From IMG/VR virus record IMGVR_UViG_3300025141_013347, positions 1 to 61,706 of that record: a stretch of 61,706 nt of DNA. The stretch is one strand, 5' to 3'. Position numbers and translations under genes: made by a program. This document shows positions 1-61,706 of this stretch, piece after piece; the first letter of the stretch is position 1, and each line of letters starts with the position of its first letter. This stretch comes from a virus. Under the pieces are notes generated by a model. The model was not told where the DNA came from and did no database searches. It saw nothing but the letters and a program-made list of their open reading frames with translations.

Positions 1-2
1 AG

Positions 3-89
3 GCGTCTGACCTAATCAATGCCGGTGTGAATATTGACGAATGGGAAGTTTCAGTAAATACCGGCGTGGGTACGCTTACTTTAGGGTAA
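3..89 (+). CDS. 3' end of an upstream gene (partial)
   Basis: An open frame enters from the left edge and ends at TAA 87-89, giving about 28 C-terminal residues ending in VGTLTLG. No start lies inside the window. The alternating polar and hydrophobic pattern suggests a beta-rich C-terminus, as in virion proteins, but nothing specific can be assigned. The gene ends 9 bases before tRNA-Val. Confidence 0.5.
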   Translation, partial: ASDLINAGVNIDEWEVSVNTGVGTLTLG

Positions 90-98
90 CAATTCCTA

Positions 99-174
99 GG
101 GCGATTAGCTCAGTTGGAAGAGCACCTCGTTTACACCGAGGACGTCGGCGGTTCGAGCCCGTCATCGCCCACCA
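99..174 (+). tRNA. tRNA-Val (anticodon UAC), CCA encoded
   Basis: A seven-pair acceptor stem (GGGCGAT with ATCGCCC), a normal D-arm, a five-pair anticodon stem (CCTCG/CGAGG) around loop TTTACAC, and a GTTCGAGCC T-arm are all present. The anticodon is TAC, which reads GUA/GUG valine codons. The 3' ACCA is genome-encoded. It is the first of four tRNAs within 1.8 kb. Confidence 0.95.
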
Positions 175-275
175 CTTACGGGATGCGGTGAAATCTGACA
201 GCGCATGCGCTTTAGGGACAGAATGCCCCGGATTTAAATCACGTCATCCCAACCATGACTATAAGGAGAAATAAC

Positions 276-374
276 ATGAAAGATAATTTTACTGACCGCG
301 AAGCTGATAGGCTTTTTTTTGTTTTAGTCGGATCAGGCATCTGCGCATTATTGGCATGCCTTGTCATTCTATAA
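276..374 (+). CDS. 32-residue single-pass membrane protein
   Basis: ATG follows an AAGGAG ribosome-binding site. A charged N-terminus (KDNFTDREADR) precedes one long hydrophobic segment (residues 13-32) that runs to the stop. The size and topology are typical of phage small membrane proteins; the function is unknown. It lies between tRNA-Val and mgtC. Confidence 0.6.
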   Translation: MKDNFTDREADRLFFVLVGSGICALLACLVIL

Positions 375-396
375 TTGATATCATAAAAATGAAGTG

Positions 397-425
397 TTGA
401 ACACCTTCTTTCGGTAGTGTATATT
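397..425 (+). promoter_or_regulatory. sigma70-like promoter for mgtC
   Basis: TTGAAC (397-402), a 17-base spacer and TATATT (420-425) preceded by TGT form an extended -10 promoter about 65 bases before mgtC. The -35 is consensus-like, unlike the GTGCAA class used elsewhere in this window. Confidence 0.45.
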
Positions 426-490
426 TTTTAAATGCGACATTATAAATGCATAGTGTTCTTATTTGAGGACGTCACGGAAGGCAAAAAGAA

Positions 491-1153
491 ATGATGTTGA
501 TAGGGGCGTCTATAGGCATTTTAATTGCCGGCGCATTGAGTTCTATTATTGGGCTGGAACGTGAAATTCATGGCCAGCCCGCAGGTCTTCGAACGCACAT
601 GATATTGGGTGTTGGTGCATCTCTAGCCGCCATACTTTCAATAGCATATTCTCAACTTTTATCAAGCCCAGCATTTCCTTCTGATCCAGGAAGGATTGTG
701 GCTCAGGTTGTAAGCGGCGTGGGCTTTTTAGGTGCCGGTGCTATATTGAGATTTGGGGTGACAATCAAAGGCTTAACCACCGCTAGCTCGTTATGGACAA
801 CGGCAATCATAGGAATCGCATGTGGCAGTGGATTTTACGGAATTGCCGTAGCTACTACTGCGCTAGTGTTGGTTATTCTTACTATCATCACAAAGGTCGA
901 GCATCGTCTTTTGACTACGTACAAAACTCGTACTCTTAAGGTAACGGTGGAGGACCGGCCGGGTATTGTTAATGAAGTACGTTCGATATTGGAAGAGCAA
1001 AAAGTAAAGATTGTTTCATTAAATGCCAGTATGCCCAATAAGACAATATTAAAGTTGGGACTAATCATTCGTACACCTTCTGATTTGCGTATGGACACTC
1101 TTATAGGGTGTATTAATCGCCTAGACGCAGCTCAGTCTATGGAGGTGGAGTGA
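491..1153 (+). CDS. mgtC: MgtC/SapB-family membrane protein
   Basis: The 220-residue protein has the MgtC signature: an N-terminal set of 4-5 hydrophobic helices containing the conserved GLERE at residues 17-21, the PAGLRTH motif near 31-37, and GVGFLGAGAI near 77-86. A soluble ACT-like domain follows (about residues 150-220). In bacteria MgtC is an inner-membrane protein needed for growth at low magnesium and for virulence, and it acts partly by inhibiting F-type ATP synthase. In a phage it could tune host membrane energetics or magnesium homeostasis; this is inferred. Two ATGs are adjacent (491 and 494). A sigma70-like promoter lies upstream, and tRNA-Leu follows 29 bases later. Confidence 0.88.
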   Translation: MMLIGASIGILIAGALSSIIGLEREIHGQPAGLRTHMILGVGASLAAILSIAYSQLLSSPAFPSDPGRIVAQVVSGVGFLGAGAILRFGVTIKGLTTASSLWTTAIIGIACGSGFYGIAVATTALVLVILTIITKVEHRLLTTYKTRTLKVTVEDRPGIVNEVRSILEEQKVKIVSLNASMPNKTILKLGLIIRTPSDLRMDTLIGCINRLDAAQSMEVE

Positions 1154-1182
1154 TGACTAAGCTTGACTCTTTGAACAAAAAA

Positions 1183-1267
1183 GCGCGAGTGGCGGAATTG
1201 GTAGACGCGCAGGATTTAGGTTCCTGTGTCTTACGGCGTGTGGGTTCGAGTCCCACCTTGCGCACCA
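1183..1267 (+). tRNA. tRNA-Leu (anticodon UAG), CCA encoded
   Basis: Acceptor GCGCGAG pairs with CTTGCGC. The anticodon loop TTTAGGT gives anticodon TAG, a long class II variable arm is present, and the T-arm contains GTTCGAG. ACCA is encoded at 1264-1267. An open frame on the opposite strand here is only the shadow of this tRNA. Confidence 0.95.
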
Positions 1268-1294
1268 ATAGTTGCATGATACGGGGACATTCTT

Positions 1295-1648
1295 GTGGGT
1301 GAAATAAATGCCGACCTCAAAGAAAATACTATTGCAATTGATTTTGATGGTGTAGTTCATAAATACTCACAAGGATATCAGGGGTTCTATAATGCATATG
1401 ATCCCCCCACAGAAGGCACTAGAGAGGCGCTGGAGGCTCTTAAGAGTAAGGGTTATAGGTTAATCATAATATCCAGTAGGGACGTAGGGACCATACGAAA
1501 ATGGCTAGCTGGCCACGATATGGAGCATTATTTCGATGACGTTACTAATATCAAGCATCCCGCGAAATATTATATTGATGATCACGCAATTCGTTTTCCT
1601 AAGGACGAAGATAATCCACGGGAAAAGGTACTAAAAATTATTGACTAG
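1295..1648 (+). CDS. HAD-superfamily phosphatase-like protein
   Basis: The 117-residue protein begins at GTG (GGGGAC upstream). It carries the HAD nucleophile motif in AIDFDGVV (D16 and D18), an LIIISSRD segment matching HAD motif II (Ser), and a C-terminal YIDDHAI acidic pair like motif IV. The cap is minimal, so a small-substrate phosphatase such as a nucleotidase or polynucleotide 3'-phosphatase is plausible. It sits between tRNA-Leu and tRNA-Thr, so tRNA end repair is conceivable but unproven. Confidence 0.7.
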   Translation: MGEINADLKENTIAIDFDGVVHKYSQGYQGFYNAYDPPTEGTREALEALKSKGYRLIIISSRDVGTIRKWLAGHDMEHYFDDVTNIKHPAKYYIDDHAIRFPKDEDNPREKVLKIID

Positions 1649-1655
1649 TATATAT

Positions 1656-1731
1656 GCCATTGTAGCTCAGTTGGTAGAGCAGCTGATTTGTAATCAGCCG
1701 GTCGGAGGTTCAAGTCCTCTCAATGGCTCCA
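1656..1731 (+). tRNA. tRNA-Thr (anticodon UGU), CCA encoded
   Basis: Acceptor GCCATTG/CAATGGC, anticodon stem GCTGA/TCAGC with loop TTTGTAA (anticodon TGT), and a canonical GGTTCAAGTCC T-arm are present. The discriminator is T and CCA is encoded at 1729-1731. Confidence 0.95.
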
Positions 1732-1740
1732 AATAATTAT

Positions 1741-1817
<77 letters not shown>

Positions 1818-1831
1818 TATAGGAGATAACA

Positions 1832-2158
1832 TTGAATAATCATCAAGATATTTTGGTTTTCATGAGAATGATAGAGAAGGGAATCATTCCCTTTGATAAT
1901 CTAGATTCGCGTATTTCTATTGATCACGCAATGCTTACTATGACGCCAAAAGAGCGTAGGCGATGCAAAAGAAAGTTTAGAAAGCTTTGGCGACAAGCCT
2001 TAAAGTCTTCCGCATCCACCCCCGCGGAACTTTTTAGTCTAAAAAAGTCATGTGGTTCTGGTATGGGCCCTGTCGACGTGCAACACCACCACCGTGTTAG
2101 TCGTGCGATTATGGTATACCGCTTGTTGCTTTCACAAGTTTTGATAGAGAAAGATTGA
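1832..2158 (+). CDS. unknown basic protein, 108 aa
   Basis: The start is TTG at 1832, preceded by AGGAGA 14 bases after tRNA-Arg. The central part is strongly basic (TPKERRRCKRKFRKLWR), and a HHHR cluster and a hydrophobic C-terminal helix follow. No family is recognised. The basic patch suggests nucleic-acid binding. Confidence 0.55.
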   Translation: MNNHQDILVFMRMIEKGIIPFDNLDSRISIDHAMLTMTPKERRRCKRKFRKLWRQALKSSASTPAELFSLKKSCGSGMGPVDVQHHHRVSRAIMVYRLLLSQVLIEKD

Positions 2159-2239
2159 CACTTTCTTTATTATTTTCATTAACGTCTAGTACTAGCTGGT
2201 TTAGATTTATATTTATTCCATTATAATGGGAGGATCTCA

Positions 2240-2578
2240 ATGTCTAGACGTTTGTTGAGTGAACAGGAAGAATCAAGTAAAGAAATTATTAATGTGGCTA
2301 TTGTTAAATCAATAGCGCAGTCTCCTCTGACATTAGATGAGCTTAAAAATATCGAACATGTTGACATCGCAACGCTGATCGTTGAGCATGAGCTTTCATA
2401 TCCTGAAGCTGACAGGGTGGTTAATTGGGTTAAGAATGAGGTCTATCGTCATAATGCCCAAGATGTAAGCTATGGTGGGTCCGGTGATACAGACCTTGTC
2501 ACGGAGTCTACAACCCGACCCCGCACCCTGAGAGGAATTATTCAGGAAGAGATTGACAACATTTTTAAGAAACGATAG
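2240..2578 (+). CDS. unknown protein with a C-terminal tag-like helix, 112 aa
   Basis: GGGAGGA precedes ATG. The protein is mostly helical and acidic. Residues 95-105 read RTLRGIIQEEI, resembling the LRRIIKEE helix that begins many proteins at 16-24 kb, but here it sits near the C-terminus. The next gene starts 2 bases later with an N-terminal version of the same helix, so the two may share a partner or destination. Confidence 0.6.
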   Translation: MSRRLLSEQEESSKEIINVAIVKSIAQSPLTLDELKNIEHVDIATLIVEHELSYPEADRVVNWVKNEVYRHNAQDVSYGGSGDTDLVTESTTRPRTLRGIIQEEIDNIFKKR

Positions 2579-2579
2579 C

Positions 2580-2783
2580 ATGAAACTTAGGCTTTCACAA
2601 CTAAGGTATATCATAAGCGAGGCTGTTGCCAGCGTGGAACCACGTGATGAAGATGATCCCATCCCACGTGGTTATTCACATGGTGATGGGGAGACGCTCA
2701 TGCTTGATAAAGAGGGCATGGAGAAGTCAGACCGTGAGAACGTAAAAAGATACCTCACGGCGATGGGTATAATGAGGGCATGA
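2580..2783 (+). CDS. tagged small protein (MKLRLSQLRYIISEA), 67 aa
   Basis: The ATG at 2580 is chosen over the upstream in-frame ATG because it lies just after the preceding stop and gives the family N-terminus MKLRLSQLRYIISEA. This is the left-most member of the tag family seen at 15.9-24.5 and 60.8-61.7 kb. The body is acidic and probably disordered, with no recognised domain. The tag ends in I-S-E-A, which fits a T4-type prohead-protease site; cleavage and packaging are inferred. Confidence 0.65.
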   Translation: MKLRLSQLRYIISEAVASVEPRDEDDPIPRGYSHGDGETLMLDKEGMEKSDRENVKRYLTAMGIMRA

Positions 2784-2785
2784 GC

Positions 2786-2793
2786 AATAAATA
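2786..2793 (+). promoter_or_regulatory. T4-late-like promoter candidate (AATAAATA)
   Basis: AATAAATA matches the T4 late consensus TATAAATA at 7 of 8 positions and lies 33 bases before the ATG of the next gene. The surrounding DNA is AT-rich and palindromic (AATAAATATTTATT), so chance occurrence is possible. Confidence 0.3.
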
Positions 2794-2825
2794 TTTATTG
2801 TGGATATTGAATAGGGAAATATAAT

Positions 2826-3266
2826 ATGAGTTTAAAGAATGCAAAAGCCGGCGCAATGTCAGTCGGACATTATCAAATATCTTCGATACCATGGGTGACT
2901 TCATCCATCCTAGGGGCTAACCAGCCACATGGAGTTCGACAATTTGATCTGCCTAGACTATCAAGGTTCTTATATATAAACCTTACGAGTGCTGACAACC
3001 AGCAAACCGCCCCCCATGATGCTCGTCTTGCTATAAGTTTTACCTCAGGTGGGATGGATCCCACACATAATCGCCAGTTTCCTCACTTTTTTGAACTAAC
3101 CCCCAGTCAGCAGGTCACACTGGACGTGAGGGTGGATCGCTTTTACCTCTCCGCGTCGAAGGGATCCCCAGAATTCAGTGTTGTGGCCGGTTTAACGATG
3201 ATTGATACGGACATGCAGCCACAGCTAACTGGATCCCTGCGGGGAGCCTATAGCGGGGTGGGATAG
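2826..3266 (+). CDS. possible virion structural protein, 146 aa
   Basis: The sequence is rich in Thr, Ser, Gln and Gly with alternating hydrophobics and few lysines, which suggests a beta-sandwich. Segments such as FLYINLTSADN and VTLDVRVDRFYLSAS look like edge strands of a decoration or tail-associated protein. No catalytic motif is visible and no family is recognised. A late-promoter-like box lies upstream. Confidence 0.5.
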   Translation: MSLKNAKAGAMSVGHYQISSIPWVTSSILGANQPHGVRQFDLPRLSRFLYINLTSADNQQTAPHDARLAISFTSGGMDPTHNRQFPHFFELTPSQQVTLDVRVDRFYLSASKGSPEFSVVAGLTMIDTDMQPQLTGSLRGAYSGVG

Positions 3267-3282
3267 CCACCCGCCATATACG

Positions 3283-3897
3283 ATGACATCAGCTGATGAA
3301 AAAAAGCATGGCTACTCATCCGACAAACATCAGTATCTAATTGATGAACTTAATTTTTTAAGATCGGAGTATGAACGTGCGAAAGCAGTCTTTCAGGTTG
3401 CACAACAAGAGTTCCAGCATGCGCTTCGTATAGCACAATCGAAAAATCGCTCACCTCAAGATCCCAAATCGGGTGCCTTTACCAATCCAAACCTGGATAT
3501 GAATGACAATTTGCTTGATGACCTACCTTCTGCACCTACAATAGATAATAAAAAAATTAAGGGAATGTTTAAGGAGATCGCCAAGGCAACCCACCCCGAC
3601 AAAGTGCTACCCCAGGGCAACACTGGCACTGATGAGCAGGTAGAGCGTACGCTCATGTTCCATGAGGCGAAGAAAGCATCGGAGTTGAACGATTGGTATA
3701 CGTTATTTTGCATTGCAGACAAGCTCGGGATGAACCTAGAAAAAAAAGGGCAAGAGTATCGTAATATACTCAAACTTACAATAAATAGTTTAAAGGATTC
3801 GCTAGGTGCACTTTCACGAGATCCAGCGTGGCTGTGGTATCATTCCTCGGATGTTATGAAGAAAAAAATTATTAATCAATTCATAAAAATAATGTAA
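3283..3897 (+). CDS. J-domain-like protein with coiled-coil N-terminus, 204 aa
   Basis: An N-terminal helix (about residues 10-50, rich in E, Q and R) precedes a compact J-like segment around residues 85-140. It contains IAKATHPDKV, the HPD signature with which DnaJ proteins stimulate Hsp70. The usual order (helix II, HPD loop, helix III) is recognisable, but helix I is weak. It may recruit host DnaK. It lies just upstream of pckA; a full DnaJ follows at 6.4 kb. Confidence 0.65.
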   Translation: MTSADEKKHGYSSDKHQYLIDELNFLRSEYERAKAVFQVAQQEFQHALRIAQSKNRSPQDPKSGAFTNPNLDMNDNLLDDLPSAPTIDNKKIKGMFKEIAKATHPDKVLPQGNTGTDEQVERTLMFHEAKKASELNDWYTLFCIADKLGMNLEKKGQEYRNILKLTINSLKDSLGALSRDPAWLWYHSSDVMKKKIINQFIKIM

Positions 3898-3921
3898 AAT
3901 AATTCATTGTAAGGATGAGCC

Positions 3922-5373
3922 ATGAAAAGAGAAACACTAATCGCGGAATCAGCGGGCTTTCCGGGAGTAAGGCTACTAGAAACAGGTGCAATTGCCGTGT
4001 ATACTGGGAAATGCACAGGCCGATCACCCAACGCCAAGTTTATTGTCGATGACAATATAACACACGAAGAAATAGATTGGGAGCAAAATTCAAGCTGTAC
4101 GCCCGGCGAGTGGGCTGAGCTTCTTAATAACGCACTGGATTTTGAGAAAGAAAATAAGACCTATGATCAGAACCTATATGCGGGACGAGATGAAACGTGC
4201 CAGGTGGGTGTTAATGTCAAGACGTCTACACCATGGCATGCTCTTTTTGCCAATAACATGTTTGTTAGAGAAAGGCAAGATCCGGTTGCGCCGAGTGTAT
4301 GCTGGACGTTGCGCGCATACCCTCAGTTGCAGGAAGAGCCAAGGGTCTTTATAAATTTCTCTTGCAAGAGTATTATAATTACAGGGACTCATTATGCTGG
4401 TGAGATTAAGAAAAGTATTTTTACTGTCTTAAATTTTGTCTTACCACCTATGGATATCTTACCTATGCATTGTTCTGTTAACGCAAAAAAAGATGGCACA
4501 AATGCTGCTGTATTTTTCGGCCTGTCTGGGACTGGAAAAACTACGTTATCCGCTGACAAGGCTAGGATGTTAGTCGGTGATGATGAGCATGGCTGGTCCT
4601 CAACTCGTCTTTTTAATTTCGAGGGGGGGTGCTATGCAAAAATGATAAACCTAAGTCCGACAGCCGAGCCTGAAATCTGGAATGCTGTACAGACGAGTGG
4701 CGCAACCCTGGAAAACGTTGTAATCGACAATGGGGGCATGCCCGACTTTAACGACGGAAAGTATACCGAAAATACTCGTGGCTCTTATCCTGTCCACCAT
4801 ATATCTAATGCTTCATCTACGGGAATCTGCGACCCACCGGAAAATGTCGTATTTTTGACATGTGATGCTTTTGGTGTTCTACCACCGGTCTCTAAACTGT
4901 CAGCACAAGAAGCCATAGATCATTTTTTAATGGGATATACTGCGAAGGTGGCGGGTACTGAAGAAGGCGTCACTGAACCTGTTGCCACCTTTTCCCATTG
5001 TTTTGGTGGCCCATTCATGCCCAGGAAACCTCAAGAATATGCCTTACTCTTACGCAGACGAATTGACGAGTGTGGTGCAACATGCTGGCTAGTTAATACC
5101 GGCTGGTCCGGAGGAAAACATGGTGTTGGTTCTAGAATGCCAATCCAAGTTTCTAGAAGTATTATTAATCTTATCTTGTCCGGTGAACTAAAGCAGTCAG
5201 AGTTTAGAACGCACACCTACACGGGCCTATCTATCCCTATCACCACTCCGGACCTAACTTTAAATTCATATGTTACACCGGAAGAAAACTGGGAATCGCT
5301 TAAGCAGTATAGGGAAGTGTGTGATAGTCTAATGTCTATGTGGGAAAAAGAACTAAAGAAGTATGACCACTAG
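3922..5373 (+). CDS. pckA: ATP-dependent phosphoenolpyruvate carboxykinase
   Basis: The enzyme converts oxaloacetate and ATP to PEP, CO2 and ADP. Clear ATP-PEPCK motifs are present: substrate-binding TGRSPNAKF near the start, MHCS, the P-loop GLSGTGKT at residues 200-207, the metal/kinase-2 motif GDDEHGW at 219-225, FEGGCYAK, and FLTCDAFGVLPPVS. At 483 residues it is about 55 shorter than E. coli PckA, mainly at the N-terminus; the active-site motifs are complete. An AAGGATG site precedes the ATG. With the GAPDH at 10.3 kb it suggests that the phage steers lower glycolysis/gluconeogenesis in the host. The 3' end overlaps the VOC gene by 11 bases. Confidence 0.93.
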   Translation: MKRETLIAESAGFPGVRLLETGAIAVYTGKCTGRSPNAKFIVDDNITHEEIDWEQNSSCTPGEWAELLNNALDFEKENKTYDQNLYAGRDETCQVGVNVKTSTPWHALFANNMFVRERQDPVAPSVCWTLRAYPQLQEEPRVFINFSCKSIIITGTHYAGEIKKSIFTVLNFVLPPMDILPMHCSVNAKKDGTNAAVFFGLSGTGKTTLSADKARMLVGDDEHGWSSTRLFNFEGGCYAKMINLSPTAEPEIWNAVQTSGATLENVVIDNGGMPDFNDGKYTENTRGSYPVHHISNASSTGICDPPENVVFLTCDAFGVLPPVSKLSAQEAIDHFLMGYTAKVAGTEEGVTEPVATFSHCFGGPFMPRKPQEYALLLRRRIDECGATCWLVNTGWSGGKHGVGSRMPIQVSRSIINLILSGELKQSEFRTHTYTGLSIPITTPDLTLNSYVTPEENWESLKQYREVCDSLMSMWEKELKKYDH

Positions 5374-5719
5374 TAATTGTGGAAAAACATTTGATCATTT
5401 TGCCATAAATGTTTCATTCATCAGAGCGTCAGTAGAGTGGTACAAACTTGAATGTTCTGCTGTTGTGCTTTACGAGGACGAAAGTTGGGCACTCTTGGAA
5501 GTGGGTGGTATAAAGCTAGCTTTGACACTAGGCAGTCAGCACCCACCCCACATAGCATTTAGGTGCAGGGATAGGCACGAATTGGAGCGTAAGGGACCTT
5601 CCATAGGTTGTCATCGAGACGGTACGGAGTTTTTATACACTTCGGATTTAGATGGTAATTTTATTGAATGGATATATTATCCCCAAAACCGTGAGGGAAA
5701 GAATGATAATAAAGAGTGA
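5363..5719 (+). CDS. VOC (glyoxalase/dioxygenase) superfamily protein
   Basis: This 118-residue single-module protein has the vicinal-oxygen-chelate pattern: FDHFAINV (metal His near residue 12), a strand with GGIKLALT, HIAFRC in the middle, and a C-terminal DLDGNFIEW with the metal-binding Glu. Family members act as metal-dependent lyases, isomerases or resistance proteins; the substrate cannot be inferred. It overlaps pckA by 11 bases and the methylase gene by 17, so the three are translationally linked. Confidence 0.7.
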   Translation: MTTSNCGKTFDHFAINVSFIRASVEWYKLECSAVVLYEDESWALLEVGGIKLALTLGSQHPPHIAFRCRDRHELERKGPSIGCHRDGTEFLYTSDLDGNFIEWIYYPQNREGKNDNKE

Positions 5720-6383
5720 GAAACTATTAAGCGAAGATGAGTTAGTTATTGAAGATAACGAGGCGCAGAAGTTTGGGGTAATCTTGGCAGATCCTCCCTG
5801 GCGCTTTAATGACAATCTCAAGTATGAGAAGAGAGACAAGACCGTGAGGGGAGTTAATTATATGTACCCCACACTAGATCTCTCAGCAATCGCCCGCTTG
5901 CCGATCAGCGACTTGACTGCAGAAAATGCGTTATGTGCGCTTTGGGTACCTTCAGCATTCTTAAAGGCTGGAATGGATATATTAGAGGCGTGGGGATTTC
6001 AGTATAGACAATTGTGGATATGGGGGAAAACATCTAAAAGGGATCCTCTTAATTTAGCGTTTGGGATGGGACGCCTTGCCCGAAACTGTCATGAACCGTG
6101 TCTTGTCGGCATAAAGGGAAAGTATACTAAATACTTAAAGAACCATTCACAACGAAATCTTTTTATGCATCCTACCATGAAACATTCACAAAAGCCAGAA
6201 TCTATTCAGGATAGTCTGGATCTGATGTTTCCGGAATGGGACAAGCTCGAGCTATTTGCTCGTCGTGACCGTAAGGGGTGGACATGCATCGGGAATGAGG
6301 CACCGTTAACGGCAGGTGAAGATATCAGAGACTCAATTAGTGATCTAGTAGGATATGATGTAATGAACACGCCGAAGGGATAG
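5703..6383 (+). CDS. MT-A70-family adenine methyltransferase
   Basis: The start at 5703 is preferred because GAGGGA lies just upstream. DPPW at residues 30-33 is the catalytic motif of N6-adenine methylases. The fold continues with LCALWVPSAF, a motif-I-like region (ELFARRDRKGW), and a final gate segment. It probably methylates adenine in phage DNA, either to avoid host restriction or for regulation; an RNA substrate cannot be excluded. No specificity subunit or nuclease is adjacent, so it is likely an orphan enzyme. Confidence 0.85.
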   Translation: MIIKSEKLLSEDELVIEDNEAQKFGVILADPPWRFNDNLKYEKRDKTVRGVNYMYPTLDLSAIARLPISDLTAENALCALWVPSAFLKAGMDILEAWGFQYRQLWIWGKTSKRDPLNLAFGMGRLARNCHEPCLVGIKGKYTKYLKNHSQRNLFMHPTMKHSQKPESIQDSLDLMFPEWDKLELFARRDRKGWTCIGNEAPLTAGEDIRDSISDLVGYDVMNTPKG

Positions 6384-6389
6384 TAGCGT

Positions 6390-7412
6390 ATGAAAGATCT
6401 TTATTCTATATTGGGCCTGCAAAAATCAGCTTCACAATCTGAGATTAAAAAAGCTTATCGAGGTCTGGCTAAGAAATACCATCCTGACAAAAACATAGGT
6501 GATGAGGCAGCCGAGGAAAAGTTTAAAGAGATTTCACAGGCGTATGAGATCTTAAGCGATCCTGAGAAAAGGGAGCAGTATGATAACCCTGCTTCTGGGC
6601 GTGATCCCTTTGGCGGTTTCGGGGATATGTTTTCTAGCTTTGAGGATATATTCGGTAGCTTTTTTGGTGGTTCAAATGCTTCACAGGCCCAGCAGAGAGA
6701 TCCCAGGCTTGACGTTGATGTTGAGGCTTCACTATCTTTTGAAGAAGCGGCCCTAGGGTGTGAAAAAGAAATACGGTTTAATATAAGGGAGGCATGTGTT
6801 GAGTGCACAGGTACCGGGTGTCGTCCGGGTACAACACCCCTAGTATGCAAAACCTGTTCGGGTGCGGGCAGGACCAGCGTTAAGCAAGGCTTTATGGTTG
6901 TTACTCTGCCGTGTAATGCCTGTAACGGTCATGGCAAGGTCATTGCCACCCCCTGCGGTTCTTGTAAGGGCCAGGCAGTCGTGAGTAGTCCTAGGAACTT
7001 GCGTGTCAATATACCGGCCGGCGTGGAGTCGTCTAATATTATTTCTTATGATGGTGAAGGTCATGAGGAGGGGGGCATGATGATGTCTCGTGGGAGTCTT
7101 AACGTACACATTCGCGTAGCCCCCTCGAAATCATTTCGTAGGAATGGGATGAATATAATCTCAATCCAAACCCTTGACTATCCCACAATGGCCCTAGGGG
7201 GCCTAACAGATATTCAGACGGTCCACGGAACAGTTTCAGTAAGGGTTCCTCCAGGATCACAGGTTGGATCATACCTCAAGCTTCATGGGAAAGGGATAAA
7301 GAAGACGGGTGACGTTCCAGGCGATCACTTGGTACAACTGACCGTTAATATTCCTCCAGACCTTACGCCCAAGGCTAAGGAACTTTTGGAAGAATTAAGA
7401 AAAAATTTATGA
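6390..7412 (+). CDS. dnaJ: DnaJ (Hsp40) co-chaperone
   Basis: Full-length type I DnaJ of 340 residues. The J-domain spans residues 1-65 with HPD at 31-33, and a Gly/Phe linker spans about 70-95 ([14 protein letters not shown]). A zinc-binding region of four CxxCxGxG-type repeats begins at residue 136 ([30 protein letters not shown]), and a substrate-binding C-terminal domain ends in LLEELRKNL. It would direct host DnaK to phage proteins. Full dnaJ genes are unusual in phages. It starts 6 bases after the methylase stop. Confidence 0.95.
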
Positions 7413-7461
7413 ACACTTCAACGTTAGTTGATACTCTTAATTAAGAAAAGATAGGTAAACG

Positions 7462-7662
7462 ATGTCACTAAATAATGAGCTAAAAAGTTTAAGAGAAGAA
7501 AACCAAGATCTTCGTGAGAAACTTGAGACAGCACATAGAGAGTTAGCAGACTCCGTAAGGGCTGAAATCGAACTCAAGTTTAAAGTTCAAGAGCTCTTTG
7601 AAATAGTAGACGAATTAAGAACCAAGAGTACAACAAAGGAGAGTAAGGAAGTTGGGTCGTAG
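7462..7662 (+). CDS. short coiled-coil protein, 66 aa
   Basis: Residues 3-55 form a continuous heptad pattern (NNELKSLREENQDLREKLE) typical of a parallel coiled coil. The end is charged and disordered. The last 11 bases overlap the next gene. Function unknown; possibly a scaffold or adaptor. Confidence 0.6.
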   Translation: MSLNNELKSLREENQDLREKLETAHRELADSVRAEIELKFKVQELFEIVDELRTKSTTKESKEVGS

Positions 7663-7816
7663 CACAGGTACTAAGAAAGCACTTCAAAAGAAAAAGAAGA
7701 CGTCAATTGGTAGAGGAAAATTTACGAAATATCATAGCAAAGGAGGGGGTCCTAATGGCTCCACAAAAAGTAAAAACTACAAAAAAAGATCTCGAGGCCA
7801 AGGAAAAAAACGATAA
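7652..7816 (+). CDS. very basic 54-residue protein in an overlapping frame
   Basis: A TTG start at 7652 follows AAGGAGAGTAAGG. The product is extremely basic (MGRSTGTKKALQKKKKTS, then SIGRGKFTKY and YKKRSRGQGKKR) and looks like an RNA- or DNA-binding protein. It overlaps the coiled-coil gene by 11 bases and the next gene by 62 bases in a different frame. Absence of stops, an excellent ribosome site and the coherent basic, glycine-rich composition support it. It may bind packaged DNA or ribosomal RNA. Confidence 0.65.
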   Translation: MGRSTGTKKALQKKKKTSIGRGKFTKYHSKGGGPNGSTKSKNYKKRSRGQGKKR

Positions 7817-8033
7817 CTCCGTATCGCCTTTATACGGTCTGCCATGGTCAACCGTAGCAGAGTTTAAGCTTTACGAAGAGGCATCCCATAAAAAAGAGGA
7901 ATTACTGAGGGATAATATTGATGGGTGCGCAAAGATCCGGAGGACTTCCAAAGATACCTTTGTTGTAAAATTCCGAAGTTTACAGCCCCCTCAAAAAAGT
8001 AAGAACAAGAAAAGAAAATCTAAAAAGTCGTAG
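7755..8033 (+). CDS. unknown basic protein, 92 aa
   Basis: The ATG at 7755 is chosen because AAAGGAGGGGG lies 6-8 bases upstream; an earlier TTG in frame lacks a comparable site. Lysine-rich ends (APQKVKTTKKD and KSKNKKRKSKKS) flank a central folded part (about residues 25-75). Its first 62 bases are shared with the preceding gene in another frame. No family recognised. Confidence 0.6.
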   Translation: MAPQKVKTTKKDLEAKEKNDNSVSPLYGLPWSTVAEFKLYEEASHKKEELLRDNIDGCAKIRRTSKDTFVVKFRSLQPPQKSKNKKRKSKKS

Positions 8034-8040
8034 GCTTAAT

Positions 8041-8070
8041 CGTGCAATTTCTCTGAATATATGGTATAAT
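8041..8070 (+). promoter_or_regulatory. phage promoter, GTGCAA-17-TATAAT class
   Basis: CGTGCAA (8041-8047), a 17-base spacer and TATAAT (8065-8070) with the extended TGG before it. It lies immediately upstream of the GTG-start gene at 8095. It is the left-most exact member of a set of twelve. Confidence 0.75.
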
Positions 8071-8094
8071 GTATATGTAATCAGGGAGGCAACA

Positions 8095-8862
8095 GTGGCC
8101 AGGAAATCTATCCAACTTCGACTTTCACAAACACGTGACCTTATTGCTGCCTATGAGGCAGCTGGTCTTGGAGATGACAAGGCATGCCAGTTTGCCAAAG
8201 ACATGGAATATCGTCTGGCACAAAATAAAGGCCTTACCTCCAAGCGCCGCCAGTGGCTGGATTCTCTTATTGAAGATGGTGTACCTCCGGCCCAAAACGA
8301 AGCCCGCGTTAATAAGATTATCGCAGCTGCTAACCTTCGTGGCATGGAGCAAAAGCATCGATTTCTTATGTCCTTCGCTGTTCAACTACGAAAGGGATGG
8401 GCTCTTAGCGAGAAACAAGAACAATGGCTAGGGGAGATGATGGCTCAAGCGGACAAGATCCAACAAGAAGGATTATGGTCACCTGATGAAGAGCTAGCTG
8501 AAAAGATGAGAATTGCCGTTGACATAGGGTCAAGCAAGAATGGGTGGTATTGGCAGCATCGCCCTGGTACAGCCAAGGCCCACGATAAAGTTTTGCAGTG
8601 GTTGGCCGATCCCGAAAATGTAGTTGTTGAAGAGTGGGCATGCAATAAGCTGTTGTCGGCGCATAAAAAGACATTCTCAGAGCTTGAAAATCCCAGGCAC
8701 CAAGTGGGGGCAATGTGTTATTATGAGGGCAACGTGGGAATTATAACCGGCGCGCCTTATGTCACAAAGCGAGGCAAATTAGTCTACCCTGTTCTGGTAG
8801 CCGGTAATGACGTAGAAGTCGAATCGTCCAATATTACTAAACGAAAGGGAAAAAGAAAGTAG
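8095..8862 (+). CDS. unknown 255-residue protein with KOW-like C-terminus
   Basis: Translation starts at GTG after GGGAGG, downstream of its own phage promoter. The N-terminal two thirds are helical and rich in R, K, Q and E, with two similar segments (KGLTSKRRQWLDSLIEDG and KGWALSEKQEQWLGEMM) that look like an internal repeat of a small helical module. The C-terminus has VGAMCYYEGNVGIITGAPY followed by KRGKLVYPVLV, an SH3/KOW-like barrel related in pattern to the small KOW genes at 53-60 kb. It is probably a nucleic-acid-binding protein. Confidence 0.6.
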   Translation: MARKSIQLRLSQTRDLIAAYEAAGLGDDKACQFAKDMEYRLAQNKGLTSKRRQWLDSLIEDGVPPAQNEARVNKIIAAANLRGMEQKHRFLMSFAVQLRKGWALSEKQEQWLGEMMAQADKIQQEGLWSPDEELAEKMRIAVDIGSSKNGWYWQHRPGTAKAHDKVLQWLADPENVVVEEWACNKLLSAHKKTFSELENPRHQVGAMCYYEGNVGIITGAPYVTKRGKLVYPVLVAGNDVEVESSNITKRKGKRK

Positions 8863-8901
8863 TCACGGATTAACTTTACGGATCACGTCTATTATTATGG
8901 A

Positions 8902-9477
8902 ATGATGGACGGAAACAAGCGCGTGGAGATGGTTCGTGAACTTTTTCGTATGACCTATATCTGTCAGTACACTGATAAAGAGATATTTTGCTTAGGCCTA
9001 CGAACACGGGATGATGTCTCTCTTTTTATACGCGAATACTTTTTCGACAATGCATCAGAGCTTGGTACAAGAAGAGGGGTTTTCACCAAGAGGGTTAACC
9101 TTGTTTGGTCAAGAGTTGAACAACCCTTTAAAAGGGTCGAGAATGAGGGGGGTGTAGGTGTATACTTAGTTGAGCGTCGCTTTATTCGTCGCCCTATAAC
9201 GTATATTTTTGCACGTTCTTATGATGAGGCAGATCATCTCATGAAGCTGTTTTTTTCTTGCCTCTTTCCAGACCATGTCTGGATCCGCACACGCTTTATC
9301 TGTTTTGGTCAACCACATGATGTCTTGCAGTATAACGCAAAGGTATTATTAGGGCTGGAAGAAGAAATTAACGCAGTCGCCAAAAGAGCTGATAACCTAG
9401 AAAAAGAACTACAGCTTAAGAAGACCCTAAGAGAGGTGATAGTTAATACCCAAGATCATATTCTAGAAAACAATTAG
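8902..9477 (+). CDS. unknown protein, paralogue of the gene at 51.3 kb
   Basis: 191 residues. The central section aligns with the product of 51273-51950: both keep R..T.R.N..W.R, then G.Y...R, then P..Y.FA.S.DEA...M, then F...G....L..YN. A C-terminal coiled coil (about residues 150-190, VAKRADNLEKELQLKK) occurs in both. No known family. ATG 8902 and 8905 are both possible starts. The duplication implies a useful, phage-specific role. Confidence 0.65.
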   Translation: MMDGNKRVEMVRELFRMTYICQYTDKEIFCLGLRTRDDVSLFIREYFFDNASELGTRRGVFTKRVNLVWSRVEQPFKRVENEGGVGVYLVERRFIRRPITYIFARSYDEADHLMKLFFSCLFPDHVWIRTRFICFGQPHDVLQYNAKVLLGLEEEINAVAKRADNLEKELQLKKTLREVIVNTQDHILENN

Positions 9478-9558
9478 CCGTCGGTGGGTTCTTAATTTAA
9501 CTTTTCTGATATTACGCTATACTTAATGTTCTCAATGCTAAAAAGGTGACATAACAAA

Positions 9559-9954
9559 ATGAGTAAATTTGTGAAGGATAATTTCGCGTGGTTCTTGGTC
9601 ATGGCCGTCTTTGTATTCGTCGGTATTTTAATTCAGTGTGTAGCGAGTGGGTATGAGCCCGAGCCGGCAAGTGGTGAGATATACGATGCCCCCTCTTCCC
9701 CTACAAAAAAGTCACTGTACAAAGAAATTGATGAACACCCTGAGAATGAGTTGATCAGGGAGATTCCCCAGGTGGATGATATCCCGCTTTTGGAGAGTGA
9801 TATTCAACCTACTGATGGACCAGTCTCGCTTTATAATATGGATCCAATGACACTTGGCGGGACGCCCACCCCTCGATTTATGCGAGCGGCTATTCTTCGC
9901 CATTCACCTCGTTGTGATGCACCAACGGTTCGCATGCAGACCAGCAATTTTTAA
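9559..9954 (+). CDS. membrane-anchored protein with acidic periplasmic tail, 131 aa
   Basis: One transmembrane helix (residues 10-30, WFLVMAVFVFVGILIQC) ends in a cysteine. A long Pro/Glu/Asp-rich extension follows (EPEPASGEIYD and so on). It resembles phage inner-membrane proteins with flexible periplasmic tails. The cysteine is not in a standard lipobox. Function unknown. Confidence 0.55.
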   Translation: MSKFVKDNFAWFLVMAVFVFVGILIQCVASGYEPEPASGEIYDAPSSPTKKSLYKEIDEHPENELIREIPQVDDIPLLESDIQPTDGPVSLYNMDPMTLGGTPTPRFMRAAILRHSPRCDAPTVRMQTSNF

Positions 9955-9985
9955 ACTTATAGCTCCACGCCAGTATATTTGGAAT

Positions 9986-10267
9986 ATGAAAGACCTGGTG
10001 GAAAAGTTTTTAGCAAGAGTGCCTGTTGGATCGGTAGTAAAAATTTCCCAAGAATGCAAGAGGCAGGTTGGCGATGCTGTGGATTCCGCCCGCGTAAAGT
10101 TCTTAAAAGCAAAACTTGACGAGTCCAGCCAGGAAATTATTTTTCTAAAAGACGAGAATAAAAGGCTTAAAAGGGCTCTATCTAATATCACTTCGTATGT
10201 GTACAAAGAGAGTGCACATGTACAGAAGTATGTCAAAAATTTAAAAAAGGAAAAGGTAAGTGAGTAA
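9986..10267 (+). CDS. coiled-coil protein, 93 aa
   Basis: The start is set at ATG 9986; the frame is open further upstream, but that part overlaps the preceding gene. Residues 25-75 form a heptad-rich helix (LKAKLDESSQEIIFLKDENK). It overlaps the GAPDH start by 8 bases, so the two are probably co-translated. Confidence 0.55.
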   Translation: MKDLVEKFLARVPVGSVVKISQECKRQVGDAVDSARVKFLKAKLDESSQEIIFLKDENKRLKRALSNITSYVYKESAHVQKYVKNLKKEKVSE

Positions 10268-11348
10268 AGTTGTTTTAGTTGTTGGGACCGGTACGATCGG
10301 GGAGCCCCTCATTGCGATGCTAGCACGTGCTAGGACAGAACTAGGGATTGATAAGTTACTATTTTATAAGCGTACCCCTCTTCTAGACGAAAAGGCGAAG
10401 GTCGAGAGTCTGTGTTCAATGGGTGCAATGCTTGTAGTTACAAATGAATCAATGAAATCCAGGTTTGAAGACTTGGGTCACCAGGTTTATGATACATTCG
10501 AAAATGCTCTGATCAATTCAGATGTTGTTATTGACTGTACACCTGCCGGGAATGAAATGAAAGAGAAGTACTATATCCCGATTCAGGATACACATCCCAA
10601 AGATCGATTATTTATTGCACAAGGGAGTGAGAAGGGATTCGGAGTACCTTATGCGTATGGTATTAATGATGAAGTTTTAGATAGTGAGTCTCCTTCTTTT
10701 ATACAGGTTGTAAGTTGTAATACACACAACATCGCTTGCCTCTTGAAGTCATTTTCTGATAATTTTTCTAATATTGTAATGGGAGATTTTGTATGTATTC
10801 GTCGGGCAAATGACGTTAGTCAACGAGGGAGTTTCATTGCATCTCCGGAGGTAGGAGAACACTCCGACGAATTATGGGGAACACACCATGCAAGAGATGC
10901 TGCTGATCTCATAGCAACTGTGGCTGAGCCGCCGAACCTTTATTCTTCTGCTATGAAAGTTAATTCTCAATATATGCATGTAATTCGATTTAGTATCGTT
11001 GTCGAAGGTGCGCTTACGCAGGACGATATTTTAAAAAGGTTAGGTGAGAATAAAATGATTTCTCTGACGCAGAAGACACAGTCCGGAAGGGTCTTTAGCT
11101 TTGGGCGCGATCACGGCCAGTATGGAAGGATATACAATCACACCGTCATACCCACCGTAACACTACAGACACAGGGGGGCGAGTCTAGCGAGGGCCATAA
11201 TGGAACTCGAATTACAGGCTTTTGCTTTACGCCTCAAGACGGAAATTCTTTAATTAGCTCAACGGCAGCTATGCTACATGGTATACATGGTGATAAGAGA
11301 AACACTTTTGATTCATTCTTTGATAAGATGCTATATGACGAACTCTAG
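10260..11348 (+). CDS. type II (archaeal-like) glyceraldehyde-3-phosphate dehydrogenase
   Basis: 362 residues from GTG. The N-terminal Rossmann fold begins VVLVVGTGTIGEP. DVVIDCTPAGN matches the archaeal-type VVDATP motif, and VSCNTHNI at 151-158 contains the nucleophilic cysteine (C153) in the invariant SCNT context. RRANDVSQRG matches the RRATDP segment and MKVNSQYMHVI the helix before the C-terminal domain. The family oxidises glyceraldehyde-3-phosphate with NAD(P). Spacing of motifs fits an active enzyme, although C153 is followed by HNI rather than TGL. Together with pckA it suggests viral control of central carbon flow. Confidence 0.75.
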   Translation: MSKVVLVVGTGTIGEPLIAMLARARTELGIDKLLFYKRTPLLDEKAKVESLCSMGAMLVVTNESMKSRFEDLGHQVYDTFENALINSDVVIDCTPAGNEMKEKYYIPIQDTHPKDRLFIAQGSEKGFGVPYAYGINDEVLDSESPSFIQVVSCNTHNIACLLKSFSDNFSNIVMGDFVCIRRANDVSQRGSFIASPEVGEHSDELWGTHHARDAADLIATVAEPPNLYSSAMKVNSQYMHVIRFSIVVEGALTQDDILKRLGENKMISLTQKTQSGRVFSFGRDHGQYGRIYNHTVIPTVTLQTQGGESSEGHNGTRITGFCFTPQDGNSLISSTAAMLHGIHGDKRNTFDSFFDKMLYDEL

Positions 11349-11385
11349 AGTCTAGACAATAATGTCATATTATTTTTATATTTTT

Positions 11386-11414
11386 TTGAACATCAATAGT
11401 GATTAGAATAAAAT
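11386..11414 (+). promoter_or_regulatory. sigma70-like promoter
   Basis: TTGAAC (11386-11391), 17 bases, TAAAAT (11409-11414). It heads the string of small stress-type genes (11479-13411) after an AT-rich gap of 130 bases. Confidence 0.4.
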
Positions 11415-11478
11415 TAACAATATTCGATTAATGATAGTCGGATATAAAAAATAATTTTATTCAATCAAAGGAAAAATA

Positions 11479-11706
11479 ATGAATTATACCAAGTCTAAGT
11501 CTACATCACGTTTTCAATACACAGTCAATCGCAACAACACCGCCAAAGCCGCGGGTTCTAATGTTGTAACTATTCAGACTAAGCCGTCGACTGATGGCCA
11601 GTATAGCGTAGGACAATCCAGTCTGACACTTACAGTGCGTGAAGCCAAGGCTTTGAATCGTTTTCTTAACGACACTCTAGCGGACGATGTTTTCCCAGTA
11701 AAGTAA
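11479..11706 (+). CDS. unknown protein, 75 aa
   Basis: CAAAGGAAAAATA precedes ATG. Basic N-terminus, then a beta-rich section with VVTIQTKPSTDGQYSV and LTLTVREAKALNRFLND. The shape suggests a small beta-hairpin plus C-terminal helix. It is followed directly by a terminator hairpin. Confidence 0.6.
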   Translation: MNYTKSKSTSRFQYTVNRNNTAKAAGSNVVTIQTKPSTDGQYSVGQSSLTLTVREAKALNRFLNDTLADDVFPVK

Positions 11707-11715
11707 TGTAACATG

Positions 11716-11748
11716 CCGCAGGAAGGCCTGGGCTTACAGAGGTCTTTT
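11716..11748 (+). terminator. repeated intercistronic terminator, copy 1
   Basis: CCGCAGGAAGGCCTGGG and the matching AGGTCTTTT form a 6-pair stem with a short U-run. It is a diverged copy of the element at 12541 and 13149. Confidence 0.6.
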
Positions 11749-11772
11749 AATTCATAAAGAAGGTTTAATTTA

Positions 11773-12207
11773 ATGAGCAAAAATAAAGTACAAAATGATA
11801 ATACCGTGACACTGCACTATCGCGGTACTTTTGATGACGGCACAGAGTTTGACAGCTCCTATGACCGTGAGCCTCTAGAGGCGAAGATAGGTGCAGGACA
11901 ACTTATTCCCGGCTTTGAGAGTGCAGTAGTCGGAATGGACGTTGGGGAGAAAAAGACAGTTTGTGTCTCGCCGGAAGAGGGATATGGACCTTCACTAGCT
12001 GAAGCCATCCAGGTAGTCCCTAAGACACAATTTCCTGACACATTTAATTTTGCTGTCGGCGCAATGGTGTCGGGCCAAAATGAGGATGGCCATCCACTGG
12101 TTGCCAGAATAGTTGAAGAAGATGTACAAACTGTGACCCTAGACTTCAACCACCCCATGGCTGGAAAAAATCTAAATTTTGATATTGAACTACTTACTGT
12201 TCAATAA
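11773..12207 (+). CDS. FKBP-type peptidyl-prolyl isomerase, SlyD/FkpB-like
   Basis: 144 residues. The FKBP half shows VTLHYRGTFDDGTEFDSS, IGAGQLIPGFESAVVGM and the C-terminal FDIELLTV strand. The insert-in-flap chaperone domain (about residues 75-125) replaces the flap loop, as in SlyD and FkpB. Unlike E. coli SlyD there is no His-rich nickel tail. It would assist proline-limited folding in the cytoplasm. It belongs to the run of folding/stress genes with DnaJ, cold-shock protein and Hsp20. Confidence 0.88.
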   Translation: MSKNKVQNDNTVTLHYRGTFDDGTEFDSSYDREPLEAKIGAGQLIPGFESAVVGMDVGEKKTVCVSPEEGYGPSLAEAIQVVPKTQFPDTFNFAVGAMVSGQNEDGHPLVARIVEEDVQTVTLDFNHPMAGKNLNFDIELLTVQ

Positions 12208-12215
12208 CTAAAAAA

Positions 12216-12256
12216 CCGCAGGGAGGCACGGGGTTCATGTTGAAGATAGGTGTCTC
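12216..12256 (+). terminator. repeated intercistronic hairpin, copy 2
   Basis: CCGCAGGGAGGCACGGGGTT starts this copy; GAGGCAC pairs with GTGTCTC across a larger loop. There is no U-run, so it may be an attenuator or RNA-stability hairpin rather than a full terminator. Confidence 0.45.
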
Positions 12257-12289
12257 AACCCATAACACACACACACAGAGGAGAAAAAA

Positions 12290-12493
12290 ATGGGTGATAA
12301 AAATAAAAGCGGATATGAACTACGTAGTGATTTGCTAGGAATGGCAATTGGAATTGTTGACCAAAGGGTTAATCGTTTGTTCGAGAATGAGCATATGAAG
12401 CCTGAAGGCCAGCGAAATGCAGTCCAGCCTTTCACAACTGAGGATGTAATCGCGGAGGCTGAAAAGCTTTATAATTTTGTTCAGAAAAAATAA
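12290..12493 (+). CDS. unknown helical protein, 67 aa
   Basis: A strong AGAGGAG site precedes ATG. SGYELRSDLLGMAIGIVDQR, KPEGQRNAVQPFTTEDV and EAEKLYNFV suggest a two- or three-helix soluble protein. Function unknown. Confidence 0.6.
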   Translation: MGDKNKSGYELRSDLLGMAIGIVDQRVNRLFENEHMKPEGQRNAVQPFTTEDVIAEAEKLYNFVQKK

Positions 12494-12540
12494 TTAATTC
12501 TTTGTTATACAAGGAAGAGTAGCAGGATATTATCATATCT

Positions 12541-12577
12541 CCGCAGGGAGGCCCGGGGTTACAGGGGCCTCATTTTT
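12541..12577 (+). terminator. repeated intercistronic terminator, copy 3
   Basis: GAGGCCC pairs perfectly with GGGCCTC and is followed by ATTTTTTT, a textbook intrinsic terminator. It is identical over more than 30 bases to copy 4 at 13149. Confidence 0.8.
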
Positions 12578-12595
12578 TTATAAAAAGAGGAAAAA

Positions 12596-12850
12596 ATGAG
12601 AAGTTTATTTGCTGTCATAATGACAGTTTTTTTTATGTTTGTTGTACCCGGGTGTGGTGATGATGCTGAAACTGTTCCAGCGTCAAATACTGCTGATGTC
12701 ACTGAGCCGAGTGATACCCAGGATAATGATACATTATCACCTGAGGTAACTGACGATGCGTCACCCGCTGGTGATGATTCGGCCAGCACTGATGAAGACG
12801 CATCCAACACTGATGAAGACGCATCCAACACTGATGAAGGAGGAGAATAA
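12596..12850 (+). CDS. small acidic lipoprotein, 84 aa
   Basis: An N-terminal signal (RSLFAVIMTVFFMFVV) ends in PGC, a lipobox-like cleavage site with C20. The mature part is highly acidic, with a repeated ASNTDED unit (two or three copies) encoded by a DNA repeat. It is likely a surface-exposed, disordered lipoprotein. The next gene follows without a gap. Confidence 0.65.
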   Translation: MRSLFAVIMTVFFMFVVPGCGDDAETVPASNTADVTEPSDTQDNDTLSPEVTDDASPAGDDSASTDEDASNTDEDASNTDEGGE

Positions 12851-13141
12851 ATGAAGTATTTTACTAATAAGCGATTTTTGTTGTCTTTAGCCGTTGCCGG
12901 CGTAATCGGCGCCGGATACTTTGGGTTTAACTATTTTAGTAACACCACTGTGACAACACAGGCTGTTGTAGATGGTACAAAGTCCACCGAAGTTGATGAG
13001 ACGACTGTACCGGCTATAACTACAGAGAAGCCCATCACGACCCAACCGGCGGTCGTTAATGAAGTTCCGGTAGTTACTACCCCTCAAGTTAATGTTGAAG
13101 AAGACAAGATTGACACAGAGAAGAACGCCCCAACCAAATAA
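12851..13141 (+). CDS. membrane-anchored Thr/Val-rich protein, 96 aa
   Basis: A single N-terminal transmembrane helix (FLLSLAVAGVIGAGYFGFNYF) is followed by a low-complexity Thr/Val/Glu/Pro tail without folded-domain features. The ATG directly abuts the preceding stop, so it is coupled to the lipoprotein. Possibly a membrane or superinfection-related protein; this is inferred. Confidence 0.6.
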   Translation: MKYFTNKRFLLSLAVAGVIGAGYFGFNYFSNTTVTTQAVVDGTKSTEVDETTVPAITTEKPITTQPAVVNEVPVVTTPQVNVEEDKIDTEKNAPTK

Positions 13142-13148
13142 TGGTTGT

Positions 13149-13185
13149 CCGCAGGGAGGCCCGGGGTTACAGGGGCCTCATTTTT
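13149..13185 (+). terminator. repeated intercistronic terminator, copy 4
   Basis: Same GAGGCCC/GGGCCTC stem and U-run as copy 3. It separates the membrane protein from the cold-shock gene. Confidence 0.8.
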
Positions 13186-13210
13186 AACTTTAAATGAGAA
13201 TATAAGACGT

Positions 13211-13411
13211 ATGAATACAGGTAAGATTAAGTTTTTTAATAATAGTAAGGGTTTTGGCTTCATTGTCCAAGATCATGGGGAAGATATCTTCTTCCACGTT
13301 TCACAACTTCATGGCGAAACCACAACTGAGGGTAAGAGGGTTGAGTACGAAGTTGGTGAAGGTCGAAAGGGCCCGTGTGCTATGAATATTAGAGAAGTGA
13401 ATAGCTACTAA
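13211..13411 (+). CDS. cold-shock domain protein
   Basis: 66 residues, beginning MNTGKIKFFNNSKGFGFI. RNP1 (KGFGFI) and RNP2 (DIFFHV) are intact, and the length matches CspA. The upstream in-frame start is rejected because it would run through the terminator hairpin at 13149. Such proteins bind single-stranded RNA/DNA and act as RNA chaperones. A terminator follows. Confidence 0.93.
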   Translation: MNTGKIKFFNNSKGFGFIVQDHGEDIFFHVSQLHGETTTEGKRVEYEVGEGRKGPCAMNIREVNSY

Positions 13412-13424
13412 GCAGTAGATCCCC

Positions 13425-13455
13425 GGGCATAAAATTCCATGTGCCCTATTTTTTT
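13425..13455 (+). terminator. intrinsic terminator after the cold-shock gene
   Basis: GGGCA...TGCCC (5 pairs, 12-base loop) followed by TATTTTTTT. Confidence 0.55.
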
Positions 13456-13464
13456 AAGTATTTT

Positions 13465-13495
13465 CGTGCATAGCGATAGGGTTCCAGTGTATAAT
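13465..13495 (+). promoter_or_regulatory. phage promoter, variant of the GTGCAA class
   Basis: TTCGTGCAT and TATAAT (13490-13495), separated by 18 instead of 17 bases. It lies 26 bases upstream of the tilS-like gene. Confidence 0.5.
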
Positions 13496-13520
13496 GGTAA
13501 TATACTTTAGAGGGGACTAA

Positions 13521-14117
13521 ATGCTTCGGCTGATCCAACGGGTGCCACAGAAGGTTATGATTGCATGTTCAGGTGGCCCTGACTCTATGGCTGCGTTAGA
13601 TTTTCTAAGCAGAGGTAGGAGGGACGTTGGAGTTGCACACTTTAATCACGGTACCGACCACTCTTCGAATGCAGAGTCGTTCATTCGGGATTATTGCAAC
13701 ACACATGATATTCCGCTAGTGGTTGAAAAAATTACCAAGCCCAAGCCTTCATCTGAAAGCTGGGAGGAGTATTGGCGAAATTCCAGGCTAAATTTTTTTA
13801 GATCGCTCAATACCACCATTGTGACTGCTCATCATCTAGATGATGTATGTGAGTGGTGGGTTTTTTCTTCACTCCATGGAAATCCCCGGCTGACACCTTC
13901 ACGTAATGGAAATATAATTCGCCCTTTTTTATTGACACCAAAATCAGAGTTAGTGAAATGGTGCATAAACAAATCAGTTCCTTTTATCGTAGATCCTTCA
14001 AATTCTGACATTAAGTACCGTCGTAACTTTATTCGTAACCGTATGATGGAAGATGTCTTCGTTATCAACCCAGGATTACATAAAACTATTTCAAAAAAAA
14101 TTAAGGCTCGCTTATAA
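13521..14117 (+). CDS. tilS: TilS-like tRNA(Ile)-lysidine synthase (catalytic domain only)
   Basis: The N-type ATP-pyrophosphatase loop SGGPDS is at residues 17-22; AHFNHG, TAHHLDDV and a RNFIRN segment near the C-terminus match TilS. At 198 residues it has only the catalytic half and lacks the C-terminal tRNA-binding domains of the E. coli enzyme (about 430 residues). TilS adds lysine to C34 of tRNA-Ile with anticodon CAU so that it reads AUA. The very next gene is a CAU tRNA with the expected acceptor-stem pairs, which supports this function over a generic PP-loop ATPase. Confidence 0.8.
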   Translation: MLRLIQRVPQKVMIACSGGPDSMAALDFLSRGRRDVGVAHFNHGTDHSSNAESFIRDYCNTHDIPLVVEKITKPKPSSESWEEYWRNSRLNFFRSLNTTIVTAHHLDDVCEWWVFSSLHGNPRLTPSRNGNIIRPFLLTPKSELVKWCINKSVPFIVDPSNSDIKYRRNFIRNRMMEDVFVINPGLHKTISKKIKARL

Positions 14118-14148
14118 AAATACTGGCGAGTGTTTACTATTGTCTTAC

Positions 14149-14226
14149 GGGCCTCTAGCTCAATCAGGTTAGAGCATCCGGCTCATAACCGGCAGGTTCG
14201 GGGTTCAAATCCCCGGAGGCCCACCA
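14149..14226 (+). tRNA. tRNA with CAU anticodon, probably tRNA-Ile2 (lysidine type)
   Basis: GGGCCTC/GAGGCCC acceptor, loop CTCATAA with anticodon CAT, a GGTTCAAATCC-type T-arm and encoded CCA. Pairs C4-G69 and C5-G68, known TilS recognition features of tRNA-Ile2, are present; elongator tRNA-Met normally differs there. The upstream tilS-like gene also favours Ile2. Elongator Met is the alternative. The first anticodon-stem pair is a T-C mismatch. Confidence 0.85.
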
Positions 14227-14249
14227 AATATTAAAACAAAGTGATTACA

Positions 14250-15284
14250 ATGAAAATTAAATCTTCCGTATGTTTTGACGATGTACTTTTGGTACCAAAA
14301 TATTCTAATATTCGCTCACGTAAAGACATCAGTCTAGGCTTATGCTTAAAGAACGTAGAGGGCACCTTTTCACTCCCTATTGTGTCGGCACCGATGGATA
14401 CCGTAACAGGCCCGGAAATGACATCAGCCATGTCAACAGCAGGTGGTCTAGGTATTCTTCATCGCTATAATACAATAGAAGAACAGGTAGATCTTGTGTT
14501 GGAAGCAACTGCGTTGCAACCCGATCTCCGCTTCGGCGCGGCCGTAGGTGTGACCGGTGATTTCAAAGAGCGTTCTGTTGCACTCTACACGGCTGGCTGT
14601 CGAATTTTTTGTCTTGATGTTGCACATGGACATCATTTTCTTATGAAAGATGCACTTAAGTTTTTAAGGGGTGCATTTGGAAAGGAAGTACATTTAATGG
14701 CAGGAAATATTGCTACCCTACGGGCATTCAATGATCTAGCCGACTGGGGCGCTGATAGTATTCGAGTAGGAGTAGGTGGCGGTTCAATTTGCTCCACCCG
14801 GATCCAGACTGGACATGGTGTTCCCACACTGCAAAGTGTGATTGACTGTGCCATATCAGATCGGGACGTTGTGCTTATCGCTGACGGGGGTATTAAAAAT
14901 TCTGGCGACATGGTAAAGGCACTTGCTGCTGGAGCGGATGCTGTGATGTGTGGATCGCTACTGGCTGGAACAGAAGAGACTCCAGGTCTTGTTTTGAGAT
15001 CAAGTGGCGGTGAACCACCGAGGAAGGTATACAGGGGCATGGCTAGCCGGGAAGCACAAAAGGCCTGGCGAGGCAAGGTAGGATCAGTTGAGGGTGTCGC
15101 GACAACAGTGCCACTCAGGGGGCCGGTTGGTAATGTTTTACACGATCTGGAATGGGGAATTCGAAGCGGCCTTTCTTACACCGGTGCAAGGACAATATCA
15201 GAGCTTCAGTCAACTGCTACTTTTGTAAAGCAGACATCTTCTGGAGCCATGGAGAGTTCAACACATATAATGAATAAAGTATAA
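14250..15284 (+). CDS. IMP dehydrogenase/GMP reductase family enzyme
   Basis: A TIM-barrel enzyme of about 344 residues. FDDVLLVP at the start, SAPMDTVTG, and the catalytic-cysteine loop GGGSICSTR with C181 are clear. ADGGIKNSGD and the YRGMAS flap motif are also present. There are no CBS domains, so it is a compact form. CSTRIQTGHGVP leans to GMP reductase, while YRGM leans to IMP dehydrogenase, so the reaction direction is open. Either activity would adjust purine nucleotide pools during phage replication. ATG 14250 is preferred over GTG 14241. A strong terminator follows. Confidence 0.85.
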   Translation: MKIKSSVCFDDVLLVPKYSNIRSRKDISLGLCLKNVEGTFSLPIVSAPMDTVTGPEMTSAMSTAGGLGILHRYNTIEEQVDLVLEATALQPDLRFGAAVGVTGDFKERSVALYTAGCRIFCLDVAHGHHFLMKDALKFLRGAFGKEVHLMAGNIATLRAFNDLADWGADSIRVGVGGGSICSTRIQTGHGVPTLQSVIDCAISDRDVVLIADGGIKNSGDMVKALAAGADAVMCGSLLAGTEETPGLVLRSSGGEPPRKVYRGMASREAQKAWRGKVGSVEGVATTVPLRGPVGNVLHDLEWGIRSGLSYTGARTISELQSTATFVKQTSSGAMESSTHIMNKV

Positions 15285-15305
15285 GATTATTTAAGCTCCA
15301 TTCTT

Positions 15306-15330
15306 AAGCCACTCTACGAGTGGCTTTTTT
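15306..15330 (+). terminator. intrinsic terminator after IMPDH/GMPR
   Basis: AGCCACTC, a 3-base loop and GAGTGGCT, a perfect 8-pair stem, followed by six T. Confidence 0.9.
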
Positions 15331-15374
15331 ATTGTCTATTATGTGACCCACCAAAGATTTTAGTTAATCCTTAT

Positions 15375-15737
15375 ATGATCACGCGTATACTTAATACTAT
15401 GGAGCTATATTCCCTGCTAATAGTTATTGTGTTTATTTTAGCTGCCTTCGCATGTGGCACTTCAGTGGGTGCCTTACTTGAACATCGCCGGAACGTAGCT
15501 GAGAATAGGTGGCGTGACAAAATGGAAGACAACATTTATTCTATAGAGGAGTACATCGATCATCATATAGGTGAGTGTGAGGACAAAATTGTGAGACTCC
15601 ATGCGGAATTAAGCTATACACAGAAATATTTATCACAGGGGTTAATGGATGATGATGTTACTATAACCCACCCGAGTGTAAGAAATACAGACGTAATGCC
15701 ATCAGTAGACGAGGAAGTGATATTTAATGAAGGCTGA
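15375..15737 (+). CDS. single-pass membrane protein with coiled-coil tail
   Basis: One transmembrane helix (LYSLLIVIVFILAAFACGTSVG), then a cytoplasmic-type charged helical region (residues 35-90) and an acidic end. ATG 15399 is an equally possible start because neither has a clear ribosome site. Its end overlaps the next gene by 11 bases. Confidence 0.5.
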   Translation: MITRILNTMELYSLLIVIVFILAAFACGTSVGALLEHRRNVAENRWRDKMEDNIYSIEEYIDHHIGECEDKIVRLHAELSYTQKYLSQGLMDDDVTITHPSVRNTDVMPSVDEEVIFNEG

Positions 15738-15951
15738 AGCACAAGAAAAGATAGATAGTCTAGAGAAAAAAGTAGAGCAGCTCCAAGAAGAGAATGACTT
15801 GTTATGGGATATGTGTAATGAGTTAAGAAGTTCGGACATCGGAAACTTTCCTCATATTCTTCAGCAAATGATTACAAAGACCCAGGAAGATGCGTACTAT
15901 AGAGCATGGATTCGAAAACACGTGGCCGACAACACCGGCGAGGCGGATTAA
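15727..15951 (+). CDS. coiled-coil protein, 74 aa
   Basis: Residues 1-32 form a coiled coil (EKIDSLEKKVEQLQEEND). The rest is helical and acidic. Overlaps the membrane-protein gene by 11 bases; the tag operon begins 1 base after its stop. Confidence 0.6.
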   Translation: MKAEAQEKIDSLEKKVEQLQEENDLLWDMCNELRSSDIGNFPHILQQMITKTQEDAYYRAWIRKHVADNTGEAD

Positions 15952-15952
15952 A

Positions 15953-23797: not shown

Positions 23798-24472
23798 ATG
23801 TCACTAAAAACACTTAGGGCTTACGTTCGTGGTATCTTGCAGGAGAAAAAGTGGACAGATTTGGGCGCGCCGAAAGGCCAGACAATATCGCTGTCCCCCA
23901 CGGACTTTGAAGCTCTAGAGTGTGAAGAACCCCCTTGCCCAGATGATGAGAGAGATTTAGACGATGAAATATTTGATCTAATTCAGAATGCATATTCAGA
24001 TGTTCCATTAGGGGATGGAAGGTTTGGTAATATAAAGGTTCAATCACCCTCTGATCTTCCCGGTGGGTATACTATAATGAAAGCTGCCGACTTAGATGAC
24101 GATCCAGAGCCCGATTATTTTCGAGGTGGTAAGGACCGGTCTGGACGATTCAAGTTAGGCATCGTCGGACATGATGGTTCACCCGTAGCCATTCAAAAAT
24201 ACTTAGATGAAACCGCGGAAGAGCTATTGGCTGGTGCGATTGGAGAGATGTCGGGTAAGATTGCACATATCATGATTACGCGATACGGTGTACCTGCCGT
24301 TGCTAGCAAGGAAGATGTAGAGAGCATGCTCGGCAAGTCAGTTCACTGGGTAGGACGCCACCCCAACGAAAAATATGCCTCCCGTTATGGGGACGCATAT
24401 GAAGCGTGGTATAGCCGAGGAATTGAAGGCGCCGGATCCGGCGAGCATATGAAGATCTTATTAGGTGGCTAA
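23798..24472 (+). CDS. last gene of the tag operon, 224 aa
   Basis: GGGGAGTGCA precedes ATG. The start LKTLRAYVRGILQEK is a divergent tag. The remainder is acidic, with Gly/Asp-rich strands and a C-terminal alpha/beta segment (SVHWVGRHPNEKYASRYG). No family recognised. Confidence 0.65.
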   Translation: MSLKTLRAYVRGILQEKKWTDLGAPKGQTISLSPTDFEALECEEPPCPDDERDLDDEIFDLIQNAYSDVPLGDGRFGNIKVQSPSDLPGGYTIMKAADLDDDPEPDYFRGGKDRSGRFKLGIVGHDGSPVAIQKYLDETAEELLAGAIGEMSGKIAHIMITRYGVPAVASKEDVESMLGKSVHWVGRHPNEKYASRYGDAYEAWYSRGIEGAGSGEHMKILLGG

Positions 24473-24542
24473 TATTTATGTCGGCTTTTAAAAAGCTCTA
24501 ATACTTATTAATGTAACATTAATTTGTGTAGGGGCAACAAAC

Positions 24543-24812
24543 ATGAATATTCTTAAGAAAGCATGCATAGCTGTAGCGTGCGGGTTCTTTTTTTTAGTGA
24601 TATTGATGGGTGCAGTCGTTGTAGAAGCAAAACCCCCTACAAGATCCAAGTTTTATGATTTCTCTGAACAGTTAATAGATGGTGAAATCAGACGACCCAC
24701 TGCTCTTTATATGGACTCCAGGCAGCGTGTAAAATTTAACCGCCTTCTGCGGCTTAAGAGATCATTTCTTAAAGAGCTTTTTGATACATCACGTGAGAGG
24801 GTTTTTAAATGA
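24543..24812 (+). CDS. secreted protein, 89 aa
   Basis: The signal peptide (residues 1-29, AVACGFFFLVILMGAVVVEA) has a probable AxA-like cleavage. The mature part contains FYDFSEQLIDGEIRRPTALY and a basic helical end. No known function. The next gene overlaps by 4 bases and is a secreted protease, so they may work together. Confidence 0.65.
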   Translation: MNILKKACIAVACGFFFLVILMGAVVVEAKPPTRSKFYDFSEQLIDGEIRRPTALYMDSRQRVKFNRLLRLKRSFLKELFDTSRERVFK

Positions 24813-25534
24813 AAGTCATTACCAGGTTAGTTATATTATTGTTATGTTTACCTCTACTGTCATGTGCACACATTCAGTATGTACATGAAAGGGAAAGCCT
24901 TCCCCGCGCCTCATTTGTAGAAATAACGACACGTGTTGTCAAACGCGGCTGCACCGACAACGTATGCGGGGCAATGCGAAATGCAGCAGTCTCTTCTGGT
25001 GCCATTATTCGCACTGATCCGGATGGGTCATATGTAATTGGCTCAAATCATGTTTGCGCAATCAAAAAACTAGAAAGCCACAAAGGGGTATCGGTAACAT
25101 TCAGCGCCGTTGGAACTAGTGGCAGTAGTCATGAAGGTCATATTCTAGCCACGGATGCTGAGAATGATTTGTGTGTGATGTATGTCCCAGGTCTTAAGGG
25201 CACACCTATTATTTTAAGGGATCACCCACCCAAGCATGGCGAAAAAGTATACAATTTAGCTTCCCCCCAGGGGGTAGCCGCACCGCCCCATAATATTCCA
25301 GTCTTCAGTGGCTACTATTCAGGAAGAGATGGCAGGTGGGATGTGTATACTATCCCCGCCGTAGGTGGTTCTAGTGGATCACCGATTGTAGATGTGGATG
25401 GATACATGGTTGGAATAATTCAGGCTCACCTTCGTGGGTTTAATCATTTAACTATTTCTTCAAATTATCTTAAAATTAAAAAAATGATGACTGACGTAGT
25501 GTCAGGTCGATTATCAATGAGGGTTTATAATTAA
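24809..25534 (+). CDS. lipoprotein trypsin-like serine protease
   Basis: 241 residues. Signal with lipobox LLSC (C19), then a chymotrypsin/HtrA-like fold: His in SNHVC (H81), Asp in DAENDLC (D120), Ser in GGSSGSP (S189), all in the right order and spacing. Extra cysteines (C48, C53, C83, C122) could form disulfides in the periplasm. No PDZ domain. It may process envelope or virion proteins, or act in superinfection control; this is inferred. It overlaps the next gene by 1 base. Confidence 0.82.
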   Translation: MKVITRLVILLLCLPLLSCAHIQYVHERESLPRASFVEITTRVVKRGCTDNVCGAMRNAAVSSGAIIRTDPDGSYVIGSNHVCAIKKLESHKGVSVTFSAVGTSGSSHEGHILATDAENDLCVMYVPGLKGTPIILRDHPPKHGEKVYNLASPQGVAAPPHNIPVFSGYYSGRDGRWDVYTIPAVGGSSGSPIVDVDGYMVGIIQAHLRGFNHLTISSNYLKIKKMMTDVVSGRLSMRVYN

Positions 25535-25734
25535 TGATTAGACAAGGTGATACAGTCGCTCCTTTTTTTAATATGGGAAGACGAGCTGTCGTTTTAGAAG
25601 TAAATGAAGTAAAGGCCAAGACTTGGCTGGTGGGGTCCGCGATTGGTAAGGCAAGAGTGGCCAAAATACAGTTTGCCGACAATAATGAGATTGCCGACTA
25701 TTCAGTGGGCGATTTGATGAAGGTCGATGACTGA
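25534..25734 (+). CDS. small SH3/KOW-like protein, 66 aa
   Basis: MIRQGDTVAPFFNMGRRAVV and AKIQFADNNEIADY match the pattern of the MKVGDLV family at 53-60 kb: G-D near the start, a mid-protein strand, and a V/I-rich end. It is an outlier copy next to the endolysin. Confidence 0.6.
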   Translation: MIRQGDTVAPFFNMGRRAVVLEVNEVKAKTWLVGSAIGKARVAKIQFADNNEIADYSVGDLMKVDD

Positions 25735-25748
25735 GGCGAGGTAAAAAA

Positions 25749-26612
25749 ATGAGTAGGCATTATACCTTGAGACGAGGTGATAAAGGCCAGGAGGTCAAAC
25801 GTCTGCAATCTAAGCTGGGTATTAAGCCTGACGCAGACTTTGGCAAGAATACGGATGCTGTTGTTCAAGCGTATCAAAGCTCGAACGGACTTCTCGTTGA
25901 TGGAATTGCAGGTCCTATAACTCTTGCATCGCTTGATATTGAAGTTCTTCATGGGATTGACGTCAGCGCATGGAACGGCAAAAACATTAACTGGGATGCC
26001 GTAAGTAAGACTAACGTAAGATATTGCTGGATAAAGGCCACAGAAGGCCAGACACACACAAACCGCGGCCACGTTGATAAGTTTAAAGGCGCACGTGATC
26101 ATGGGCTTATAGTAGGTGGTTATCACTTCGGGAGGCCTGATCACAATCAATATGACGACGCAGAGACCGATGCTAAAAAAGAGGCAGAACATTTTTTGAC
26201 TACGATGTCCCAAAATTGGGCTTCGGTGGGTATCAAGAAAGGGGACTTATTACCCGTGTTGGATGTCGAGAAAGGTATGAAGACGGACGATCAATACAAC
26301 GTTGAGTGGAGCCTAGCATGGTTGGAGTGTGTAGAGAAAGAGACCGGTGTACGTCCCGTTATCTATACTGCAAAGTGGGCTTGGGATCTTTATTTAGCGA
26401 AAGCCAATTCATGTGATCTAACTTCCTTAACTTCCTATCCAGTGTGGTGGGCATCTTACAATGAAGGAAGTACACCCAAAAGAGATGTCCATGGTTGGAA
26501 AGAATGGGACATATGGCAATATGGAAGTAAGGGTAGCATAGATGGTATCCCCGGCGGCGTCGACGTTAATTGGATGGCCGGCGGCCGGCTACGGAACCTT
26601 CTAGTTCCATAA
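25749..26612 (+). CDS. endolysin: peptidoglycan-binding domain plus GH25 lysozyme
   Basis: Residues 5-65 are a PG_binding_1 repeat (LRRGDKGQEVKRLQSKLG and GLLVDGIAGPITL). From residue 68 a GH25 muramidase begins with HGIDVSAWNG (catalytic Asp D71), then WIKATEG, GGYHFGRP, PVLDVEKG (the D-x-E pair), PVIYTAKW, and a C-terminal WQYGSKG. It would cleave the N-acetylmuramic acid/N-acetylglucosamine bond at lysis. There is no signal peptide, so it needs a holin; a candidate lies at 27303. AGGTAAAAAA precedes ATG. Confidence 0.93.
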   Translation: MSRHYTLRRGDKGQEVKRLQSKLGIKPDADFGKNTDAVVQAYQSSNGLLVDGIAGPITLASLDIEVLHGIDVSAWNGKNINWDAVSKTNVRYCWIKATEGQTHTNRGHVDKFKGARDHGLIVGGYHFGRPDHNQYDDAETDAKKEAEHFLTTMSQNWASVGIKKGDLLPVLDVEKGMKTDDQYNVEWSLAWLECVEKETGVRPVIYTAKWAWDLYLAKANSCDLTSLTSYPVWWASYNEGSTPKRDVHGWKEWDIWQYGSKGSIDGIPGGVDVNWMAGGRLRNLLVP

Positions 26613-26613
26613 T

Positions 26614-26934
26614 TCAAGCCCCTAATGTTTGTAGCGCAATGTGCATATGTATAAAAATGATACCGCTATAAATACTAAGGCATAATAGCCCACCCCAGTA
26701 TGCCATACGATTTTTTCTGCATATCCATAATAATGATGCTCCCATAATTACGAATAGCATTTTTATTAGTATGAAAAGATCAGGTGAGATTTGAATCCAC
26801 GCTCTCATGAGAGGATTGGTTTCGAAGGCTATCCCTTCTTTGATCCAATAAAGAGTAAGCACACCATCTATCAGATTGAGAGCTATTAGTATTATTAATA
26901 AGATCTTAAGTGTCTTTTCATAACGGCGTGCCAT
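26614..26934 (-). CDS. DUF5658-like membrane protein
   Basis: Four transmembrane helices in 106 residues. ILIALNLIDGVLTLYW, an E..NPLMR.W motif after helix 1 and a SPDLFILIKM segment match the family pattern. The start is placed at the ATG of MARRYEK because the upstream extension uses TTG. Function of the family is unknown. It is convergent with the endolysin gene, whose stop is 1 base away. Confidence 0.7.
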   Translation of the reverse strand: MARRYEKTLKILLIILIALNLIDGVLTLYWIKEGIAFETNPLMRAWIQISPDLFILIKMLFVIMGASLLWICRKNRMAYWGGLLCLSIYSGIIFIHMHIALQTLGA

Positions 26935-26989
26935 AATATATAATATACATTCCAACGTATAGAATGATATATTTTTTAGAGGGTGTCAA

Positions 26990-27139
26990 ATGAATGGCGT
27001 AGAACATGATCTTTTATGGTACACGATAGGTTTAGCTTTTTTCTTTGGAACAATGGGTTCACTACTGACTTTATTTTTTGTTTCTAAGCATATTAAAAAA
27101 ACATTACAGTCGTTTCAAGGCGAAGAAATATCGGAATAA
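26990..27139 (+). CDS. 49-residue membrane protein
   Basis: AGAGGGTGTCAA precedes ATG. One hydrophobic helix (YTIGLAFFFGTMGSLLTLFF) is followed by a short basic/acidic tail. Located between endolysin and candidate holin, so a lysis role such as an antiholin is possible. Confidence 0.55.
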   Translation: MNGVEHDLLWYTIGLAFFFGTMGSLLTLFFVSKHIKKTLQSFQGEEISE

Positions 27140-27302
27140 TAAGTCTCATTGAGACTTGAGGATGGTTATTTATCCACCTCACAATTCTGGTTTTTTATCT
27201 GCTCTTTATTGTCCCACGAATGCATAATTAATCGCTCGGGCTCCATAATTATAAACGCCTCATCTCATCGGAGGGGCGACAACCAATAATAAGGAGATTC
27301 TG

Positions 27303-27542
27303 ATGAAAGAGAAAATGAAAGCCGTAATCGGCTGGATTAAACTCTGCACTGAGTTGGGTTTATCGTTGCTTTGTTTGGCAATTATAGCTGGATTACTTTT
27401 TGGATCCGGCCAGCCATTTTTCCCCGTAGACGTACTGGGAAATGTCTTGGCTGTTGTTAAGCAGTTAGGTAGCGAAGGCCTTGTCGGTCTTGTTGCAGTG
27501 TGGGTGCTTTATAGCATCTTTAACAGGCAACTAGAAGAGTAG
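27303..27542 (+). CDS. candidate holin, two transmembrane helices, 79 aa
   Basis: AAGGAGATTCTG precedes ATG. Charged N-terminus (KEKMKAVIGWIK), helix 1 at residues 18-36, a short glycine/proline turn (GSGQPFFPVD), and helix 2 at about 57-73, ending in a charged tail. This is a class II holin topology within 700 bases of the endolysin. There is no sequence match to a named family, so the assignment rests on layout. Confidence 0.5.
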   Translation: MKEKMKAVIGWIKLCTELGLSLLCLAIIAGLLFGSGQPFFPVDVLGNVLAVVKQLGSEGLVGLVAVWVLYSIFNRQLEE

Positions 27543-27553
27543 TGAGGCGCCTC

Positions 27554-27580
27554 GGGGATGCCCCCAATGGGGGCATCCCC
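27554..27580 (+). terminator. 12-pair GC-rich hairpin after the candidate holin
   Basis: GGGGATGCCCCC and GGGGGCATCCCC pair perfectly around AAT. There is no U-run, so it could be a factor-dependent terminator or a 3'-end RNA stabiliser. Confidence 0.6.
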
Positions 27581-27677
27581 ACCCTTAATAAAAGTTTTTA
27601 GAATTTGAACATTGAAAATTACACTTATAAAATATAATAAAATATCCAAATTTTTCTTATCAAACCGGAGAGTTTAT

Positions 27678-27932
27678 ATGAGAGGATTACCGCACGATGA
27701 CATAAAGCATCGTGTTCTAAGCGCAGCTCGTGCATTGAATATCGAAATTGAAAGATACCGAACATCCATCCACAAGGAAATTGAGTTTAAAAAGCGCTTA
27801 CTAGAAGTTGAGAATGATGAGAGCCTTCAGAAGTCAGACATACATGACATTAAAACGCTTCGAAACAGAATTCCAGAGCAGTTAAGCATCCAATTAAAGA
27901 GATGGTTAAAGACTGCAGCCAGCGTCAGGTAA
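27678..27932 (+). CDS. unknown helical protein, 84 aa
   Basis: ATG 27678 is preferred because GGAGAG sits 8 bases upstream; a TTG 66 bases earlier has no site. KHRVLSAARALNIEIERYRTS and a charged second helix suggest a helical hairpin. Confidence 0.55.
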   Translation: MRGLPHDDIKHRVLSAARALNIEIERYRTSIHKEIEFKKRLLEVENDESLQKSDIHDIKTLRNRIPEQLSIQLKRWLKTAASVR

Positions 27933-27941
27933 AGGCAGGCC

Positions 27942-28178
27942 ATGGATAAAGTAGACCAGGCCGTACTATATGATTTAGTAGAATATAAGATAGCAAGAGA
28001 GCTGGATGATTTCCCTGCAGGAAGTCAACAGTGGAGTCTTATCTTTCGTGTGTTGGAACTTTATTTAGAAGAGAAAATAAACGTAAGCTGGTCAGGCACC
28101 GACATGAAAATAACCATGAGAGATGGTACAGATCCACCACCAGACTTGTTTGAGGGGATACTAGAAGATAGTGATTGA
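27942..28178 (+). CDS. unknown protein, 78 aa
   Basis: Starts 9 bases after its neighbour. Helical first half (DQAVLYDLVEYKIARELDD) and a beta hairpin (NVSWSGTDMKITMRDG). Overlaps the following small membrane gene by 8 bases. Confidence 0.55.
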   Translation: MDKVDQAVLYDLVEYKIARELDDFPAGSQQWSLIFRVLELYLEEKINVSWSGTDMKITMRDGTDPPPDLFEGILEDSD

Positions 28179-28305
28179 AGATATTTATGATTGTATGGGT
28201 ACCCTTACGCTTCTGATGGCAGCCGCAGCCTCATGGGTGATGTGGGATCTCTATTCATTGGTAAGTTTTACATGCGATATTTTAAAACTTGCGGGGGGTA
28301 GTTAG
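28171..28305 (+). CDS. 44-residue membrane protein
   Basis: GTG start inside the end of the previous gene. One helix (GTLTLLMAAAASWVMWDLYS) and a second weakly hydrophobic stretch. It stops 3 bases before the nucleotidyltransferase gene. Confidence 0.5.
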   Translation: MIEDIYDCMGTLTLLMAAAASWVMWDLYSLVSFTCDILKLAGGS

Positions 28306-28308
28306 GGT

Positions 28309-28830
28309 ATGTTAAAGATTGGAAAAGGTGTTACCATTGGTCCGAATGTAGAGACCCCCCGAGCCGGCAAAATTGGATTTACATGCGGCGCGTTCGATTT
28401 ACTCCACGCAGGCCATGCGCTAATGCTGAAAGAAGCAGCACAACAATGTGACTATTTGATTGTAGGAGTCCAAGGTGATCCATCGATAGATCGCCCTGCT
28501 AAGAATAAACCGGTTCAATGCTATGAAGAGCGGATAATAATGGCTAGCGCCATTAAGTGGGTCGACGAAATTGCTCTTTACAATACTGAAGAGGAACTCT
28601 ATAAGCTTTTGAAAGAACTAAAGCCGGATATAAGAATAGTGGGCGCCGACTGGAGAGGAAAAGAATTCACGGGTCATGACTTGCCTATTGAGGTTTATTA
28701 TAACACACGGGATCATAACTGGTCAACTAGTTTTTTGAGGGATCGTGTTTATGAAGCAGAAAAGTCTAAACGTCCCAACTTACCTGACGACCTTCTATAT
28801 TGTAGTGAGTATTCTGATCCTGAAGAGTAG
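28309..28830 (+). CDS. cytidylyltransferase-like nucleotidyltransferase (TagD/RfaE type)
   Basis: 173 residues. GAFDLLHAGH at 27-36 is the HxGH signature of the glycerol-3-phosphate cytidylyltransferase group. IMASAIKWVDEI, RIVGADWRGKEF, and a C-terminal NWSTSFLRDR (where the family has an ISTT..R motif) complete the active site. It would transfer CMP or AMP to a phosphorylated small molecule for envelope, sugar or cofactor synthesis. Such genes recur in large phages near glycan or DNA-modification loci. The substrate is undetermined. Confidence 0.85.
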   Translation: MLKIGKGVTIGPNVETPRAGKIGFTCGAFDLLHAGHALMLKEAAQQCDYLIVGVQGDPSIDRPAKNKPVQCYEERIIMASAIKWVDEIALYNTEEELYKLLKELKPDIRIVGADWRGKEFTGHDLPIEVYYNTRDHNWSTSFLRDRVYEAEKSKRPNLPDDLLYCSEYSDPEE

Positions 28831-28892
28831 GTTTTCTATAATATATTTTTGTTAAAATAGGTTAAAGTGTATTCTCTAACTTATTTATAAAC

Positions 28893-29228
28893 ATGATATA
28901 CTCTGGCATTCTTGACCTTTCACGCCCTTCAATTTCTATAGATTTTGACTTAATAAAGTCTATAATTCATCGACTAATAAAGACGACGATAGGCGACACC
29001 CTTAATACGAAGCAGTTTGATGTTTCGCATCTTCTGTGGTATCCTAGCTGGAAATGGGATCGTGATAATCATAAGAAGACACTGAAGGACATATATGTCA
29101 AGCTACACCACCAAAAAGACTATCAAAAACTAGACGAGGCCTCGTTAAAGTCAAGCGGCCTTCGTCTGTGTGAATTTTTTGAATATCTTGAGAAATCGGA
29201 CGCTGTACGAGCCGGCGTCACGCCATGA
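28893..29228 (+). CDS. unknown protein, 111 aa
   Basis: Ile/Ser-rich start, then WYPSWKWDRDNHKK and helical end. Overlaps the next gene by 4 bases. No family recognised. Confidence 0.5.
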   Translation: MIYSGILDLSRPSISIDFDLIKSIIHRLIKTTIGDTLNTKQFDVSHLLWYPSWKWDRDNHKKTLKDIYVKLHHQKDYQKLDEASLKSSGLRLCEFFEYLEKSDAVRAGVTP

Positions 29229-29560
29229 GCGTCGAGAAAATATTTGGCGCGGGTGACCTAGTGCTTGTAGATGTGGGATCTACAGAGGCTAGCTTTGCTA
29301 CGTATGAGCCAACGATGACACCTGGTGCCTATTTTTTGTATGAAAAAATAGATTTGGATTCTTTTCCTTCATATAATGACTTTTTTGGGTCTAAGATAAA
29401 GGTGAAAAATGGCACCTTGGGATCAATAGTACAAGCTGTAGGTGCCCCGGGGCGAATGATGTCATCCCGAGCGCGTAAGAAATATTACGTTTATGAAATT
29501 TTGATAGAAGGTTCAGTTTGTCAAATATTTGCAAAAGATCTGAAGCCTACGATTTCTTAG
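29225..29560 (+). CDS. SH3/KOW-like protein, 111 aa
   Basis: FGAGDLVLVDVGS, KVKNGTLGSIVQAVG and YYVYEILIEGSVCQIFAKDL form a beta-barrel pattern with the G-D-L-V signature of the small-protein family. Coupled to the preceding gene by ATGA. Confidence 0.55.
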   Translation: MSVEKIFGAGDLVLVDVGSTEASFATYEPTMTPGAYFLYEKIDLDSFPSYNDFFGSKIKVKNGTLGSIVQAVGAPGRMMSSRARKKYYVYEILIEGSVCQIFAKDLKPTIS

Positions 29561-29916
29561 TTGGATTTCCAAAACACCTGGATTGAAACTATAATAAGTG
29601 ACAAGAGTACACATACTAACGTTTTAGGAGTCATCATTGATTCCTTTAACAGAACCCACGTCAGTATAGGAAATACGAGGTATGAAGCACCAAACGCTAT
29701 AAATCTTACTGCCCACAACGATTCTTCTAGGGTAGAATATAGAATTCTAGTCCCATAATATGATAAGAGTGTGATAGGAATTGAGATTGCAATAGAGATA
29801 ATCAGGCTTCTAGCTTTCCATTCCTCACTTACGAACTGAAGATTCATTGAAAACCAGATCATCGCATGCATTAGAAGAAAAATACCAGTGCCGGCGCAAA
29901 ATTGTGCTATATTCAT
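29557..29916 (-). CDS. four-helix membrane protein (DMT-like)
   Basis: 119 residues with four hydrophobic helices. WFSMNLQFVSEEWKARS follows helix 1, GTRILYS leads into helix 3, and the chain ends IIVSIQVFWKSN. The pattern resembles the short drug/metabolite-transporter-like proteins found in phages. No clear substrate. Convergent with the SH3-like gene, with 4 shared bases. Confidence 0.6.
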   Translation of the reverse strand: MNIAQFCAGTGIFLLMHAMIWFSMNLQFVSEEWKARSLIISIAISIPITLLSYYGTRILYSTLEESLWAVRFIAFGASYLVFPILTWVLLKESMMTPKTLVCVLLSLIIVSIQVFWKSN

Positions 29917-29956
29917 GTGTCTATTTTTTATATTCTAACCTTACCCTAATTATAAT

Positions 29957-29964
29957 TATAAATA
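29957..29964 (+). promoter_or_regulatory. T4-late-like promoter TATAAATA
   Basis: A perfect TATAAATA lies 29 bases before the cysteine synthase ATG, at the correct distance for a T4-type late promoter. Only one exact match was noticed by eye in an AT-rich window. Confidence 0.4.
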
Positions 29965-29985
29965 GAGAAAAGGATAGCATACATT

Positions 29986-30852
29986 ATGATAGTCAATAAT
30001 TTAATAGGGGACACCCCACTAATTCAGGTGTCAGAGAATGTCTACGCCAAACTAGAGACGGTTAACCCCTCAGGTTCTGTGAAGGATAGGATGGTATCAT
30101 ATTTAATTTCTCGTGCTATTGAATCTGGGGAGCTGTGTGAAAGACATGATACACTTATCGAGGCCAGCAGTGGTAACACCGGTATAAGTTTATCAATGAT
30201 GGGAGCAGCCCTAGGGCGTCATGTTATTATTATCATGCCTCAAAATATGAGTGAAGAGAGAAAGTCTATGATGCGTTCGTACGGCGCTGAGATAATTGAG
30301 GTGGGAGATAATGCATTTGCAGATGCCATCGCTCTTCGTGATAAGTTATTAACACAAAACTTGAATTACTGGAGCCCTAAGCAATTTTCTAATCCGCTAA
30401 ACATCGAATGTCACTTTACAACAACTGCGTGGGAAATATTTAGTGGCATGCCTCGTGATAAAAAGCTGGAGGCGTTTATTCATGGGGCTGGGACTGGGGG
30501 GACCATGATGGGCATAAAGAAATTTTTTGACCGCTGGCCGGATTTTGCATATAATCCTGAATTTATCCTTGTACAGCCGGCAGAGCCAGCATCCGAGCAT
30601 GGTATTCAGGGAATAAATGATGGTGCTGATTTTTTGGTGGATACAGCGTCGATGCATGGAAATATTATGATATCAACTAATGAGGCAATCGAGAGAGCAA
30701 AAAGGTTCGCTAGCGAAACCGGATTGCTGGTGGGTATAAGTTCCGGTGCGAACCTATTGGCATGCGAAAGATATATTGAGGAAAGGGATATAGAGGGCTT
30801 TGTCGTAACGATCTTATGTGATCGCGGTGAGCGCTATTTAAGCATCTTTTAA
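29986..30852 (+). CDS. cysteine synthase (O-acetylserine sulfhydrylase)
   Basis: PLP-dependent fold type II enzyme of 288 residues. GDTPLIQVS at the N-terminus, PSGSVKDR with the PLP lysine K33, ASSGNTGIS (substrate loop), GTGGT (phosphate binding) and ISSGAN near the end. It would make cysteine from O-acetylserine and sulfide. It is shorter than CysK (about 320), with reduced C-terminus. A viral cysteine synthase could support sulfur metabolism or Fe-S proteins such as the adjacent radical-SAM enzyme; this link is inferred. Confidence 0.9.
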   Translation: MIVNNLIGDTPLIQVSENVYAKLETVNPSGSVKDRMVSYLISRAIESGELCERHDTLIEASSGNTGISLSMMGAALGRHVIIIMPQNMSEERKSMMRSYGAEIIEVGDNAFADAIALRDKLLTQNLNYWSPKQFSNPLNIECHFTTTAWEIFSGMPRDKKLEAFIHGAGTGGTMMGIKKFFDRWPDFAYNPEFILVQPAEPASEHGIQGINDGADFLVDTASMHGNIMISTNEAIERAKRFASETGLLVGISSGANLLACERYIEERDIEGFVVTILCDRGERYLSIF

Positions 30853-32147
30853 GGCATCATACTTTTAATAAGCTCGCGCCTTTCATCTTCATTGGTCCAT
30901 ACCTTTCTTGCATCATCACTTAAAGAGTGTAGCGGGTCAAAGTACAAGAATTTCCTCCCGGGCTTTACGCTGGGGGCCGTGTAAATACTGATCCCAAACT
31001 TTCTGTCATAGAGTTCAAATGAGTGAACGCAGCGTTTTCCACCCCCGCCAGGTGCATCGACTACAAACGTCGGTGTATTAAACCCGGATGTTACTCCTCT
31101 CACATGCTTTTCAACATCTATCGCCGTCTGTACGGATGTTCTCATATCTTCTGTGCCCGCTGTTAAGTCATGGACATATACATAATAGGGCTGGATATTA
31201 ATATAGCTCAGCTTTTTGATCAACGGGATCATTTCTTCCGGTGTATCATTAACCCCTGCCTGAAAGACTGACTGATTGCGTACTTTCACCCCACGTGAAA
31301 ATAGTAGATTCATCGCATCACGTGTGATATTGGTAATTTCATTGGTATGATTAAAGTGCGTGTGAATGCATACTTCTTTATATTGTTTTCTACCCTTTTC
31401 TACGATCCTACAAACTTCGTCCGTCCATTGCGTATCGGTGAGTATTTTCATGGGCATGATTGCTAATCCTTTTGTCGCGAATCGAAACCTACGAATATGA
31501 TCAATTTTAAGAAGTTCTTCGCCTACTTCTTTTACTTGCGATGCCTTTAGACGATATGAGTCTCCACCTGATATCACCACATCCTGGATCTGCTTGTTTT
31601 CTTTGAGGTATTTGAACATATCGTTCCACCGATCTTTAGTGGCCTTGATAGATATCTTTTCAGCAGTATCTGTGTCACCTCCCACAGCGTAGGCTCGTGT
31701 ACAGTACCGACAATAAACTGGGCACGTGTCAAGCGCAAGAAACAAAACTTTATCTTCGTACCTATGGGTCAGGCCTCTTACGGGGGAATCTGCCTGTTCA
31801 CCCAAGCTATCGAATCTCAACATAGGGTGGTCAGGTTGTAGATGAGAAGCAAGTGTCAGAAATTGTCTTCTAATGGGACAGTTGGCGGGATCTTTAAAGT
31901 CCATTAATGACAGTAGGTACGGAGTTATCCTAGTTGTCATAGGGGCTTTTTTAAACCCGGCGGCTGCGTCTTCTAAAAATTCATCATCCACAAGATCCTG
32001 GATTGTTTTAAGAAGCTTTTTATGGTTTGTAATTGCATTCTTTTCTTGCCATCGGTGGTCTATAAACGTCTTATAATCGACATTCTTCCACACAGGTATA
32101 TGCTTCCAAAATTCATCATCTCTAAATACTTTAAAGTTTGTCATCAT
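30849..32147 (-). CDS. kamA: lysine 2,3-aminomutase family radical SAM enzyme
   Basis: 432 residues from the ATG at 32147, preceded by GGGAGAT. The SAM iron-sulfur motif CPVYCRYC has C142, C146 and C149. DVVISGGDSYRL, THFNHTNEIT, NQSVFQAGVNDTPE and the PLP-binding PGGGGK segment are all family motifs. The enzyme interconverts L-lysine and L-beta-lysine. In bacteria beta-lysine derivatives act as osmolytes, and the related EpmB modifies lysine for elongation factor P. The full length favours KamA over EpmB. It lies convergent to cysteine synthase with 4 shared bases. Rarely reported in phages. Confidence 0.88.
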   Translation of the reverse strand: MMTNFKVFRDDEFWKHIPVWKNVDYKTFIDHRWQEKNAITNHKKLLKTIQDLVDDEFLEDAAAGFKKAPMTTRITPYLLSLMDFKDPANCPIRRQFLTLASHLQPDHPMLRFDSLGEQADSPVRGLTHRYEDKVLFLALDTCPVYCRYCTRAYAVGGDTDTAEKISIKATKDRWNDMFKYLKENKQIQDVVISGGDSYRLKASQVKEVGEELLKIDHIRRFRFATKGLAIMPMKILTDTQWTDEVCRIVEKGRKQYKEVCIHTHFNHTNEITNITRDAMNLLFSRGVKVRNQSVFQAGVNDTPEEMIPLIKKLSYINIQPYYVYVHDLTAGTEDMRTSVQTAIDVEKHVRGVTSGFNTPTFVVDAPGGGGKRCVHSFELYDRKFGISIYTAPSVKPGRKFLYFDPLHSLSDDARKVWTNEDERRELIKSMMP

Positions 32148-32218
32148 ATCAATACATATCTCCCATGTTTTTAGTTTGCAGGTAATGTAAGCAACCTCGA
32201 ATAATAGTATACAAAAAT

Positions 32219-32248
32219 TGTGCAAATTTTCGTAATTTGAGGTATAAT
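32219..32248 (+). promoter_or_regulatory. phage promoter, GTGCAA-17-TATAAT class
   Basis: TGTGCAA (32219-32225), a 17-base spacer, TATAAT (32243-32248), preceded by GG. It reads right, away from kamA, into the gene at 32270. Confidence 0.75.
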
Positions 32249-32269
32249 AGTACTATAAGGAGATAATCT

Positions 32270-32599
32270 ATGGCAAAACTATCACGTCGTGTTCGTCAAC
32301 AAGCCAAATGGGCTATTCGGAACATTCACGCTAGTAGCGAAGAGAACGTGTCCAATAATATTGCACGAAAGTCTACATCTTTTCCCTATAGCGAGGGATC
32401 ACTAGTTCAGTTCCGTCGCGACTATAGTTCCTATGGGGATTCTAATTGCCCCCGTGGAACGATGTGTTTGGTTATGACATCTCCCACACCGGCTCCATAC
32501 AACTCCAGTATCTATCTGGTAGACGTGATGGTCAATGGCGAGATGGTGTGTGATGTACCTGCCAAGATTCTTCTTTTACAAGAGGACGAAAGTGAATAA
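32270..32599 (+). CDS. SH3/KOW-like protein, 109 aa
   Basis: Basic N-terminal helix (AKLSRRVRQQAKWAIRNI) then EGSLVQFRRDYSSYGD, RGTMCLVMTS and YLVDVMVNGEMVCDVPA, a barrel pattern. Driven by its own phage promoter with AAGGAGATAA before ATG. Confidence 0.6.
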   Translation: MAKLSRRVRQQAKWAIRNIHASSEENVSNNIARKSTSFPYSEGSLVQFRRDYSSYGDSNCPRGTMCLVMTSPTPAPYNSSIYLVDVMVNGEMVCDVPAKILLLQEDESE

Positions 32600-32638
32600 C
32601 GTCCTACTTATATAAATGGAATCATTAAGGAGTATAAA

Positions 32639-32890
32639 ATGAAAAGTGAAGGAGGTCCACTTTTATTGGAAGGGCATGGATTAATAATGGGTGATGGAAG
32701 ATTAGCGTTGTGCATGCATGTATACCCTCCCCCTCCCCCTAGCGAGTGGCAACAGGGAATATGGCGTGATAACCCAAACCAGACATGGGAATATGAGCTC
32801 TTCGCGGAAGGGAATACAATTGTAATTAATAATGATGATGTTGAAGAAGAGCTTTCGCAAGGCGGAAGGGTGATCATCCTGGATATATAG
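32639..32890 (+). CDS. unknown protein with proline run, 83 aa
   Basis: AAGGAGTATAAA precedes ATG. The middle contains VYPPPPPSEWQQGIWRD. The end NDDVEEELSQGGRVIILDI looks like a beta strand. Function unknown. Confidence 0.5.
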   Translation: MKSEGGPLLLEGHGLIMGDGRLALCMHVYPPPPPSEWQQGIWRDNPNQTWEYELFAEGNTIVINNDDVEEELSQGGRVIILDI

Positions 32891-32899
32891 GAGTAGGGT

Positions 32900-33115
32900 A
32901 TGTGGATAGCAATCACTATTATAATGTTAGTAATGCTATATGGTGCCTATAGGCACATATCACGTGTCGTTTGCTCTAGGAAAGAAGACACCAGGCCAAA
33001 GCGTAATGATGTGTTTCTTTCACATTCCTACATGGACGTCTTCTATAAACGCAGGCTAATTCAGAAATACTATCGCTTAAAAAGAGAACATGAAAGGCGC
33101 TCAAAGCCTGACTAA
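32900..33115 (+). CDS. single-pass membrane protein, 71 aa
   Basis: Residues 1-20 form a helix (WIAITIIMLVMLYGAYRHI), followed by a basic cytoplasmic tail (KRRLIQKYYRLKREHERR). Confidence 0.55.
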   Translation: MWIAITIIMLVMLYGAYRHISRVVCSRKEDTRPKRNDVFLSHSYMDVFYKRRLIQKYYRLKREHERRSKPD

Positions 33116-33135
33116 GCCTGTGATTAGCCGGCTAG

Positions 33136-33447
33136 TTAGTATGTGGCGTGCTGATTGATGATATCAACTTCAGAACCATGGTGTGATGTTATATCTCCGT
33201 CGTTCCATGCAATCAGGTAAGTGGTTAACCACGTTTCATTCTTTTCTTCTAAAATGATTCCGATTCGATTGGGCTGGGTTCTCCATGTTGTTCCTTCAAC
33301 ATGCTCCAGGCTCCAGTCTCTTGCCGTACATCCAATGTTTGAGTTCGGTTGAAAATTGATCATTTGTGTATTTACCATCGTCTGCATAGAGGGTAATATT
33401 AATAAGACGGCATGGGTTGTAAAAAATAAAAAAATAATTAATCTCAT
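33136..33447 (-). CDS. secreted small protein, 103 aa
   Basis: A signal-like start (LIIFLFFTTHAVLLILPS), then a domain with IGIILEEKNETWLTTYLIAW and DGDITSHHGSEVDII, close to the SH3/KOW pattern. It is one of few minus-strand genes. Confidence 0.55.
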   Translation of the reverse strand: MRLIIFLFFTTHAVLLILPSMQTMVNTQMINFQPNSNIGCTARDWSLEHVEGTTWRTQPNRIGIILEEKNETWLTTYLIAWNDGDITSHHGSEVDIINQHATY

Positions 33448-33493
33448 GAGATATGTGAGGGTGTGATAAATACTTATATGAAAGAGGTATCAC

Positions 33494-33778
33494 GTGGATA
33501 AAAGTACAAAGAATACATCAGTGGACAAGCTTTTTGTATGTAGTATTTATGACACCAGGCCAGATACCTGTAAGGGATATCCATGGAACTTTGCCAACCG
33601 AATGTTCAAAGATTGTATATTCGTTGATATGGAAAATGAGAAACTTCGTACCATGGAAGAGCAATTAGAACTCAATACCAAGCAAGAGATCAACGACTAT
33701 TGTGTACAATGCGGCCGATGCTGTTTTTTCGGTCCGGCGGCGTGTTCAAAGCTTAGGGTTAAAGAAGTACCTAGGTGA
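33494..33778 (+). CDS. YkgJ-like cysteine cluster protein, possibly circularly permuted
   Basis: 94 residues from GTG. FVCSIYDTRPDTCKGYPW near residues 15-31 is the second half of the YkgJ/UPF0153 signature (C-x-I-Y-x-x-R-P-x-x-C), and CVQCGRCCFFGPAACSKL near 70-87 is the first half (CxxCxxCC). The usual order is reversed. The cysteines probably bind zinc or an iron-sulfur cluster. Confidence 0.65.
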   Translation: MDKSTKNTSVDKLFVCSIYDTRPDTCKGYPWNFANRMFKDCIFVDMENEKLRTMEEQLELNTKQEINDYCVQCGRCCFFGPAACSKLRVKEVPR

Positions 33779-33820
33779 CAAGGGACGTCCTGTACAGCTA
33801 GCTACAGGCAGGAGATAAAG

Positions 33821-34117
33821 ATGGGTAAAATGAAAGAGACATTCGGCGATCGCCAGGAGATAGTAAGTGCTATCAACAAGATCTTAGAAACAACCTGGAC
33901 AAATGAAGAAGTCCGTGATGGAAAAGTCATCGACATTCCGCCAGGGTGGCGAGTTCATATGTCTTACCTCCTACCCAGATATAAGCAGGCCGGTTGGGTC
34001 GTTACGAGGAGTGTTGAATTATCCTCAGAGTTTCCAGGTGCCCGTCGTGAATATCTCAGCTTTGTTAATCCTCTCTGGCTTAAATGTCCAACAGAGATAA
34101 GGGTAAAACCGGCCTAG
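33821..34117 (+). CDS. unknown protein, 98 aa
   Basis: AGGAGATAAAG precedes ATG. It contains INKILETTWTNEEVRDGKV and a conserved-looking PPGWRVHMSYLLPRYKQAGW. Convergent with a minus-strand lipoprotein gene. Confidence 0.5.
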   Translation: MGKMKETFGDRQEIVSAINKILETTWTNEEVRDGKVIDIPPGWRVHMSYLLPRYKQAGWVVTRSVELSSEFPGARREYLSFVNPLWLKCPTEIRVKPA

Positions 34118-34134
34118 GCGGCCGACCGCGTGTT

Positions 34135-34731
34135 TTATAAATTCAGGCGGCAGAGTTTAAAATTTACCCTTTGTATGAAATTACTATGACGCAGGGTCCA
34201 ACCATAATATAAAGAGCCTTCGTGATCCGGATCACCATGACGTTGATTGGTTGCCCATAGCGCAACATGTATGAGTTCATGAACAAACGATGTTAGGCAT
34301 ATCCGTTGGCCAATATCGATATAGACCCACATGTACCCTTTGGTCAACGTGAGACCTTTGATTCTACCTAGGTTAACCTTTGTGCCATTAATGGAGTATC
34401 CTCCTCCGGGTACCGGTGCGTCCCTCCATTCAATCATCAGGTTGTCTATAGCTTTTCTTACACGATCGTGAGGGTCGCCAAATTGGTGTTCCCATTCTTC
34501 GAAGAAGATATCCAATGCCATTGATGTGTCAGTGGGTCTCGGTCGTTGACAGTCGGGTACCAGTTGCCATCCGTATGGTATATTTGGGATCTTAAGCATT
34601 TGTGGGAAGGGCTTAGAATTGTCACATGTTCTAGAGCCGGTGATCGTCTTAGCATGCCTAACAGGGGTCATGATACAGCCGGCCGATAGTAGCGCTATAG
34701 TTGCAATCACTAGTGGGCGAAATACCGGCAT
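34135..34731 (-). CDS. lipoprotein with zincin (HExxH) metalloprotease motif
   Basis: 198 residues from the ATG at 34731. Signal with lipobox LSAGC (C19). SFVHELIHVALW places HExxH at 151-155, and a third ligand may be in GDPDHEG (H170). Residues 44-62 (QMLKIPNIPYGWQLVPDC) suggest an ordered cap. It would be an outer-membrane or periplasmic protease. The open frame extends 29 codons upstream, but the lipobox supports this start. Confidence 0.75.
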   Translation of the reverse strand: MPVFRPLVIATIALLSAGCIMTPVRHAKTITGSRTCDNSKPFPQMLKIPNIPYGWQLVPDCQRPRPTDTSMALDIFFEEWEHQFGDPHDRVRKAIDNLMIEWRDAPVPGGGYSINGTKVNLGRIKGLTLTKGYMWVYIDIGQRICLTSFVHELIHVALWATNQRHGDPDHEGSLYYGWTLRHSNFIQRVNFKLCRLNL

Positions 34732-34810
34732 GATATTATAAGTATACGCTTGCGGTCGGGGTCGACCGCCTTTGATGTTTAAAAATATGTTAGGCGGCCT
34801 ACTTAATAGT

Positions 34811-35029
34811 ATGCACAAAGGTGATCTTATACTTTTTCACTCCCCCTCCTTCGGCAAGAATGACGGCACCGGTAGGCGGCCGGTGTATATAGACGCAGGG
34901 AATATCGGCATCTTCTATAGAAACATAGGCGGCAACGAGTTAGAGGTATATGTGTTAGGACAAATGACGAGAGTGATGGAGTCCAAGGTACGTAAGATAG
35001 GGTCATGCGTGGAATTGGCTAACGCATAG
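34811..35029 (+). CDS. KOW-like small protein, 72 aa
   Basis: MHKGDLILFHSPSFGKNDG has the M-x-x-G-D-L-I start of the 53-60 kb family. NIGIFYRNIGG and ELEVYVLGQMTRV complete the barrel. An upstream in-frame ATG (34772) would add 13 residues; no ribosome site decides between them. Confidence 0.5.
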   Translation: MHKGDLILFHSPSFGKNDGTGRRPVYIDAGNIGIFYRNIGGNELEVYVLGQMTRVMESKVRKIGSCVELANA

Positions 35030-35031
35030 AG

Positions 35032-35226
35032 TTGAACGTACGAACCGTCGTTCGCCCGATTCACCTCAAGCGGGATAAGCGTGATAGGCGTATAGTGAGT
35101 ATACGTGTGACAGACAGCCGCCTCGTTCGTGAGGGTACGCAAACCAGAGCCAGTTCAGAATTTGCGCCGACTACGCGCACGGCTAAAAACAGAAGTTACA
35201 GAGTATTAGGGGGAAGGTACCGGTAG
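35032..35226 (+). CDS. possible basic protein, 64 aa
   Basis: TTG start, rich in Arg and Thr (VVRPIHLKRDKRDRRIVSIR). Follows the KOW-like gene by 2 bases and overlaps the opposing gene by 21 bases. Composition is compatible with a nucleic-acid-binding peptide, but evidence is weak. Confidence 0.3.
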   Translation: MNVRTVVRPIHLKRDKRDRRIVSIRVTDSRLVREGTQTRASSEFAPTTRTAKNRSYRVLGGRYR

Positions 35227-35610
35227 GGGTACCGCGATGTCCCATGCACAAAAACTAGCATCCACCCATCCGGTCGTCTCAACCCACTCAACGTCTCCGC
35301 CCCCTATCAGTTTAACGGGACCAAGACCAAACAGGTCAATACTAGAACCAGGCATAACTACGCGATCCATACCGTCTGCATCCCCGGGAACTCGTATACG
35401 CAGGAATCCCTTTCGCACCCAGATTTCGTGCCCTAGGGGGTCATCAGCATGCCTCGTGACACACATTCCAGACATTAACCTGGTAACCCTTATGGAACCG
35501 TACTTGTCGTCCTGGACAACCCATTCCCATCCCCATGGGTATCTGAGAAAGTTGAGATTATCGCGCTCATCTACCGTAGATTTAGAATCTTTTGAATTAG
35601 TGTAATTCAT
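35206..35610 (-). CDS. cupin-like protein, 134 aa
   Basis: Beta-rich sequence with WEWVVQDDKYGSIRVTRL, VRKGFLRIRVPG, VMPGSSIDLFGLGPVKLIGG and VEWVETTGW, the pattern of a small cupin or double-stranded beta helix. Metal-binding histidines are few, so it may be a non-enzymatic sugar-binding cupin. Confidence 0.6.
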   Translation of the reverse strand: MNYTNSKDSKSTVDERDNLNFLRYPWGWEWVVQDDKYGSIRVTRLMSGMCVTRHADDPLGHEIWVRKGFLRIRVPGDADGMDRVVMPGSSIDLFGLGPVKLIGGGDVEWVETTGWVDASFCAWDIAVPLPVPSP

Positions 35611-35734
35611 GTCCTATAACTATAGCGCTATGACTCATAGTACCCATATATGCCGGTTAGTGATCCGTACATATCAAATGGCTAAATGGCTATTAGTGAG
35701 CAATAATATAGGAGGCGGGAGATGACGGGCTATA

Positions 35735-35764
35735 CGTGCAAATTAATTCTCATGATTCTATATA
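35735..35764 (+). promoter_or_regulatory. phage promoter, GTGCAA-17-TATATA, upstream of structured RNA
   Basis: CGTGCAA (35735-35741), 17 bases, TATATA (35759-35764). No protein gene follows for 312 bases; the first thing downstream is the long hairpin at 35799. Confidence 0.6.
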
Positions 35765-35798
35765 TAGAATTGAGTAAAAAAAAAGGGTACCTAGAACT

Positions 35799-35866
35799 TA
35801 GCCCCGGTACGCCGGCGGGCAGAAACTGCAGGTCGCAGGTTGCCGGCTAGCCATGTACCAGGGCTA
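35799..35866 (+). ncRNA. structured RNA candidate with long nested hairpin
   Basis: TAGCCCCGGTAC (35799-35810) pairs with GTACCAGGGCTA (35855-35866) over 12 positions with one mismatch. Inside, GCCGGC pairs with GCCGGC and CTGC with GCAG. The region is preceded by a phage promoter and has no credible open frame. A regulatory RNA or leader element is likely. Confidence 0.55.
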
Positions 35867-36018
35867 TAGTCCCCCCTCGGGTGCTCGCAGCCTATGTCAA
35901 AATCTTTACCACTTCATATATTAATTGTACCATAGTGGGAGCGGATGTACACGAGTCCGGTAAGAATAATCGTTGGCTTGTTGCCCCTGGAAATATTTGA
36001 AACTTTTTTGTAAGTTTT
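35867..36018 (+). other. gene-free stretch between hairpin and next promoter
   Basis: No open frame with a start and ribosome site. A C-run and GGGTGCTCGCAGCC follow the hairpin, and the later part is AT-rich. Possibly the rest of the RNA transcript. Confidence 0.4.
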
Positions 36019-36048
36019 CGTGTAAACCGTCGAGATACGTGGTATAAT
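36019..36048 (+). promoter_or_regulatory. phage promoter, GTGTAA-17-TATAAT class
   Basis: TTCGTGTAA (box at 36019-36025), 17 bases, GGTATAAT (36043-36048), 28 bases before ATG 36077. Confidence 0.8.
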
Positions 36049-36076
36049 TTAAACATAATCTTAAAGAGGCAATATC

Positions 36077-36277
36077 ATGGATGATGTGCGAAAAACAATT
36101 GCGTGGTTACTGGACATGCTGGTCCAAAAGCCGGCGTCACGAGAGTTTGTTGAAGAGAAACTAGTACACATGCTCGAAGATAATGTCGCTCGAGCAAACA
36201 CAACCCCGATGAAGGGTATCGACGACGGTGAGTGGTCGGAGTTTAGCGCATCGAAAGAGAGTTTCATTGCACCATAA
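36077..36277 (+). CDS. unknown protein, 66 aa
   Basis: Helical and acidic (DDVRKTIAWLLDMLVQKPAS, EEKLVHMLEDNVAR). AAAGAGGCAATATC precedes ATG. It is the only protein gene between the two RNA-like regions. Confidence 0.6.
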   Translation: MDDVRKTIAWLLDMLVQKPASREFVEEKLVHMLEDNVARANTTPMKGIDDGEWSEFSASKESFIAP

Positions 36278-36283
36278 AAAAAT

Positions 36284-36640
36284 TGGGGATATCCCCGGCC
36301 GTGGGAGGCATGGACCAGAAAGACTTGGATAGATCACCGGGCACTGTACTTAGCGTTTGGAGCGTTAACATCTTTTTGAGAGATGGAGTCAGTGGCATGC
36401 CGGTTGAAGCCAAGCTTGTGGTTGCGTAAGCGTGGGAGTGATTCCCAGGTCAGGCCATGCCTAGTCAGGAGAAGTTGGGAACTCTTGACACCTTATTTGA
36501 AAATTAAATTTGAGGAAGTTGGTGGCGGGTGAAATCCCCGACCCCTTAAGTTCTAAGCCTCCCTTGTGAGTGGTGGAAAACGACGCTAGCTAGACCGTCG
36601 ACGTCGAAACATTGATGACGCGCCGGCTTCTTCATTTTAT
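36284..36640 (+). ncRNA. gene-free region, probable large structured RNA
   Basis: Over 350 bases without a credible gene. Local hairpins include GGGGATATCCCC, TGGGA/TCCCA around GTGAT, CGGG/CCCG in GGCGGGTGAAATCCCCG, and CGACG/CGTCG near the end. Together with the tRNA-like segment that follows, it may form one RNA of about 540 nt, similar in genomic setting to large ornate phage RNAs (GOLLD, ROOL). No Rfam family can be confirmed by eye. Confidence 0.5.
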
Positions 36641-36820
36641 ATCGGGGTAGCTCAGTCGAAGAGCGCCGTTAGTAGGAAACCGCAGGTCCACACACCGGAG
36701 TAACCGGGGAATATCGCCCCTGCCGGAATTAGTGGCGATGGGGTCTAAGGTGAAAACACTTATGCAGAGTGGATCTATGGACAAGCGGAGGTCGTTGGTT
36801 CAAATCCAGCCCTCGATACC
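36641..36820 (+). ncRNA. tRNA-like RNA with about 113 nt in place of the anticodon loop
   Basis: Acceptor ATCGGGG (36641-36647) pairs with CCTCGAT (36811-36817). D-stem GCTC/GAGC with a 7-base loop, anticodon stem CCGTT (36666-36670) with AGCGG (36784-36788), variable loop AGGTC, and T-arm GTTGG TTCAAAT CCAGC are all present. Between the anticodon-stem halves lie 113 bases that form their own helices (GTCCAC with GTGGAT, CCGGGG...CCCC). The 3' end is ACC-T, without complete CCA. Group I introns occur in anticodon loops, but this insert is short for one. Confidence 0.6.
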
Positions 36821-36862
36821 TAACATATGTTATAGAAAAAAAATAAAAAAAATATAGTATTT

Positions 36863-36892
36863 CGTGTAAATTTGTTGTACCCGTGGTATTAT
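36863..36892 (+). promoter_or_regulatory. phage promoter, GTGTAA-17-TATTAT class
   Basis: TTCGTGTAA (36863-36869), 17 bases, GGTATTAT (-10 at 36887-36892). The -10 overlaps an upstream in-frame ATG (36883) and so sets the real start of the ATPase at 36928. Confidence 0.75.
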
Positions 36893-36927
36893 TTATATGT
36901 AAGGAAATTCTAGACCAAGGGAATGTC

Positions 36928-38010
36928 ATGGACATCAAAACTTTTAAAACTGTCGCCTCAAAACTTCCACCCCACATTGCCGTGCTGATGCGTGGTCCTA
37001 CCGGTGTTGGTAAGTCTCACTTGGCACGCGCTGCTGCTGCTGAGTTGGAGCTCCCTTATATCGATGTGCGACTCTCCACCATGAGTGAGGGAGACTTCGG
37101 TGGTTACCCAGATATTGAAGGTATGAAGGAAACGTCAGTCATGACTTTCTGTATGCCTAGTTTCTTTATTCGGGCATGCCGAGAACCGGTTGTCCTTATG
37201 CTAGACGAAATGAACCGCGCCCTCCCGGGTGTGATGCAGGGAGCGTTCCAGCTGGTCCTTGACCGAGAGCTGGGTAACGACAAGGATGGTACCCCCTACC
37301 GACTCCACCCTGAGACTCGTATCTTCGCGGCTATTAATGCCGGCGCGGAATATGATGTTAATGATATGGACCCGGCGTTGCTTCGACGCTTCTGGGCCGT
37401 TGACCTCGAGCCTACCACCGCTGACTGGCTGGATTGGGCCAAGGAAGAGGGTATTGATCCCATCCTCGCTGACTTTGTTCGTCAGCACCCTGCCCACCTT
37501 CGGGTCGACCCTTCTGAGGTTGAGCCCGGTACGGTTTGTCCCAATCCAGCTTCTTGGCATCGTATTGACGAAAGCCTCAAGTATATGGGTATGGCTCCTA
37601 GTAATATTGCGGGTAGCCGGCCTGAGGGATTCTACGCTGTCTGTACAGGAATGCTAGGTGTTGAAGCCAGCATCGCCTTCTCTGATTTTGTCGAAAATTA
37701 TGAGATGGTAATTACAGCCGAGGATATCCTCAATAACTGGAAGGACGTCAAGGAAACTTGCGTTGACCTCCCTGCTGACAAGGTCGGTGGCTTGATTGAC
37801 AAGCTGTCGGACCACTTCAAGGATAAGTCATGGACTAACAAGCAAGCCGCTAGTGTAAAGGCCTTCACCGATACGCTTGGTGATGAAATGTTGGTCCACT
37901 GTTGGAACCAGCTGGTTGCAACCGGCAACGTTCCAAATATTCAAAAGCTTCACAAGCTGATTGGGCAACGAGTCGTTACGGCCGTTAAGTCCAGTCGCGA
38001 CCTGAAATAG
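36928..38010 (+). CDS. MoxR-type AAA+ ATPase
   Basis: 360 residues from MDIKTFKTVA. Walker A GPTGVGKS at 23-30, Walker B VVLMLDEMNR at 88-97, sensor 1 IFAAINAG, arginine-finger segment PALLRRFW. MoxR ATPases usually work with VWA-domain partners in complex maturation or metal-chelatase-like remodelling; a fitting partner with VWA and HExxH lies at 45852 under the same promoter class. The leader CTAGACCAAGG is nearly the same as that of the RadA-like gene. Confidence 0.88.
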   Translation: MDIKTFKTVASKLPPHIAVLMRGPTGVGKSHLARAAAAELELPYIDVRLSTMSEGDFGGYPDIEGMKETSVMTFCMPSFFIRACREPVVLMLDEMNRALPGVMQGAFQLVLDRELGNDKDGTPYRLHPETRIFAAINAGAEYDVNDMDPALLRRFWAVDLEPTTADWLDWAKEEGIDPILADFVRQHPAHLRVDPSEVEPGTVCPNPASWHRIDESLKYMGMAPSNIAGSRPEGFYAVCTGMLGVEASIAFSDFVENYEMVITAEDILNNWKDVKETCVDLPADKVGGLIDKLSDHFKDKSWTNKQAASVKAFTDTLGDEMLVHCWNQLVATGNVPNIQKLHKLIGQRVVTAVKSSRDLK

Positions 38011-38031
38011 TTCACCCTTGGTCGGGCCACC

Positions 38032-38056
38032 TGGGGCAAGTGGAGAAACTGTCCCA
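38032..38056 (+). terminator. hairpin after the ATPase gene
   Basis: TGGGGCA and TGTCCCA pair over 7 positions (one G-U), followed by TTCTTTC. A weak terminator or processing signal. Confidence 0.35.
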
Positions 38057-38175
38057 TTCTTTCGGAGTATTATCGATTCCAGTCAGTTATAAATCAACAA
38101 ACATAAATGTATAGTGCAGGTGAACCTCCAAGCATATGCTAGGTCAGTAACCACTTTAAACGAAATAGTGTCCGT

Positions 38176-38248
38176 GCCTTCGTAGCTCAGTTGGTAGAGC
38201 AGCGGGCTTTTAACCCGAAGGTCGTAGGTTCGAATCCTACCGGGGGCA
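38176..38248 (+). tRNA. tRNA-Lys (anticodon UUU), no encoded CCA
   Basis: GCCTTCG pairs with CGGGGGC (several G-U), the anticodon loop is CTTTTAA, and the T-arm is GGTTCGAATCC. The 3' end reads ACAT, so CCA must be added. A minus-strand open frame here is a tRNA shadow. Confidence 0.93.
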
Positions 38249-38280
38249 CATGTTATTAATATTATTAAGGATTTTATAAA

Positions 38281-38538
38281 ATGAGTCGTCCATGGACAGT
38301 TGTCAGTATTAGCAAAAAGACCGGTACCACTGAAAAGAGACATATAATTTCAGGGTTTGACCAAGCTGATATCATGTCTACCTTCGAAAAAACATATCCA
38401 GGCGAAGATGTAATCGCCCTGGTTCCGGGTGAGGTTCCGGTTACAACCTTCCAAACCGGTTCACCGCGGGCTACAATTGCTGTGTTGGGTGGGAAGAAGG
38501 TCGACCCTTATGAGTTGCCTAGCGACAATAGTAGCTAA
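38281..38538 (+). CDS. unknown protein, 85 aa
   Basis: PWTVVSISKKTGTTEKRHI and FDQADIMSTFEKTYPGEDVI are followed by a Pro/Val-rich end. Alpha/beta, function unknown. It starts 32 bases after tRNA-Lys. Confidence 0.55.
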   Translation: MSRPWTVVSISKKTGTTEKRHIISGFDQADIMSTFEKTYPGEDVIALVPGEVPVTTFQTGSPRATIAVLGGKKVDPYELPSDNSS

Positions 38539-38653
38539 GCTTCTTTCTTGGGTGGGGGCATGCTTTAGTAGGTTTCGGCCTCGAGCGTGTAGTCCGTAGT
38601 GGGAGGTTTTATATATTATTAATAATTTTAACTAGTTACATGACGATTGAATT

Positions 38654-38683
38654 CGTGCAAATTACATGTACCCATGGTATAAT
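38654..38683 (+). promoter_or_regulatory. phage promoter, GTGCAA-17-TATAAT class
   Basis: TTCGTGCAA (38654-38660), 17 bases, GGTATAAT (38678-38683), directly upstream of the 41-residue membrane gene. Confidence 0.8.
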
Positions 38684-38706
38684 GTATATATAAGGAGGAA
38701 TTGCTA

Positions 38707-38832
38707 ATGCAAATCGTAAAAGAACTAGTCGGAATCATTCTTATCAATCTAGGCACATTTATGCTGGGTTGGGCATTGGCTGCTGCGTTTACATGTGGGT
38801 TGTTATGGGGTGCAATTAATTGCCTTTTTTGA
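38707..38832 (+). CDS. 41-residue membrane protein
   Basis: AAGGAGGAATTGCTA precedes ATG. VGIILINLGTFMLGWALAAA is one long hydrophobic helix with a second short one. It has its own promoter, so it is likely a regulated effector such as an envelope or exclusion protein. Confidence 0.65.
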   Translation: MQIVKELVGIILINLGTFMLGWALAAAFTCGLLWGAINCLF

Positions 38833-38840
38833 TCCAAACG

Positions 38841-38870
38841 CGTGCAAATTCACTTTACCTGTTATAGAAT
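38841..38870 (+). promoter_or_regulatory. phage promoter, GTGCAA-17-TAGAAT class
   Basis: CGTGCAA (38841-38847), 17 bases, TAGAAT (38865-38870); weaker -10. Drives the RadA-like gene at 38913. Confidence 0.65.
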
Positions 38871-38912
38871 AGAACCATAAGAAAACGTTAACACCCTAGA
38901 CCAAGGATTATC

Positions 38913-39668
38913 ATGCAGCTTAACGTACGAAACAACGAAGTCCCCTTTGGCACCAACATTCTCAAGGTGAAGGTACCCAAACAACTACGTAACAAGGTTC
39001 GGTCCGGACTTGAGTATATCGACAGTGCACTGGGTGGTGAAGGTTTTACCCCTTCCGCTGTCACGTTCTTTACCGGTACTCCAGGTTCAGGTAAGACGAC
39101 CATGATGCTTAAACTGGCTGACAGCCTGACAAAGCAGGGTGCTATCGTCCTTTTTAATACGGCTGAGGAGTCCCTGTTCCAGGTCAAGCTGGTCGCGGAG
39201 CGACTAGGTCTTCGTAACGGCTTCGTCGCCGGCCAGGAAAATCATATTCCTACATTGCTTGAGAACTGTGACAAGCTTCGTAACAAGCGTGGCAATAAGA
39301 ACCGACCGTTCTTTCTGATTGTCGATAGCCTTCAGTGTATGGATGATGGTAAGTATACCAATGGCCATGTTAACCGTGCCTCTGCTGAGCGTAGCCTGGG
39401 TATGATTACGAACTACTGTAAGGAGAACTTCTGTAATGCCGTAGTCATCGGTCAGGTTAACAAGTCTGGTCAGATGGCTGGTACCAATAAGCTTAAGCAT
39501 ATGGTCGACTCCATGATGGAGCTTACAGTAGAGGAAAAGGACAAGGACCTCGAAGGTTGCCGGGTTCTGCAAACCACCAAGAATCGATTCGGTGGCTGTG
39601 GACATACGTTCTTCCTTCAACTTAATCATCGAGGCTTCAGTGAGGTAGCCCGAGTGAGTAATGCATAA
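38913..39668 (+). CDS. RadA/Sms-like RecA-superfamily ATPase
   Basis: 251 residues. FFTGTPGSGKTT contains Walker A (55-62), IVLFNTAEESLFQVKLVAERLG matches the RadA ESA..I..RAERLG stretch, FFLIVDSLQ is Walker B, VVIGQVNKSGQMAGTNKLKH aligns with the RadA switch, and KNRFGGCG with the RadA-specific KNRFG motif. The zinc finger and Lon-like domain are missing. It probably drives branch migration or recombination-dependent replication. Confidence 0.85.
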   Translation: MQLNVRNNEVPFGTNILKVKVPKQLRNKVRSGLEYIDSALGGEGFTPSAVTFFTGTPGSGKTTMMLKLADSLTKQGAIVLFNTAEESLFQVKLVAERLGLRNGFVAGQENHIPTLLENCDKLRNKRGNKNRPFFLIVDSLQCMDDGKYTNGHVNRASAERSLGMITNYCKENFCNAVVIGQVNKSGQMAGTNKLKHMVDSMMELTVEEKDKDLEGCRVLQTTKNRFGGCGHTFFLQLNHRGFSEVARVSNA

Positions 39669-39691
39669 TATATCAGACAAGGAGGATGATT

Positions 39692-39895
39692 GTGCATGAC
39701 AATGTTGGTCGGATTAGTTTCGCTAAGGGCAAATGCCATAAGTGTGAATGGGTAGGTCATGGGTCTCAATTTCGGAATGGTGCATTTATCTGTACGTACT
39801 GCGATCCGGACAGTGCCAAAACCGCGGCGGAATCACAAAAAGATTATTGGCTGAAGGGAGGCTATATTAAATGGTACAGACCGAAGCATCAGTAA
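39692..39895 (+). CDS. small zinc-ribbon-like protein, 67 aa
   Basis: AAGGAGG directly touches ATG 39686, so the GTG at 39692 with a 6-base gap is the better start. KCHKCEW and FICTYCDPD form a CxxC pair for zinc. Overlaps the next gene by 25 bases. Confidence 0.6.
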   Translation: MHDNVGRISFAKGKCHKCEWVGHGSQFRNGAFICTYCDPDSAKTAAESQKDYWLKGGYIKWYRPKHQ

Positions 39896-40080
39896 TCGTT
39901 AGTGAATGTTTACCCGATCTGGTGAGGCTTAGCCTGACTAGCTCTATTAATAGTGAGACAGATCGTAATAAACAACTAATGTGGCGAAGCGTCTTGGATG
40001 GATATGATGCCGGACTTATTACCGGTAAGATTGATATCTTAAATACACGTGTTAACTATCAACCTGCGGAGATTAACTGA
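39871..40080 (+). CDS. unknown protein of a tandem pair, 69 aa
   Basis: Starts MVQTEASVIVSECLPDLVR; the next gene starts MVQTEAMAAISKCVVS with nearly the same DNA (ATGGTACAGAC-GAAGC), a tandem duplication. Helical. Confidence 0.55.
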   Translation: MVQTEASVIVSECLPDLVRLSLTSSINSETDRNKQLMWRSVLDGYDAGLITGKIDILNTRVNYQPAEIN

Positions 40081-40251
40081 ATGGTACAGACAGAAGCCAT
40101 GGCTGCAATAAGCAAGTGCGTGGTTAGCCTAGAGAAGGTGTCCAATATATTGTTTGAAGCCGGCGCCGAAGAAGCCAGTCGACTGGCACAAAGAGCAGCT
40201 GATGCTGCATATGAAGAGTGGATGCGTATGCAGACACCACCGGCACCTTAA
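40081..40251 (+). CDS. unknown protein of a tandem pair, 56 aa
   Basis: MVQTEAMAAISKCVVSLEKV then helical and Ala-rich (RLAQRAADAAYEEWM). It directly abuts its paralogue. Confidence 0.55.
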   Translation: MVQTEAMAAISKCVVSLEKVSNILFEAGAEEASRLAQRAADAAYEEWMRMQTPPAP

Positions 40252-40286
40252 AAAGAGCGACGGCTTTAAATAATAATTGCTCTGTT

Positions 40287-40316
40287 TGTGTAAGGGGTAG
40301 AAGGGTGTGGTATAAT
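40287..40316 (+). promoter_or_regulatory. phage promoter, GTGTAA-17-TATAAT class
   Basis: TTTGTGTAA (box 40287-40293), 17 bases, GGTATAAT (40311-40316). Confidence 0.75.
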
Positions 40317-40342
40317 AGTACTATAAGGAATAAGGAATCAGT

Positions 40343-40690
40343 ATGACCCGTTTCACTAAAGAGAACCTTCACAAAGATGGCGACTACATCTTCTATGCTG
40401 AACCAGCAGATCGCTGGAACTACAAGAAGCAACAGTTCATTGCCCGATTTAAGCGGATGCCTGGAGCAGGTTCTTTTATGACCCATCTCCGGAAGCACTG
40501 GACCCTGGAAGACTATCTTGCCAAACGGGAGACAATGACCCCGCTTGACATTGTGAAGGAGACCGGGTACCTCCAGCCGCATATCAAGAAGTGGCTCAAG
40601 CAGGGGGGCTATCCTGTCACCCCTGCCGGCTGGGCCCAGAAGCTAGAGGACGATATTGCCAAGCGCTACGGTCGGCCAACGACGCTGTAG
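40343..40690 (+). CDS. unknown basic protein, 115 aa
   Basis: Aromatic and basic: DYIFYAEPADRWNYKKQQF, then TPLDIVKETGYLQPHIKKWLKQ, a helix-turn-helix-like segment. Could be a DNA-binding regulator. Confidence 0.55.
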   Translation: MTRFTKENLHKDGDYIFYAEPADRWNYKKQQFIARFKRMPGAGSFMTHLRKHWTLEDYLAKRETMTPLDIVKETGYLQPHIKKWLKQGGYPVTPAGWAQKLEDDIAKRYGRPTTL

Positions 40691-40693
40691 GGA

Positions 40694-40797
40694 GGAATGA
40701 GGGGCCCTAATTAGGGGCCCAAAAACAGAGAAAAATGGGGCCCCTGAATGGGCCCCTAAAACAGGCCCCTGTCGGGCCCCTCTCGGGGGCCCCTCTG
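40694..40797. repeat. GGGGCCCC-rich repeat array
   Basis: Six or more copies of GGGCCC with flanking G/C are separated by short AT-rich spacers over 100 bases. Each can pair with any other, allowing multiple alternative hairpins. No gene is present. Possible roles: complex terminator, protein-binding array or recombination hotspot. Confidence 0.7.
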
Positions 40798-40895
40798 CAT
40801 ACTCTGTGGAGCCTCCCGGGGGGGCGGGGTGCTAAGTCCGCGCTCTTTTTTCTCGAGAATATTTTCAAACCAAACTGCTTTTTTGAGGCATTATA

Positions 40896-41192
40896 ATGAA
40901 TGAATATGACATATGCGAATTTGAAGTACTAGAAGAAGCTATCAAATTGGCCGGAATGGAACATTATGACTATAGTTCTTATAAGAGACTAGTCTTACAG
41001 TACTGTGCTATGTCTCGAGGTGAAGATGGTGGTACCCTTAATAAACTACCGGAGGATTGGGTTAAAAGTCAGGTGGATAAATTTAAGGAAATCAAGAAGC
41101 CAACAATTCGTTCTTACAGATACCCCAAACATCCGGACAGCTTTTTTAGAGATGTCCTTAAAAAGGCTAGCGAAATTAAACTATCTATGTAA
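40896..41192 (+). CDS. unknown protein, 98 aa
   Basis: Acidic helical start (EYDICEFEVLEEAIKLAG), basic end (RSYRYPKHPDSFFRDVLKK). No ribosome site of strength before ATG. Confidence 0.5.
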   Translation: MNEYDICEFEVLEEAIKLAGMEHYDYSSYKRLVLQYCAMSRGEDGGTLNKLPEDWVKSQVDKFKEIKKPTIRSYRYPKHPDSFFRDVLKKASEIKLSM

Positions 41193-41205
41193 TAAAGGAG
41201 ATACT

Positions 41206-41406
41206 ATGATTGATATGAACCACGGAGTGGATAAGAAGGACCTTGAGGTCGACGTGAATACTGCACTGCATGTAATTGCACTGGCAGGAAAGGGGGATGA
41301 ACTCATGGAAGCGATGAAGCCTGGGGAACAGGAAGCGCTGAACTCAGTCTTTATTCATTCAGTTGATAAGCTAATGAAAGACAAGAAGGCAGGCGTTGAC
41401 CTATGA
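41206..41406 (+). CDS. unknown helical protein, 66 aa
   Basis: AAAGGAGATACT precedes ATG 41206. DMNHGVDKKDLEVDVNTALH and GEQEALNSVFIHSVDKLMKD; entirely helical and acidic. Confidence 0.6.
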   Translation: MIDMNHGVDKKDLEVDVNTALHVIALAGKGDELMEAMKPGEQEALNSVFIHSVDKLMKDKKAGVDL

Positions 41407-41671
41407 GGCGTACTGAGGTGTGTATGTGTTGCTTTACTTGCGCCCCTTAGCGTTACCTTAGTAAATTCTAGAATATTCCGTCTCGGAGCTATATCGATGT
41501 TTGCTCATATAGTTGTGTTTGTGCATCATTAACTTAAACAGTTTATGGATTCAGGGTTAAAATATAGAAGTGAAAAATGCTCAAAAATCTCTCGAGAATA
41601 TTTTGATATCAATACGGTATTGGACACGAGTGACTAGAGGCAATTATATGCAATACAAGGAAAATTAATTA
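41407..41671 (+). other. gene-free region
   Basis: No open frame with a start signal. It holds the second copy of the 15-mer TCTCGAGAATATTTT (41590-41604; first copy 40851-40865), which lies in the upstream gap of both 40896 and 41672 and may be a shared regulatory site. Confidence 0.5.
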
Positions 41672-42694
41672 ATGTCATACTCCGGACACATTCACATGAT
41701 GGTCGACTACTGCAAGTCAATCCGCTATATATCAGCATTAGCTGATGATAGTGGTAAGCTTCAATCCCCGGAACGCCGTATCCGGATCCTAGAGATAGGC
41801 GTTGATCGAGGCCAAACAATGGTACCCCTGATCCACAACCTGGCAGTCAATAATATTCCTTTTAATTACGTGGGTGTTGATATACGGCAAGACCATGGCC
41901 TGCTACAACAATTAGGAATGATGGAAGGCATTGATATCACTGCTGCAGGTGAACTAGGGAGTGCATCAGATAGAGCGCCGTACTATAAACAAATTTGTGA
42001 AGTAGCATATGAGGTACCATCCCGTGTACCAAGATCCTATAAGGGTACCATCACATACGTTATAGGCAACAGTCTAGACGTATTAGACTCAGCGTTTATG
42101 AAGCACCCAAACCGTCCCAAGTTCGATCTGATTCTTATCGACGGTGATCATAATTATGAAACCGTGATTCACGAACTTAAATGTCTTAAACATCTATCAC
42201 ATGACATGTCATTGGTATTGTGTGATGATGCCTTTGGGCGTCACCAAAACCGTGATTCATTCTACGCAGACGCGGTAGCACACGCCGGGGTTGAGGGACA
42301 TAAAACACTTGAACGTGACCGGCCGAAAGATAAACAAGGCGTCTTGAATGCTATTAAAGATTTTGTGGCCTCAAAAGAAGGCGGAATGTGGTTAGGCTCA
42401 CCATTTGCAGTGCAGTCTGAAGCTGGGCCTGGTAAGTTTGAACTTTTAAGTGAAGCGATGTTTCTCTATAAACCACAATACCTTGCGGTGGAGGAGATAA
42501 TCAAGGCTGAAGTTAACTCGGCCGGTGGAGGCTGGACAATGCATCGATGGAATCAGGCTTATGTTTTTAATAGGGTAGGTGCACACTTAAGATCTCCAGT
42601 ATCGGCAGATGAACCAAAAACAAAAGGTATCCGGACAGTCTCACTACAAGGTACAGGGTTCACTACGGAAGATCAAGATAGTAACAAGAAGTGA
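41672..42694 (+). CDS. class I SAM-dependent methyltransferase
   Basis: 340 residues. RIRILEIGVDRGQTMVPL is motif I and FNYVGVDIR motif II. FDLILIDGDHNYETV is characteristic of Methyltransf_24 enzymes, which often act on sugars or small molecules. The C-terminal 80 residues are an extra acidic extension. Overlap with the next coding region is avoided by 7 bases. Confidence 0.82.
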   Translation: MSYSGHIHMMVDYCKSIRYISALADDSGKLQSPERRIRILEIGVDRGQTMVPLIHNLAVNNIPFNYVGVDIRQDHGLLQQLGMMEGIDITAAGELGSASDRAPYYKQICEVAYEVPSRVPRSYKGTITYVIGNSLDVLDSAFMKHPNRPKFDLILIDGDHNYETVIHELKCLKHLSHDMSLVLCDDAFGRHQNRDSFYADAVAHAGVEGHKTLERDRPKDKQGVLNAIKDFVASKEGGMWLGSPFAVQSEAGPGKFELLSEAMFLYKPQYLAVEEIIKAEVNSAGGGWTMHRWNQAYVFNRVGAHLRSPVSADEPKTKGIRTVSLQGTGFTTEDQDSNKK

Positions 42695-42701
42695 AAAGGT
42701 T

Positions 42702-42968
42702 ATGAAGTATTTTAAGGCCGGTGCCATTCTTTTTTGTATATTTTTAGTAGGCATTGTAGCAGAAGCGGGGCTGTTTTACGCGGGATACCATTGGGGATCC
42801 GCGAAGTACCATGTACAGAATGAAGATTTAAGATATGCAGTCGATGATTGCCTTGTTGATCTGAGAGCTGGTTGCCCAGCTTTATACGATTATGCTGTAA
42901 CCCTAGAGGCAGAAAATGCAAGATTAAACAAAAAACTCAATAGATACAAGAAAAAGTATCAAAAGTAG
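42702..42968 (+). CDS. membrane protein with coiled-coil tail, 88 aa
   Basis: AAAAGGTT precedes ATG 42702. A transmembrane helix (AGAILFCIFLVGIVAEAGLF) is followed by two cysteines (CLVDLRAGC) and a basic coiled coil (EAENARLNKKLNRYKKK). Confidence 0.55.
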   Translation: MKYFKAGAILFCIFLVGIVAEAGLFYAGYHWGSAKYHVQNEDLRYAVDDCLVDLRAGCPALYDYAVTLEAENARLNKKLNRYKKKYQK

Positions 42969-42980
42969 AGATGTTATAAC

Positions 42981-43175
42981 ATGGATATCCAACAAGACAT
43001 AATTTTTGGACTTATCTTTATATGTGGTGTCGTCCTTTCTGCCCGTGTGGTTAATGCAGTTAAAATGCACCAAACACTCAAAGAGGAATTTATAAAGGAA
43101 AGAGCTCGACTTCTTCGTGTGGAGGAATTATATGGTAGAAAGCATTCATCGCACGATAAGCAGGATAATTACTAG
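42981..43175 (+). CDS. single-pass membrane protein, 64 aa
   Basis: Helix at residues 6-25 (DIIFGLIFICGVVLSARVV), then a charged, helical cytoplasmic tail. Close spacing with neighbouring membrane gene. Confidence 0.55.
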   Translation: MDIQQDIIFGLIFICGVVLSARVVNAVKMHQTLKEEFIKERARLLRVEELYGRKHSSHDKQDNY

Positions 43176-43198
43176 TTAGTTATTCGTGGAGGTCACTC

Positions 43199-43498
43199 GT
43201 GGCAAGGAATTTAAGATTTAAACAGGGTGAACTAGTTGAGGTGAGAAGCACCTTTAAAGTTTTATCATCATTTGGGGGTGTGAGATACGGGCCAGATATT
43301 AGAGGGAAAATAACTGCAAACTCTACGCTTTTGCCACCAGGTGCTACATTTTTGACCCTTAGTGATTCTACCGAAGCAGGGCATCAACAGAACCGGCGAC
43401 TGTGGGTTGAAATATTAACAAATGAGGGTCCTCGTGTGGTTTGGTCTAATGTGTTTAAAATGAGACAGATTAAAGAAGAGAATGATCATGCTGTCTGA
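43199..43498 (+). CDS. SH3/KOW-like protein, 99 aa
   Basis: GTG start after GGAGGTCACTC. RFKQGELVEVRSTFKVLS is the family start, RRLWVEILTNEGPRVVWSN the second half. Overlaps the next gene by 17 bases. Confidence 0.6.
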   Translation: MARNLRFKQGELVEVRSTFKVLSSFGGVRYGPDIRGKITANSTLLPPGATFLTLSDSTEAGHQQNRRLWVEILTNEGPRVVWSNVFKMRQIKEENDHAV

Positions 43499-43706
43499 GT
43501 TTAAACTGGGGGATCTTGTATTATTTCAACCTACAACGTATGTAGACTATGATACCGGTATCCGCAAGGTAGGTCTAATAGTTGATCTTACATGGGTAAC
43601 GGACTATGGTAATGTCCTGTACCACATCCTGCATGGGAAAGATATTGTGCAAAGATTTTCCACCGGCATACACGAGCGTATAGATTCCCTAGGGAGTGAA
43701 ATCTAG
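43482..43706 (+). CDS. SH3/KOW-like protein, 74 aa
   Basis: FKLGDLVLFQPTTYVDYD matches MKVGDLV-type barrels. KVGLIVDLTWVTDYGNVLYH, then a strand near the end. ATG 43482 or 43488. Confidence 0.6.
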   Translation: MIMLSEFKLGDLVLFQPTTYVDYDTGIRKVGLIVDLTWVTDYGNVLYHILHGKDIVQRFSTGIHERIDSLGSEI

Positions 43707-43985
43707 ATGCCGGCGCGTTATAAAGAGGGTGACCTGGTCATTATGAATCATGACTCTACTGCATGGAGCTGGATGGGCCCGAATGTTAACCCTGCATCTG
43801 ACGTGTCGGATGGTGGTATAGGGACGGTTATAAAGTCTAGAAGGAAGGAACGAGCAATACACGTCAATGAAAATACGACGGAACTTAAAATAATTGAAGT
43901 TGTTGAAGTGTTGTGGTCAAATGGAATATACCAACATCTACTCGCAGAACAATTATCAATAAAGAAGAATAACAATAATGAATAA
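43707..43985 (+). CDS. SH3/KOW-like protein, 92 aa
   Basis: YKEGDLVIMNHDSTAWSWMG, GGIGTVIKSRRKERAI, EVVEVLWSNGIYQHL: a third barrel gene in a row. No gap to the previous stop; overlaps the next gene by 8 bases. Confidence 0.6.
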   Translation: MPARYKEGDLVIMNHDSTAWSWMGPNVNPASDVSDGGIGTVIKSRRKERAIHVNENTTELKIIEVVEVLWSNGIYQHLLAEQLSIKKNNNNE

Positions 43986-44208
43986 AATCGAAGCGATTAA
44001 CATTGTAGAAGGTTCCATGGAACCCCGGGGAAATACAGCAGAAGAACAAGACGCGTATTATTTAGAGTGCTGGCAATATCTTATTGATACCGGTATATGC
44101 TGGAAACTACAAGGATGGTATGAAAGAGCCGCAAAGCAATTAATAGAATCTGAATTGTGCACCTGGCCCATCACACCCCCATCAAAATGCAAAAAAAATG
44201 CAAAATAA
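43978..44208 (+). CDS. conserved phage-type small protein, 76 aa
   Basis: Contains ECWQYLIDTGICWKLQGWY and RAAKQLIESELC, a pattern common in small phage proteins (W-YLIDTG-LQGW). Function unknown. Overlaps the previous gene by 8 bases. Confidence 0.6.
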   Translation: MNKIEAINIVEGSMEPRGNTAEEQDAYYLECWQYLIDTGICWKLQGWYERAAKQLIESELCTWPITPPSKCKKNAK

Positions 44209-44211
44209 GCT

Positions 44212-44415
44212 ATGGCACTGGATTTAGACTGGCCGGTGACCGGTGCGCTCTGTATGTGTACCATCGGAGAATGTGACCCACTAGTGGGGCTAGCCCTTAA
44301 GGAAATACCTTCATTTCCATCCGCTAGCGGAACGCCTATCCGGATGTGGGAGGTCATGACATGTCGGGGCATCATGTCTCTGCCGCGTATTAATATCAAG
44401 CCGGTCCAAACTTAG
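44212..44415 (+). CDS. possible small protein, 67 aa
   Basis: No clear ribosome site. Cys-rich start (ALCMCTIGEC) and GTPIRMWEVMTCRGIMSL. Weakly supported; an opposing open frame covers the same DNA. Confidence 0.35.
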   Translation: MALDLDWPVTGALCMCTIGECDPLVGLALKEIPSFPSASGTPIRMWEVMTCRGIMSLPRINIKPVQT

Positions 44416-44744
44416 CTAAGCTCTAGTGTGCATTCTGAGTAACGATTGGCTCGTGTCTAATTAGTTATAGGTTAATACATCAATGTTAGTCCTATGAAGG
44501 TCCTAGGGTATGCTATGTGTATCCTGGATCCAAAGATGGTACCAGATAATCGCGACGGGATCCACAATATATCATCAGTACTTCTTCCTATAGGAGGGGA
44601 ACGTAGTCTACTATCGTATAGGGGCGTACGTACAGACCCATCATTCGATACCGGTCTCTACGTGTCTAGACAGATATCCCTATAGGGAATACATGATAGC
44701 CCTACTCTCAGCATGCCAGTCTCGCATAATAACAGGCGGCCGAC
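44416..44744 (+). other. mostly gene-free stretch
   Basis: Holds one open frame, 44494-44685 (63 codons, MKVLGYAMCILDPKMVPD), without a good ribosome site, which I consider unproven. Nothing else found. Confidence 0.35.
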
Positions 44745-45026
44745 ATGGGCCATATAACACATGATGCGTGGATGCATGTTATGAGAAAAAAACTAGTCAA
44801 GGCGAAACGATGGCGATGGCGGGTACGGGGCAGCATTACCCCTGATCCTGGCATGAGCCTTTATGTACAATGGGGAATCATTGAATATCGTCAATGTCAC
44901 ACTGCAGTCAAGGTGAAGCGAGAAGCGCTTCATCTGACTGGAATGGGAGACTTTAATATGTGTGTAGATTGTTGGCCCATCAAGGATATGCGTGCCATCG
45001 CTGATATTTCTGGCTCGAGCATCTAA
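44745..45026 (+). CDS. unknown basic protein, 93 aa
   Basis: Basic N-terminus (RKKLVKAKRWRWRVRGS), then QWGIIEYRQCHTAVKVKRE. ATG 44781 is a possible later start. Function unknown. Confidence 0.45.
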   Translation: MGHITHDAWMHVMRKKLVKAKRWRWRVRGSITPDPGMSLYVQWGIIEYRQCHTAVKVKREALHLTGMGDFNMCVDCWPIKDMRAIADISGSSI

Positions 45027-45213
45027 GCGCAACTGAATCTGCTCAAATTCTCCGGCCGCCGCCGAGTAAGTGTTTATAAAATCAAAGCGGCCGCCGGGAG
45101 AAGCATGCCCCCCCTGGCTCGAGCTCTTTAATCTTCTAGCATGTTCGATATACGCATAAAAAGATGTGGTTAATAATTGTTGATATCACAAATTTGTGGT
45201 TTGGGTTTAAACA
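45027..45213. other. gene-free stretch
   Basis: No credible gene. It has two GGCCGCCG-like inverted segments (CCGGCCGCCGCCGAG and GCGGCCGCCGGGAG) that can pair into a hairpin near 45050-45102. Confidence 0.4.
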
Positions 45214-45321
45214 ATGAAATATATCAAAAAAATAATCAATTCACCAACGTTAACGTTTAAGTTAATCGTGCTCAATGCTATAATACTCATGGGATTATAT
45301 GTAATATCTCGTCTAATTTAG
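45214..45321 (+). CDS. 35-residue membrane protein
   Basis: MKYIKKIINSP then one hydrophobic helix (FKLIVLNAIILMGLYVISRL). No strong ribosome site. Function unknown. Confidence 0.45.
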   Translation: MKYIKKIINSPTLTFKLIVLNAIILMGLYVISRLI

Positions 45322-45376
45322 AAGACATATACGCTTTTACCTAATATGTAATTGTATAATTTAACTTTTGTGCATT

Positions 45377-45562
45377 ATGGATAAATTACTATGGCATATC
45401 GAAAAAAACATGTTTGCCACACTTATATCATATGACTGGATTAATCACCATACCGGTGACAAGAACCTTTATTATAATGTGATGCTTTCAGACGGCACAT
45501 TTATTAGAGAACCTGACTTTAAATTTCATACACACAAGGAGATAATGACAAATGGTAGCTAG
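45377..45562 (+). CDS. SH3/KOW-like protein, 61 aa
   Basis: ATG 45377 is taken as start; the frame continues upstream only from TTG. FATLISYDWINHHTGDKNLY and YNVMLSDGTFIREPDFKF form a beta barrel pattern. A TATAAT lies 17 bases upstream. Overlaps the next gene by 11 bases. Confidence 0.5.
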   Translation: MDKLLWHIEKNMFATLISYDWINHHTGDKNLYYNVMLSDGTFIREPDFKFHTHKEIMTNGS

Positions 45563-45785
45563 CTATAATGATGAACATTCAATGACTAACGAAGAATTCA
45601 CCGTCATCAAGACAGTTATTAACAATTTATTGCCCCACGTTGAAAGTATAATGGCGTGTGACTTGACTAACATTAAAGAACATGATCCCTCCCTCTATAT
45701 GGCCTTGGTTGATCTACAAGAATCTTTAGACTCCTCTGAAGTAATTGATGCTATTGAAATGTGGGAAGAGGAAATTAATAATTAA
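45552..45785 (+). CDS. unknown acidic helical protein, 77 aa
   Basis: AAGGAGATAATGACAA precedes ATG. Entirely helical (EFTVIKTVINNLLPHVESIM; ESLDSSEVIDAIEMWEEE). Possibly a small regulator or inhibitor. Confidence 0.55.
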   Translation: MVASYNDEHSMTNEEFTVIKTVINNLLPHVESIMACDLTNIKEHDPSLYMALVDLQESLDSSEVIDAIEMWEEEINN

Positions 45786-45798
45786 TTACTTTCATTTT

Positions 45799-45828
45799 CG
45801 TGCAAAAGATCAACTAGTGTTGTATAAT
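45799..45828 (+). promoter_or_regulatory. phage promoter, GTGCAA-17-TATAAT class
   Basis: TTCGTGCAA (45799-45805), 17 bases, TGTATAAT (45823-45828), 24 bases before the VWA gene. Confidence 0.8.
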
Positions 45829-45851
45829 ATAAATGTACTGAGGAGGTACTA

Positions 45852-47174
45852 ATGAGTAAAGACAATACAAACGTTGATCTCCAACCGGTTTCTCAATTGG
45901 AGGGCCCTGCGGACGATATTAAGCTTGACCCTTATCTCCTTGACCTTCTTTGGAATGAACCTTTCTTTAGTTCTGTCCTTCGGAGGGTTACAAAAGTACG
46001 TACAGATTCAATCCCTACCGCCGGCGTTTCGGCCGCGGATGGGAATTTGCGCCTCTGGTGGAACCCTAAGTTCGTAGGCACGCTTGAGCCGGCGAAGGTT
46101 CGTGGGTTGCTTAAGCATGAATGCTGGCACATCATCCTTGATCATACAACCACCCGACGGCACGAGCCTCACCTTCTATGGAACTACGCCACTGACTGGG
46201 CAATTAATTCCATGATACCCGAAAGTGAGTTACCAGAAGGGGGCCTTCGCCCGGCACGACCATTTGATGGATTGACCGAGGAACAATTGTCACAGATGAC
46301 ATCGGAACAGGTTGATCGTCATGCAAAGCTTTCCGCTTTCCAAGCCAGTCTTCCCCTCGATAAATCTTCAGAATGGTATTTCGCAGAGCTGCTCGATAAT
46401 GAAGAAATTAAAAAAGCTCTAGAAAAAAATGAAAAAGAACAAAGCGAAAGTGGGAATCCTACCCCTGGCATGCCTGGAGGCATGGATGATCACGAAGGGT
46501 GGGATGATCTCACCGATGAAGAGAGAGAATTAGTAAAAGGAAAAGTCAAGCAGGCGCTGGAAGAGGCAGTTAAAGAGGCGGACTCTAAGGCTAGGGGGTG
46601 GGGTACGATGAGCTCCGAAGGTCGCAAGATTATTCGAGAGTTGATTAGTAATGAAATCCCATGGCAGTCAGTTCTTAAAAAGTTTTGTGGAATGACCCGC
46701 CGGGCAAACCGTGCTAGCAATATTAAGAGACTTCACCGTAAGTATCCCGGCGTACACCCAGGTGCACAAAAGGGTTATACATCATCAATTGCGGTATACA
46801 TTGATCAATCTGGCTCAGTTTGTAATCAGGCTCTAGAGCAATTATTTGGTGAACTACGTAGTCTGGCAAAAAGAACTGAGTTCGTCGTGTATCACTTCGA
46901 CACTAGTGTTGATGAGAATAGTGAGACTACATGGAGAAAGGGTAAAACACCTCAAGCACACCGGACCAGGTTTGGCGGAACATGCTTTAAAGCGCCCACC
47001 GAGCATGCAAATAAAAATAGTCACCGCTTTGATGGCTATCTTATTCTTACTGACGGAGAGGCACCTGACCCAGGTCCTACAAAACTTAAGCGTGGATGGG
47101 TCATTGTTCCGGATAGGAAGCTTCTATTTAATGCTTCCAAGCGTGACTTTGTCATCACGATGAAGAGTAACTAA
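45852..47174 (+). CDS. VWA-domain protein with HExxH metallopeptidase-like domain
   Basis: 440 residues. KHECWHIILDH places HExxH at 89-93 in the N-terminal zincin-like domain. The linker (about 190-260) is charged and Gly/Pro-rich. From about residue 310, YIDQSGSVCNQ is a DxSxS MIDAS site and LILTDGEAPDP the second metal loop of a VWA domain. Bacterial homologues sit beside MoxR ATPases; here the ATPase is at 36928, under the same promoter type. The pair may act as a remodelling or maturation complex. Confidence 0.88.
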   Translation: MSKDNTNVDLQPVSQLEGPADDIKLDPYLLDLLWNEPFFSSVLRRVTKVRTDSIPTAGVSAADGNLRLWWNPKFVGTLEPAKVRGLLKHECWHIILDHTTTRRHEPHLLWNYATDWAINSMIPESELPEGGLRPARPFDGLTEEQLSQMTSEQVDRHAKLSAFQASLPLDKSSEWYFAELLDNEEIKKALEKNEKEQSESGNPTPGMPGGMDDHEGWDDLTDEERELVKGKVKQALEEAVKEADSKARGWGTMSSEGRKIIRELISNEIPWQSVLKKFCGMTRRANRASNIKRLHRKYPGVHPGAQKGYTSSIAVYIDQSGSVCNQALEQLFGELRSLAKRTEFVVYHFDTSVDENSETTWRKGKTPQAHRTRFGGTCFKAPTEHANKNSHRFDGYLILTDGEAPDPGPTKLKRGWVIVPDRKLLFNASKRDFVITMKSN

Positions 47175-47821
47175 TAACCCCTTCTAGGTGTAGATAGTTC
47201 ACGTAGGAGTTCATTAATCTCCCAATTATTCCTATCTCTATGGTGGGGATCACTATAATTGGGATATCGACCATAATGACGTGACGGTGGCCGGACTATA
47301 TATGGATCACTCCAGTTATAGTAGCGATGTGTTCTTCGATACACGTCAACAAAGCGCCTAGTCATGTTTTTTATTCTTCTGGCTATTCGCCTAGACTTCC
47401 TACCACAGTATGTATTACCTGTGATAAGATAGCATATCGCTGTACTGTAACGCACGCGTACGTGCGCATGATCATTTAATATATCATGAAGACGTTGAGG
47501 CAAAAGCATATAAGGACTGCATGAGTCTCTTACATAGTAGTCTCTGGACCTAGGCTGGCAACTATATTCTCTAAAAAGCTTGCGAGATACCCTCTTCCGC
47601 TCTGCGTGTTTTGGTGAAAAGCCAATAAGTTTGTGAGTCATAGCCAGGGTTGTAAAGACATCCAGGCCTAAAGATTGTGCCTTACCAGCAGTGGCAATAC
47701 ACGCACGGTGTGCGGTGTTAAAATCCGTGTAGTATTTAAGGTGGGCAGATCTTCCATGTGGATCCACACCGGAAGAGGGTGGTGCCAACAATGCGGCACA
47801 TAAGGATAATACTTTTATCAT
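47171..47821 (-). CDS. secreted basic protein, 216 aa
   Basis: Signal peptide (MIKVLSLCAALLAPPSSG). Then a helical domain with ACIATAGKAQSLGLDVFTTL and several cysteines, and a C-terminal Arg/Tyr-rich tail (RRTHRYYNWSDPYIVRPPSR). The first domain is reminiscent of lysozyme-like folds, but no catalytic residue is certain. It overlaps the end of the VWA gene by 4 bases. Confidence 0.55.
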   Translation of the reverse strand: MIKVLSLCAALLAPPSSGVDPHGRSAHLKYYTDFNTAHRACIATAGKAQSLGLDVFTTLAMTHKLIGFSPKHAERKRVSRKLFREYSCQPRSRDYYVRDSCSPYMLLPQRLHDILNDHAHVRVRYSTAICYLITGNTYCGRKSRRIARRIKNMTRRFVDVYRRTHRYYNWSDPYIVRPPSRHYGRYPNYSDPHHRDRNNWEINELLRELSTPRRGY

Positions 47822-47840
47822 GCTTGTATCTCGATGATTA

Positions 47841-48035
47841 TTAAGAAATGAGTGGCAGCCATTTTTTTTGTTGCCATCTTAGTGTAAGTTCGATAACATC
47901 CTCAGGCTTTTCTAAGACTCTTAATTTATGGCCATTTGTCATTGTGACCATTGTGTCACCCAATCTCTCCACAAATGCAATTAGATCGGCATTGATTACA
48001 ATTTTTTCATCTTTTATTGATGTGAGCTCAATCAT
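47841..48035 (-). CDS. FlbD-family small protein
   Basis: 64 residues from MIELTSIKDEKIVINADLIA, the pattern of flagellar FlbD proteins (MIxLTxLNG..F.LNPDLIE.IE..PDT.I.LT.G.K..V.E). In bacteria flbD sits in flagellar operons and affects motility. A phage copy could modulate host motility or be a phage protein with the same fold. The frame upstream of this Met is probably not translated. Confidence 0.7.
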   Translation of the reverse strand: MIELTSIKDEKIVINADLIAFVERLGDTMVTMTNGHKLRVLEKPEDVIELTLRWQQKKWLPLIS

Positions 48036-48168
48036 AAAAACCTTAAAATGATCTAATAAAAATACAATATAATTTGTTGTATGTATAATTGATATGGGAA
48101 CTTCATGGGAAGAACACATATAATATATTATAGGCGCTACAACATTGGAGGCCGCACCGAGAGGGAAC

Positions 48169-50289
48169 ATGTCTAGGTCTTTACATCTTTATTTTATTCT
48201 TTGGCTTTTGATTCTAACATCAATGGGATGCTCCAAAACCCCAAAAGGTGGTGATAGTGGCATAAAAGACATTGTCTATCCAGAGGTGGGCCTTGATGTC
48301 AAGAATAACGATGCAAAAGATATACAGGAAGAAACTCAGAAAGATACCTACTCCATATGGACGGATCCCTGTATCGATTGCGCATGGTACTTTTGTGGTG
48401 AACAAAGCACAAACCCTAACTCTTCATTGTATAGAAAGCAAATCTGTATTAATAACTGTGATGATCCTCCGACCGTTGTATATGAGGGAGAGTGTGAAGA
48501 GCACCTAGAATGTAATCCTGCACAACCTATTATTGAGGTCGACCTACCTTGCCAAACATCAGATGGATATCCTGGTACACAGGACAAAATATGCAACAAG
48601 GGACAAATACAATACACTGACTGCACAACTGATTGTGCTGAAGAGATATGTAACGGGATTGACGATGATTGTGATGACATCGTTGATGAGGGATTTGATG
48701 AAATAATTGAAGTCTGTAACAATATCGATGATAACTGTAATGGACAAGTTGATGAAGGCTTAGAGGGTATATGTGCAAATGAGTGTGGTATCGGTGATCT
48801 TCTTTGTATCGCCGGTATAGAAGTATGCTTTGCCCCTCCTCCGGAGGAAGAAATATGTGACTATCAAGACAATGATTGTGACGGTGAGATAGATGAAGAT
48901 CAATTAAACGCATGCGGCCTTTGCGGCCTTGTTCCAGAAGAAGCATGTGATGGGGTGGATAACGACTGTGATGGTGACACAGACGAAGAGCTTCTACAGC
49001 CATGTGGCACCGCATGTGGCGAAGGGTATGAAATATGTCAAGAGGGTAACTGGATATCATGCACAGCCCCACCGGTTCTGCCTGAAATATGTGATGGGCT
49101 GGATAATGATTGTGATGGACAAATAGATGAGGAGCTTGAGTGTATATGCACGATACAAGATGTGGGAGCATTTTTCCCATGTCAGGAAAGCCCGCTAGCA
49201 TGCGGGCAGGGATACAAAACATGCGAGTGCACAGATCCTACGTGTCAGACAATCGTAACCACACCCTGTTATGCCATATGTTATTGGTTAACAGATCCAC
49301 CCGGGTCAGATCCGAACTGTAATCCTACGCAGGGAATGGCATTGGCCAATGAAGAATGTAATAATTTCGATGACAACTGCAATCAATTGATTGATGAAGA
49401 TCTAGTATCAGGTTGTTATACCGGCCCTGAAGGTACACTCTTTGTAGGGATATGTGAGCCCGGTGAAATGACATGTGAGGCCGGTGTATGGGGAAACAAT
49501 AATGATATTACAAATAACTTTGTTCCTGGCTTTTGTAAAGATGAAGTAACGCCACAACCGGAAGTATGTAATGGCGAAGATGATGACTGTGATGGTATCG
49601 TCGACTGGGGCGAAGAATTAAAGGACACGGACATTCTATTTGTTATAGACTGGTCCGGGTCAATGACGGATGAGATAGCAGCTGTTATGACTGCATTAAA
49701 TCAGTTTGCTGGAAATTTCAGCGATGAGACTGTTCTACAGTGGGGTGTTATTTTAGGACCAAAAGAGATCCCGGGAAGCTTTGGTGACGAAAGGCTTGAG
49801 CTTTATCATAACTTAACCGGCTTTACACCTTTCTTGAATTCAATGGCATCATTAGGATTTAATGGAATGAATACGGCAGATGAAATGTTGCTAGACGCCC
49901 TATTCCTATCATTACACAATATCAGTGGCACGCCCCCTTACCAGGTTGGTGATTTATCATGGAGCGGATGGAGTGTAGGAGAGTCTCTTCCACCAAAGGA
50001 TAACTTCACCGTTAATTGGCGCGCCGGCGCAGATAAAATTATAATTGTCTTTAGCGATGAAATGCCCCAGAGTTATATGAGCCCTAAGATATCCTCTGCT
50101 AACATAATGACAATGGGACAAGGCACGCCTCAATTAAAGATTTACACGTTCTCTACTAACCTAGCATGGGAATGGGATGAAATCGCCACTATCACCGGTG
50201 GAAAGTACTATGATCTTACCAATAATCCCACGGCAATGTACAATAGCTTGATGGAAATATTGGATGAGATCTGTAAGGGTGGATCCTAA
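48169..50289 (+). CDS. lipoprotein with seven metal-binding repeats and a VWA domain
   Basis: 706 residues from ATG 48169 (GAGAGGGA upstream). The signal ends at lipobox TSMGC (C21). Seven repeats of C[ND]xxD[DN][DN]C[DN]xxxD[EW] (for example ICNGIDDDCDDIVDEG, ICDGLDNDCDGQIDEE) occur between residues 160 and 480, similar to the MopE-type putative metal-binding motif common in Myxococcota. The C-terminal VWA domain has DWSGSM and spans about 485-700. It is probably a surface protein binding calcium or copper, for adhesion or exclusion. This is a striking cargo for a phage and suggests acquisition from a myxobacterium-like host. Confidence 0.85.
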   Translation: MSRSLHLYFILWLLILTSMGCSKTPKGGDSGIKDIVYPEVGLDVKNNDAKDIQEETQKDTYSIWTDPCIDCAWYFCGEQSTNPNSSLYRKQICINNCDDPPTVVYEGECEEHLECNPAQPIIEVDLPCQTSDGYPGTQDKICNKGQIQYTDCTTDCAEEICNGIDDDCDDIVDEGFDEIIEVCNNIDDNCNGQVDEGLEGICANECGIGDLLCIAGIEVCFAPPPEEEICDYQDNDCDGEIDEDQLNACGLCGLVPEEACDGVDNDCDGDTDEELLQPCGTACGEGYEICQEGNWISCTAPPVLPEICDGLDNDCDGQIDEELECICTIQDVGAFFPCQESPLACGQGYKTCECTDPTCQTIVTTPCYAICYWLTDPPGSDPNCNPTQGMALANEECNNFDDNCNQLIDEDLVSGCYTGPEGTLFVGICEPGEMTCEAGVWGNNNDITNNFVPGFCKDEVTPQPEVCNGEDDDCDGIVDWGEELKDTDILFVIDWSGSMTDEIAAVMTALNQFAGNFSDETVLQWGVILGPKEIPGSFGDERLELYHNLTGFTPFLNSMASLGFNGMNTADEMLLDALFLSLHNISGTPPYQVGDLSWSGWSVGESLPPKDNFTVNWRAGADKIIIVFSDEMPQSYMSPKISSANIMTMGQGTPQLKIYTFSTNLAWEWDEIATITGGKYYDLTNNPTAMYNSLMEILDEICKGGS

Positions 50290-50294
50290 GTCAC

Positions 50295-50591
50295 ATGTCA
50301 ACGTCAATGTGGTATATGTATGTGTTGCATTGTCATGACAAATCATATTATTGTGGTATAACAACCAGCCCAACACGACGTGTGAAAGAGCACAATAATG
50401 ATAAAAAAAAGGCATCAAAATATGCCTGGTCTCGCCGACCGGTTGTCTTGTTTTATAAAGAAGAGCATGGTTCTAGAAGCGCAGCACAAAAGGCTGAATG
50501 TGCGTTTAAAAAACTGAACAAATCACAGAAACTGGATTATATGTTTAAAAGGTGCCAAGAGAATACTAGGAAGGCATCCATTAACAAGTAA
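50295..50591 (+). CDS. GIY-YIG endonuclease-domain protein (YhbQ-like)
   Basis: MWYMYVLHCHDKSYYCGITT contains the Y-V/Y-C-G core, RRVKEHN the catalytic Arg region, and KAECAFKKL the Glu. At 98 residues it is a stand-alone domain like UPF0213. Probable DNA nuclease in repair or mobility. Confidence 0.85.
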   Translation: MSTSMWYMYVLHCHDKSYYCGITTSPTRRVKEHNNDKKKASKYAWSRRPVVLFYKEEHGSRSAAQKAECAFKKLNKSQKLDYMFKRCQENTRKASINK

Positions 50592-50600
50592 GGTACATTG

Positions 50601-51239
50601 ATGAATGCGCAGAGATATCTAGCCTTTGTAGAATCATTGCATACGTGGCTCTATGAGCACATTAAAGATCCATCCGATAGTCAACCTAAGCATATTATTG
50701 ATAGGCTGCTGAGGGGCTTAGAAAACCACGTAGAGTGGTATATTTCTGATGGTATGGTTCATGAGCTTGTGGTGCTAGAAGATCTTGCCGAAAGAAGCAA
50801 TTTGGTTGATCTGTTGATAGGATACACGGGGAACCAAGTCACACGTGGGCCGGTTGGAAAAATAAGACAACTTGGAAAACATCACAAGTTCTGGAAACAC
50901 TGGACCGATATGGGATTTCCTTGTGTTGAACATGTTCGACCAATCTCAGAGATTAGACAGGCATTGATTAAAAATCACCCAAGCTTATATCTTAAAAAGT
51001 ATCACGAGCTTTCTTCACGGTCCAGGACACTAGCTGCAGTTAATTTATTGGACGTTATGAAAAAGTCGCCCATATGTCTTATCACACGAAGTGAAGACAA
51101 AAGGATAATTAAAAATAAGCGTGGGGATGATCCATGGATGTCATATGATTCCCCTATCACCGGTGAAAAAATAAATAGAAAACTCATAAGAAATGACAAT
51201 CTCCCGTGCAAAAATGATGTGGTTATGGTATTATCATAG
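50601..51239 (+). CDS. unknown protein, 212 aa
   Basis: Helical N-terminus (QRYLAFVESLHTWLYEHI), then GKIRQLGKHHKFWKHWTDMG and a basic C-terminus. No catalytic motif. The promoter of the next gene lies inside its 3' end. Confidence 0.6.
   Translation: MNAQRYLAFVESLHTWLYEHIKDPSDSQPKHIIDRLLRGLENHVEWYISDGMVHELVVLEDLAERSNLVDLLIGYTGNQVTRGPVGKIRQLGKHHKFWKHWTDMGFPCVEHVRPISEIRQALIKNHPSLYLKKYHELSSRSRTLAAVNLLDVMKKSPICLITRSEDKRIIKNKRGDDPWMSYDSPITGEKINRKLIRNDNLPCKNDVVMVLS
51205..51234 (+). promoter_or_regulatory. phage promoter inside a gene end, GTGCAA-17-TATTAT class
   Basis: CCCGTGCAA (51205-51211), 17 bases, GGTATTAT (51229-51234). It reads into the gene at 51273 and shows that the class tolerates overlap with coding DNA. 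Confidence 0.7.
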
Positions 51240-51272
51240 TAGGCGAAGTTTTAATCATCAAATAAGGGAAAC

Positions 51273-51950
51273 ATGAAAGCCTCAGAACGTGATAACATTA
51301 TCGATGACCTCCTCAAGAAATACCCCCGGGGACCGGCCGGTGTATCACTTACATATTCCCATAGTGAAAGCTGGTGCCGAGAAAGAAAGAGATACATCAA
51401 CATGTATATTCCGTCAGTTTTATATTGTGGGTACCGAGACGAGGCATTGTTTTCGTTAAATATTCATACAAAGAGCCAAGCTATCTCTTACATTCAGAAT
51501 AGATTTTTCCCAGGAAAGAGTAACTGGGACCTGGGTCGAAAAAGAAGTACCATTACTCGCCGGGCTAATCGGTTGTGGCAACGTCTAGATGATGCCGTGA
51601 AGGAGGTTCAAGAGCGTGGTTCTAAGGGAATATATAAAATTGGAAGAAAATACCGGCAATCCGGACAGCCGCTAGGGTATGTTTTTGCATGTAGTGTAGA
51701 TGAAGCGATTACTGTCATGCGTACATTTTTTCCCAATCTAGATCCTGAATCTCATACTGCACATTTTATCGAAATGGGAAATATCGAAAAGCTTCATGAA
51801 TACAACAAGACTGTACAGGCCCTTTTTGAACGAAAGAAACATGATCTTGAGCAAGAAATCAAGAGAGCTGAAAGTGGGATCGCACAGTTGAAAGCACATT
51901 CGGAGATGGTCGATGTTCTAGTAGGGCATCAGATTGCATGTGAGAGTTAA
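51273..51950 (+). CDS. unknown protein, paralogue of the gene at 8.9 kb
   Basis: 225 residues. Shares with 8902-9477 the central block (TITRRANRLWQRLDDAVKE; GYVFACSVDEAITVMRTFF; IEKLHEYN) and a C-terminal coiled coil. It also has an N-terminal extension of about 40 residues. Confidence 0.65.
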   Translation: MKASERDNIIDDLLKKYPRGPAGVSLTYSHSESWCRERKRYINMYIPSVLYCGYRDEALFSLNIHTKSQAISYIQNRFFPGKSNWDLGRKRSTITRRANRLWQRLDDAVKEVQERGSKGIYKIGRKYRQSGQPLGYVFACSVDEAITVMRTFFPNLDPESHTAHFIEMGNIEKLHEYNKTVQALFERKKHDLEQEIKRAESGIAQLKAHSEMVDVLVGHQIACES

Positions 51951-51953
51951 ACC

Positions 51954-52316
51954 ATGGGTACTCATGCTATACTGGGCATTAAATATCCCGGAGGTCGGGT
52001 CGATGGCTGTTACGTACATTACGATGGTGGCACTATGATCCCTAGGATCAAAGACTTCATTAGTAAGAATACAACAACGGGGTTAGCGGTCTTGATTGCC
52101 AAAGCCCAGACCACGGGGGGTATACGAAGTTTTTATGTTCGCCCTTATGATAGGGTACATGGAGAGCCTGATTGCCCTCCGGAGACAGAATTCTTAGAAG
52201 ATGATAATCCTTATGTAATAGATACAGAAAACTGGAAAGATGATCATTTTGGTACGGCGTATGAATACCTAGTCGACTATGAAACAGCTACAATCCACCA
52301 ACAGTCACGCTATTAA
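51954..52316 (+). CDS. unknown protein, 120 aa
   Basis: MGTHAILGIKYPGGRVDGCYVH and YDGGTMIPRIKDFI suggest an alpha/beta fold seen in small phage proteins with His/Tyr near the start. Starts 3 bases after the previous stop. Confidence 0.55.
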   Translation: MGTHAILGIKYPGGRVDGCYVHYDGGTMIPRIKDFISKNTTTGLAVLIAKAQTTGGIRSFYVRPYDRVHGEPDCPPETEFLEDDNPYVIDTENWKDDHFGTAYEYLVDYETATIHQQSRY

Positions 52317-52329
52317 TAGGACAAATAAT

Positions 52330-52425
52330 ATGAAAATAGATAAAGACTTTATTGTAGAGCTTGGGGGCGCACTCTTTCTAGGGGTGATGTGTTATGGGCT
52401 TACTATCCTTGTTTTTTGCCTTTAA
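52330..52425 (+). CDS. 31-residue membrane protein
   Basis: MKIDKDFIVELGG then one hydrophobic helix (ALFLGVMCYGLTILVFCL). ATG 13 bases after the preceding stop, without a clear site. Confidence 0.45.
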   Translation: MKIDKDFIVELGGALFLGVMCYGLTILVFCL

Positions 52426-52542
52426 AGTTTTAAAGAGGGTATGTACATTGAGTTTTTTGTGATTATATTTTTTTAGGTTAAGGGTCGCCATAGTGGGTCC
52501 TTTAGTCTAAATTGTAACTCGCTTATAAAAAGGAGAAATAAT

Positions 52543-52971
52543 ATGAGCAATGCACTTACTACTTATCGTCCGGGTCTACTAGGCCGAACTGTCTTTGATG
52601 ATGTTTTTGATAGTTTTTTCATGGACTTTCCACAACATCTTAAACGTACAACTTCCGGATATCCCGTGGCTGACATATATCAAAATGAGTCAGGCAACAC
52701 TATTTTGGAATTTGCATTGGCGGGATTTTCTAAAGAAGATCTCTCCATAGAAGTTAAACCGGAAAAGAGAAGCATAACTGTTTCAGCCAGTTCTGATGAT
52801 ACCGGTGTCGACAACAGAAGAATTGCCAAACGAAGCTTTCAAAAAACATATGTCAATTATGATGACAACCTTGATCTCTCTTCAGTAGAGGCGTCATATG
52901 AAAATGGCCTTCTTACCGTAACAGTCCCTATTCGGCCTGAGATAAAGCCTCTGTCAATTAAAATCAGTTAA
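52543..52971 (+). CDS. Hsp20 small heat-shock protein
   Basis: 142 residues, with AAAAAGGAGAAATA before ATG. The alpha-crystallin domain runs from VADIYQNESGNTILEFAL to ENGLLTVTVP, and an I-x-I-like motif (LSIKIS) is at the C-terminus. Small Hsp20s are known in T4-like cyanophages. It probably protects phage proteins. A strong terminator follows. Confidence 0.92.
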   Translation: MSNALTTYRPGLLGRTVFDDVFDSFFMDFPQHLKRTTSGYPVADIYQNESGNTILEFALAGFSKEDLSIEVKPEKRSITVSASSDDTGVDNRRIAKRSFQKTYVNYDDNLDLSSVEASYENGLLTVTVPIRPEIKPLSIKIS

Positions 52972-52990
52972 TCAGACTGGGTTAATGTAG

Positions 52991-53020
52991 AAAGGTTGGG
53001 AAATTTCCCAACCTTTTTTT
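52991..53020 (+). terminator. intrinsic terminator after hsp20
   Basis: AAAGGTTGGG pairs with CCCAACCTTT around AAATTT, a perfect stem followed by a T-run. The next promoter begins 7 bases later. Confidence 0.9.
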
Positions 53021-53026
53021 ATGTTT

Positions 53027-53056
53027 CGTGCAAAATAGTCATGCCTATGGTATAAT
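53027..53056 (+). promoter_or_regulatory. phage promoter, GTGCAA-17-TATAAT class, head of the KOW array
   Basis: TTCGTGCAA (53027-53033), 17 bases, GGTATAAT (53051-53056). Confidence 0.8.
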
Positions 53057-53082
53057 ATTATTATAGAAAAGGAAAGGACATC

Positions 53083-53295
53083 ATGACTAAACCAATCGCT
53101 CCAGTTACAGCAGTTAATCATATCCTCAAAGCCTTTGATGGCATGACGGAGATGGGTGGCACTGATGGTTGGCTCGTTACTTTTCAAAATCAGGAAGATA
53201 CCGAAAGCGTCATCAAGCTGATTGGGGTGCTCAATGGTTGGAAGGCTACTGAACACCCTCACATTCTACACATGATTCAAATCCAGGGAGCTTAA
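53083..53295 (+). CDS. unknown protein, 70 aa
   Basis: AAAGGAAAGGACATC precedes ATG. Alpha/beta, with GGTDGWLVTFQNQEDTESVI. First gene after the promoter of the array. Confidence 0.55.
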   Translation: MTKPIAPVTAVNHILKAFDGMTEMGGTDGWLVTFQNQEDTESVIKLIGVLNGWKATEHPHILHMIQIQGA

Positions 53296-53296
53296 A

Positions 53297-53686
53297 ATGA
53301 ACCGCGGTACAATCAAAAAGTACTATCGTGAAGCTATCGTTAGTGTCTTCGGTTGTGATGATAAAAAGATTGATGCACAACTTCTTAAGGCAGTTAAGGA
53401 AGATATTCATCTTGTCGGGCATGCTCCCGGGGAATGGATAAGTTCAGAAGGCGTATTAGAAATCTATTGTGAAAATGGAATTCCTAATGCATCTGATGTT
53501 CACGACTTTAGCTATGAGGCTCGCGAGTTTGGACTGGACCCATCGCATGCCGTCAGCTACAACAGTGATAAATGGGACATGATCGACGGTCTCGTCAACC
53601 TGATGCTTGAAGCAACGGGAGAGCCTCAACGTTATTATCATGAACCTTATAATAGCGCCGTTGTTGGTATTTGGGTTAACCCATGA
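53297..53686 (+). CDS. unknown protein, 129 aa
   Basis: TIKKYYREAIVSVFGCDDKK at the N-terminus. Acidic and aromatic middle. No family. Overlaps the first array gene by 4 bases. Confidence 0.55.
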   Translation: MNRGTIKKYYREAIVSVFGCDDKKIDAQLLKAVKEDIHLVGHAPGEWISSEGVLEIYCENGIPNASDVHDFSYEAREFGLDPSHAVSYNSDKWDMIDGLVNLMLEATGEPQRYYHEPYNSAVVGIWVNP

Positions 53687-53892
53687 AGCCAGGTGACTTG
53701 GTGGTACGAAAAATTGATGAGCGATATTTCGAGCGCCGTACGGCCCTTAGACAGCGTCAAGAACTGGGATATGGTCTTATCTTGACGAAGCAGATGGCCG
53801 GCCAGAACCCAGCTCATCCATGCATCACTGTTTTCTACCCGAAGACAGGGCAGGTTTACGACATTGCAGAGAGCCTGATGGAGATCCTATGA
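53683..53892 (+). CDS. KOW array gene 1 (MKPGDLV), 69 aa
   Basis: Starts MKPGDLVVRKID. Later ELGYGLILTKQ and ITVFYPKTGQVYDIA form the barrel. The ending does not follow the ESR rule. Overlaps the next gene by 4 bases. Small KOW/SH3 proteins usually bind RNA or protein. Confidence 0.68.
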   Translation: MKPGDLVVRKIDERYFERRTALRQRQELGYGLILTKQMAGQNPAHPCITVFYPKTGQVYDIAESLMEIL

Positions 53893-54152
53893 AGGTCGGT
53901 GATTTGATTAAAGAGAAAGCAACCGGTCGCACAGGGTTCATTGAGCGAATCGACAAGGATTACTACGGTGCCACGCTGGCCTTCAAACGTTATAAACCGA
54001 TTGAGCGAGGTAAGTGTATCCGTGGGGATAGTGTTGACGGCTTTGGTCCGACAAAAGATGGTAAGCAAGACCGTGTGATGATTTGTTGGACAGACGATTA
54101 TGCGTCATATTTGAAATCTGCAGATATTGAGGTGATCAGTGAAAGTCGGTGA
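53889..54152 (+). CDS. KOW array gene 2 (MKVGDLI), 87 aa
   Basis: MKVGDLIKEKATGRTGFIER begins at ATG 53889. It ends ADIEVISESR; the last 14 bases are also the start of gene 3. GAGGTGATC inside its C-terminus is the likely ribosome site of the next gene. Confidence 0.7.
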   Translation: MKVGDLIKEKATGRTGFIERIDKDYYGATLAFKRYKPIERGKCIRGDSVDGFGPTKDGKQDRVMICWTDDYASYLKSADIEVISESR

Positions 54153-54333
54153 CCTGGTGCGAACAATTTCCGGGGCCGAGCGTCGTGATGAGTTAGGAGT
54201 TATTTCCTCCATCATCGAACCACATGAGCATAATCTTTGGCCAGGAGACAATCTGATCGAAGTTCTATACGGCGACGGTTTTTTAAGATGGAACGAGCGT
54301 AGCCTAGAGGTAGTAAGTGATGCAAGTCGGTGA
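54139..54333 (+). CDS. KOW array gene 3, 64 aa
   Basis: Starts at GTG inside the previous C-terminus (MKVGDLVRTISGAE). DELGVISSIIEP, NLIEVLYGDGFL, ends SLEVVSDASR. A 14-base overlap upstream, 14 or 17 downstream. Confidence 0.7.
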   Translation: MKVGDLVRTISGAERRDELGVISSIIEPHEHNLWPGDNLIEVLYGDGFLRWNERSLEVVSDASR

Positions 54334-54499
54334 TTTGATATATCACAAGTGGGGCAAAGATTGTGGTGTTGTGGTCGGACGTCCGGACCCAGCAAGACAA
54401 CCACCGCCGAATAACTGGTATGTAATGTTCGGCACTAAAATAACCATGGTTCACGAAGATAGTTGCGAGGTCATGAATGAATCAAATTTATCTGAATAG
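54320..54499 (+). CDS. KOW array gene 4 (MQVGDLI), 59 aa
   Basis: MQVGDLIYHKWGKDCGVVVG; middle NWYVMFGTKITMVHED. GTG 54317 just upstream is an alternative. It overlaps the next gene by 23 bases. Confidence 0.68.
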   Translation: MQVGDLIYHKWGKDCGVVVGRPDPARQPPPNNWYVMFGTKITMVHEDSCEVMNESNLSE

Positions 54500-54701
54500 A
54501 GAGCAGTGCTACAATTTTGGCGTTTCATATTATGAGGAAGGTAAAATTTCTCTACCTGCAGATGTGATCCTACAATCGAAAGGATATTCTGGATATGATC
54601 AAGTTCACCAGGATTTTCTAAAGCCTATGGGTAATCGAATTATCCACCTCAGCAAGACTTCCTCTGACGCACCTGGGTGGTATACAGTTGAAAGTCGGTG
54701 A
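54477..54701 (+). CDS. non-KOW gene using the array junction, 74 aa
   Basis: Different N-terminus (MNQIYLNREQCYNFGVSYYE) and fold, but it ends PGWYTVESR, sharing the 14-base dual-coding junction with gene 5. An inserted cassette that keeps the junction. Confidence 0.62.
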   Translation: MNQIYLNREQCYNFGVSYYEEGKISLPADVILQSKGYSGYDQVHQDFLKPMGNRIIHLSKTSSDAPGWYTVESR

Positions 54702-54876
54702 TTTAGTACGATTTCATTATGATCATCGCTGGACAGGGGCAACAAACGACTGGGGCCTTGGGCTTATTGAAGAGTCACACAACGATGGTACATTTGAGGT
54801 GATTTGGCCTAAGGCAAACTGGGCCTCCCGGACGCTGGGCCCTAAATGTCTGGAGGTTGTAAGTGAAAGTCGGTAA
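54688..54876 (+). CDS. KOW array gene 5, 62 aa
   Basis: TTG start in the shared junction (MKVGDLVRFHYDHRW). NDWGLGLIEESH, FEVIWPKANW, ends CLEVVSESR. Confidence 0.68.
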   Translation: MKVGDLVRFHYDHRWTGATNDWGLGLIEESHNDGTFEVIWPKANWASRTLGPKCLEVVSESR

Positions 54877-55078
54877 CTTGGTAAGGTGCAAATTCCAACC
54901 TAGCACTAGTAGGGTCCAGCATGGTATCTGCTTGCCCATGCCATATGATATCAAGGATGAATTAGGGATATACATTAAACATAGGGACGAATGCTCCGGT
55001 GTTGTTTTGTTTCCACAGTTTGGGTATGAACATACACTCGCGTGGATCTCACTGGAGATTATCAATGAAAGTCGGTGA
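54863..55078 (+). CDS. KOW array gene 6, 71 aa
   Basis: GTG start in the junction (MKVGNLVRCKFQPST). DELGIYIKHRDE and SGVVLFPQFGYEHTLAW; ends SLEIINESR. Confidence 0.68.
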   Translation: MKVGNLVRCKFQPSTSRVQHGICLPMPYDIKDELGIYIKHRDECSGVVLFPQFGYEHTLAWISLEIINESR

Positions 55079-55100
55079 ATATGGAATATTTTACTGTTAA
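55065..55100 (+). pseudogene. aborted KOW start (relic)
   Basis: ATGAAAGTCGGTGAA begins in the expected overlap, but the frame stops after 11 residues (MKVGEYGIFYC). A lost family member, with another tiny gene now in its place. Confidence 0.55.
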
Positions 55101-55161
55101 CAATGTTGCTACTGCGATGATTGTCGGAATACTTTTGTTCTTCGAGGGAAGAGATAAATGA
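55081..55161 (+). CDS. 26-residue membrane peptide inside the array
   Basis: MEYFTVNNVATAMIVGILLF is mostly hydrophobic. GAATATGG around the start, ATGA overlap with gene 7. Confidence 0.45.
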   Translation: MEYFTVNNVATAMIVGILLFFEGRDK

Positions 55162-55358
55162 AAGTCGGTGATTTAGTAATAGTCAGACAGGACATAAATG
55201 AATTTGTTGATATACACGGCAAAGTGCCAGGTATCATCACAGATATGATTCCACCAAAAACAAATCCCCAACTAGTTGAAATTCGTTGGACAGCTGGGAA
55301 TGATGAATTTGAGAAATTTTATTCAGATGAACTTGAGGTGATTAGTGAAAGTCGGTGA
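55158..55358 (+). CDS. KOW array gene 7, 66 aa
   Basis: MKVGDLVIVRQDINEFVDIH; ends ELEVISESR with the next start in the same 14 bases. GAGGGAAGAG upstream is the ribosome site. Confidence 0.7.
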   Translation: MKVGDLVIVRQDINEFVDIHGKVPGIITDMIPPKTNPQLVEIRWTAGNDEFEKFYSDELEVISESR

Positions 55359-55518
55359 CGTTGTGAGGTATATTCATAAGAAATTTCCAAAAGACACACT
55401 CGGAATTATTTTAGGGATCAAAGGCAAGAAAGTTCGGGTTCAATGGGCTAATCATCCATCTGGGCCGGCTGCATCATTCATCGAAGAAAACAAAGAATCT
55501 TTGAAGGCAACACAATGA
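55345..55518 (+). CDS. KOW array gene 8, 57 aa
   Basis: GTG start (MKVGDVVRYIHKKFPKD). TLGIILGIKGKKVRVQWAN is the barrel core. It does not end in ESR; joins the next gene by a 4-base ATGA. Confidence 0.68.
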   Translation: MKVGDVVRYIHKKFPKDTLGIILGIKGKKVRVQWANHPSGPAASFIEENKESLKATQ

Positions 55519-55715
55519 AGACCGGTGACTTGGTATCCTGGCCCCAGGGTTATTGTGACACCCCGGGACTAGTTCTTGACACAAGGCCCACTAAAGGTAG
55601 TAAGACAATCACTGTGTCGATGAACCCGACTGGCATGGCAGTATTGGTAATGCTACCTGAGCTTGAAAATATCCCTGAGTGGTTTCATGAATGTGAATTA
55701 GAAAAATTATCGTAG
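55515..55715 (+). CDS. KOW array gene 9, 66 aa
   Basis: MKTGDLVSWPQGYCDTPGLV; KTITVSMNPTGMAVLVML forms the later strands. Confidence 0.68.
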   Translation: MKTGDLVSWPQGYCDTPGLVLDTRPTKGSKTITVSMNPTGMAVLVMLPELENIPEWFHECELEKLS

Positions 55716-55740
55716 TAAGCAACATAGGGAGGGCATGCTG

Positions 55741-55947
55741 ATGAAAAAGGGTGACATGGTTACAACAAACTGCTACGGGCAATCCTATCAAAAAATGATA
55801 GGTGTTATAGTTAACTGCTCTAGGGACTGCTACCCCCAATCATTCGTTACCGAACATATTACATACGATATTATGTGGGCAAACGGAAAATTTGAGAATT
55901 ATGTTTCAGCAAAATATCTTAAGGTCATAAATAATGAAACTATATGA
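55741..55947 (+). CDS. KOW array gene 10, 68 aa
   Basis: GGGAGGG sits 7 bases before ATG 55741. MKKGDMVTTNCYGQS, then MIGVIVNC and YDIMWANGKFENYV. Overlaps the ligase gene by 14 bases, but with a different sequence. Confidence 0.66.
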   Translation: MKKGDMVTTNCYGQSYQKMIGVIVNCSRDCYPQSFVTEHITYDIMWANGKFENYVSAKYLKVINNETI

Positions 55948-57184
55948 AATATTAGAAAATATAAAAAATACACCATCAACTAATGAAAAAAAGAATATTC
56001 TTGAGCAACACACATCAAACATGTTGCTTCAGAAGGCATTAAGCTATGGACTCAATCCATTCACACCATTTAATGTGATCAAAGTACCAAAGGTAACCGA
56101 ACGTGTTCTATGTCATGATGATGAAAATAATAGGTGGGAAGCATTCTTTGAGGTTGCGGATGCATGCCATTTAAGAGAAGTCACCGGTAAATCAGCAATT
56201 GCTGCCCTGTATGGAATACTGGCCGCTGTGCCTCATGACGAAGAGATATGGATGCGAAGAATTCTTAAAAAGCATCTAGCAATTGGAGCATCCGTAAAAA
56301 CTGTCAATAAGGTTTTTGCAAACCTAATACCCACATTTGATATTTCATTGGCACAAAAATTTGAAGAGAAACGTATCGCTGGAAAGAGTGCTGTGGGTGT
56401 TGAGCCAAAGCTTGATGGTATTAGATGCTTTGCTATTGTTGAAAAAGGAACGTCACTTCTTTATGCACGATCCGGAAAATTGATCAGTAATTTTGATGAT
56501 ACAATTGGCAGAGAATTATTATTGTTGGGTGACGGTTGTTATGATGGGGAGATAATGGGTAAAGATTTTATAACCCTAATGCGGCAGGCATATAGAAAAG
56601 AATCAATTGATGTGTCCGACACATATTTTGCCATGTTTGATTTTTTACCTATTCATGAATGGACGGCGCGCCGGTCTGTAATGAGCTGTGCAGATAGGTA
56701 TGCCACGCTTGATGATAAAGTTCAGCTGCATAAACCCAACGAGCGTTACGTAAGACTAGTGCCACGACACATTACTAGCATTGACTATCAAGAGATTAAG
56801 GGGTTGCATGACGAGTTTGTCATGTCTGGAATGGAAGGCGCGATGATTAAAGATCTAGATGCACCATATAAATTTGGCAGGGGATATGAAGTAATGAAGC
56901 TTAAGGCATTTCATGACACTGACCTTAAGATTGAAGGACTCTTAGAGGGCACAGGAAAGCATTCAGGAAAGCTTGGCTCTGTAGTTGTTGATTACCATGG
57001 GGTAAAGGTTAATATTGGTTCTGGGTTCTCTGATGAGCTAAGGAAACTAGTGTGGGAGCAACCACAAAATTTTGTGGGCAGAATGATTGAGGTGAGGTAT
57101 CAAGAAGTGACACCTGATGGGTCTCTTCGTTTTCCCACATTTGTTTGTTTTCGAAATGATAGAGAAGAAGGGTTAAGAGAATGA
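55934..57184 (+). CDS. ATP-dependent DNA ligase (T4 gp30-like)
   Basis: 416 residues. Motif I VEPKLDGIR with the adenylated lysine K159, motif III DGEIMG (YDGEIM), motif IV MEGAMIKD, motif V VMKLKAF, and a C-terminal OB domain. The N-terminal helical domain (1-140) resembles that of T4 ligase. It seals nicks in replication and repair. Its ATG is inside the last KOW gene. Confidence 0.93.
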   Translation: MKLYEILENIKNTPSTNEKKNILEQHTSNMLLQKALSYGLNPFTPFNVIKVPKVTERVLCHDDENNRWEAFFEVADACHLREVTGKSAIAALYGILAAVPHDEEIWMRRILKKHLAIGASVKTVNKVFANLIPTFDISLAQKFEEKRIAGKSAVGVEPKLDGIRCFAIVEKGTSLLYARSGKLISNFDDTIGRELLLLGDGCYDGEIMGKDFITLMRQAYRKESIDVSDTYFAMFDFLPIHEWTARRSVMSCADRYATLDDKVQLHKPNERYVRLVPRHITSIDYQEIKGLHDEFVMSGMEGAMIKDLDAPYKFGRGYEVMKLKAFHDTDLKIEGLLEGTGKHSGKLGSVVVDYHGVKVNIGSGFSDELRKLVWEQPQNFVGRMIEVRYQEVTPDGSLRFPTFVCFRNDREEGLRE

Positions 57185-57372
57185 AAAAGAAAGATCTATT
57201 AGTGAAGGTTTTTTCGTGGCGTCTAGTGTCACTAATTTCGATGCTACTCACGCTGTGGGTGTTGACCGGTGACCTTATCGAGTCAACATCTGTTACAATA
57301 ATTGTGCAGATCATTCAAACCATGGTCCATGGATCATTTGAGTACATATGGGACAAATATAAAAAAACATAA
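57181..57372 (+). CDS. DUF2061-like membrane protein, 63 aa
   Basis: KKKDLLVKVFSWRLVSLISM is the family start (K-x-x-S-W-R), then two helices and WDKYKK at the end. Overlaps the ligase by 4 bases. Function unknown. Confidence 0.65.
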   Translation: MKKKDLLVKVFSWRLVSLISMLLTLWVLTGDLIESTSVTIIVQIIQTMVHGSFEYIWDKYKKT

Positions 57373-57385
57373 ACATGTATAATTT

Positions 57386-57415
57386 CGTGCAAAATATCCG
57401 GCGGCGTGGTATAAT
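57386..57415 (+). promoter_or_regulatory. phage promoter, GTGCAA-17-TATAAT class
   Basis: TTCGTGCAA (57386-57392), 17 bases, GGTATAAT (57410-57415), before the second block of array genes. GGGGATACCCCC in the leader could form a hairpin. Confidence 0.8.
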
Positions 57416-57457
57416 ATAAATGTTGGTTGGGGATACCCCCTGAAATAGGAGCTGACA

Positions 57458-57631
57458 TTGTTTAAGGTTGGAGATCGAGTTAAGGCACTTACCCCCGACG
57501 GCTATCACGCCGGTGTGGTGGTTCGTGTACTCCCTGATTGGTATTGGTCAGTGTGTCAGTATGTGGTTGAGTTCGTTGAACTCGGCCGGCACGAGTTTCC
57601 TGTCGACTCCGGACTTAAGGCGGATATCTAA
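57458..57631 (+). CDS. KOW array gene 11, 57 aa
   Basis: TTG start after AATAGGAGCTGACA (MFKVGDRVKALTPDG). GVVVRVLPDWYWSVC then strands. Ends with TAATG into the next gene. Confidence 0.68.
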   Translation: MFKVGDRVKALTPDGYHAGVVVRVLPDWYWSVCQYVVEFVELGRHEFPVDSGLKADI

Positions 57632-57978
57632 TGGGCTACGGTTATCGTAATATGAGCGCGGACGAGCTGAAGGGCTTCACCATGGAGATCAACTTCGACG
57701 ATGTGGGTTGCAATCTCACGCTGTTTGCCGGGGATGCCTGGCACTACACCAAGTACAAGATCACCTACGAGGAGCTCAGTAAGTGGCAACTCTCGGGTAA
57801 ATACACGGAGGAGCTTGCATGGTCCCGATCGGAGTTTGTCCGCCAGTTCCTCGAGGACCCCAAACGCGCCGACAGTATGCCTCACAGCGGCGTCCGCGAG
57901 TGGATGAAGTCGGAAGACCAGGGACGCTACAAGCCGAATCCATTTTGTATCTTCCTCTCCAAGTGGCAGGTGTCCTAA
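57631..57978 (+). CDS. unknown protein inside the array, 115 aa
   Basis: MGYGYRNMSADELKGFTMEI; acidic alpha/beta. Starts in the TAATG of gene 11, ends in TAATG of gene 12. Higher GC than neighbours, maybe recent transfer. Confidence 0.6.
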   Translation: MGYGYRNMSADELKGFTMEINFDDVGCNLTLFAGDAWHYTKYKITYEELSKWQLSGKYTEELAWSRSEFVRQFLEDPKRADSMPHSGVREWMKSEDQGRYKPNPFCIFLSKWQVS

Positions 57979-58136
57979 TGAAAGTCGGTGATATAGTATT
58001 CCATTCCGCTGATAGGAGCGTGGGAATCATTATAGAGGTAATCGACCATATTGAGGTTCCACCGGTCGCCAAGATATTGTGGCAGGATGGCTTTATTGAT
58101 AAAGAGTGGATAGATGAGATTGAGATGGTTGCATGA
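57978..58136 (+). CDS. KOW array gene 12, 52 aa
   Basis: MKVGDIVFHSADRSVGIIIE; VAKILWQDGFIDKEWID. Four-base overlap with gene 13. Confidence 0.68.
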   Translation: MKVGDIVFHSADRSVGIIIEVIDHIEVPPVAKILWQDGFIDKEWIDEIEMVA

Positions 58137-58312
58137 AGATCGGTGATGTGGTAAAGCTCGAGGCGTCGATTCGCAAAAATGGACGTTATGCCGGGAAGAT
58201 TGCACTGATCATAGACACTGATCAGTGGGGGGGTTACGTGCTCAATGTTGATGGTGAAGTGAAAAAATTTCATACAACTCAAATTATGGGGATCATTAAT
58301 GAAACCCGGTGA
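58133..58312 (+). CDS. KOW array gene 13, 59 aa
   Basis: MKIGDVVKLEASIRKNGRY; ends IMGIINETR. Its last 14 bases encode MKPGD of gene 14. Confidence 0.68.
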   Translation: MKIGDVVKLEASIRKNGRYAGKIALIIDTDQWGGYVLNVDGEVKKFHTTQIMGIINETR

Positions 58313-58517
58313 CATGGTGAGACTCATCGGATCAATGTGGTCTTCATATGAACGTGAGGGTGAAGTAGGGCTTTTGCTGGAATCCAGTATAATGAATAAT
58401 CGCAGTGGATACCCAAACGCAGAGTTTTCACGGGTCTTCTGGGGTACCGATTCGCCACGTGGAAAAATTAGTATTTGTAAGACTTCACACTTGGAGGTAC
58501 TCAATGAAAATCGGTGA
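58299..58517 (+). CDS. KOW array gene 14, 72 aa
   Basis: MKPGDMVRLIGSMWSSY; FSRVFWGTDSPRG; ends HLEVLNENR with the junction into gene 15. Confidence 0.68.
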   Translation: MKPGDMVRLIGSMWSSYEREGEVGLLLESSIMNNRSGYPNAEFSRVFWGTDSPRGKISICKTSHLEVLNENR

Positions 58518-58668
58518 CTTGGTTAAGTTTCGTGGTAACCTTGGGATTGTTATTTGTATCGACCCTGAACAGATAGGCGACCCCCAAGAAGTGGAAGTTT
58601 CTTGGAGCGATGGTGATATTGGGAATATGGACTGTATTTTGTTGGAGGTCGCCAGTGAAAGTCGGTGA
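58504..58668 (+). CDS. KOW array gene 15, 54 aa
   Basis: MKIGDLVKFRGNLGIVICID; EVEVSWSDGDIG; ends LLEVASESR; 14-base junctions on both sides. Confidence 0.7.
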   Translation: MKIGDLVKFRGNLGIVICIDPEQIGDPQEVEVSWSDGDIGNMDCILLEVASESR

Positions 58669-58852
58669 TCTTGTTACTACATTGTCTAAAAATTTTCTTG
58701 GTGTTATTGTTGAGTCCCGTGTGACGCCTCGGCGAGCAGACCGAGGGAAAAATACACAATGTCATCTTATCTACTGGGCTCCGCGAGATTCAGTTAGCGT
58801 AGAGATAAATCCGGTATGGGTAATGGAACGAGATCTACTGAGGGCGTTATGA
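58655..58852 (+). CDS. KOW array gene 16, 65 aa
   Basis: GTG start (MKVGDLVTTLSKNFLGVIVE). The end ERDLLRAL lacks the ESR tail and overlaps the next ATG by 4 bases. Confidence 0.68.
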   Translation: MKVGDLVTTLSKNFLGVIVESRVTPRRADRGKNTQCHLIYWAPRDSVSVEINPVWVMERDLLRAL

Positions 58853-59070
58853 AAGTAGGTGATCTTGTTAGGGTAAAGAACCCTACATATCTTGTAACCG
58901 GTGATAATGAAGAACAGGCACGGGAGCTCTATCCATGGAAGTTCGAAGTAGGTGTTGTTATAGATGCCAGGCCGGCCGGTAAATCCTTCGATGGAAAAGA
59001 GGTATATGTGTGTTGGCCAAGTTCGCCACTGAGGACAATCCTAATCCGAGAGCTGGAGGTGATTGGATGA
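58849..59070 (+). CDS. KOW array gene 17, 73 aa
   Basis: MKVGDLVRVKNPTYLVTGD; FEVGVVIDARPAG; ends RELEVIG. Four-base overlap downstream. Confidence 0.68.
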   Translation: MKVGDLVRVKNPTYLVTGDNEEQARELYPWKFEVGVVIDARPAGKSFDGKEVYVCWPSSPLRTILIRELEVIG

Positions 59071-59252
59071 TAAAAGTCGGTGATCTGATCAGCCTGCCAT
59101 ATGAACAGGGATACGCAATTGCTATGAAGGTTGTTAGGCACAGTCAGGATCCGAGCATGCCCACCGGTGATACTGCCGTCATGATCATGGGAGAGTGGGG
59201 CGAGGACTGGTGGGATGCAGATTGTTGTGAGGTACTAAGTGAAAGTAGGTAG
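59067..59252 (+). CDS. KOW array gene 18, 61 aa
   Basis: MIKVGDLISLPYEQGYAIAM; ends CEVLSESR with TAG as stop. The 14-base junction GTGAAAGTAGGTAG also starts gene 19. Confidence 0.68.
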   Translation: MIKVGDLISLPYEQGYAIAMKVVRHSQDPSMPTGDTAVMIMGEWGEDWWDADCCEVLSESR

Positions 59253-59418
59253 CATGGTACTTCCGGATTTTCCGACTAACCGTAAAGATTGGCGCGCCGA
59301 CTGGCCCGATGGGTCTCCTGGAATCGTGCTTGAAGAACATGAGTTCAACGTATACACAATTATGGCAGGAACGTGGGTTGAAGAGGTCAACATTGAATAT
59401 CTCGTGGAGATTGTATGA
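59239..59418 (+). CDS. KOW array gene 19, 59 aa
   Basis: GTG start (MKVGSMVLPDFPTNRKD). GSPGIVLEEHEFNVYTIMAG. ATGA overlap with a lipoprotein gene. Confidence 0.65.
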   Translation: MKVGSMVLPDFPTNRKDWRADWPDGSPGIVLEEHEFNVYTIMAGTWVEEVNIEYLVEIV

Positions 59419-59621
59419 ATACTAAGATTAAAGTATTTGTACTAGCATCTATTCTTTCATCTTTATCCGGATGTCATAGTATTCGCTACCCTGCAATCGG
59501 TGCTAGCAGCAAATACACAGTCCGGCCAGCAAACTGGCGCGGGCAAAGATGCATATTGACCCTAGATACACATACAGGGAAAAAAATATATGTATGTGGA
59601 CCTGATCGGTTTCGGAGATGA
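59415..59621 (+). CDS. small lipoprotein, 68 aa
   Basis: Signal (KVFVLASILSSLSGC) with lipobox LSGC. Mature part basic, with paired cysteines (CILTLDTHTGKKIYVC). A cassette inside the array. The 30 bases after it contain a decayed KOW junction. Confidence 0.65.
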   Translation: MNTKIKVFVLASILSSLSGCHSIRYPAIGASSKYTVRPANWRGQRCILTLDTHTGKKIYVCGPDRFRR

Positions 59622-59623
59622 TC

Positions 59624-59638
59624 AGCGAAAGTTGGTGG
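59624..59638 (+). repeat. decayed copy of the KOW junction
   Basis: AGCGAAAGTTGGTGG differs from AGTGAAAGTCGGTGA at three positions and lies in an untranslated gap. It suggests that the lipoprotein cassette replaced or split a former KOW pair. Confidence 0.5.
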
Positions 59639-59651
59639 CTGGAAAATAACA

Positions 59652-59876
59652 ATGAAGAAGATTATACTACTAATTGGAATATTTTTTTGGCAAGGTTGTA
59701 GTGTAAAGCCTGAAAAGATCTGTGTGGATTTTGTTGGCTTGAATGAATGCAACGCAAGTAAAGAATGTATGCCATTACCTGCATGGAAACCCAGTGGCAC
59801 AGGAACTTATGATGGAATATTAACATGCATTAGAAAGCGTCCTTATGACATTAAAGACCTGTACCCGCCTAAATGA
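59652..59876 (+). CDS. small lipoprotein, 74 aa
   Basis: MKKIILLIGIFFWQGC has a lipobox-like WQGC. Four more cysteines in the mature part (ICVDFVGLNECNASKEC). Overlaps the next KOW gene by 4 bases. Confidence 0.6.
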   Translation: MKKIILLIGIFFWQGCSVKPEKICVDFVGLNECNASKECMPLPAWKPSGTGTYDGILTCIRKRPYDIKDLYPPK

Positions 59877-60061
59877 AAGTGGGTGACTTGGTAAGGGTAA
59901 GGCTCAAAGAATCACCTAAACGACTTCATATTGGAATTGTAGTAAGAACCCGGCCTAGGATGTATATGGTTGGAAATGCTGTAGAAGTTATGATTAACGG
60001 GGTGGTTAGAGTCGTAAAAGAAGAGCATATAGAAGTAATTAATAAAAAAGGAGTAAGTTAA
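59873..60061 (+). CDS. KOW array gene 20, 62 aa
   Basis: MKVGDLVRVRLKESPKRLHI; HIGIVVRTRPRMYMVG; ends IEVINKKGVS. Confidence 0.68.
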   Translation: MKVGDLVRVRLKESPKRLHIGIVVRTRPRMYMVGNAVEVMINGVVRVVKEEHIEVINKKGVS

Positions 60062-60250
60062 ATGAAAGTTCGTGATGTCCTTAAGGCTCTTAAGAGTATG
60101 AATCCGGATGATGATATTGTCCTTAAGCATCTGTATACTAGTCCGGAGGTTGTTATGACGAAGATAAGAGTGTATCCTATAGAGGGCAGGGTTATAATTG
60201 ATGGCTATGAGAAAGAGAAGCATGGGGCTCATAAAGAAAACCAAACGTGA
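60062..60250 (+). CDS. unknown protein, 62 aa
   Basis: MKVRDVLKALKSMNPDDDIV, a common phage-protein start, then strands and a charged tail. It starts directly after the previous stop. Not a KOW barrel. Confidence 0.55.
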   Translation: MKVRDVLKALKSMNPDDDIVLKHLYTSPEVVMTKIRVYPIEGRVIIDGYEKEKHGAHKENQT

Positions 60251-60470
60251 AGTTAACTTCACTAAAAACGAATCAGGTGATATTTTCTTATGCCGCCCTC
60301 CTGGATGGCTAGCAGGCTGGATGCGTCATTTATGGTTTACCCACCTAACAGGCATTAAGCCAAATATAGCTTCACCAAAATATTGGCAAGAGTTAAGCGA
60401 AAAGAATGGTGAGCTTAAGCTTATAGAATATGAGGATGGTTCATACGAGATTAGAGATGAAAGCCGGTGA
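60222..60470 (+). CDS. unknown protein with ESR junction, 82 aa
   Basis: Start uncertain (60222 used; TTG 60198 or ATG 60201 or 60207 also possible). FLCRPPGWLAGWMRHLWFTH is a Trp-rich segment. Ends YEIRDESR, with the 14-base overlap into gene 21. Confidence 0.5.
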   Translation: MGLIKKTKREVNFTKNESGDIFLCRPPGWLAGWMRHLWFTHLTGIKPNIASPKYWQELSEKNGELKLIEYEDGSYEIRDESR

Positions 60471-60651
60471 TTTAGTCATCAGGTGCGTAGCTGCTACTCA
60501 AACCCTCCGACCTGATCTCGGCATGGGACTAGTTGCAGATGATAATATCATAAGAAATCGTATCGGTATTATATGGTGTGAGGATAACGGGAGTGTTAGT
60601 TACGAACCGGTTAAATGGTTAAAGGTGGTTAGCAAAATTCCGCGAATATGA
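60457..60651 (+). CDS. KOW array gene 21, 64 aa
   Basis: MKAGDLVIRCVAATQTLRPD; MGLVADDNIIRNRIGIIWCE; the array's last gene, followed by a terminator. Confidence 0.68.
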   Translation: MKAGDLVIRCVAATQTLRPDLGMGLVADDNIIRNRIGIIWCEDNGSVSYEPVKWLKVVSKIPRI

Positions 60652-60671
60652 GACGTAGTACTAATAACTGT

Positions 60672-60698
60672 AAAGAGGGAGTGTATCTCTTTTTTTTT
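60672..60698 (+). terminator. intrinsic terminator closing the KOW array
   Basis: AAAGAG pairs with CTCTTT, followed by a long T-run. Confidence 0.7.
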
Positions 60699-60784
60699 AT
60701 ATATACACGCATGCTTTAAGTTAGGTATATTTTCATTTTCTATCAATAGTTATTAACGAGCCAAATAAGACGCGGGTGGACTAT

Positions 60785-61279
60785 ATGAAGCTTACAAGGA
60801 AGAAAATTCGAAAAATTATTCGAGAGGCCATTAGCTGGAAAAATCATGTTGATGGCCATCCCTTTCCAGGAACCATGGAAGAGCTGGCAGATATGCATGG
60901 CAAACCATGGGGCGGAGGTGAAGTTGTGGATCCGGATGGTTGGAGTGACAATGTTAATCTTGCAGGGAAATTTACACAGGGCAAAGCACCCTCTATCTTG
61001 ACAAAGAAAAAGAAAAAAGTTAGTGAGATTGCCAAGATCAAACACACAAAACAACGACTAAGAAGAATTGTTAGAGAAACCGTACAAAACAGTTCGCCCG
61101 ATATGGAAGCAGAAGCAAGAGACATACTACAGCACTATAGCATGATATCATATGATGCAGGTGAAATGTACGTTGATGATGTAATTGATCACTGGGTTAG
61201 TATAGGCAATCCAGAGCCAGGTCCAGAAGTTCGTGATGTAATCATTTCCATGAATTATGGTAGTGACATCTTAGGGTAG
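60785..61279 (+). CDS. tag-family protein with two tags, 164 aa
   Basis: N-terminus MKLTRKKIRKIIREA. A second tag, KHTKQRLRRIVRETV, lies at about residue 87. The first half is Gly/Pro/Asp-rich and short, the second acidic and helical. Like the genes at 15953 and 22540 it looks like two tag proteins joined. GTG 60776 is an alternative start. Confidence 0.7.
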   Translation: MKLTRKKIRKIIREAISWKNHVDGHPFPGTMEELADMHGKPWGGGEVVDPDGWSDNVNLAGKFTQGKAPSILTKKKKKVSEIAKIKHTKQRLRRIVRETVQNSSPDMEAEARDILQHYSMISYDAGEMYVDDVIDHWVSIGNPEPGPEVRDVIISMNYGSDILG

Positions 61280-61288
61280 GAAAATTAA

Positions 61289-61552
61289 ATGAAGATCACA
61301 AAAAGACAGCTAAGAAGAATCATCCGAGAAGCCATGGAGGAAGTCTCCATGTACGACCAAGGCAGAGAAGATTCATTCGCTGGTATCCGCCCACAGTTTC
61401 CTGATGAAGATTACATGATGGGTTACAACGAGGCACAGGCTGATGCCGGCCTTCCCGCTATGCAGGCACCAAGCGATAGTGGCAGAGGTAAGAAGCTTGA
61501 TCCAAGTAAACTCAAAGGCGCATTCGCCGGCAAACACTACAGAAGTAGATAA
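61289..61552 (+). CDS. tag-family protein, 87 aa
   Basis: Exact consensus N-terminus MKITKRQLRRIIREA. Then an acidic part (EEVSMYDQGREDSFAG) and a basic C-terminal end (KGAFAGKHYRSR). AGGAAAATTAA upstream. Confidence 0.72.
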   Translation: MKITKRQLRRIIREAMEEVSMYDQGREDSFAGIRPQFPDEDYMMGYNEAQADAGLPAMQAPSDSGRGKKLDPSKLKGAFAGKHYRSR

Positions 61553-61706
61553 ATGAAGATTACTAAACGACAACTTAGAAGAATCATCAAAGAAGAGATC
61601 GAAAAGGTAAAATACAGTGACTATGATAAGTGGGATAGTGATCCAAACCTAGATAAAATAGAGCAATTGCTTGGTACTGAACTAGACCTTAAAGGTTTTA
61701 AGTTTT
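61553..61706 (+). CDS. tag-family protein, partial at the window end
   Basis: MKITKRQLRRIIKEEIEKVK and then 31 further residues to the edge (DLDLKGFKF-like end). It begins immediately after the previous stop; the rest is outside the window. Confidence 0.7.
   Translation, partial: MKITKRQLRRIIKEEIEKVKYSDYDKWDSDPNLDKIEQLLGTELDLKGFKF

Follow-up and report, generated by a model that had tools for sequence, protein, structure and literature searches.

A dual-coding gene junction in a viral array of small KOW-like genes and its likely role as a gene-cassette platform in marine T4-like phages

The KOW-like gene array and its joints

The window, i.e., the whole stretch of 61,706 nucleotides analysed here (IMG/VR record IMGVR_UViG_3300025141_013347), carries at positions 53683-60651 an array in which we counted by eye 21 small KOW-like genes, 19 of which pass the family HMM; all features described below lie on the + strand. 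At 11 joints, the stop of one gene and the start of the next overlap by 14 nt, and all of these were confirmed. Thus, the claim of a first-pass annotation that about 21 MKVGDLV genes are linked by 11 dual-coding 14-base joints held. The remaining joints are mostly 4-nt ATGA overlaps with a few 1-nt overlaps or gaps. A search with GTGAAAGTCGGTGA, allowing up to three mismatches, returned 29 matches to the RTGAAAGTCGGTGA-type motif in the window, 20 of these on the + strand within the array, compared to 4.9 (sd 2.1, maximum 11) expected for the whole window from shuffled sequence. In each of the two alternative frames, the motif contains a TGA stop (positions 2-4 and 12-14) and, therefore, almost any upstream gene is terminated there.

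The array opens with K1 (53683..53892; MKPGDLVV), which has a 4-nt overlap with the gene upstream, and K2 (53889..54152), which ends in IEVISESR-stop. In the following, each junction is numbered from the start of its downstream gene. K2 meets K3 (54139..54333) in the dual-coding junction GTGAAAGTCGGTGA (54139..54152), and K3 meets K4 (54320..54499) in ATGCAAGTCGGTGA (54320..54333). The tail of K4 runs on (EVMNESNLSE-stop) because the next gene (54477..54701) is not a KOW gene. That gene has a TVESR-stop tail and its stop lies inside the start of K6 (54688..54876; junction TTGAAAGTCGGTGA, 54688..54701), as the first-pass annotation had noted; a second non-KOW gene (60222..60470), with an IRDESR-stop tail, likewise ends inside the start of K31 (60457..60651; junction ATGAAAGCCGGTGA, 60457..60470), the last KOW-like gene of the array. 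K6 overlaps K7 (54863..55078) at GTGAAAGTCGGTAA (54863..54876), where the stop is TAA, and K7 ends in a junction without a KOW body (55065..55078). The start at 55065 opens only an 11-codon frame (MKVGEYGIFYC-stop), likely the footprint of a cassette that was lost or replaced. K9 (55158..55358) is joined to K10 (55345..55518) by GTGAAAGTCGGTGA (55345..55358), and K11 (55515..55715) and K12 (55741..55947; MKKGDMV) follow. K12 also has a 14-nt overlap with its neighbor, an ATP-dependent DNA ligase-like gene within the array (55934..57184), but the letters of this overlap are unrelated; the ligase-like gene was named by inspection, without profile support, and matches a gene of locus L037 at 62%.

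Further downstream are the divergent K15 (57458..57631; FKVGDRV), K17 (57978..58136), K18 (58133..58312), K19 (58299..58517), K20 (58504..58668) and K21 (58655..58852), with 14-nt junctions between K18 and K19 (ATGAAACCCGGTGA, 58299..58312), K19 and K20 (ATGAAAATCGGTGA, 58504..58517), and K20 and K21 (GTGAAAGTCGGTGA, 58655..58668). They are followed by K22 (58849..59070), K23 (59067..59252), K24 (59239..59418; MKVGSMV) and K28 (59873..60061); the K23/K24 junction, GTGAAAGTAGGTAG (59239..59252), has a TAG stop. K15 and K24 are the two genes missed by the family HMM. Between two lipoprotein-like genes, the consensus score points to a decayed junction relic (59612..59644), which matches 23 of the 32 scored consensus positions; the best score outside the array is 19.

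A structure model of K9 (pLDDT 86.4, pTM 0.74) has strands at residues 6-9, 25-31, 39-44, 51-55 and 59-63 and, based on this prediction, the small KOW-like proteins form a five-stranded SH3-like barrel. Foldseek matches include an archaeal Spt5 KOW domain (Z 8.9), PsaE, R67 DHFR, and HspQ-like and chromo-like proteins; this fold is common, and we infer no function from these matches for any of the proteins. The Pfam KOW model PF00467 did not reach its cut-off (1 of 108 members matched, with an E of only 0.005) and, therefore, we name the family KOW-like only. The family profile aligned with NusG chain 2xhc at E 8e-4 over 35 positions, and searches by sequence for a function in Pfam, PHROGs and the PDB gave only weak SH3/KOW-like matches. 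Changes among the KOW genes fall at codon position 3 in 53% of cases, which is a coding pattern. The LEV residues form strand 5, the last of the predicted barrel. Accordingly, the initial claim that the C-terminal LEVISESR is largely dictated by the start of the next gene held only in part: LEV, beyond following from the GAGGT ribosome-binding site, is predicted to be structural as well.

Spread, architecture and codon use of the junction

A scan of IMG/VR for the junction pattern identified at least 120 stretches in at least 77 datasets, while the reversed-pattern control identified 0. At score 20, the motif had 683 matches at KOW starts and none in antisense or reversed form. A profile-based search for loci was unsuccessful because the family is too divergent. 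Among the larger records tested, 25/30 encode a gp23-type (T4) major capsid protein, and a RecA-type recombinase scored above cut-off in 22/22 related records. The window, only a fragment, does not include gp23, and its T4-like status is inferred from the related records. In cultured phages, tblastn with three members gave no match; Salmonella phage Det7 has a 19-nt match, but this is antisense within an annotated gene and was taken as chance. A scan of bacterial genomes found 10 stretches, all in MAG records and mostly on small contigs, with one in a MAG chromosome (WOR-3). Many of these MAG stretches may be binned phage DNA, and we infer no host. A second form of the junction, LEVxCK-stop/MQVGD with a 10-nt overlap, follows the same design; thus, there are at least two dialects, ATGAAAGTCGGTGA with ESR-stop and ATGCAAGTAGG with CK-stop.

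Across 1,064 KOW genes, the exact 14-nt overlap is present at 552/742 (74%) KOW-KOW joints, 91/393 non-KOW-to-KOW joints and 33/1628 (2%) of all other joints, and it is still present at 83/187 joints in loci that lack the scan pattern. Both frames are used where a non-KOW gene meets a KOW start, with 91 overlaps of 14 nt and 106 of 4 nt, compared to a 14-nt to 4-nt ratio of 33:188 elsewhere (P = 3e-12). The junction consensus is TTGGAGGTNATCARTGAAAGTCGGTGATTTGGT, and conserved letters extend to +19 of the start block. In 14-nt joints, valine 3 is encoded by GTC in 362 of the 433 valines among the listed codons (background 19%), and the GGT codon is used in 64-80% even without the 14-nt overlap (background 31%); GGT-to-GGC changes, which yield overlaps of 23 or 29 nt, are rare. 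RNA folds at the junction were inconsistent, and neither promoter-like sequences (21 vs 17.7 expected) nor terminator-like sequences (6 vs 4.8) in the array exceeded chance.

Breakpoints between related contigs

Several lines of evidence support exchange of cassettes at KOW starts, as proposed by the first-pass annotation. Among the KOW-KOW 14-nt starts, 46% coincide with a break in homology between related contigs, versus 10% for the starts of other genes and 1% for KOW centers; the broken/continuous counts are 67/80 at KOW-KOW 14-nt starts versus 17/147 at other starts (P = 1.5e-12), and 83/103 at all KOW-KOW starts versus 2/177 at KOW gene centers (P = 1e-26). These events are not fully independent because the contigs are related. 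Left homology ends lie at KOW starts in 82% of cases versus 15% for random positions. In the window, nucleotide homology of K23 to locus L115 spans 59067-59250, i.e., one cassette only. Thus, the suggested alignment of cassette boundaries with junctions in relatives was passed, and a fixed gene order without exchange, which would have refuted the proposal, was not observed: gene order is strongly shuffled, near-identical genes have differing neighbors, and clean indels occur. Loci L018 and L020 differ by one cassette of 176 bp; its flanks are identical over the 60 and 46 nt compared, and the crossover lies within a 20-nt common run. Loci L065 and L082 differ by 703 bp comprising four genes, the crossover lies inside TGAAA, and the upstream tail changes from NENR to NESR.

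One part of the initial proposal needed revision. The 14-nt overlap as itself the preferred crossover site was rejected: 4-nt joints break as often (8/20 vs 67/147; P = 0.81), and the crossover patch is therefore the common start block rather than the overlap. Among crossovers mapped in 19 loci, 24/32 touch 0 to +20, i.e., the start block RTGAAAGTCGGTGATTTGGT. Register is kept, with 42/46 re-joined 14-nt ends remaining 14-nt. Recombining junctions share exact runs with a median of 14 versus 9 in other pairs from the same contigs (P = 0.008). There are 61 KOW-gene matches at 85% or more, linking 44 pairs of different loci, while recent copies inside one array are rare. Locus L010 contains one clear junction-to-junction duplication (250 nt, 81%), both copies of which begin 10 nt before a KOW start; with in-array copies rare and inter-locus matches many, tandem duplication as the main source of cassettes is unsupported.

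A likely cassette platform and its alternatives

Altogether, these findings support a model whereby the array, built of small SH3-like (KOW-like) genes, likely serves marine T4-like phages as a gene-cassette platform. The sequence itself shows how the platform is built and how widely it occurs, where crossovers fall, that joining is in register and that tails are altered; the recombinase, translation of each overlapped start and the presumed benefit, a rapid turnover of accessory genes, are inferred, there being no expression data and no cultured phage. We suggest that a cassette extends from one KOW start block (RTGAAAGTCGGTGATTTGGT, MKVGDLV) to the next; the first 14 to 20 letters of each gene also end the preceding gene. 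The block would start its own gene and end almost any upstream gene by its two-frame stop (as -ESR-stop in the 14-nt frame); it is preceded, 5 nt away, by a GGAGGT ribosome-binding site that doubles as coding sequence for LEV in the predicted last barrel strand of the preceding gene, and it provides a patch of near-identity of ∼20 nt (∼33 nt with the LEV/ribosome-binding part) between unrelated neighbors. Recombination at this patch, probably by the phage's own machinery and between co-infecting phages, would join any cassette to any other in register, each recombinant regenerating a working stop, ribosome-binding site and start. Against the platform, no measurable contribution of the overlap itself to recombination was seen, accessory genes turn over often anyway, and part of the breakpoint excess over other boundaries may reflect selection.

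Ordinary mosaicism, in which illegitimate recombination occurs anywhere, selection keeps joints at gene boundaries, and the junction is a relic of old tandem duplication without a role in recombination, is an unlikely explanation. In its favor, about 90% of homology ends fall at some gene boundary, at most mosaic joints of phages no boundary sequence can be identified (PMC3029335), and 4-nt and 14-nt KOW joints break equally. However, KOW starts break 4 to 7 times as often as other gene starts in the same contigs; random joining would give varied offsets and tails rather than 42/46 joints in register; crossover intervals lie inside the common block and partners share the longer exact runs; and synonymous sites in the block have become uniform, contrary to the background codon preferences. 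Alternatively, unequal crossing over between copies of the junction might drive birth and death of the tandem family within each genome, and phages would exchange little with one another. All members look paralogous and the L010 duplication is clear; nevertheless, the rarity of recent in-array copies, the many matches between loci, and near-identical genes with different neighbors make this very unlikely.

It is also unlikely that the junction is kept solely for translation, as a coupled ribosome-binding, stop and start unit, with shuffling incidental. GGAGGT with a 5-nt spacing is an ideal ribosome-binding site, and the overlaps are maintained, GGT-to-GGC changes being rare. However, coupling spacings are not enriched at -14 (PMC12548453), and neither the preference for GTC over GTA at codon 3 (both give Arg in the tail) nor the conservation up to +19 has an obvious translational reason.

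Returning to the cassette platform, we compared it with described systems. The PeSLs are promoter/stem-loop "mobile regulatory cassettes" of T4-type phages (Arbiol 2010, Comeau 2014; cited in PMC4503421); like the array, they involve a short conserved sequence that borders small hypervariable genes in T4-like genomes and for which a role in shuffling genes among related phages has been proposed. PeSLs lie between genes and consist of a promoter and a stem-loop. By contrast, the array's site lies inside coding sequence, where one gene begins and another ends, and the array does not fulfil the requirement for a promoter and a stem-loop terminator. Start Associated Sequences of Cluster K mycobacteriophages (PMC3203893) are similarly repeated and strand-oriented, have a ribosome-binding core at the starts of many gene families and sometimes carry the stop of the upstream gene; however, they are 13 bp long, lie upstream of the start, do not code for the downstream gene, belong to no single protein family and have a different motif (GGGATAGGAGCCC), such that membership is not met. 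For these sequences, a role in translation rather than exchange was proposed (PMC3203893). Integron cassettes (attC) also form arrays of small exchangeable genes with a common boundary, but the junction here has no consistent fold and the cassettes overlap in coding sequence. In NTGA (-4) translational coupling (PMC12548453), stop and start of neighbors overlap as well; however, the spacing here is -14 rather than the enriched -4, -1 and -8, and the same letters are reused hundreds of times. Spacings of 14 nt are absent from those favored for coupling, and longer overlaps lower coupling (PMC12548453); this also weighs against the platform.

A further described system is the short conserved boundary sequences of mosaic phages (PMC3029335), at which general recombinases act by homologous recombination on short common sequences between modules. 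Membership in this class is met, since the crossovers lie within a short sequence common to both parents. Such boundaries are exceptional (PMC3029335), while those of the array number in the hundreds and are near-identical, intragenic and equipped with two-frame stops. Thus, we regard the array as a new, intragenic form of boundary-sequence modular shuffling. The first-pass annotation knew of no described equivalent; we found no description of the junction in the open-access literature searched, which excludes subscription papers, while related boundary-sequence systems exist. A bolder reading, which we consider slightly less likely than not, is that the N-terminal coding sequence of KOW genes has been shaped beyond the needs of the protein into a recombination and two-frame stop site, so that each gene would itself mark the border of its cassette; this design would have arisen in no fewer than two dialects and would form an open platform that takes up unrelated genes.

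It is a long-standing question how phages can exchange individual genes while keeping tightly packed, overlapping operons intact; short boundary sequences were proposed as an answer decades ago and have rarely been found. The array system offers hundreds of boundaries, crossovers resolved at base level and, in its coding logic, a reason why any joint still works; with it, homology-directed modular exchange becomes testable in bulk. The system also predicts which unrelated genes can enter a cassette array, and genes that end in a KOW start offer a route to new accessory phage genes.

Structure and coding of the overlapping joints

The window record, an IMG/VR virus record, is linear (61.7 kb), and its array (53683-60651) holds 21 small KOW-like genes, every one on the + strand, interspersed with two lipoprotein-like genes, one DNA ligase-like gene and several orphans. 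At 11 joints, an identical 14 letters both close one gene (as -ESR-stop or a near variant) and open its successor (MKVGD); the remaining joints are mainly 4-nt ATGA overlaps, with a few 1-nt overlaps or gaps. The first-pass annotation had claimed eleven such joints and about 21 small KOW genes, and both counts held. Motif matches number 20 inside the array versus 4.9 expected for the entire window. In RTGAAAGTCGGTGA, frame 0 is the gene start, the second frame has TGA at 2-4 and the third has TGA at 12-14; with TGA in both other frames, it would terminate any out-of-frame upstream gene. These start and stop roles are inferred from sequence alone, without expression data.

Applied to the window together with the first 120 loci, a simple gene caller, whose output for the window agrees with the manual annotation, identified 1,064 KOW genes. 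Here, the 14-nt overlap is present at 552/742 KOW-to-KOW joints, 91/393 non-KOW-to-KOW joints and 33/1,628 joints where both genes are non-KOW. A second scan, blind to joint type, added 64 loci lacking the pattern of the first scan, and 14-nt joints persist at 83 of their 187 KOW joints.

The consensus for 14-nt joints is TTGGAGGTNATCARTGAAAGTCGGTGATTTGGT. At these joints, GTC is the main codon for valine 3, versus 19% GTC among valine codons elsewhere. In the upstream tail, GTA would give the same Arg as GTC, while GTG gives Gly and GTT gives Trp; because GTA yields the same Arg, the preference for GTC cannot be put down to protein coding alone. Glycine 4 is GGT in 64-80% of cases even without a 14-nt overlap requiring it, versus a 31% background. 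Changes to GGC or GGA are rare, and the upstream gene then reads on as far as the following stop codon, giving overlaps of 23 or 29 nt (e.g., tail SESRRSR-stop). LEV plus exactly four residues closes the upstream gene at 418 of the 552 14-nt joints, and tails are mixed where a different gene comes next. Thus, the tail follows the neighbour, in line with the earlier claim that the C-terminus is largely dictated by the next gene's start. The claim that GAGGT codes for part of LEV while serving as ribosome-binding site is also kept and extended: in the structure model of K9, a KOW-like gene of the array (108 relatives, pLDDT 86, five strands), residues 59-63, LEVIS, form the last strand, and LEV is therefore predicted to be the barrel-closing strand as well. 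The predicted fold is an SH3-like barrel whose top structural matches include Spt5 and PsaE; such barrels are common, and no function can be inferred. Family members do not meet the Pfam KOW model criterion. Differences between relatives fall at third codon positions in 53% of cases, as expected of coding sequence.

Exchange at the start block

Whether cassette boundaries coincide with the 14-base junction in relatives, the check proposed by the first-pass annotation, was addressed from homology ends within arrays (pairwise matches ≥80% identity, ≥120 nt). Left ends lie at −25 to +5 of a KOW start in 82% versus 15% for random positions, and right ends at 0 to +30 in 68% versus 12%. Conditional on a match upstream of the boundary, homology is broken 67 times and continuous 80 times at KOW-KOW 14-nt starts, compared with 17 and 147 at non-KOW boundaries and 2 and 177 at KOW gene centres. 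Ends thus cluster at KOW starts; however, 4-nt joints break as often (8/20) as 14-nt joints (67/147), and the exchange patch is therefore the start block common to both (the first ~20 nt, coding MKVGDLV), not the overlap. For genes that are 85-100% identical at the protein level, the adjacent gene stays the same at 59% of 14-nt KOW joints versus 89% of non-KOW gaps; at 70-85% identity, the values are 12% versus 18%.

Individual crossovers can be read at base level. Between L018 and L020, two array-bearing viral loci, one 176-bp cassette is a clean indel with identical compared flanks (60 nt upstream, 46 nt downstream), and the crossover lies anywhere within a 20-nt shared run beginning at the start codon. 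L065 and L082 differ by a clean 703-bp indel that spans four genes. Comparison of the left parent ATGAAAACC, right parent GTGAAAGTC and product ATGAAAGTC places the exchange inside the five letters TGAAA; through it the upstream tail NENR became NESR. Automatic three-way mapping, with the interval open from −50 to +50 around the start, located 32 crossovers, 24 of which touch 0 to +20 and none of which lies beyond about −40 to +30; mapping at gene centres gave no event. Re-joined 14-nt ends are still 14-nt in 42/46 cases, and joining is therefore in register. The exact shared run is longer in recombining junction pairs than in other pairs of the same contigs (median 14 versus 9, P = 0.008). 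A RecA-type recombinase is present in 22/22 large related records tested. Published minimal pairing lengths (RecA 31-34 bp, Red-beta 23-27; PMC3945230) are close to the size of the whole junction.

Part of the breakpoint excess may come from selection on accessory genes, and the exchange events, drawn from contigs that are related to one another, are not entirely independent. Local expansion could also build arrays; however, recent in-array duplicates are rare, which argues that exchange between phages probably outweighs it, with the parents not identified.

Distribution, a second dialect and neighbouring features

An exact-pattern scan of viral contigs for GARRTNNTNARTGAAAGTCGGTGA gave at least 120 stretches over 77 IMG datasets; the reversed pattern gave zero. 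Among 84,980 prokaryote genomes, just 10 stretches were found, all within MAG records. L135 (PBIO01000025.1, in a Halobacteriovorax sp. MAG) and L064 (IMGVR_UViG_2788500220_000014, listed as virus) share the size 101,404, possibly a phage contig inside a MAG, with the host unproven. T4-type capsid gp23 is encoded in 25/30 related records, where junction sites lie on a single strand, mostly in one or a few clusters in each genome. Three member proteins had no match in 50,697 phage records; the family is therefore without a cultured representative.

Six loci (L153, L156, L195, L109, L054 and L191) use a second dialect with starts of type ATGCAAGTAGG (MQVG, MQVGD). The upstream gene ends LEV-x-C-K-stop, with the TAG inside CAAGTAGG and a 10-nt overlap (19 joints). 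Because this repeats the design in other letters, a two-frame stop at the start is likely useful in itself, although this too is inferred from sequence alone.

Several features were observed in passing. The ligase-like gene (55934-57184) has a 14-nt overlap of unrelated letters (ATGAAACTATATGA), as do non-KOW genes beginning MKKYEEIG in L099, L121 and L042. At intact junctions at 55065-55100 and at L037 8073, other sequence takes the place of the KOW body downstream of GGTGAATATG; the letters that come next are identical in the two contigs, and both carry a related ligase-like gene. Between two lipoprotein-like genes, 59612-59644 is a decayed junction (23/32 scored consensus positions; nothing outside the array exceeds 19), judged from its letters to be the likely footprint of a lost KOW cassette. 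Identical TTCGTGCAAAATA precedes both multi-gene array blocks (53025-53064, 57384-57420), with GGTATAATAT ~15-20 nt further on and near matches to the element at 38652 and 45797; it may be a phage promoter. Proteins whose bodies otherwise differ share a second paralogous start module, MKITKRQLRRIIREA/KEE, at 13 starts (2580, 17623, 17871, 18425, 18787, 20468, 21478, 22220, 22540, 22852 (internal), 60785, 61289 and 61553); we take this module to be reminiscent of the capsid-targeting N-termini of T4, which carry a prohead-protease site (IxE-A). In L112, non-KOW genes at 1563-2630 and 5409-5922 share internal tandem repeats (69-nt period). By inspection only, the window carries host-like metabolic and chaperone genes resembling PEP carboxykinase (3922-5373), DnaJ (6390-7412), IMP dehydrogenase (14241-15284), cysteine synthase (29986-30852) and lysine 2,3-aminomutase (30849-32225).

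Relation to known systems

In T4-type phages, PeSLs play a comparable part but are placed between genes (PMC4503421), and in Cluster K phages gene starts carry Start Associated Sequences (PMC3203893). The concept of boundary sequences is already known, although most mosaic joints lack them (PMC3029335), and coupled genes favour spacings of −4, −1 and −8, not −14 (PMC12548453). In none of these does the exchange site lie inside overlapping coding sequence, as it does in the KOW array. The array is thus best classed, in all likelihood, as boundary-sequence shuffling, its new aspect being an exchange site within overlapping coding sequence.
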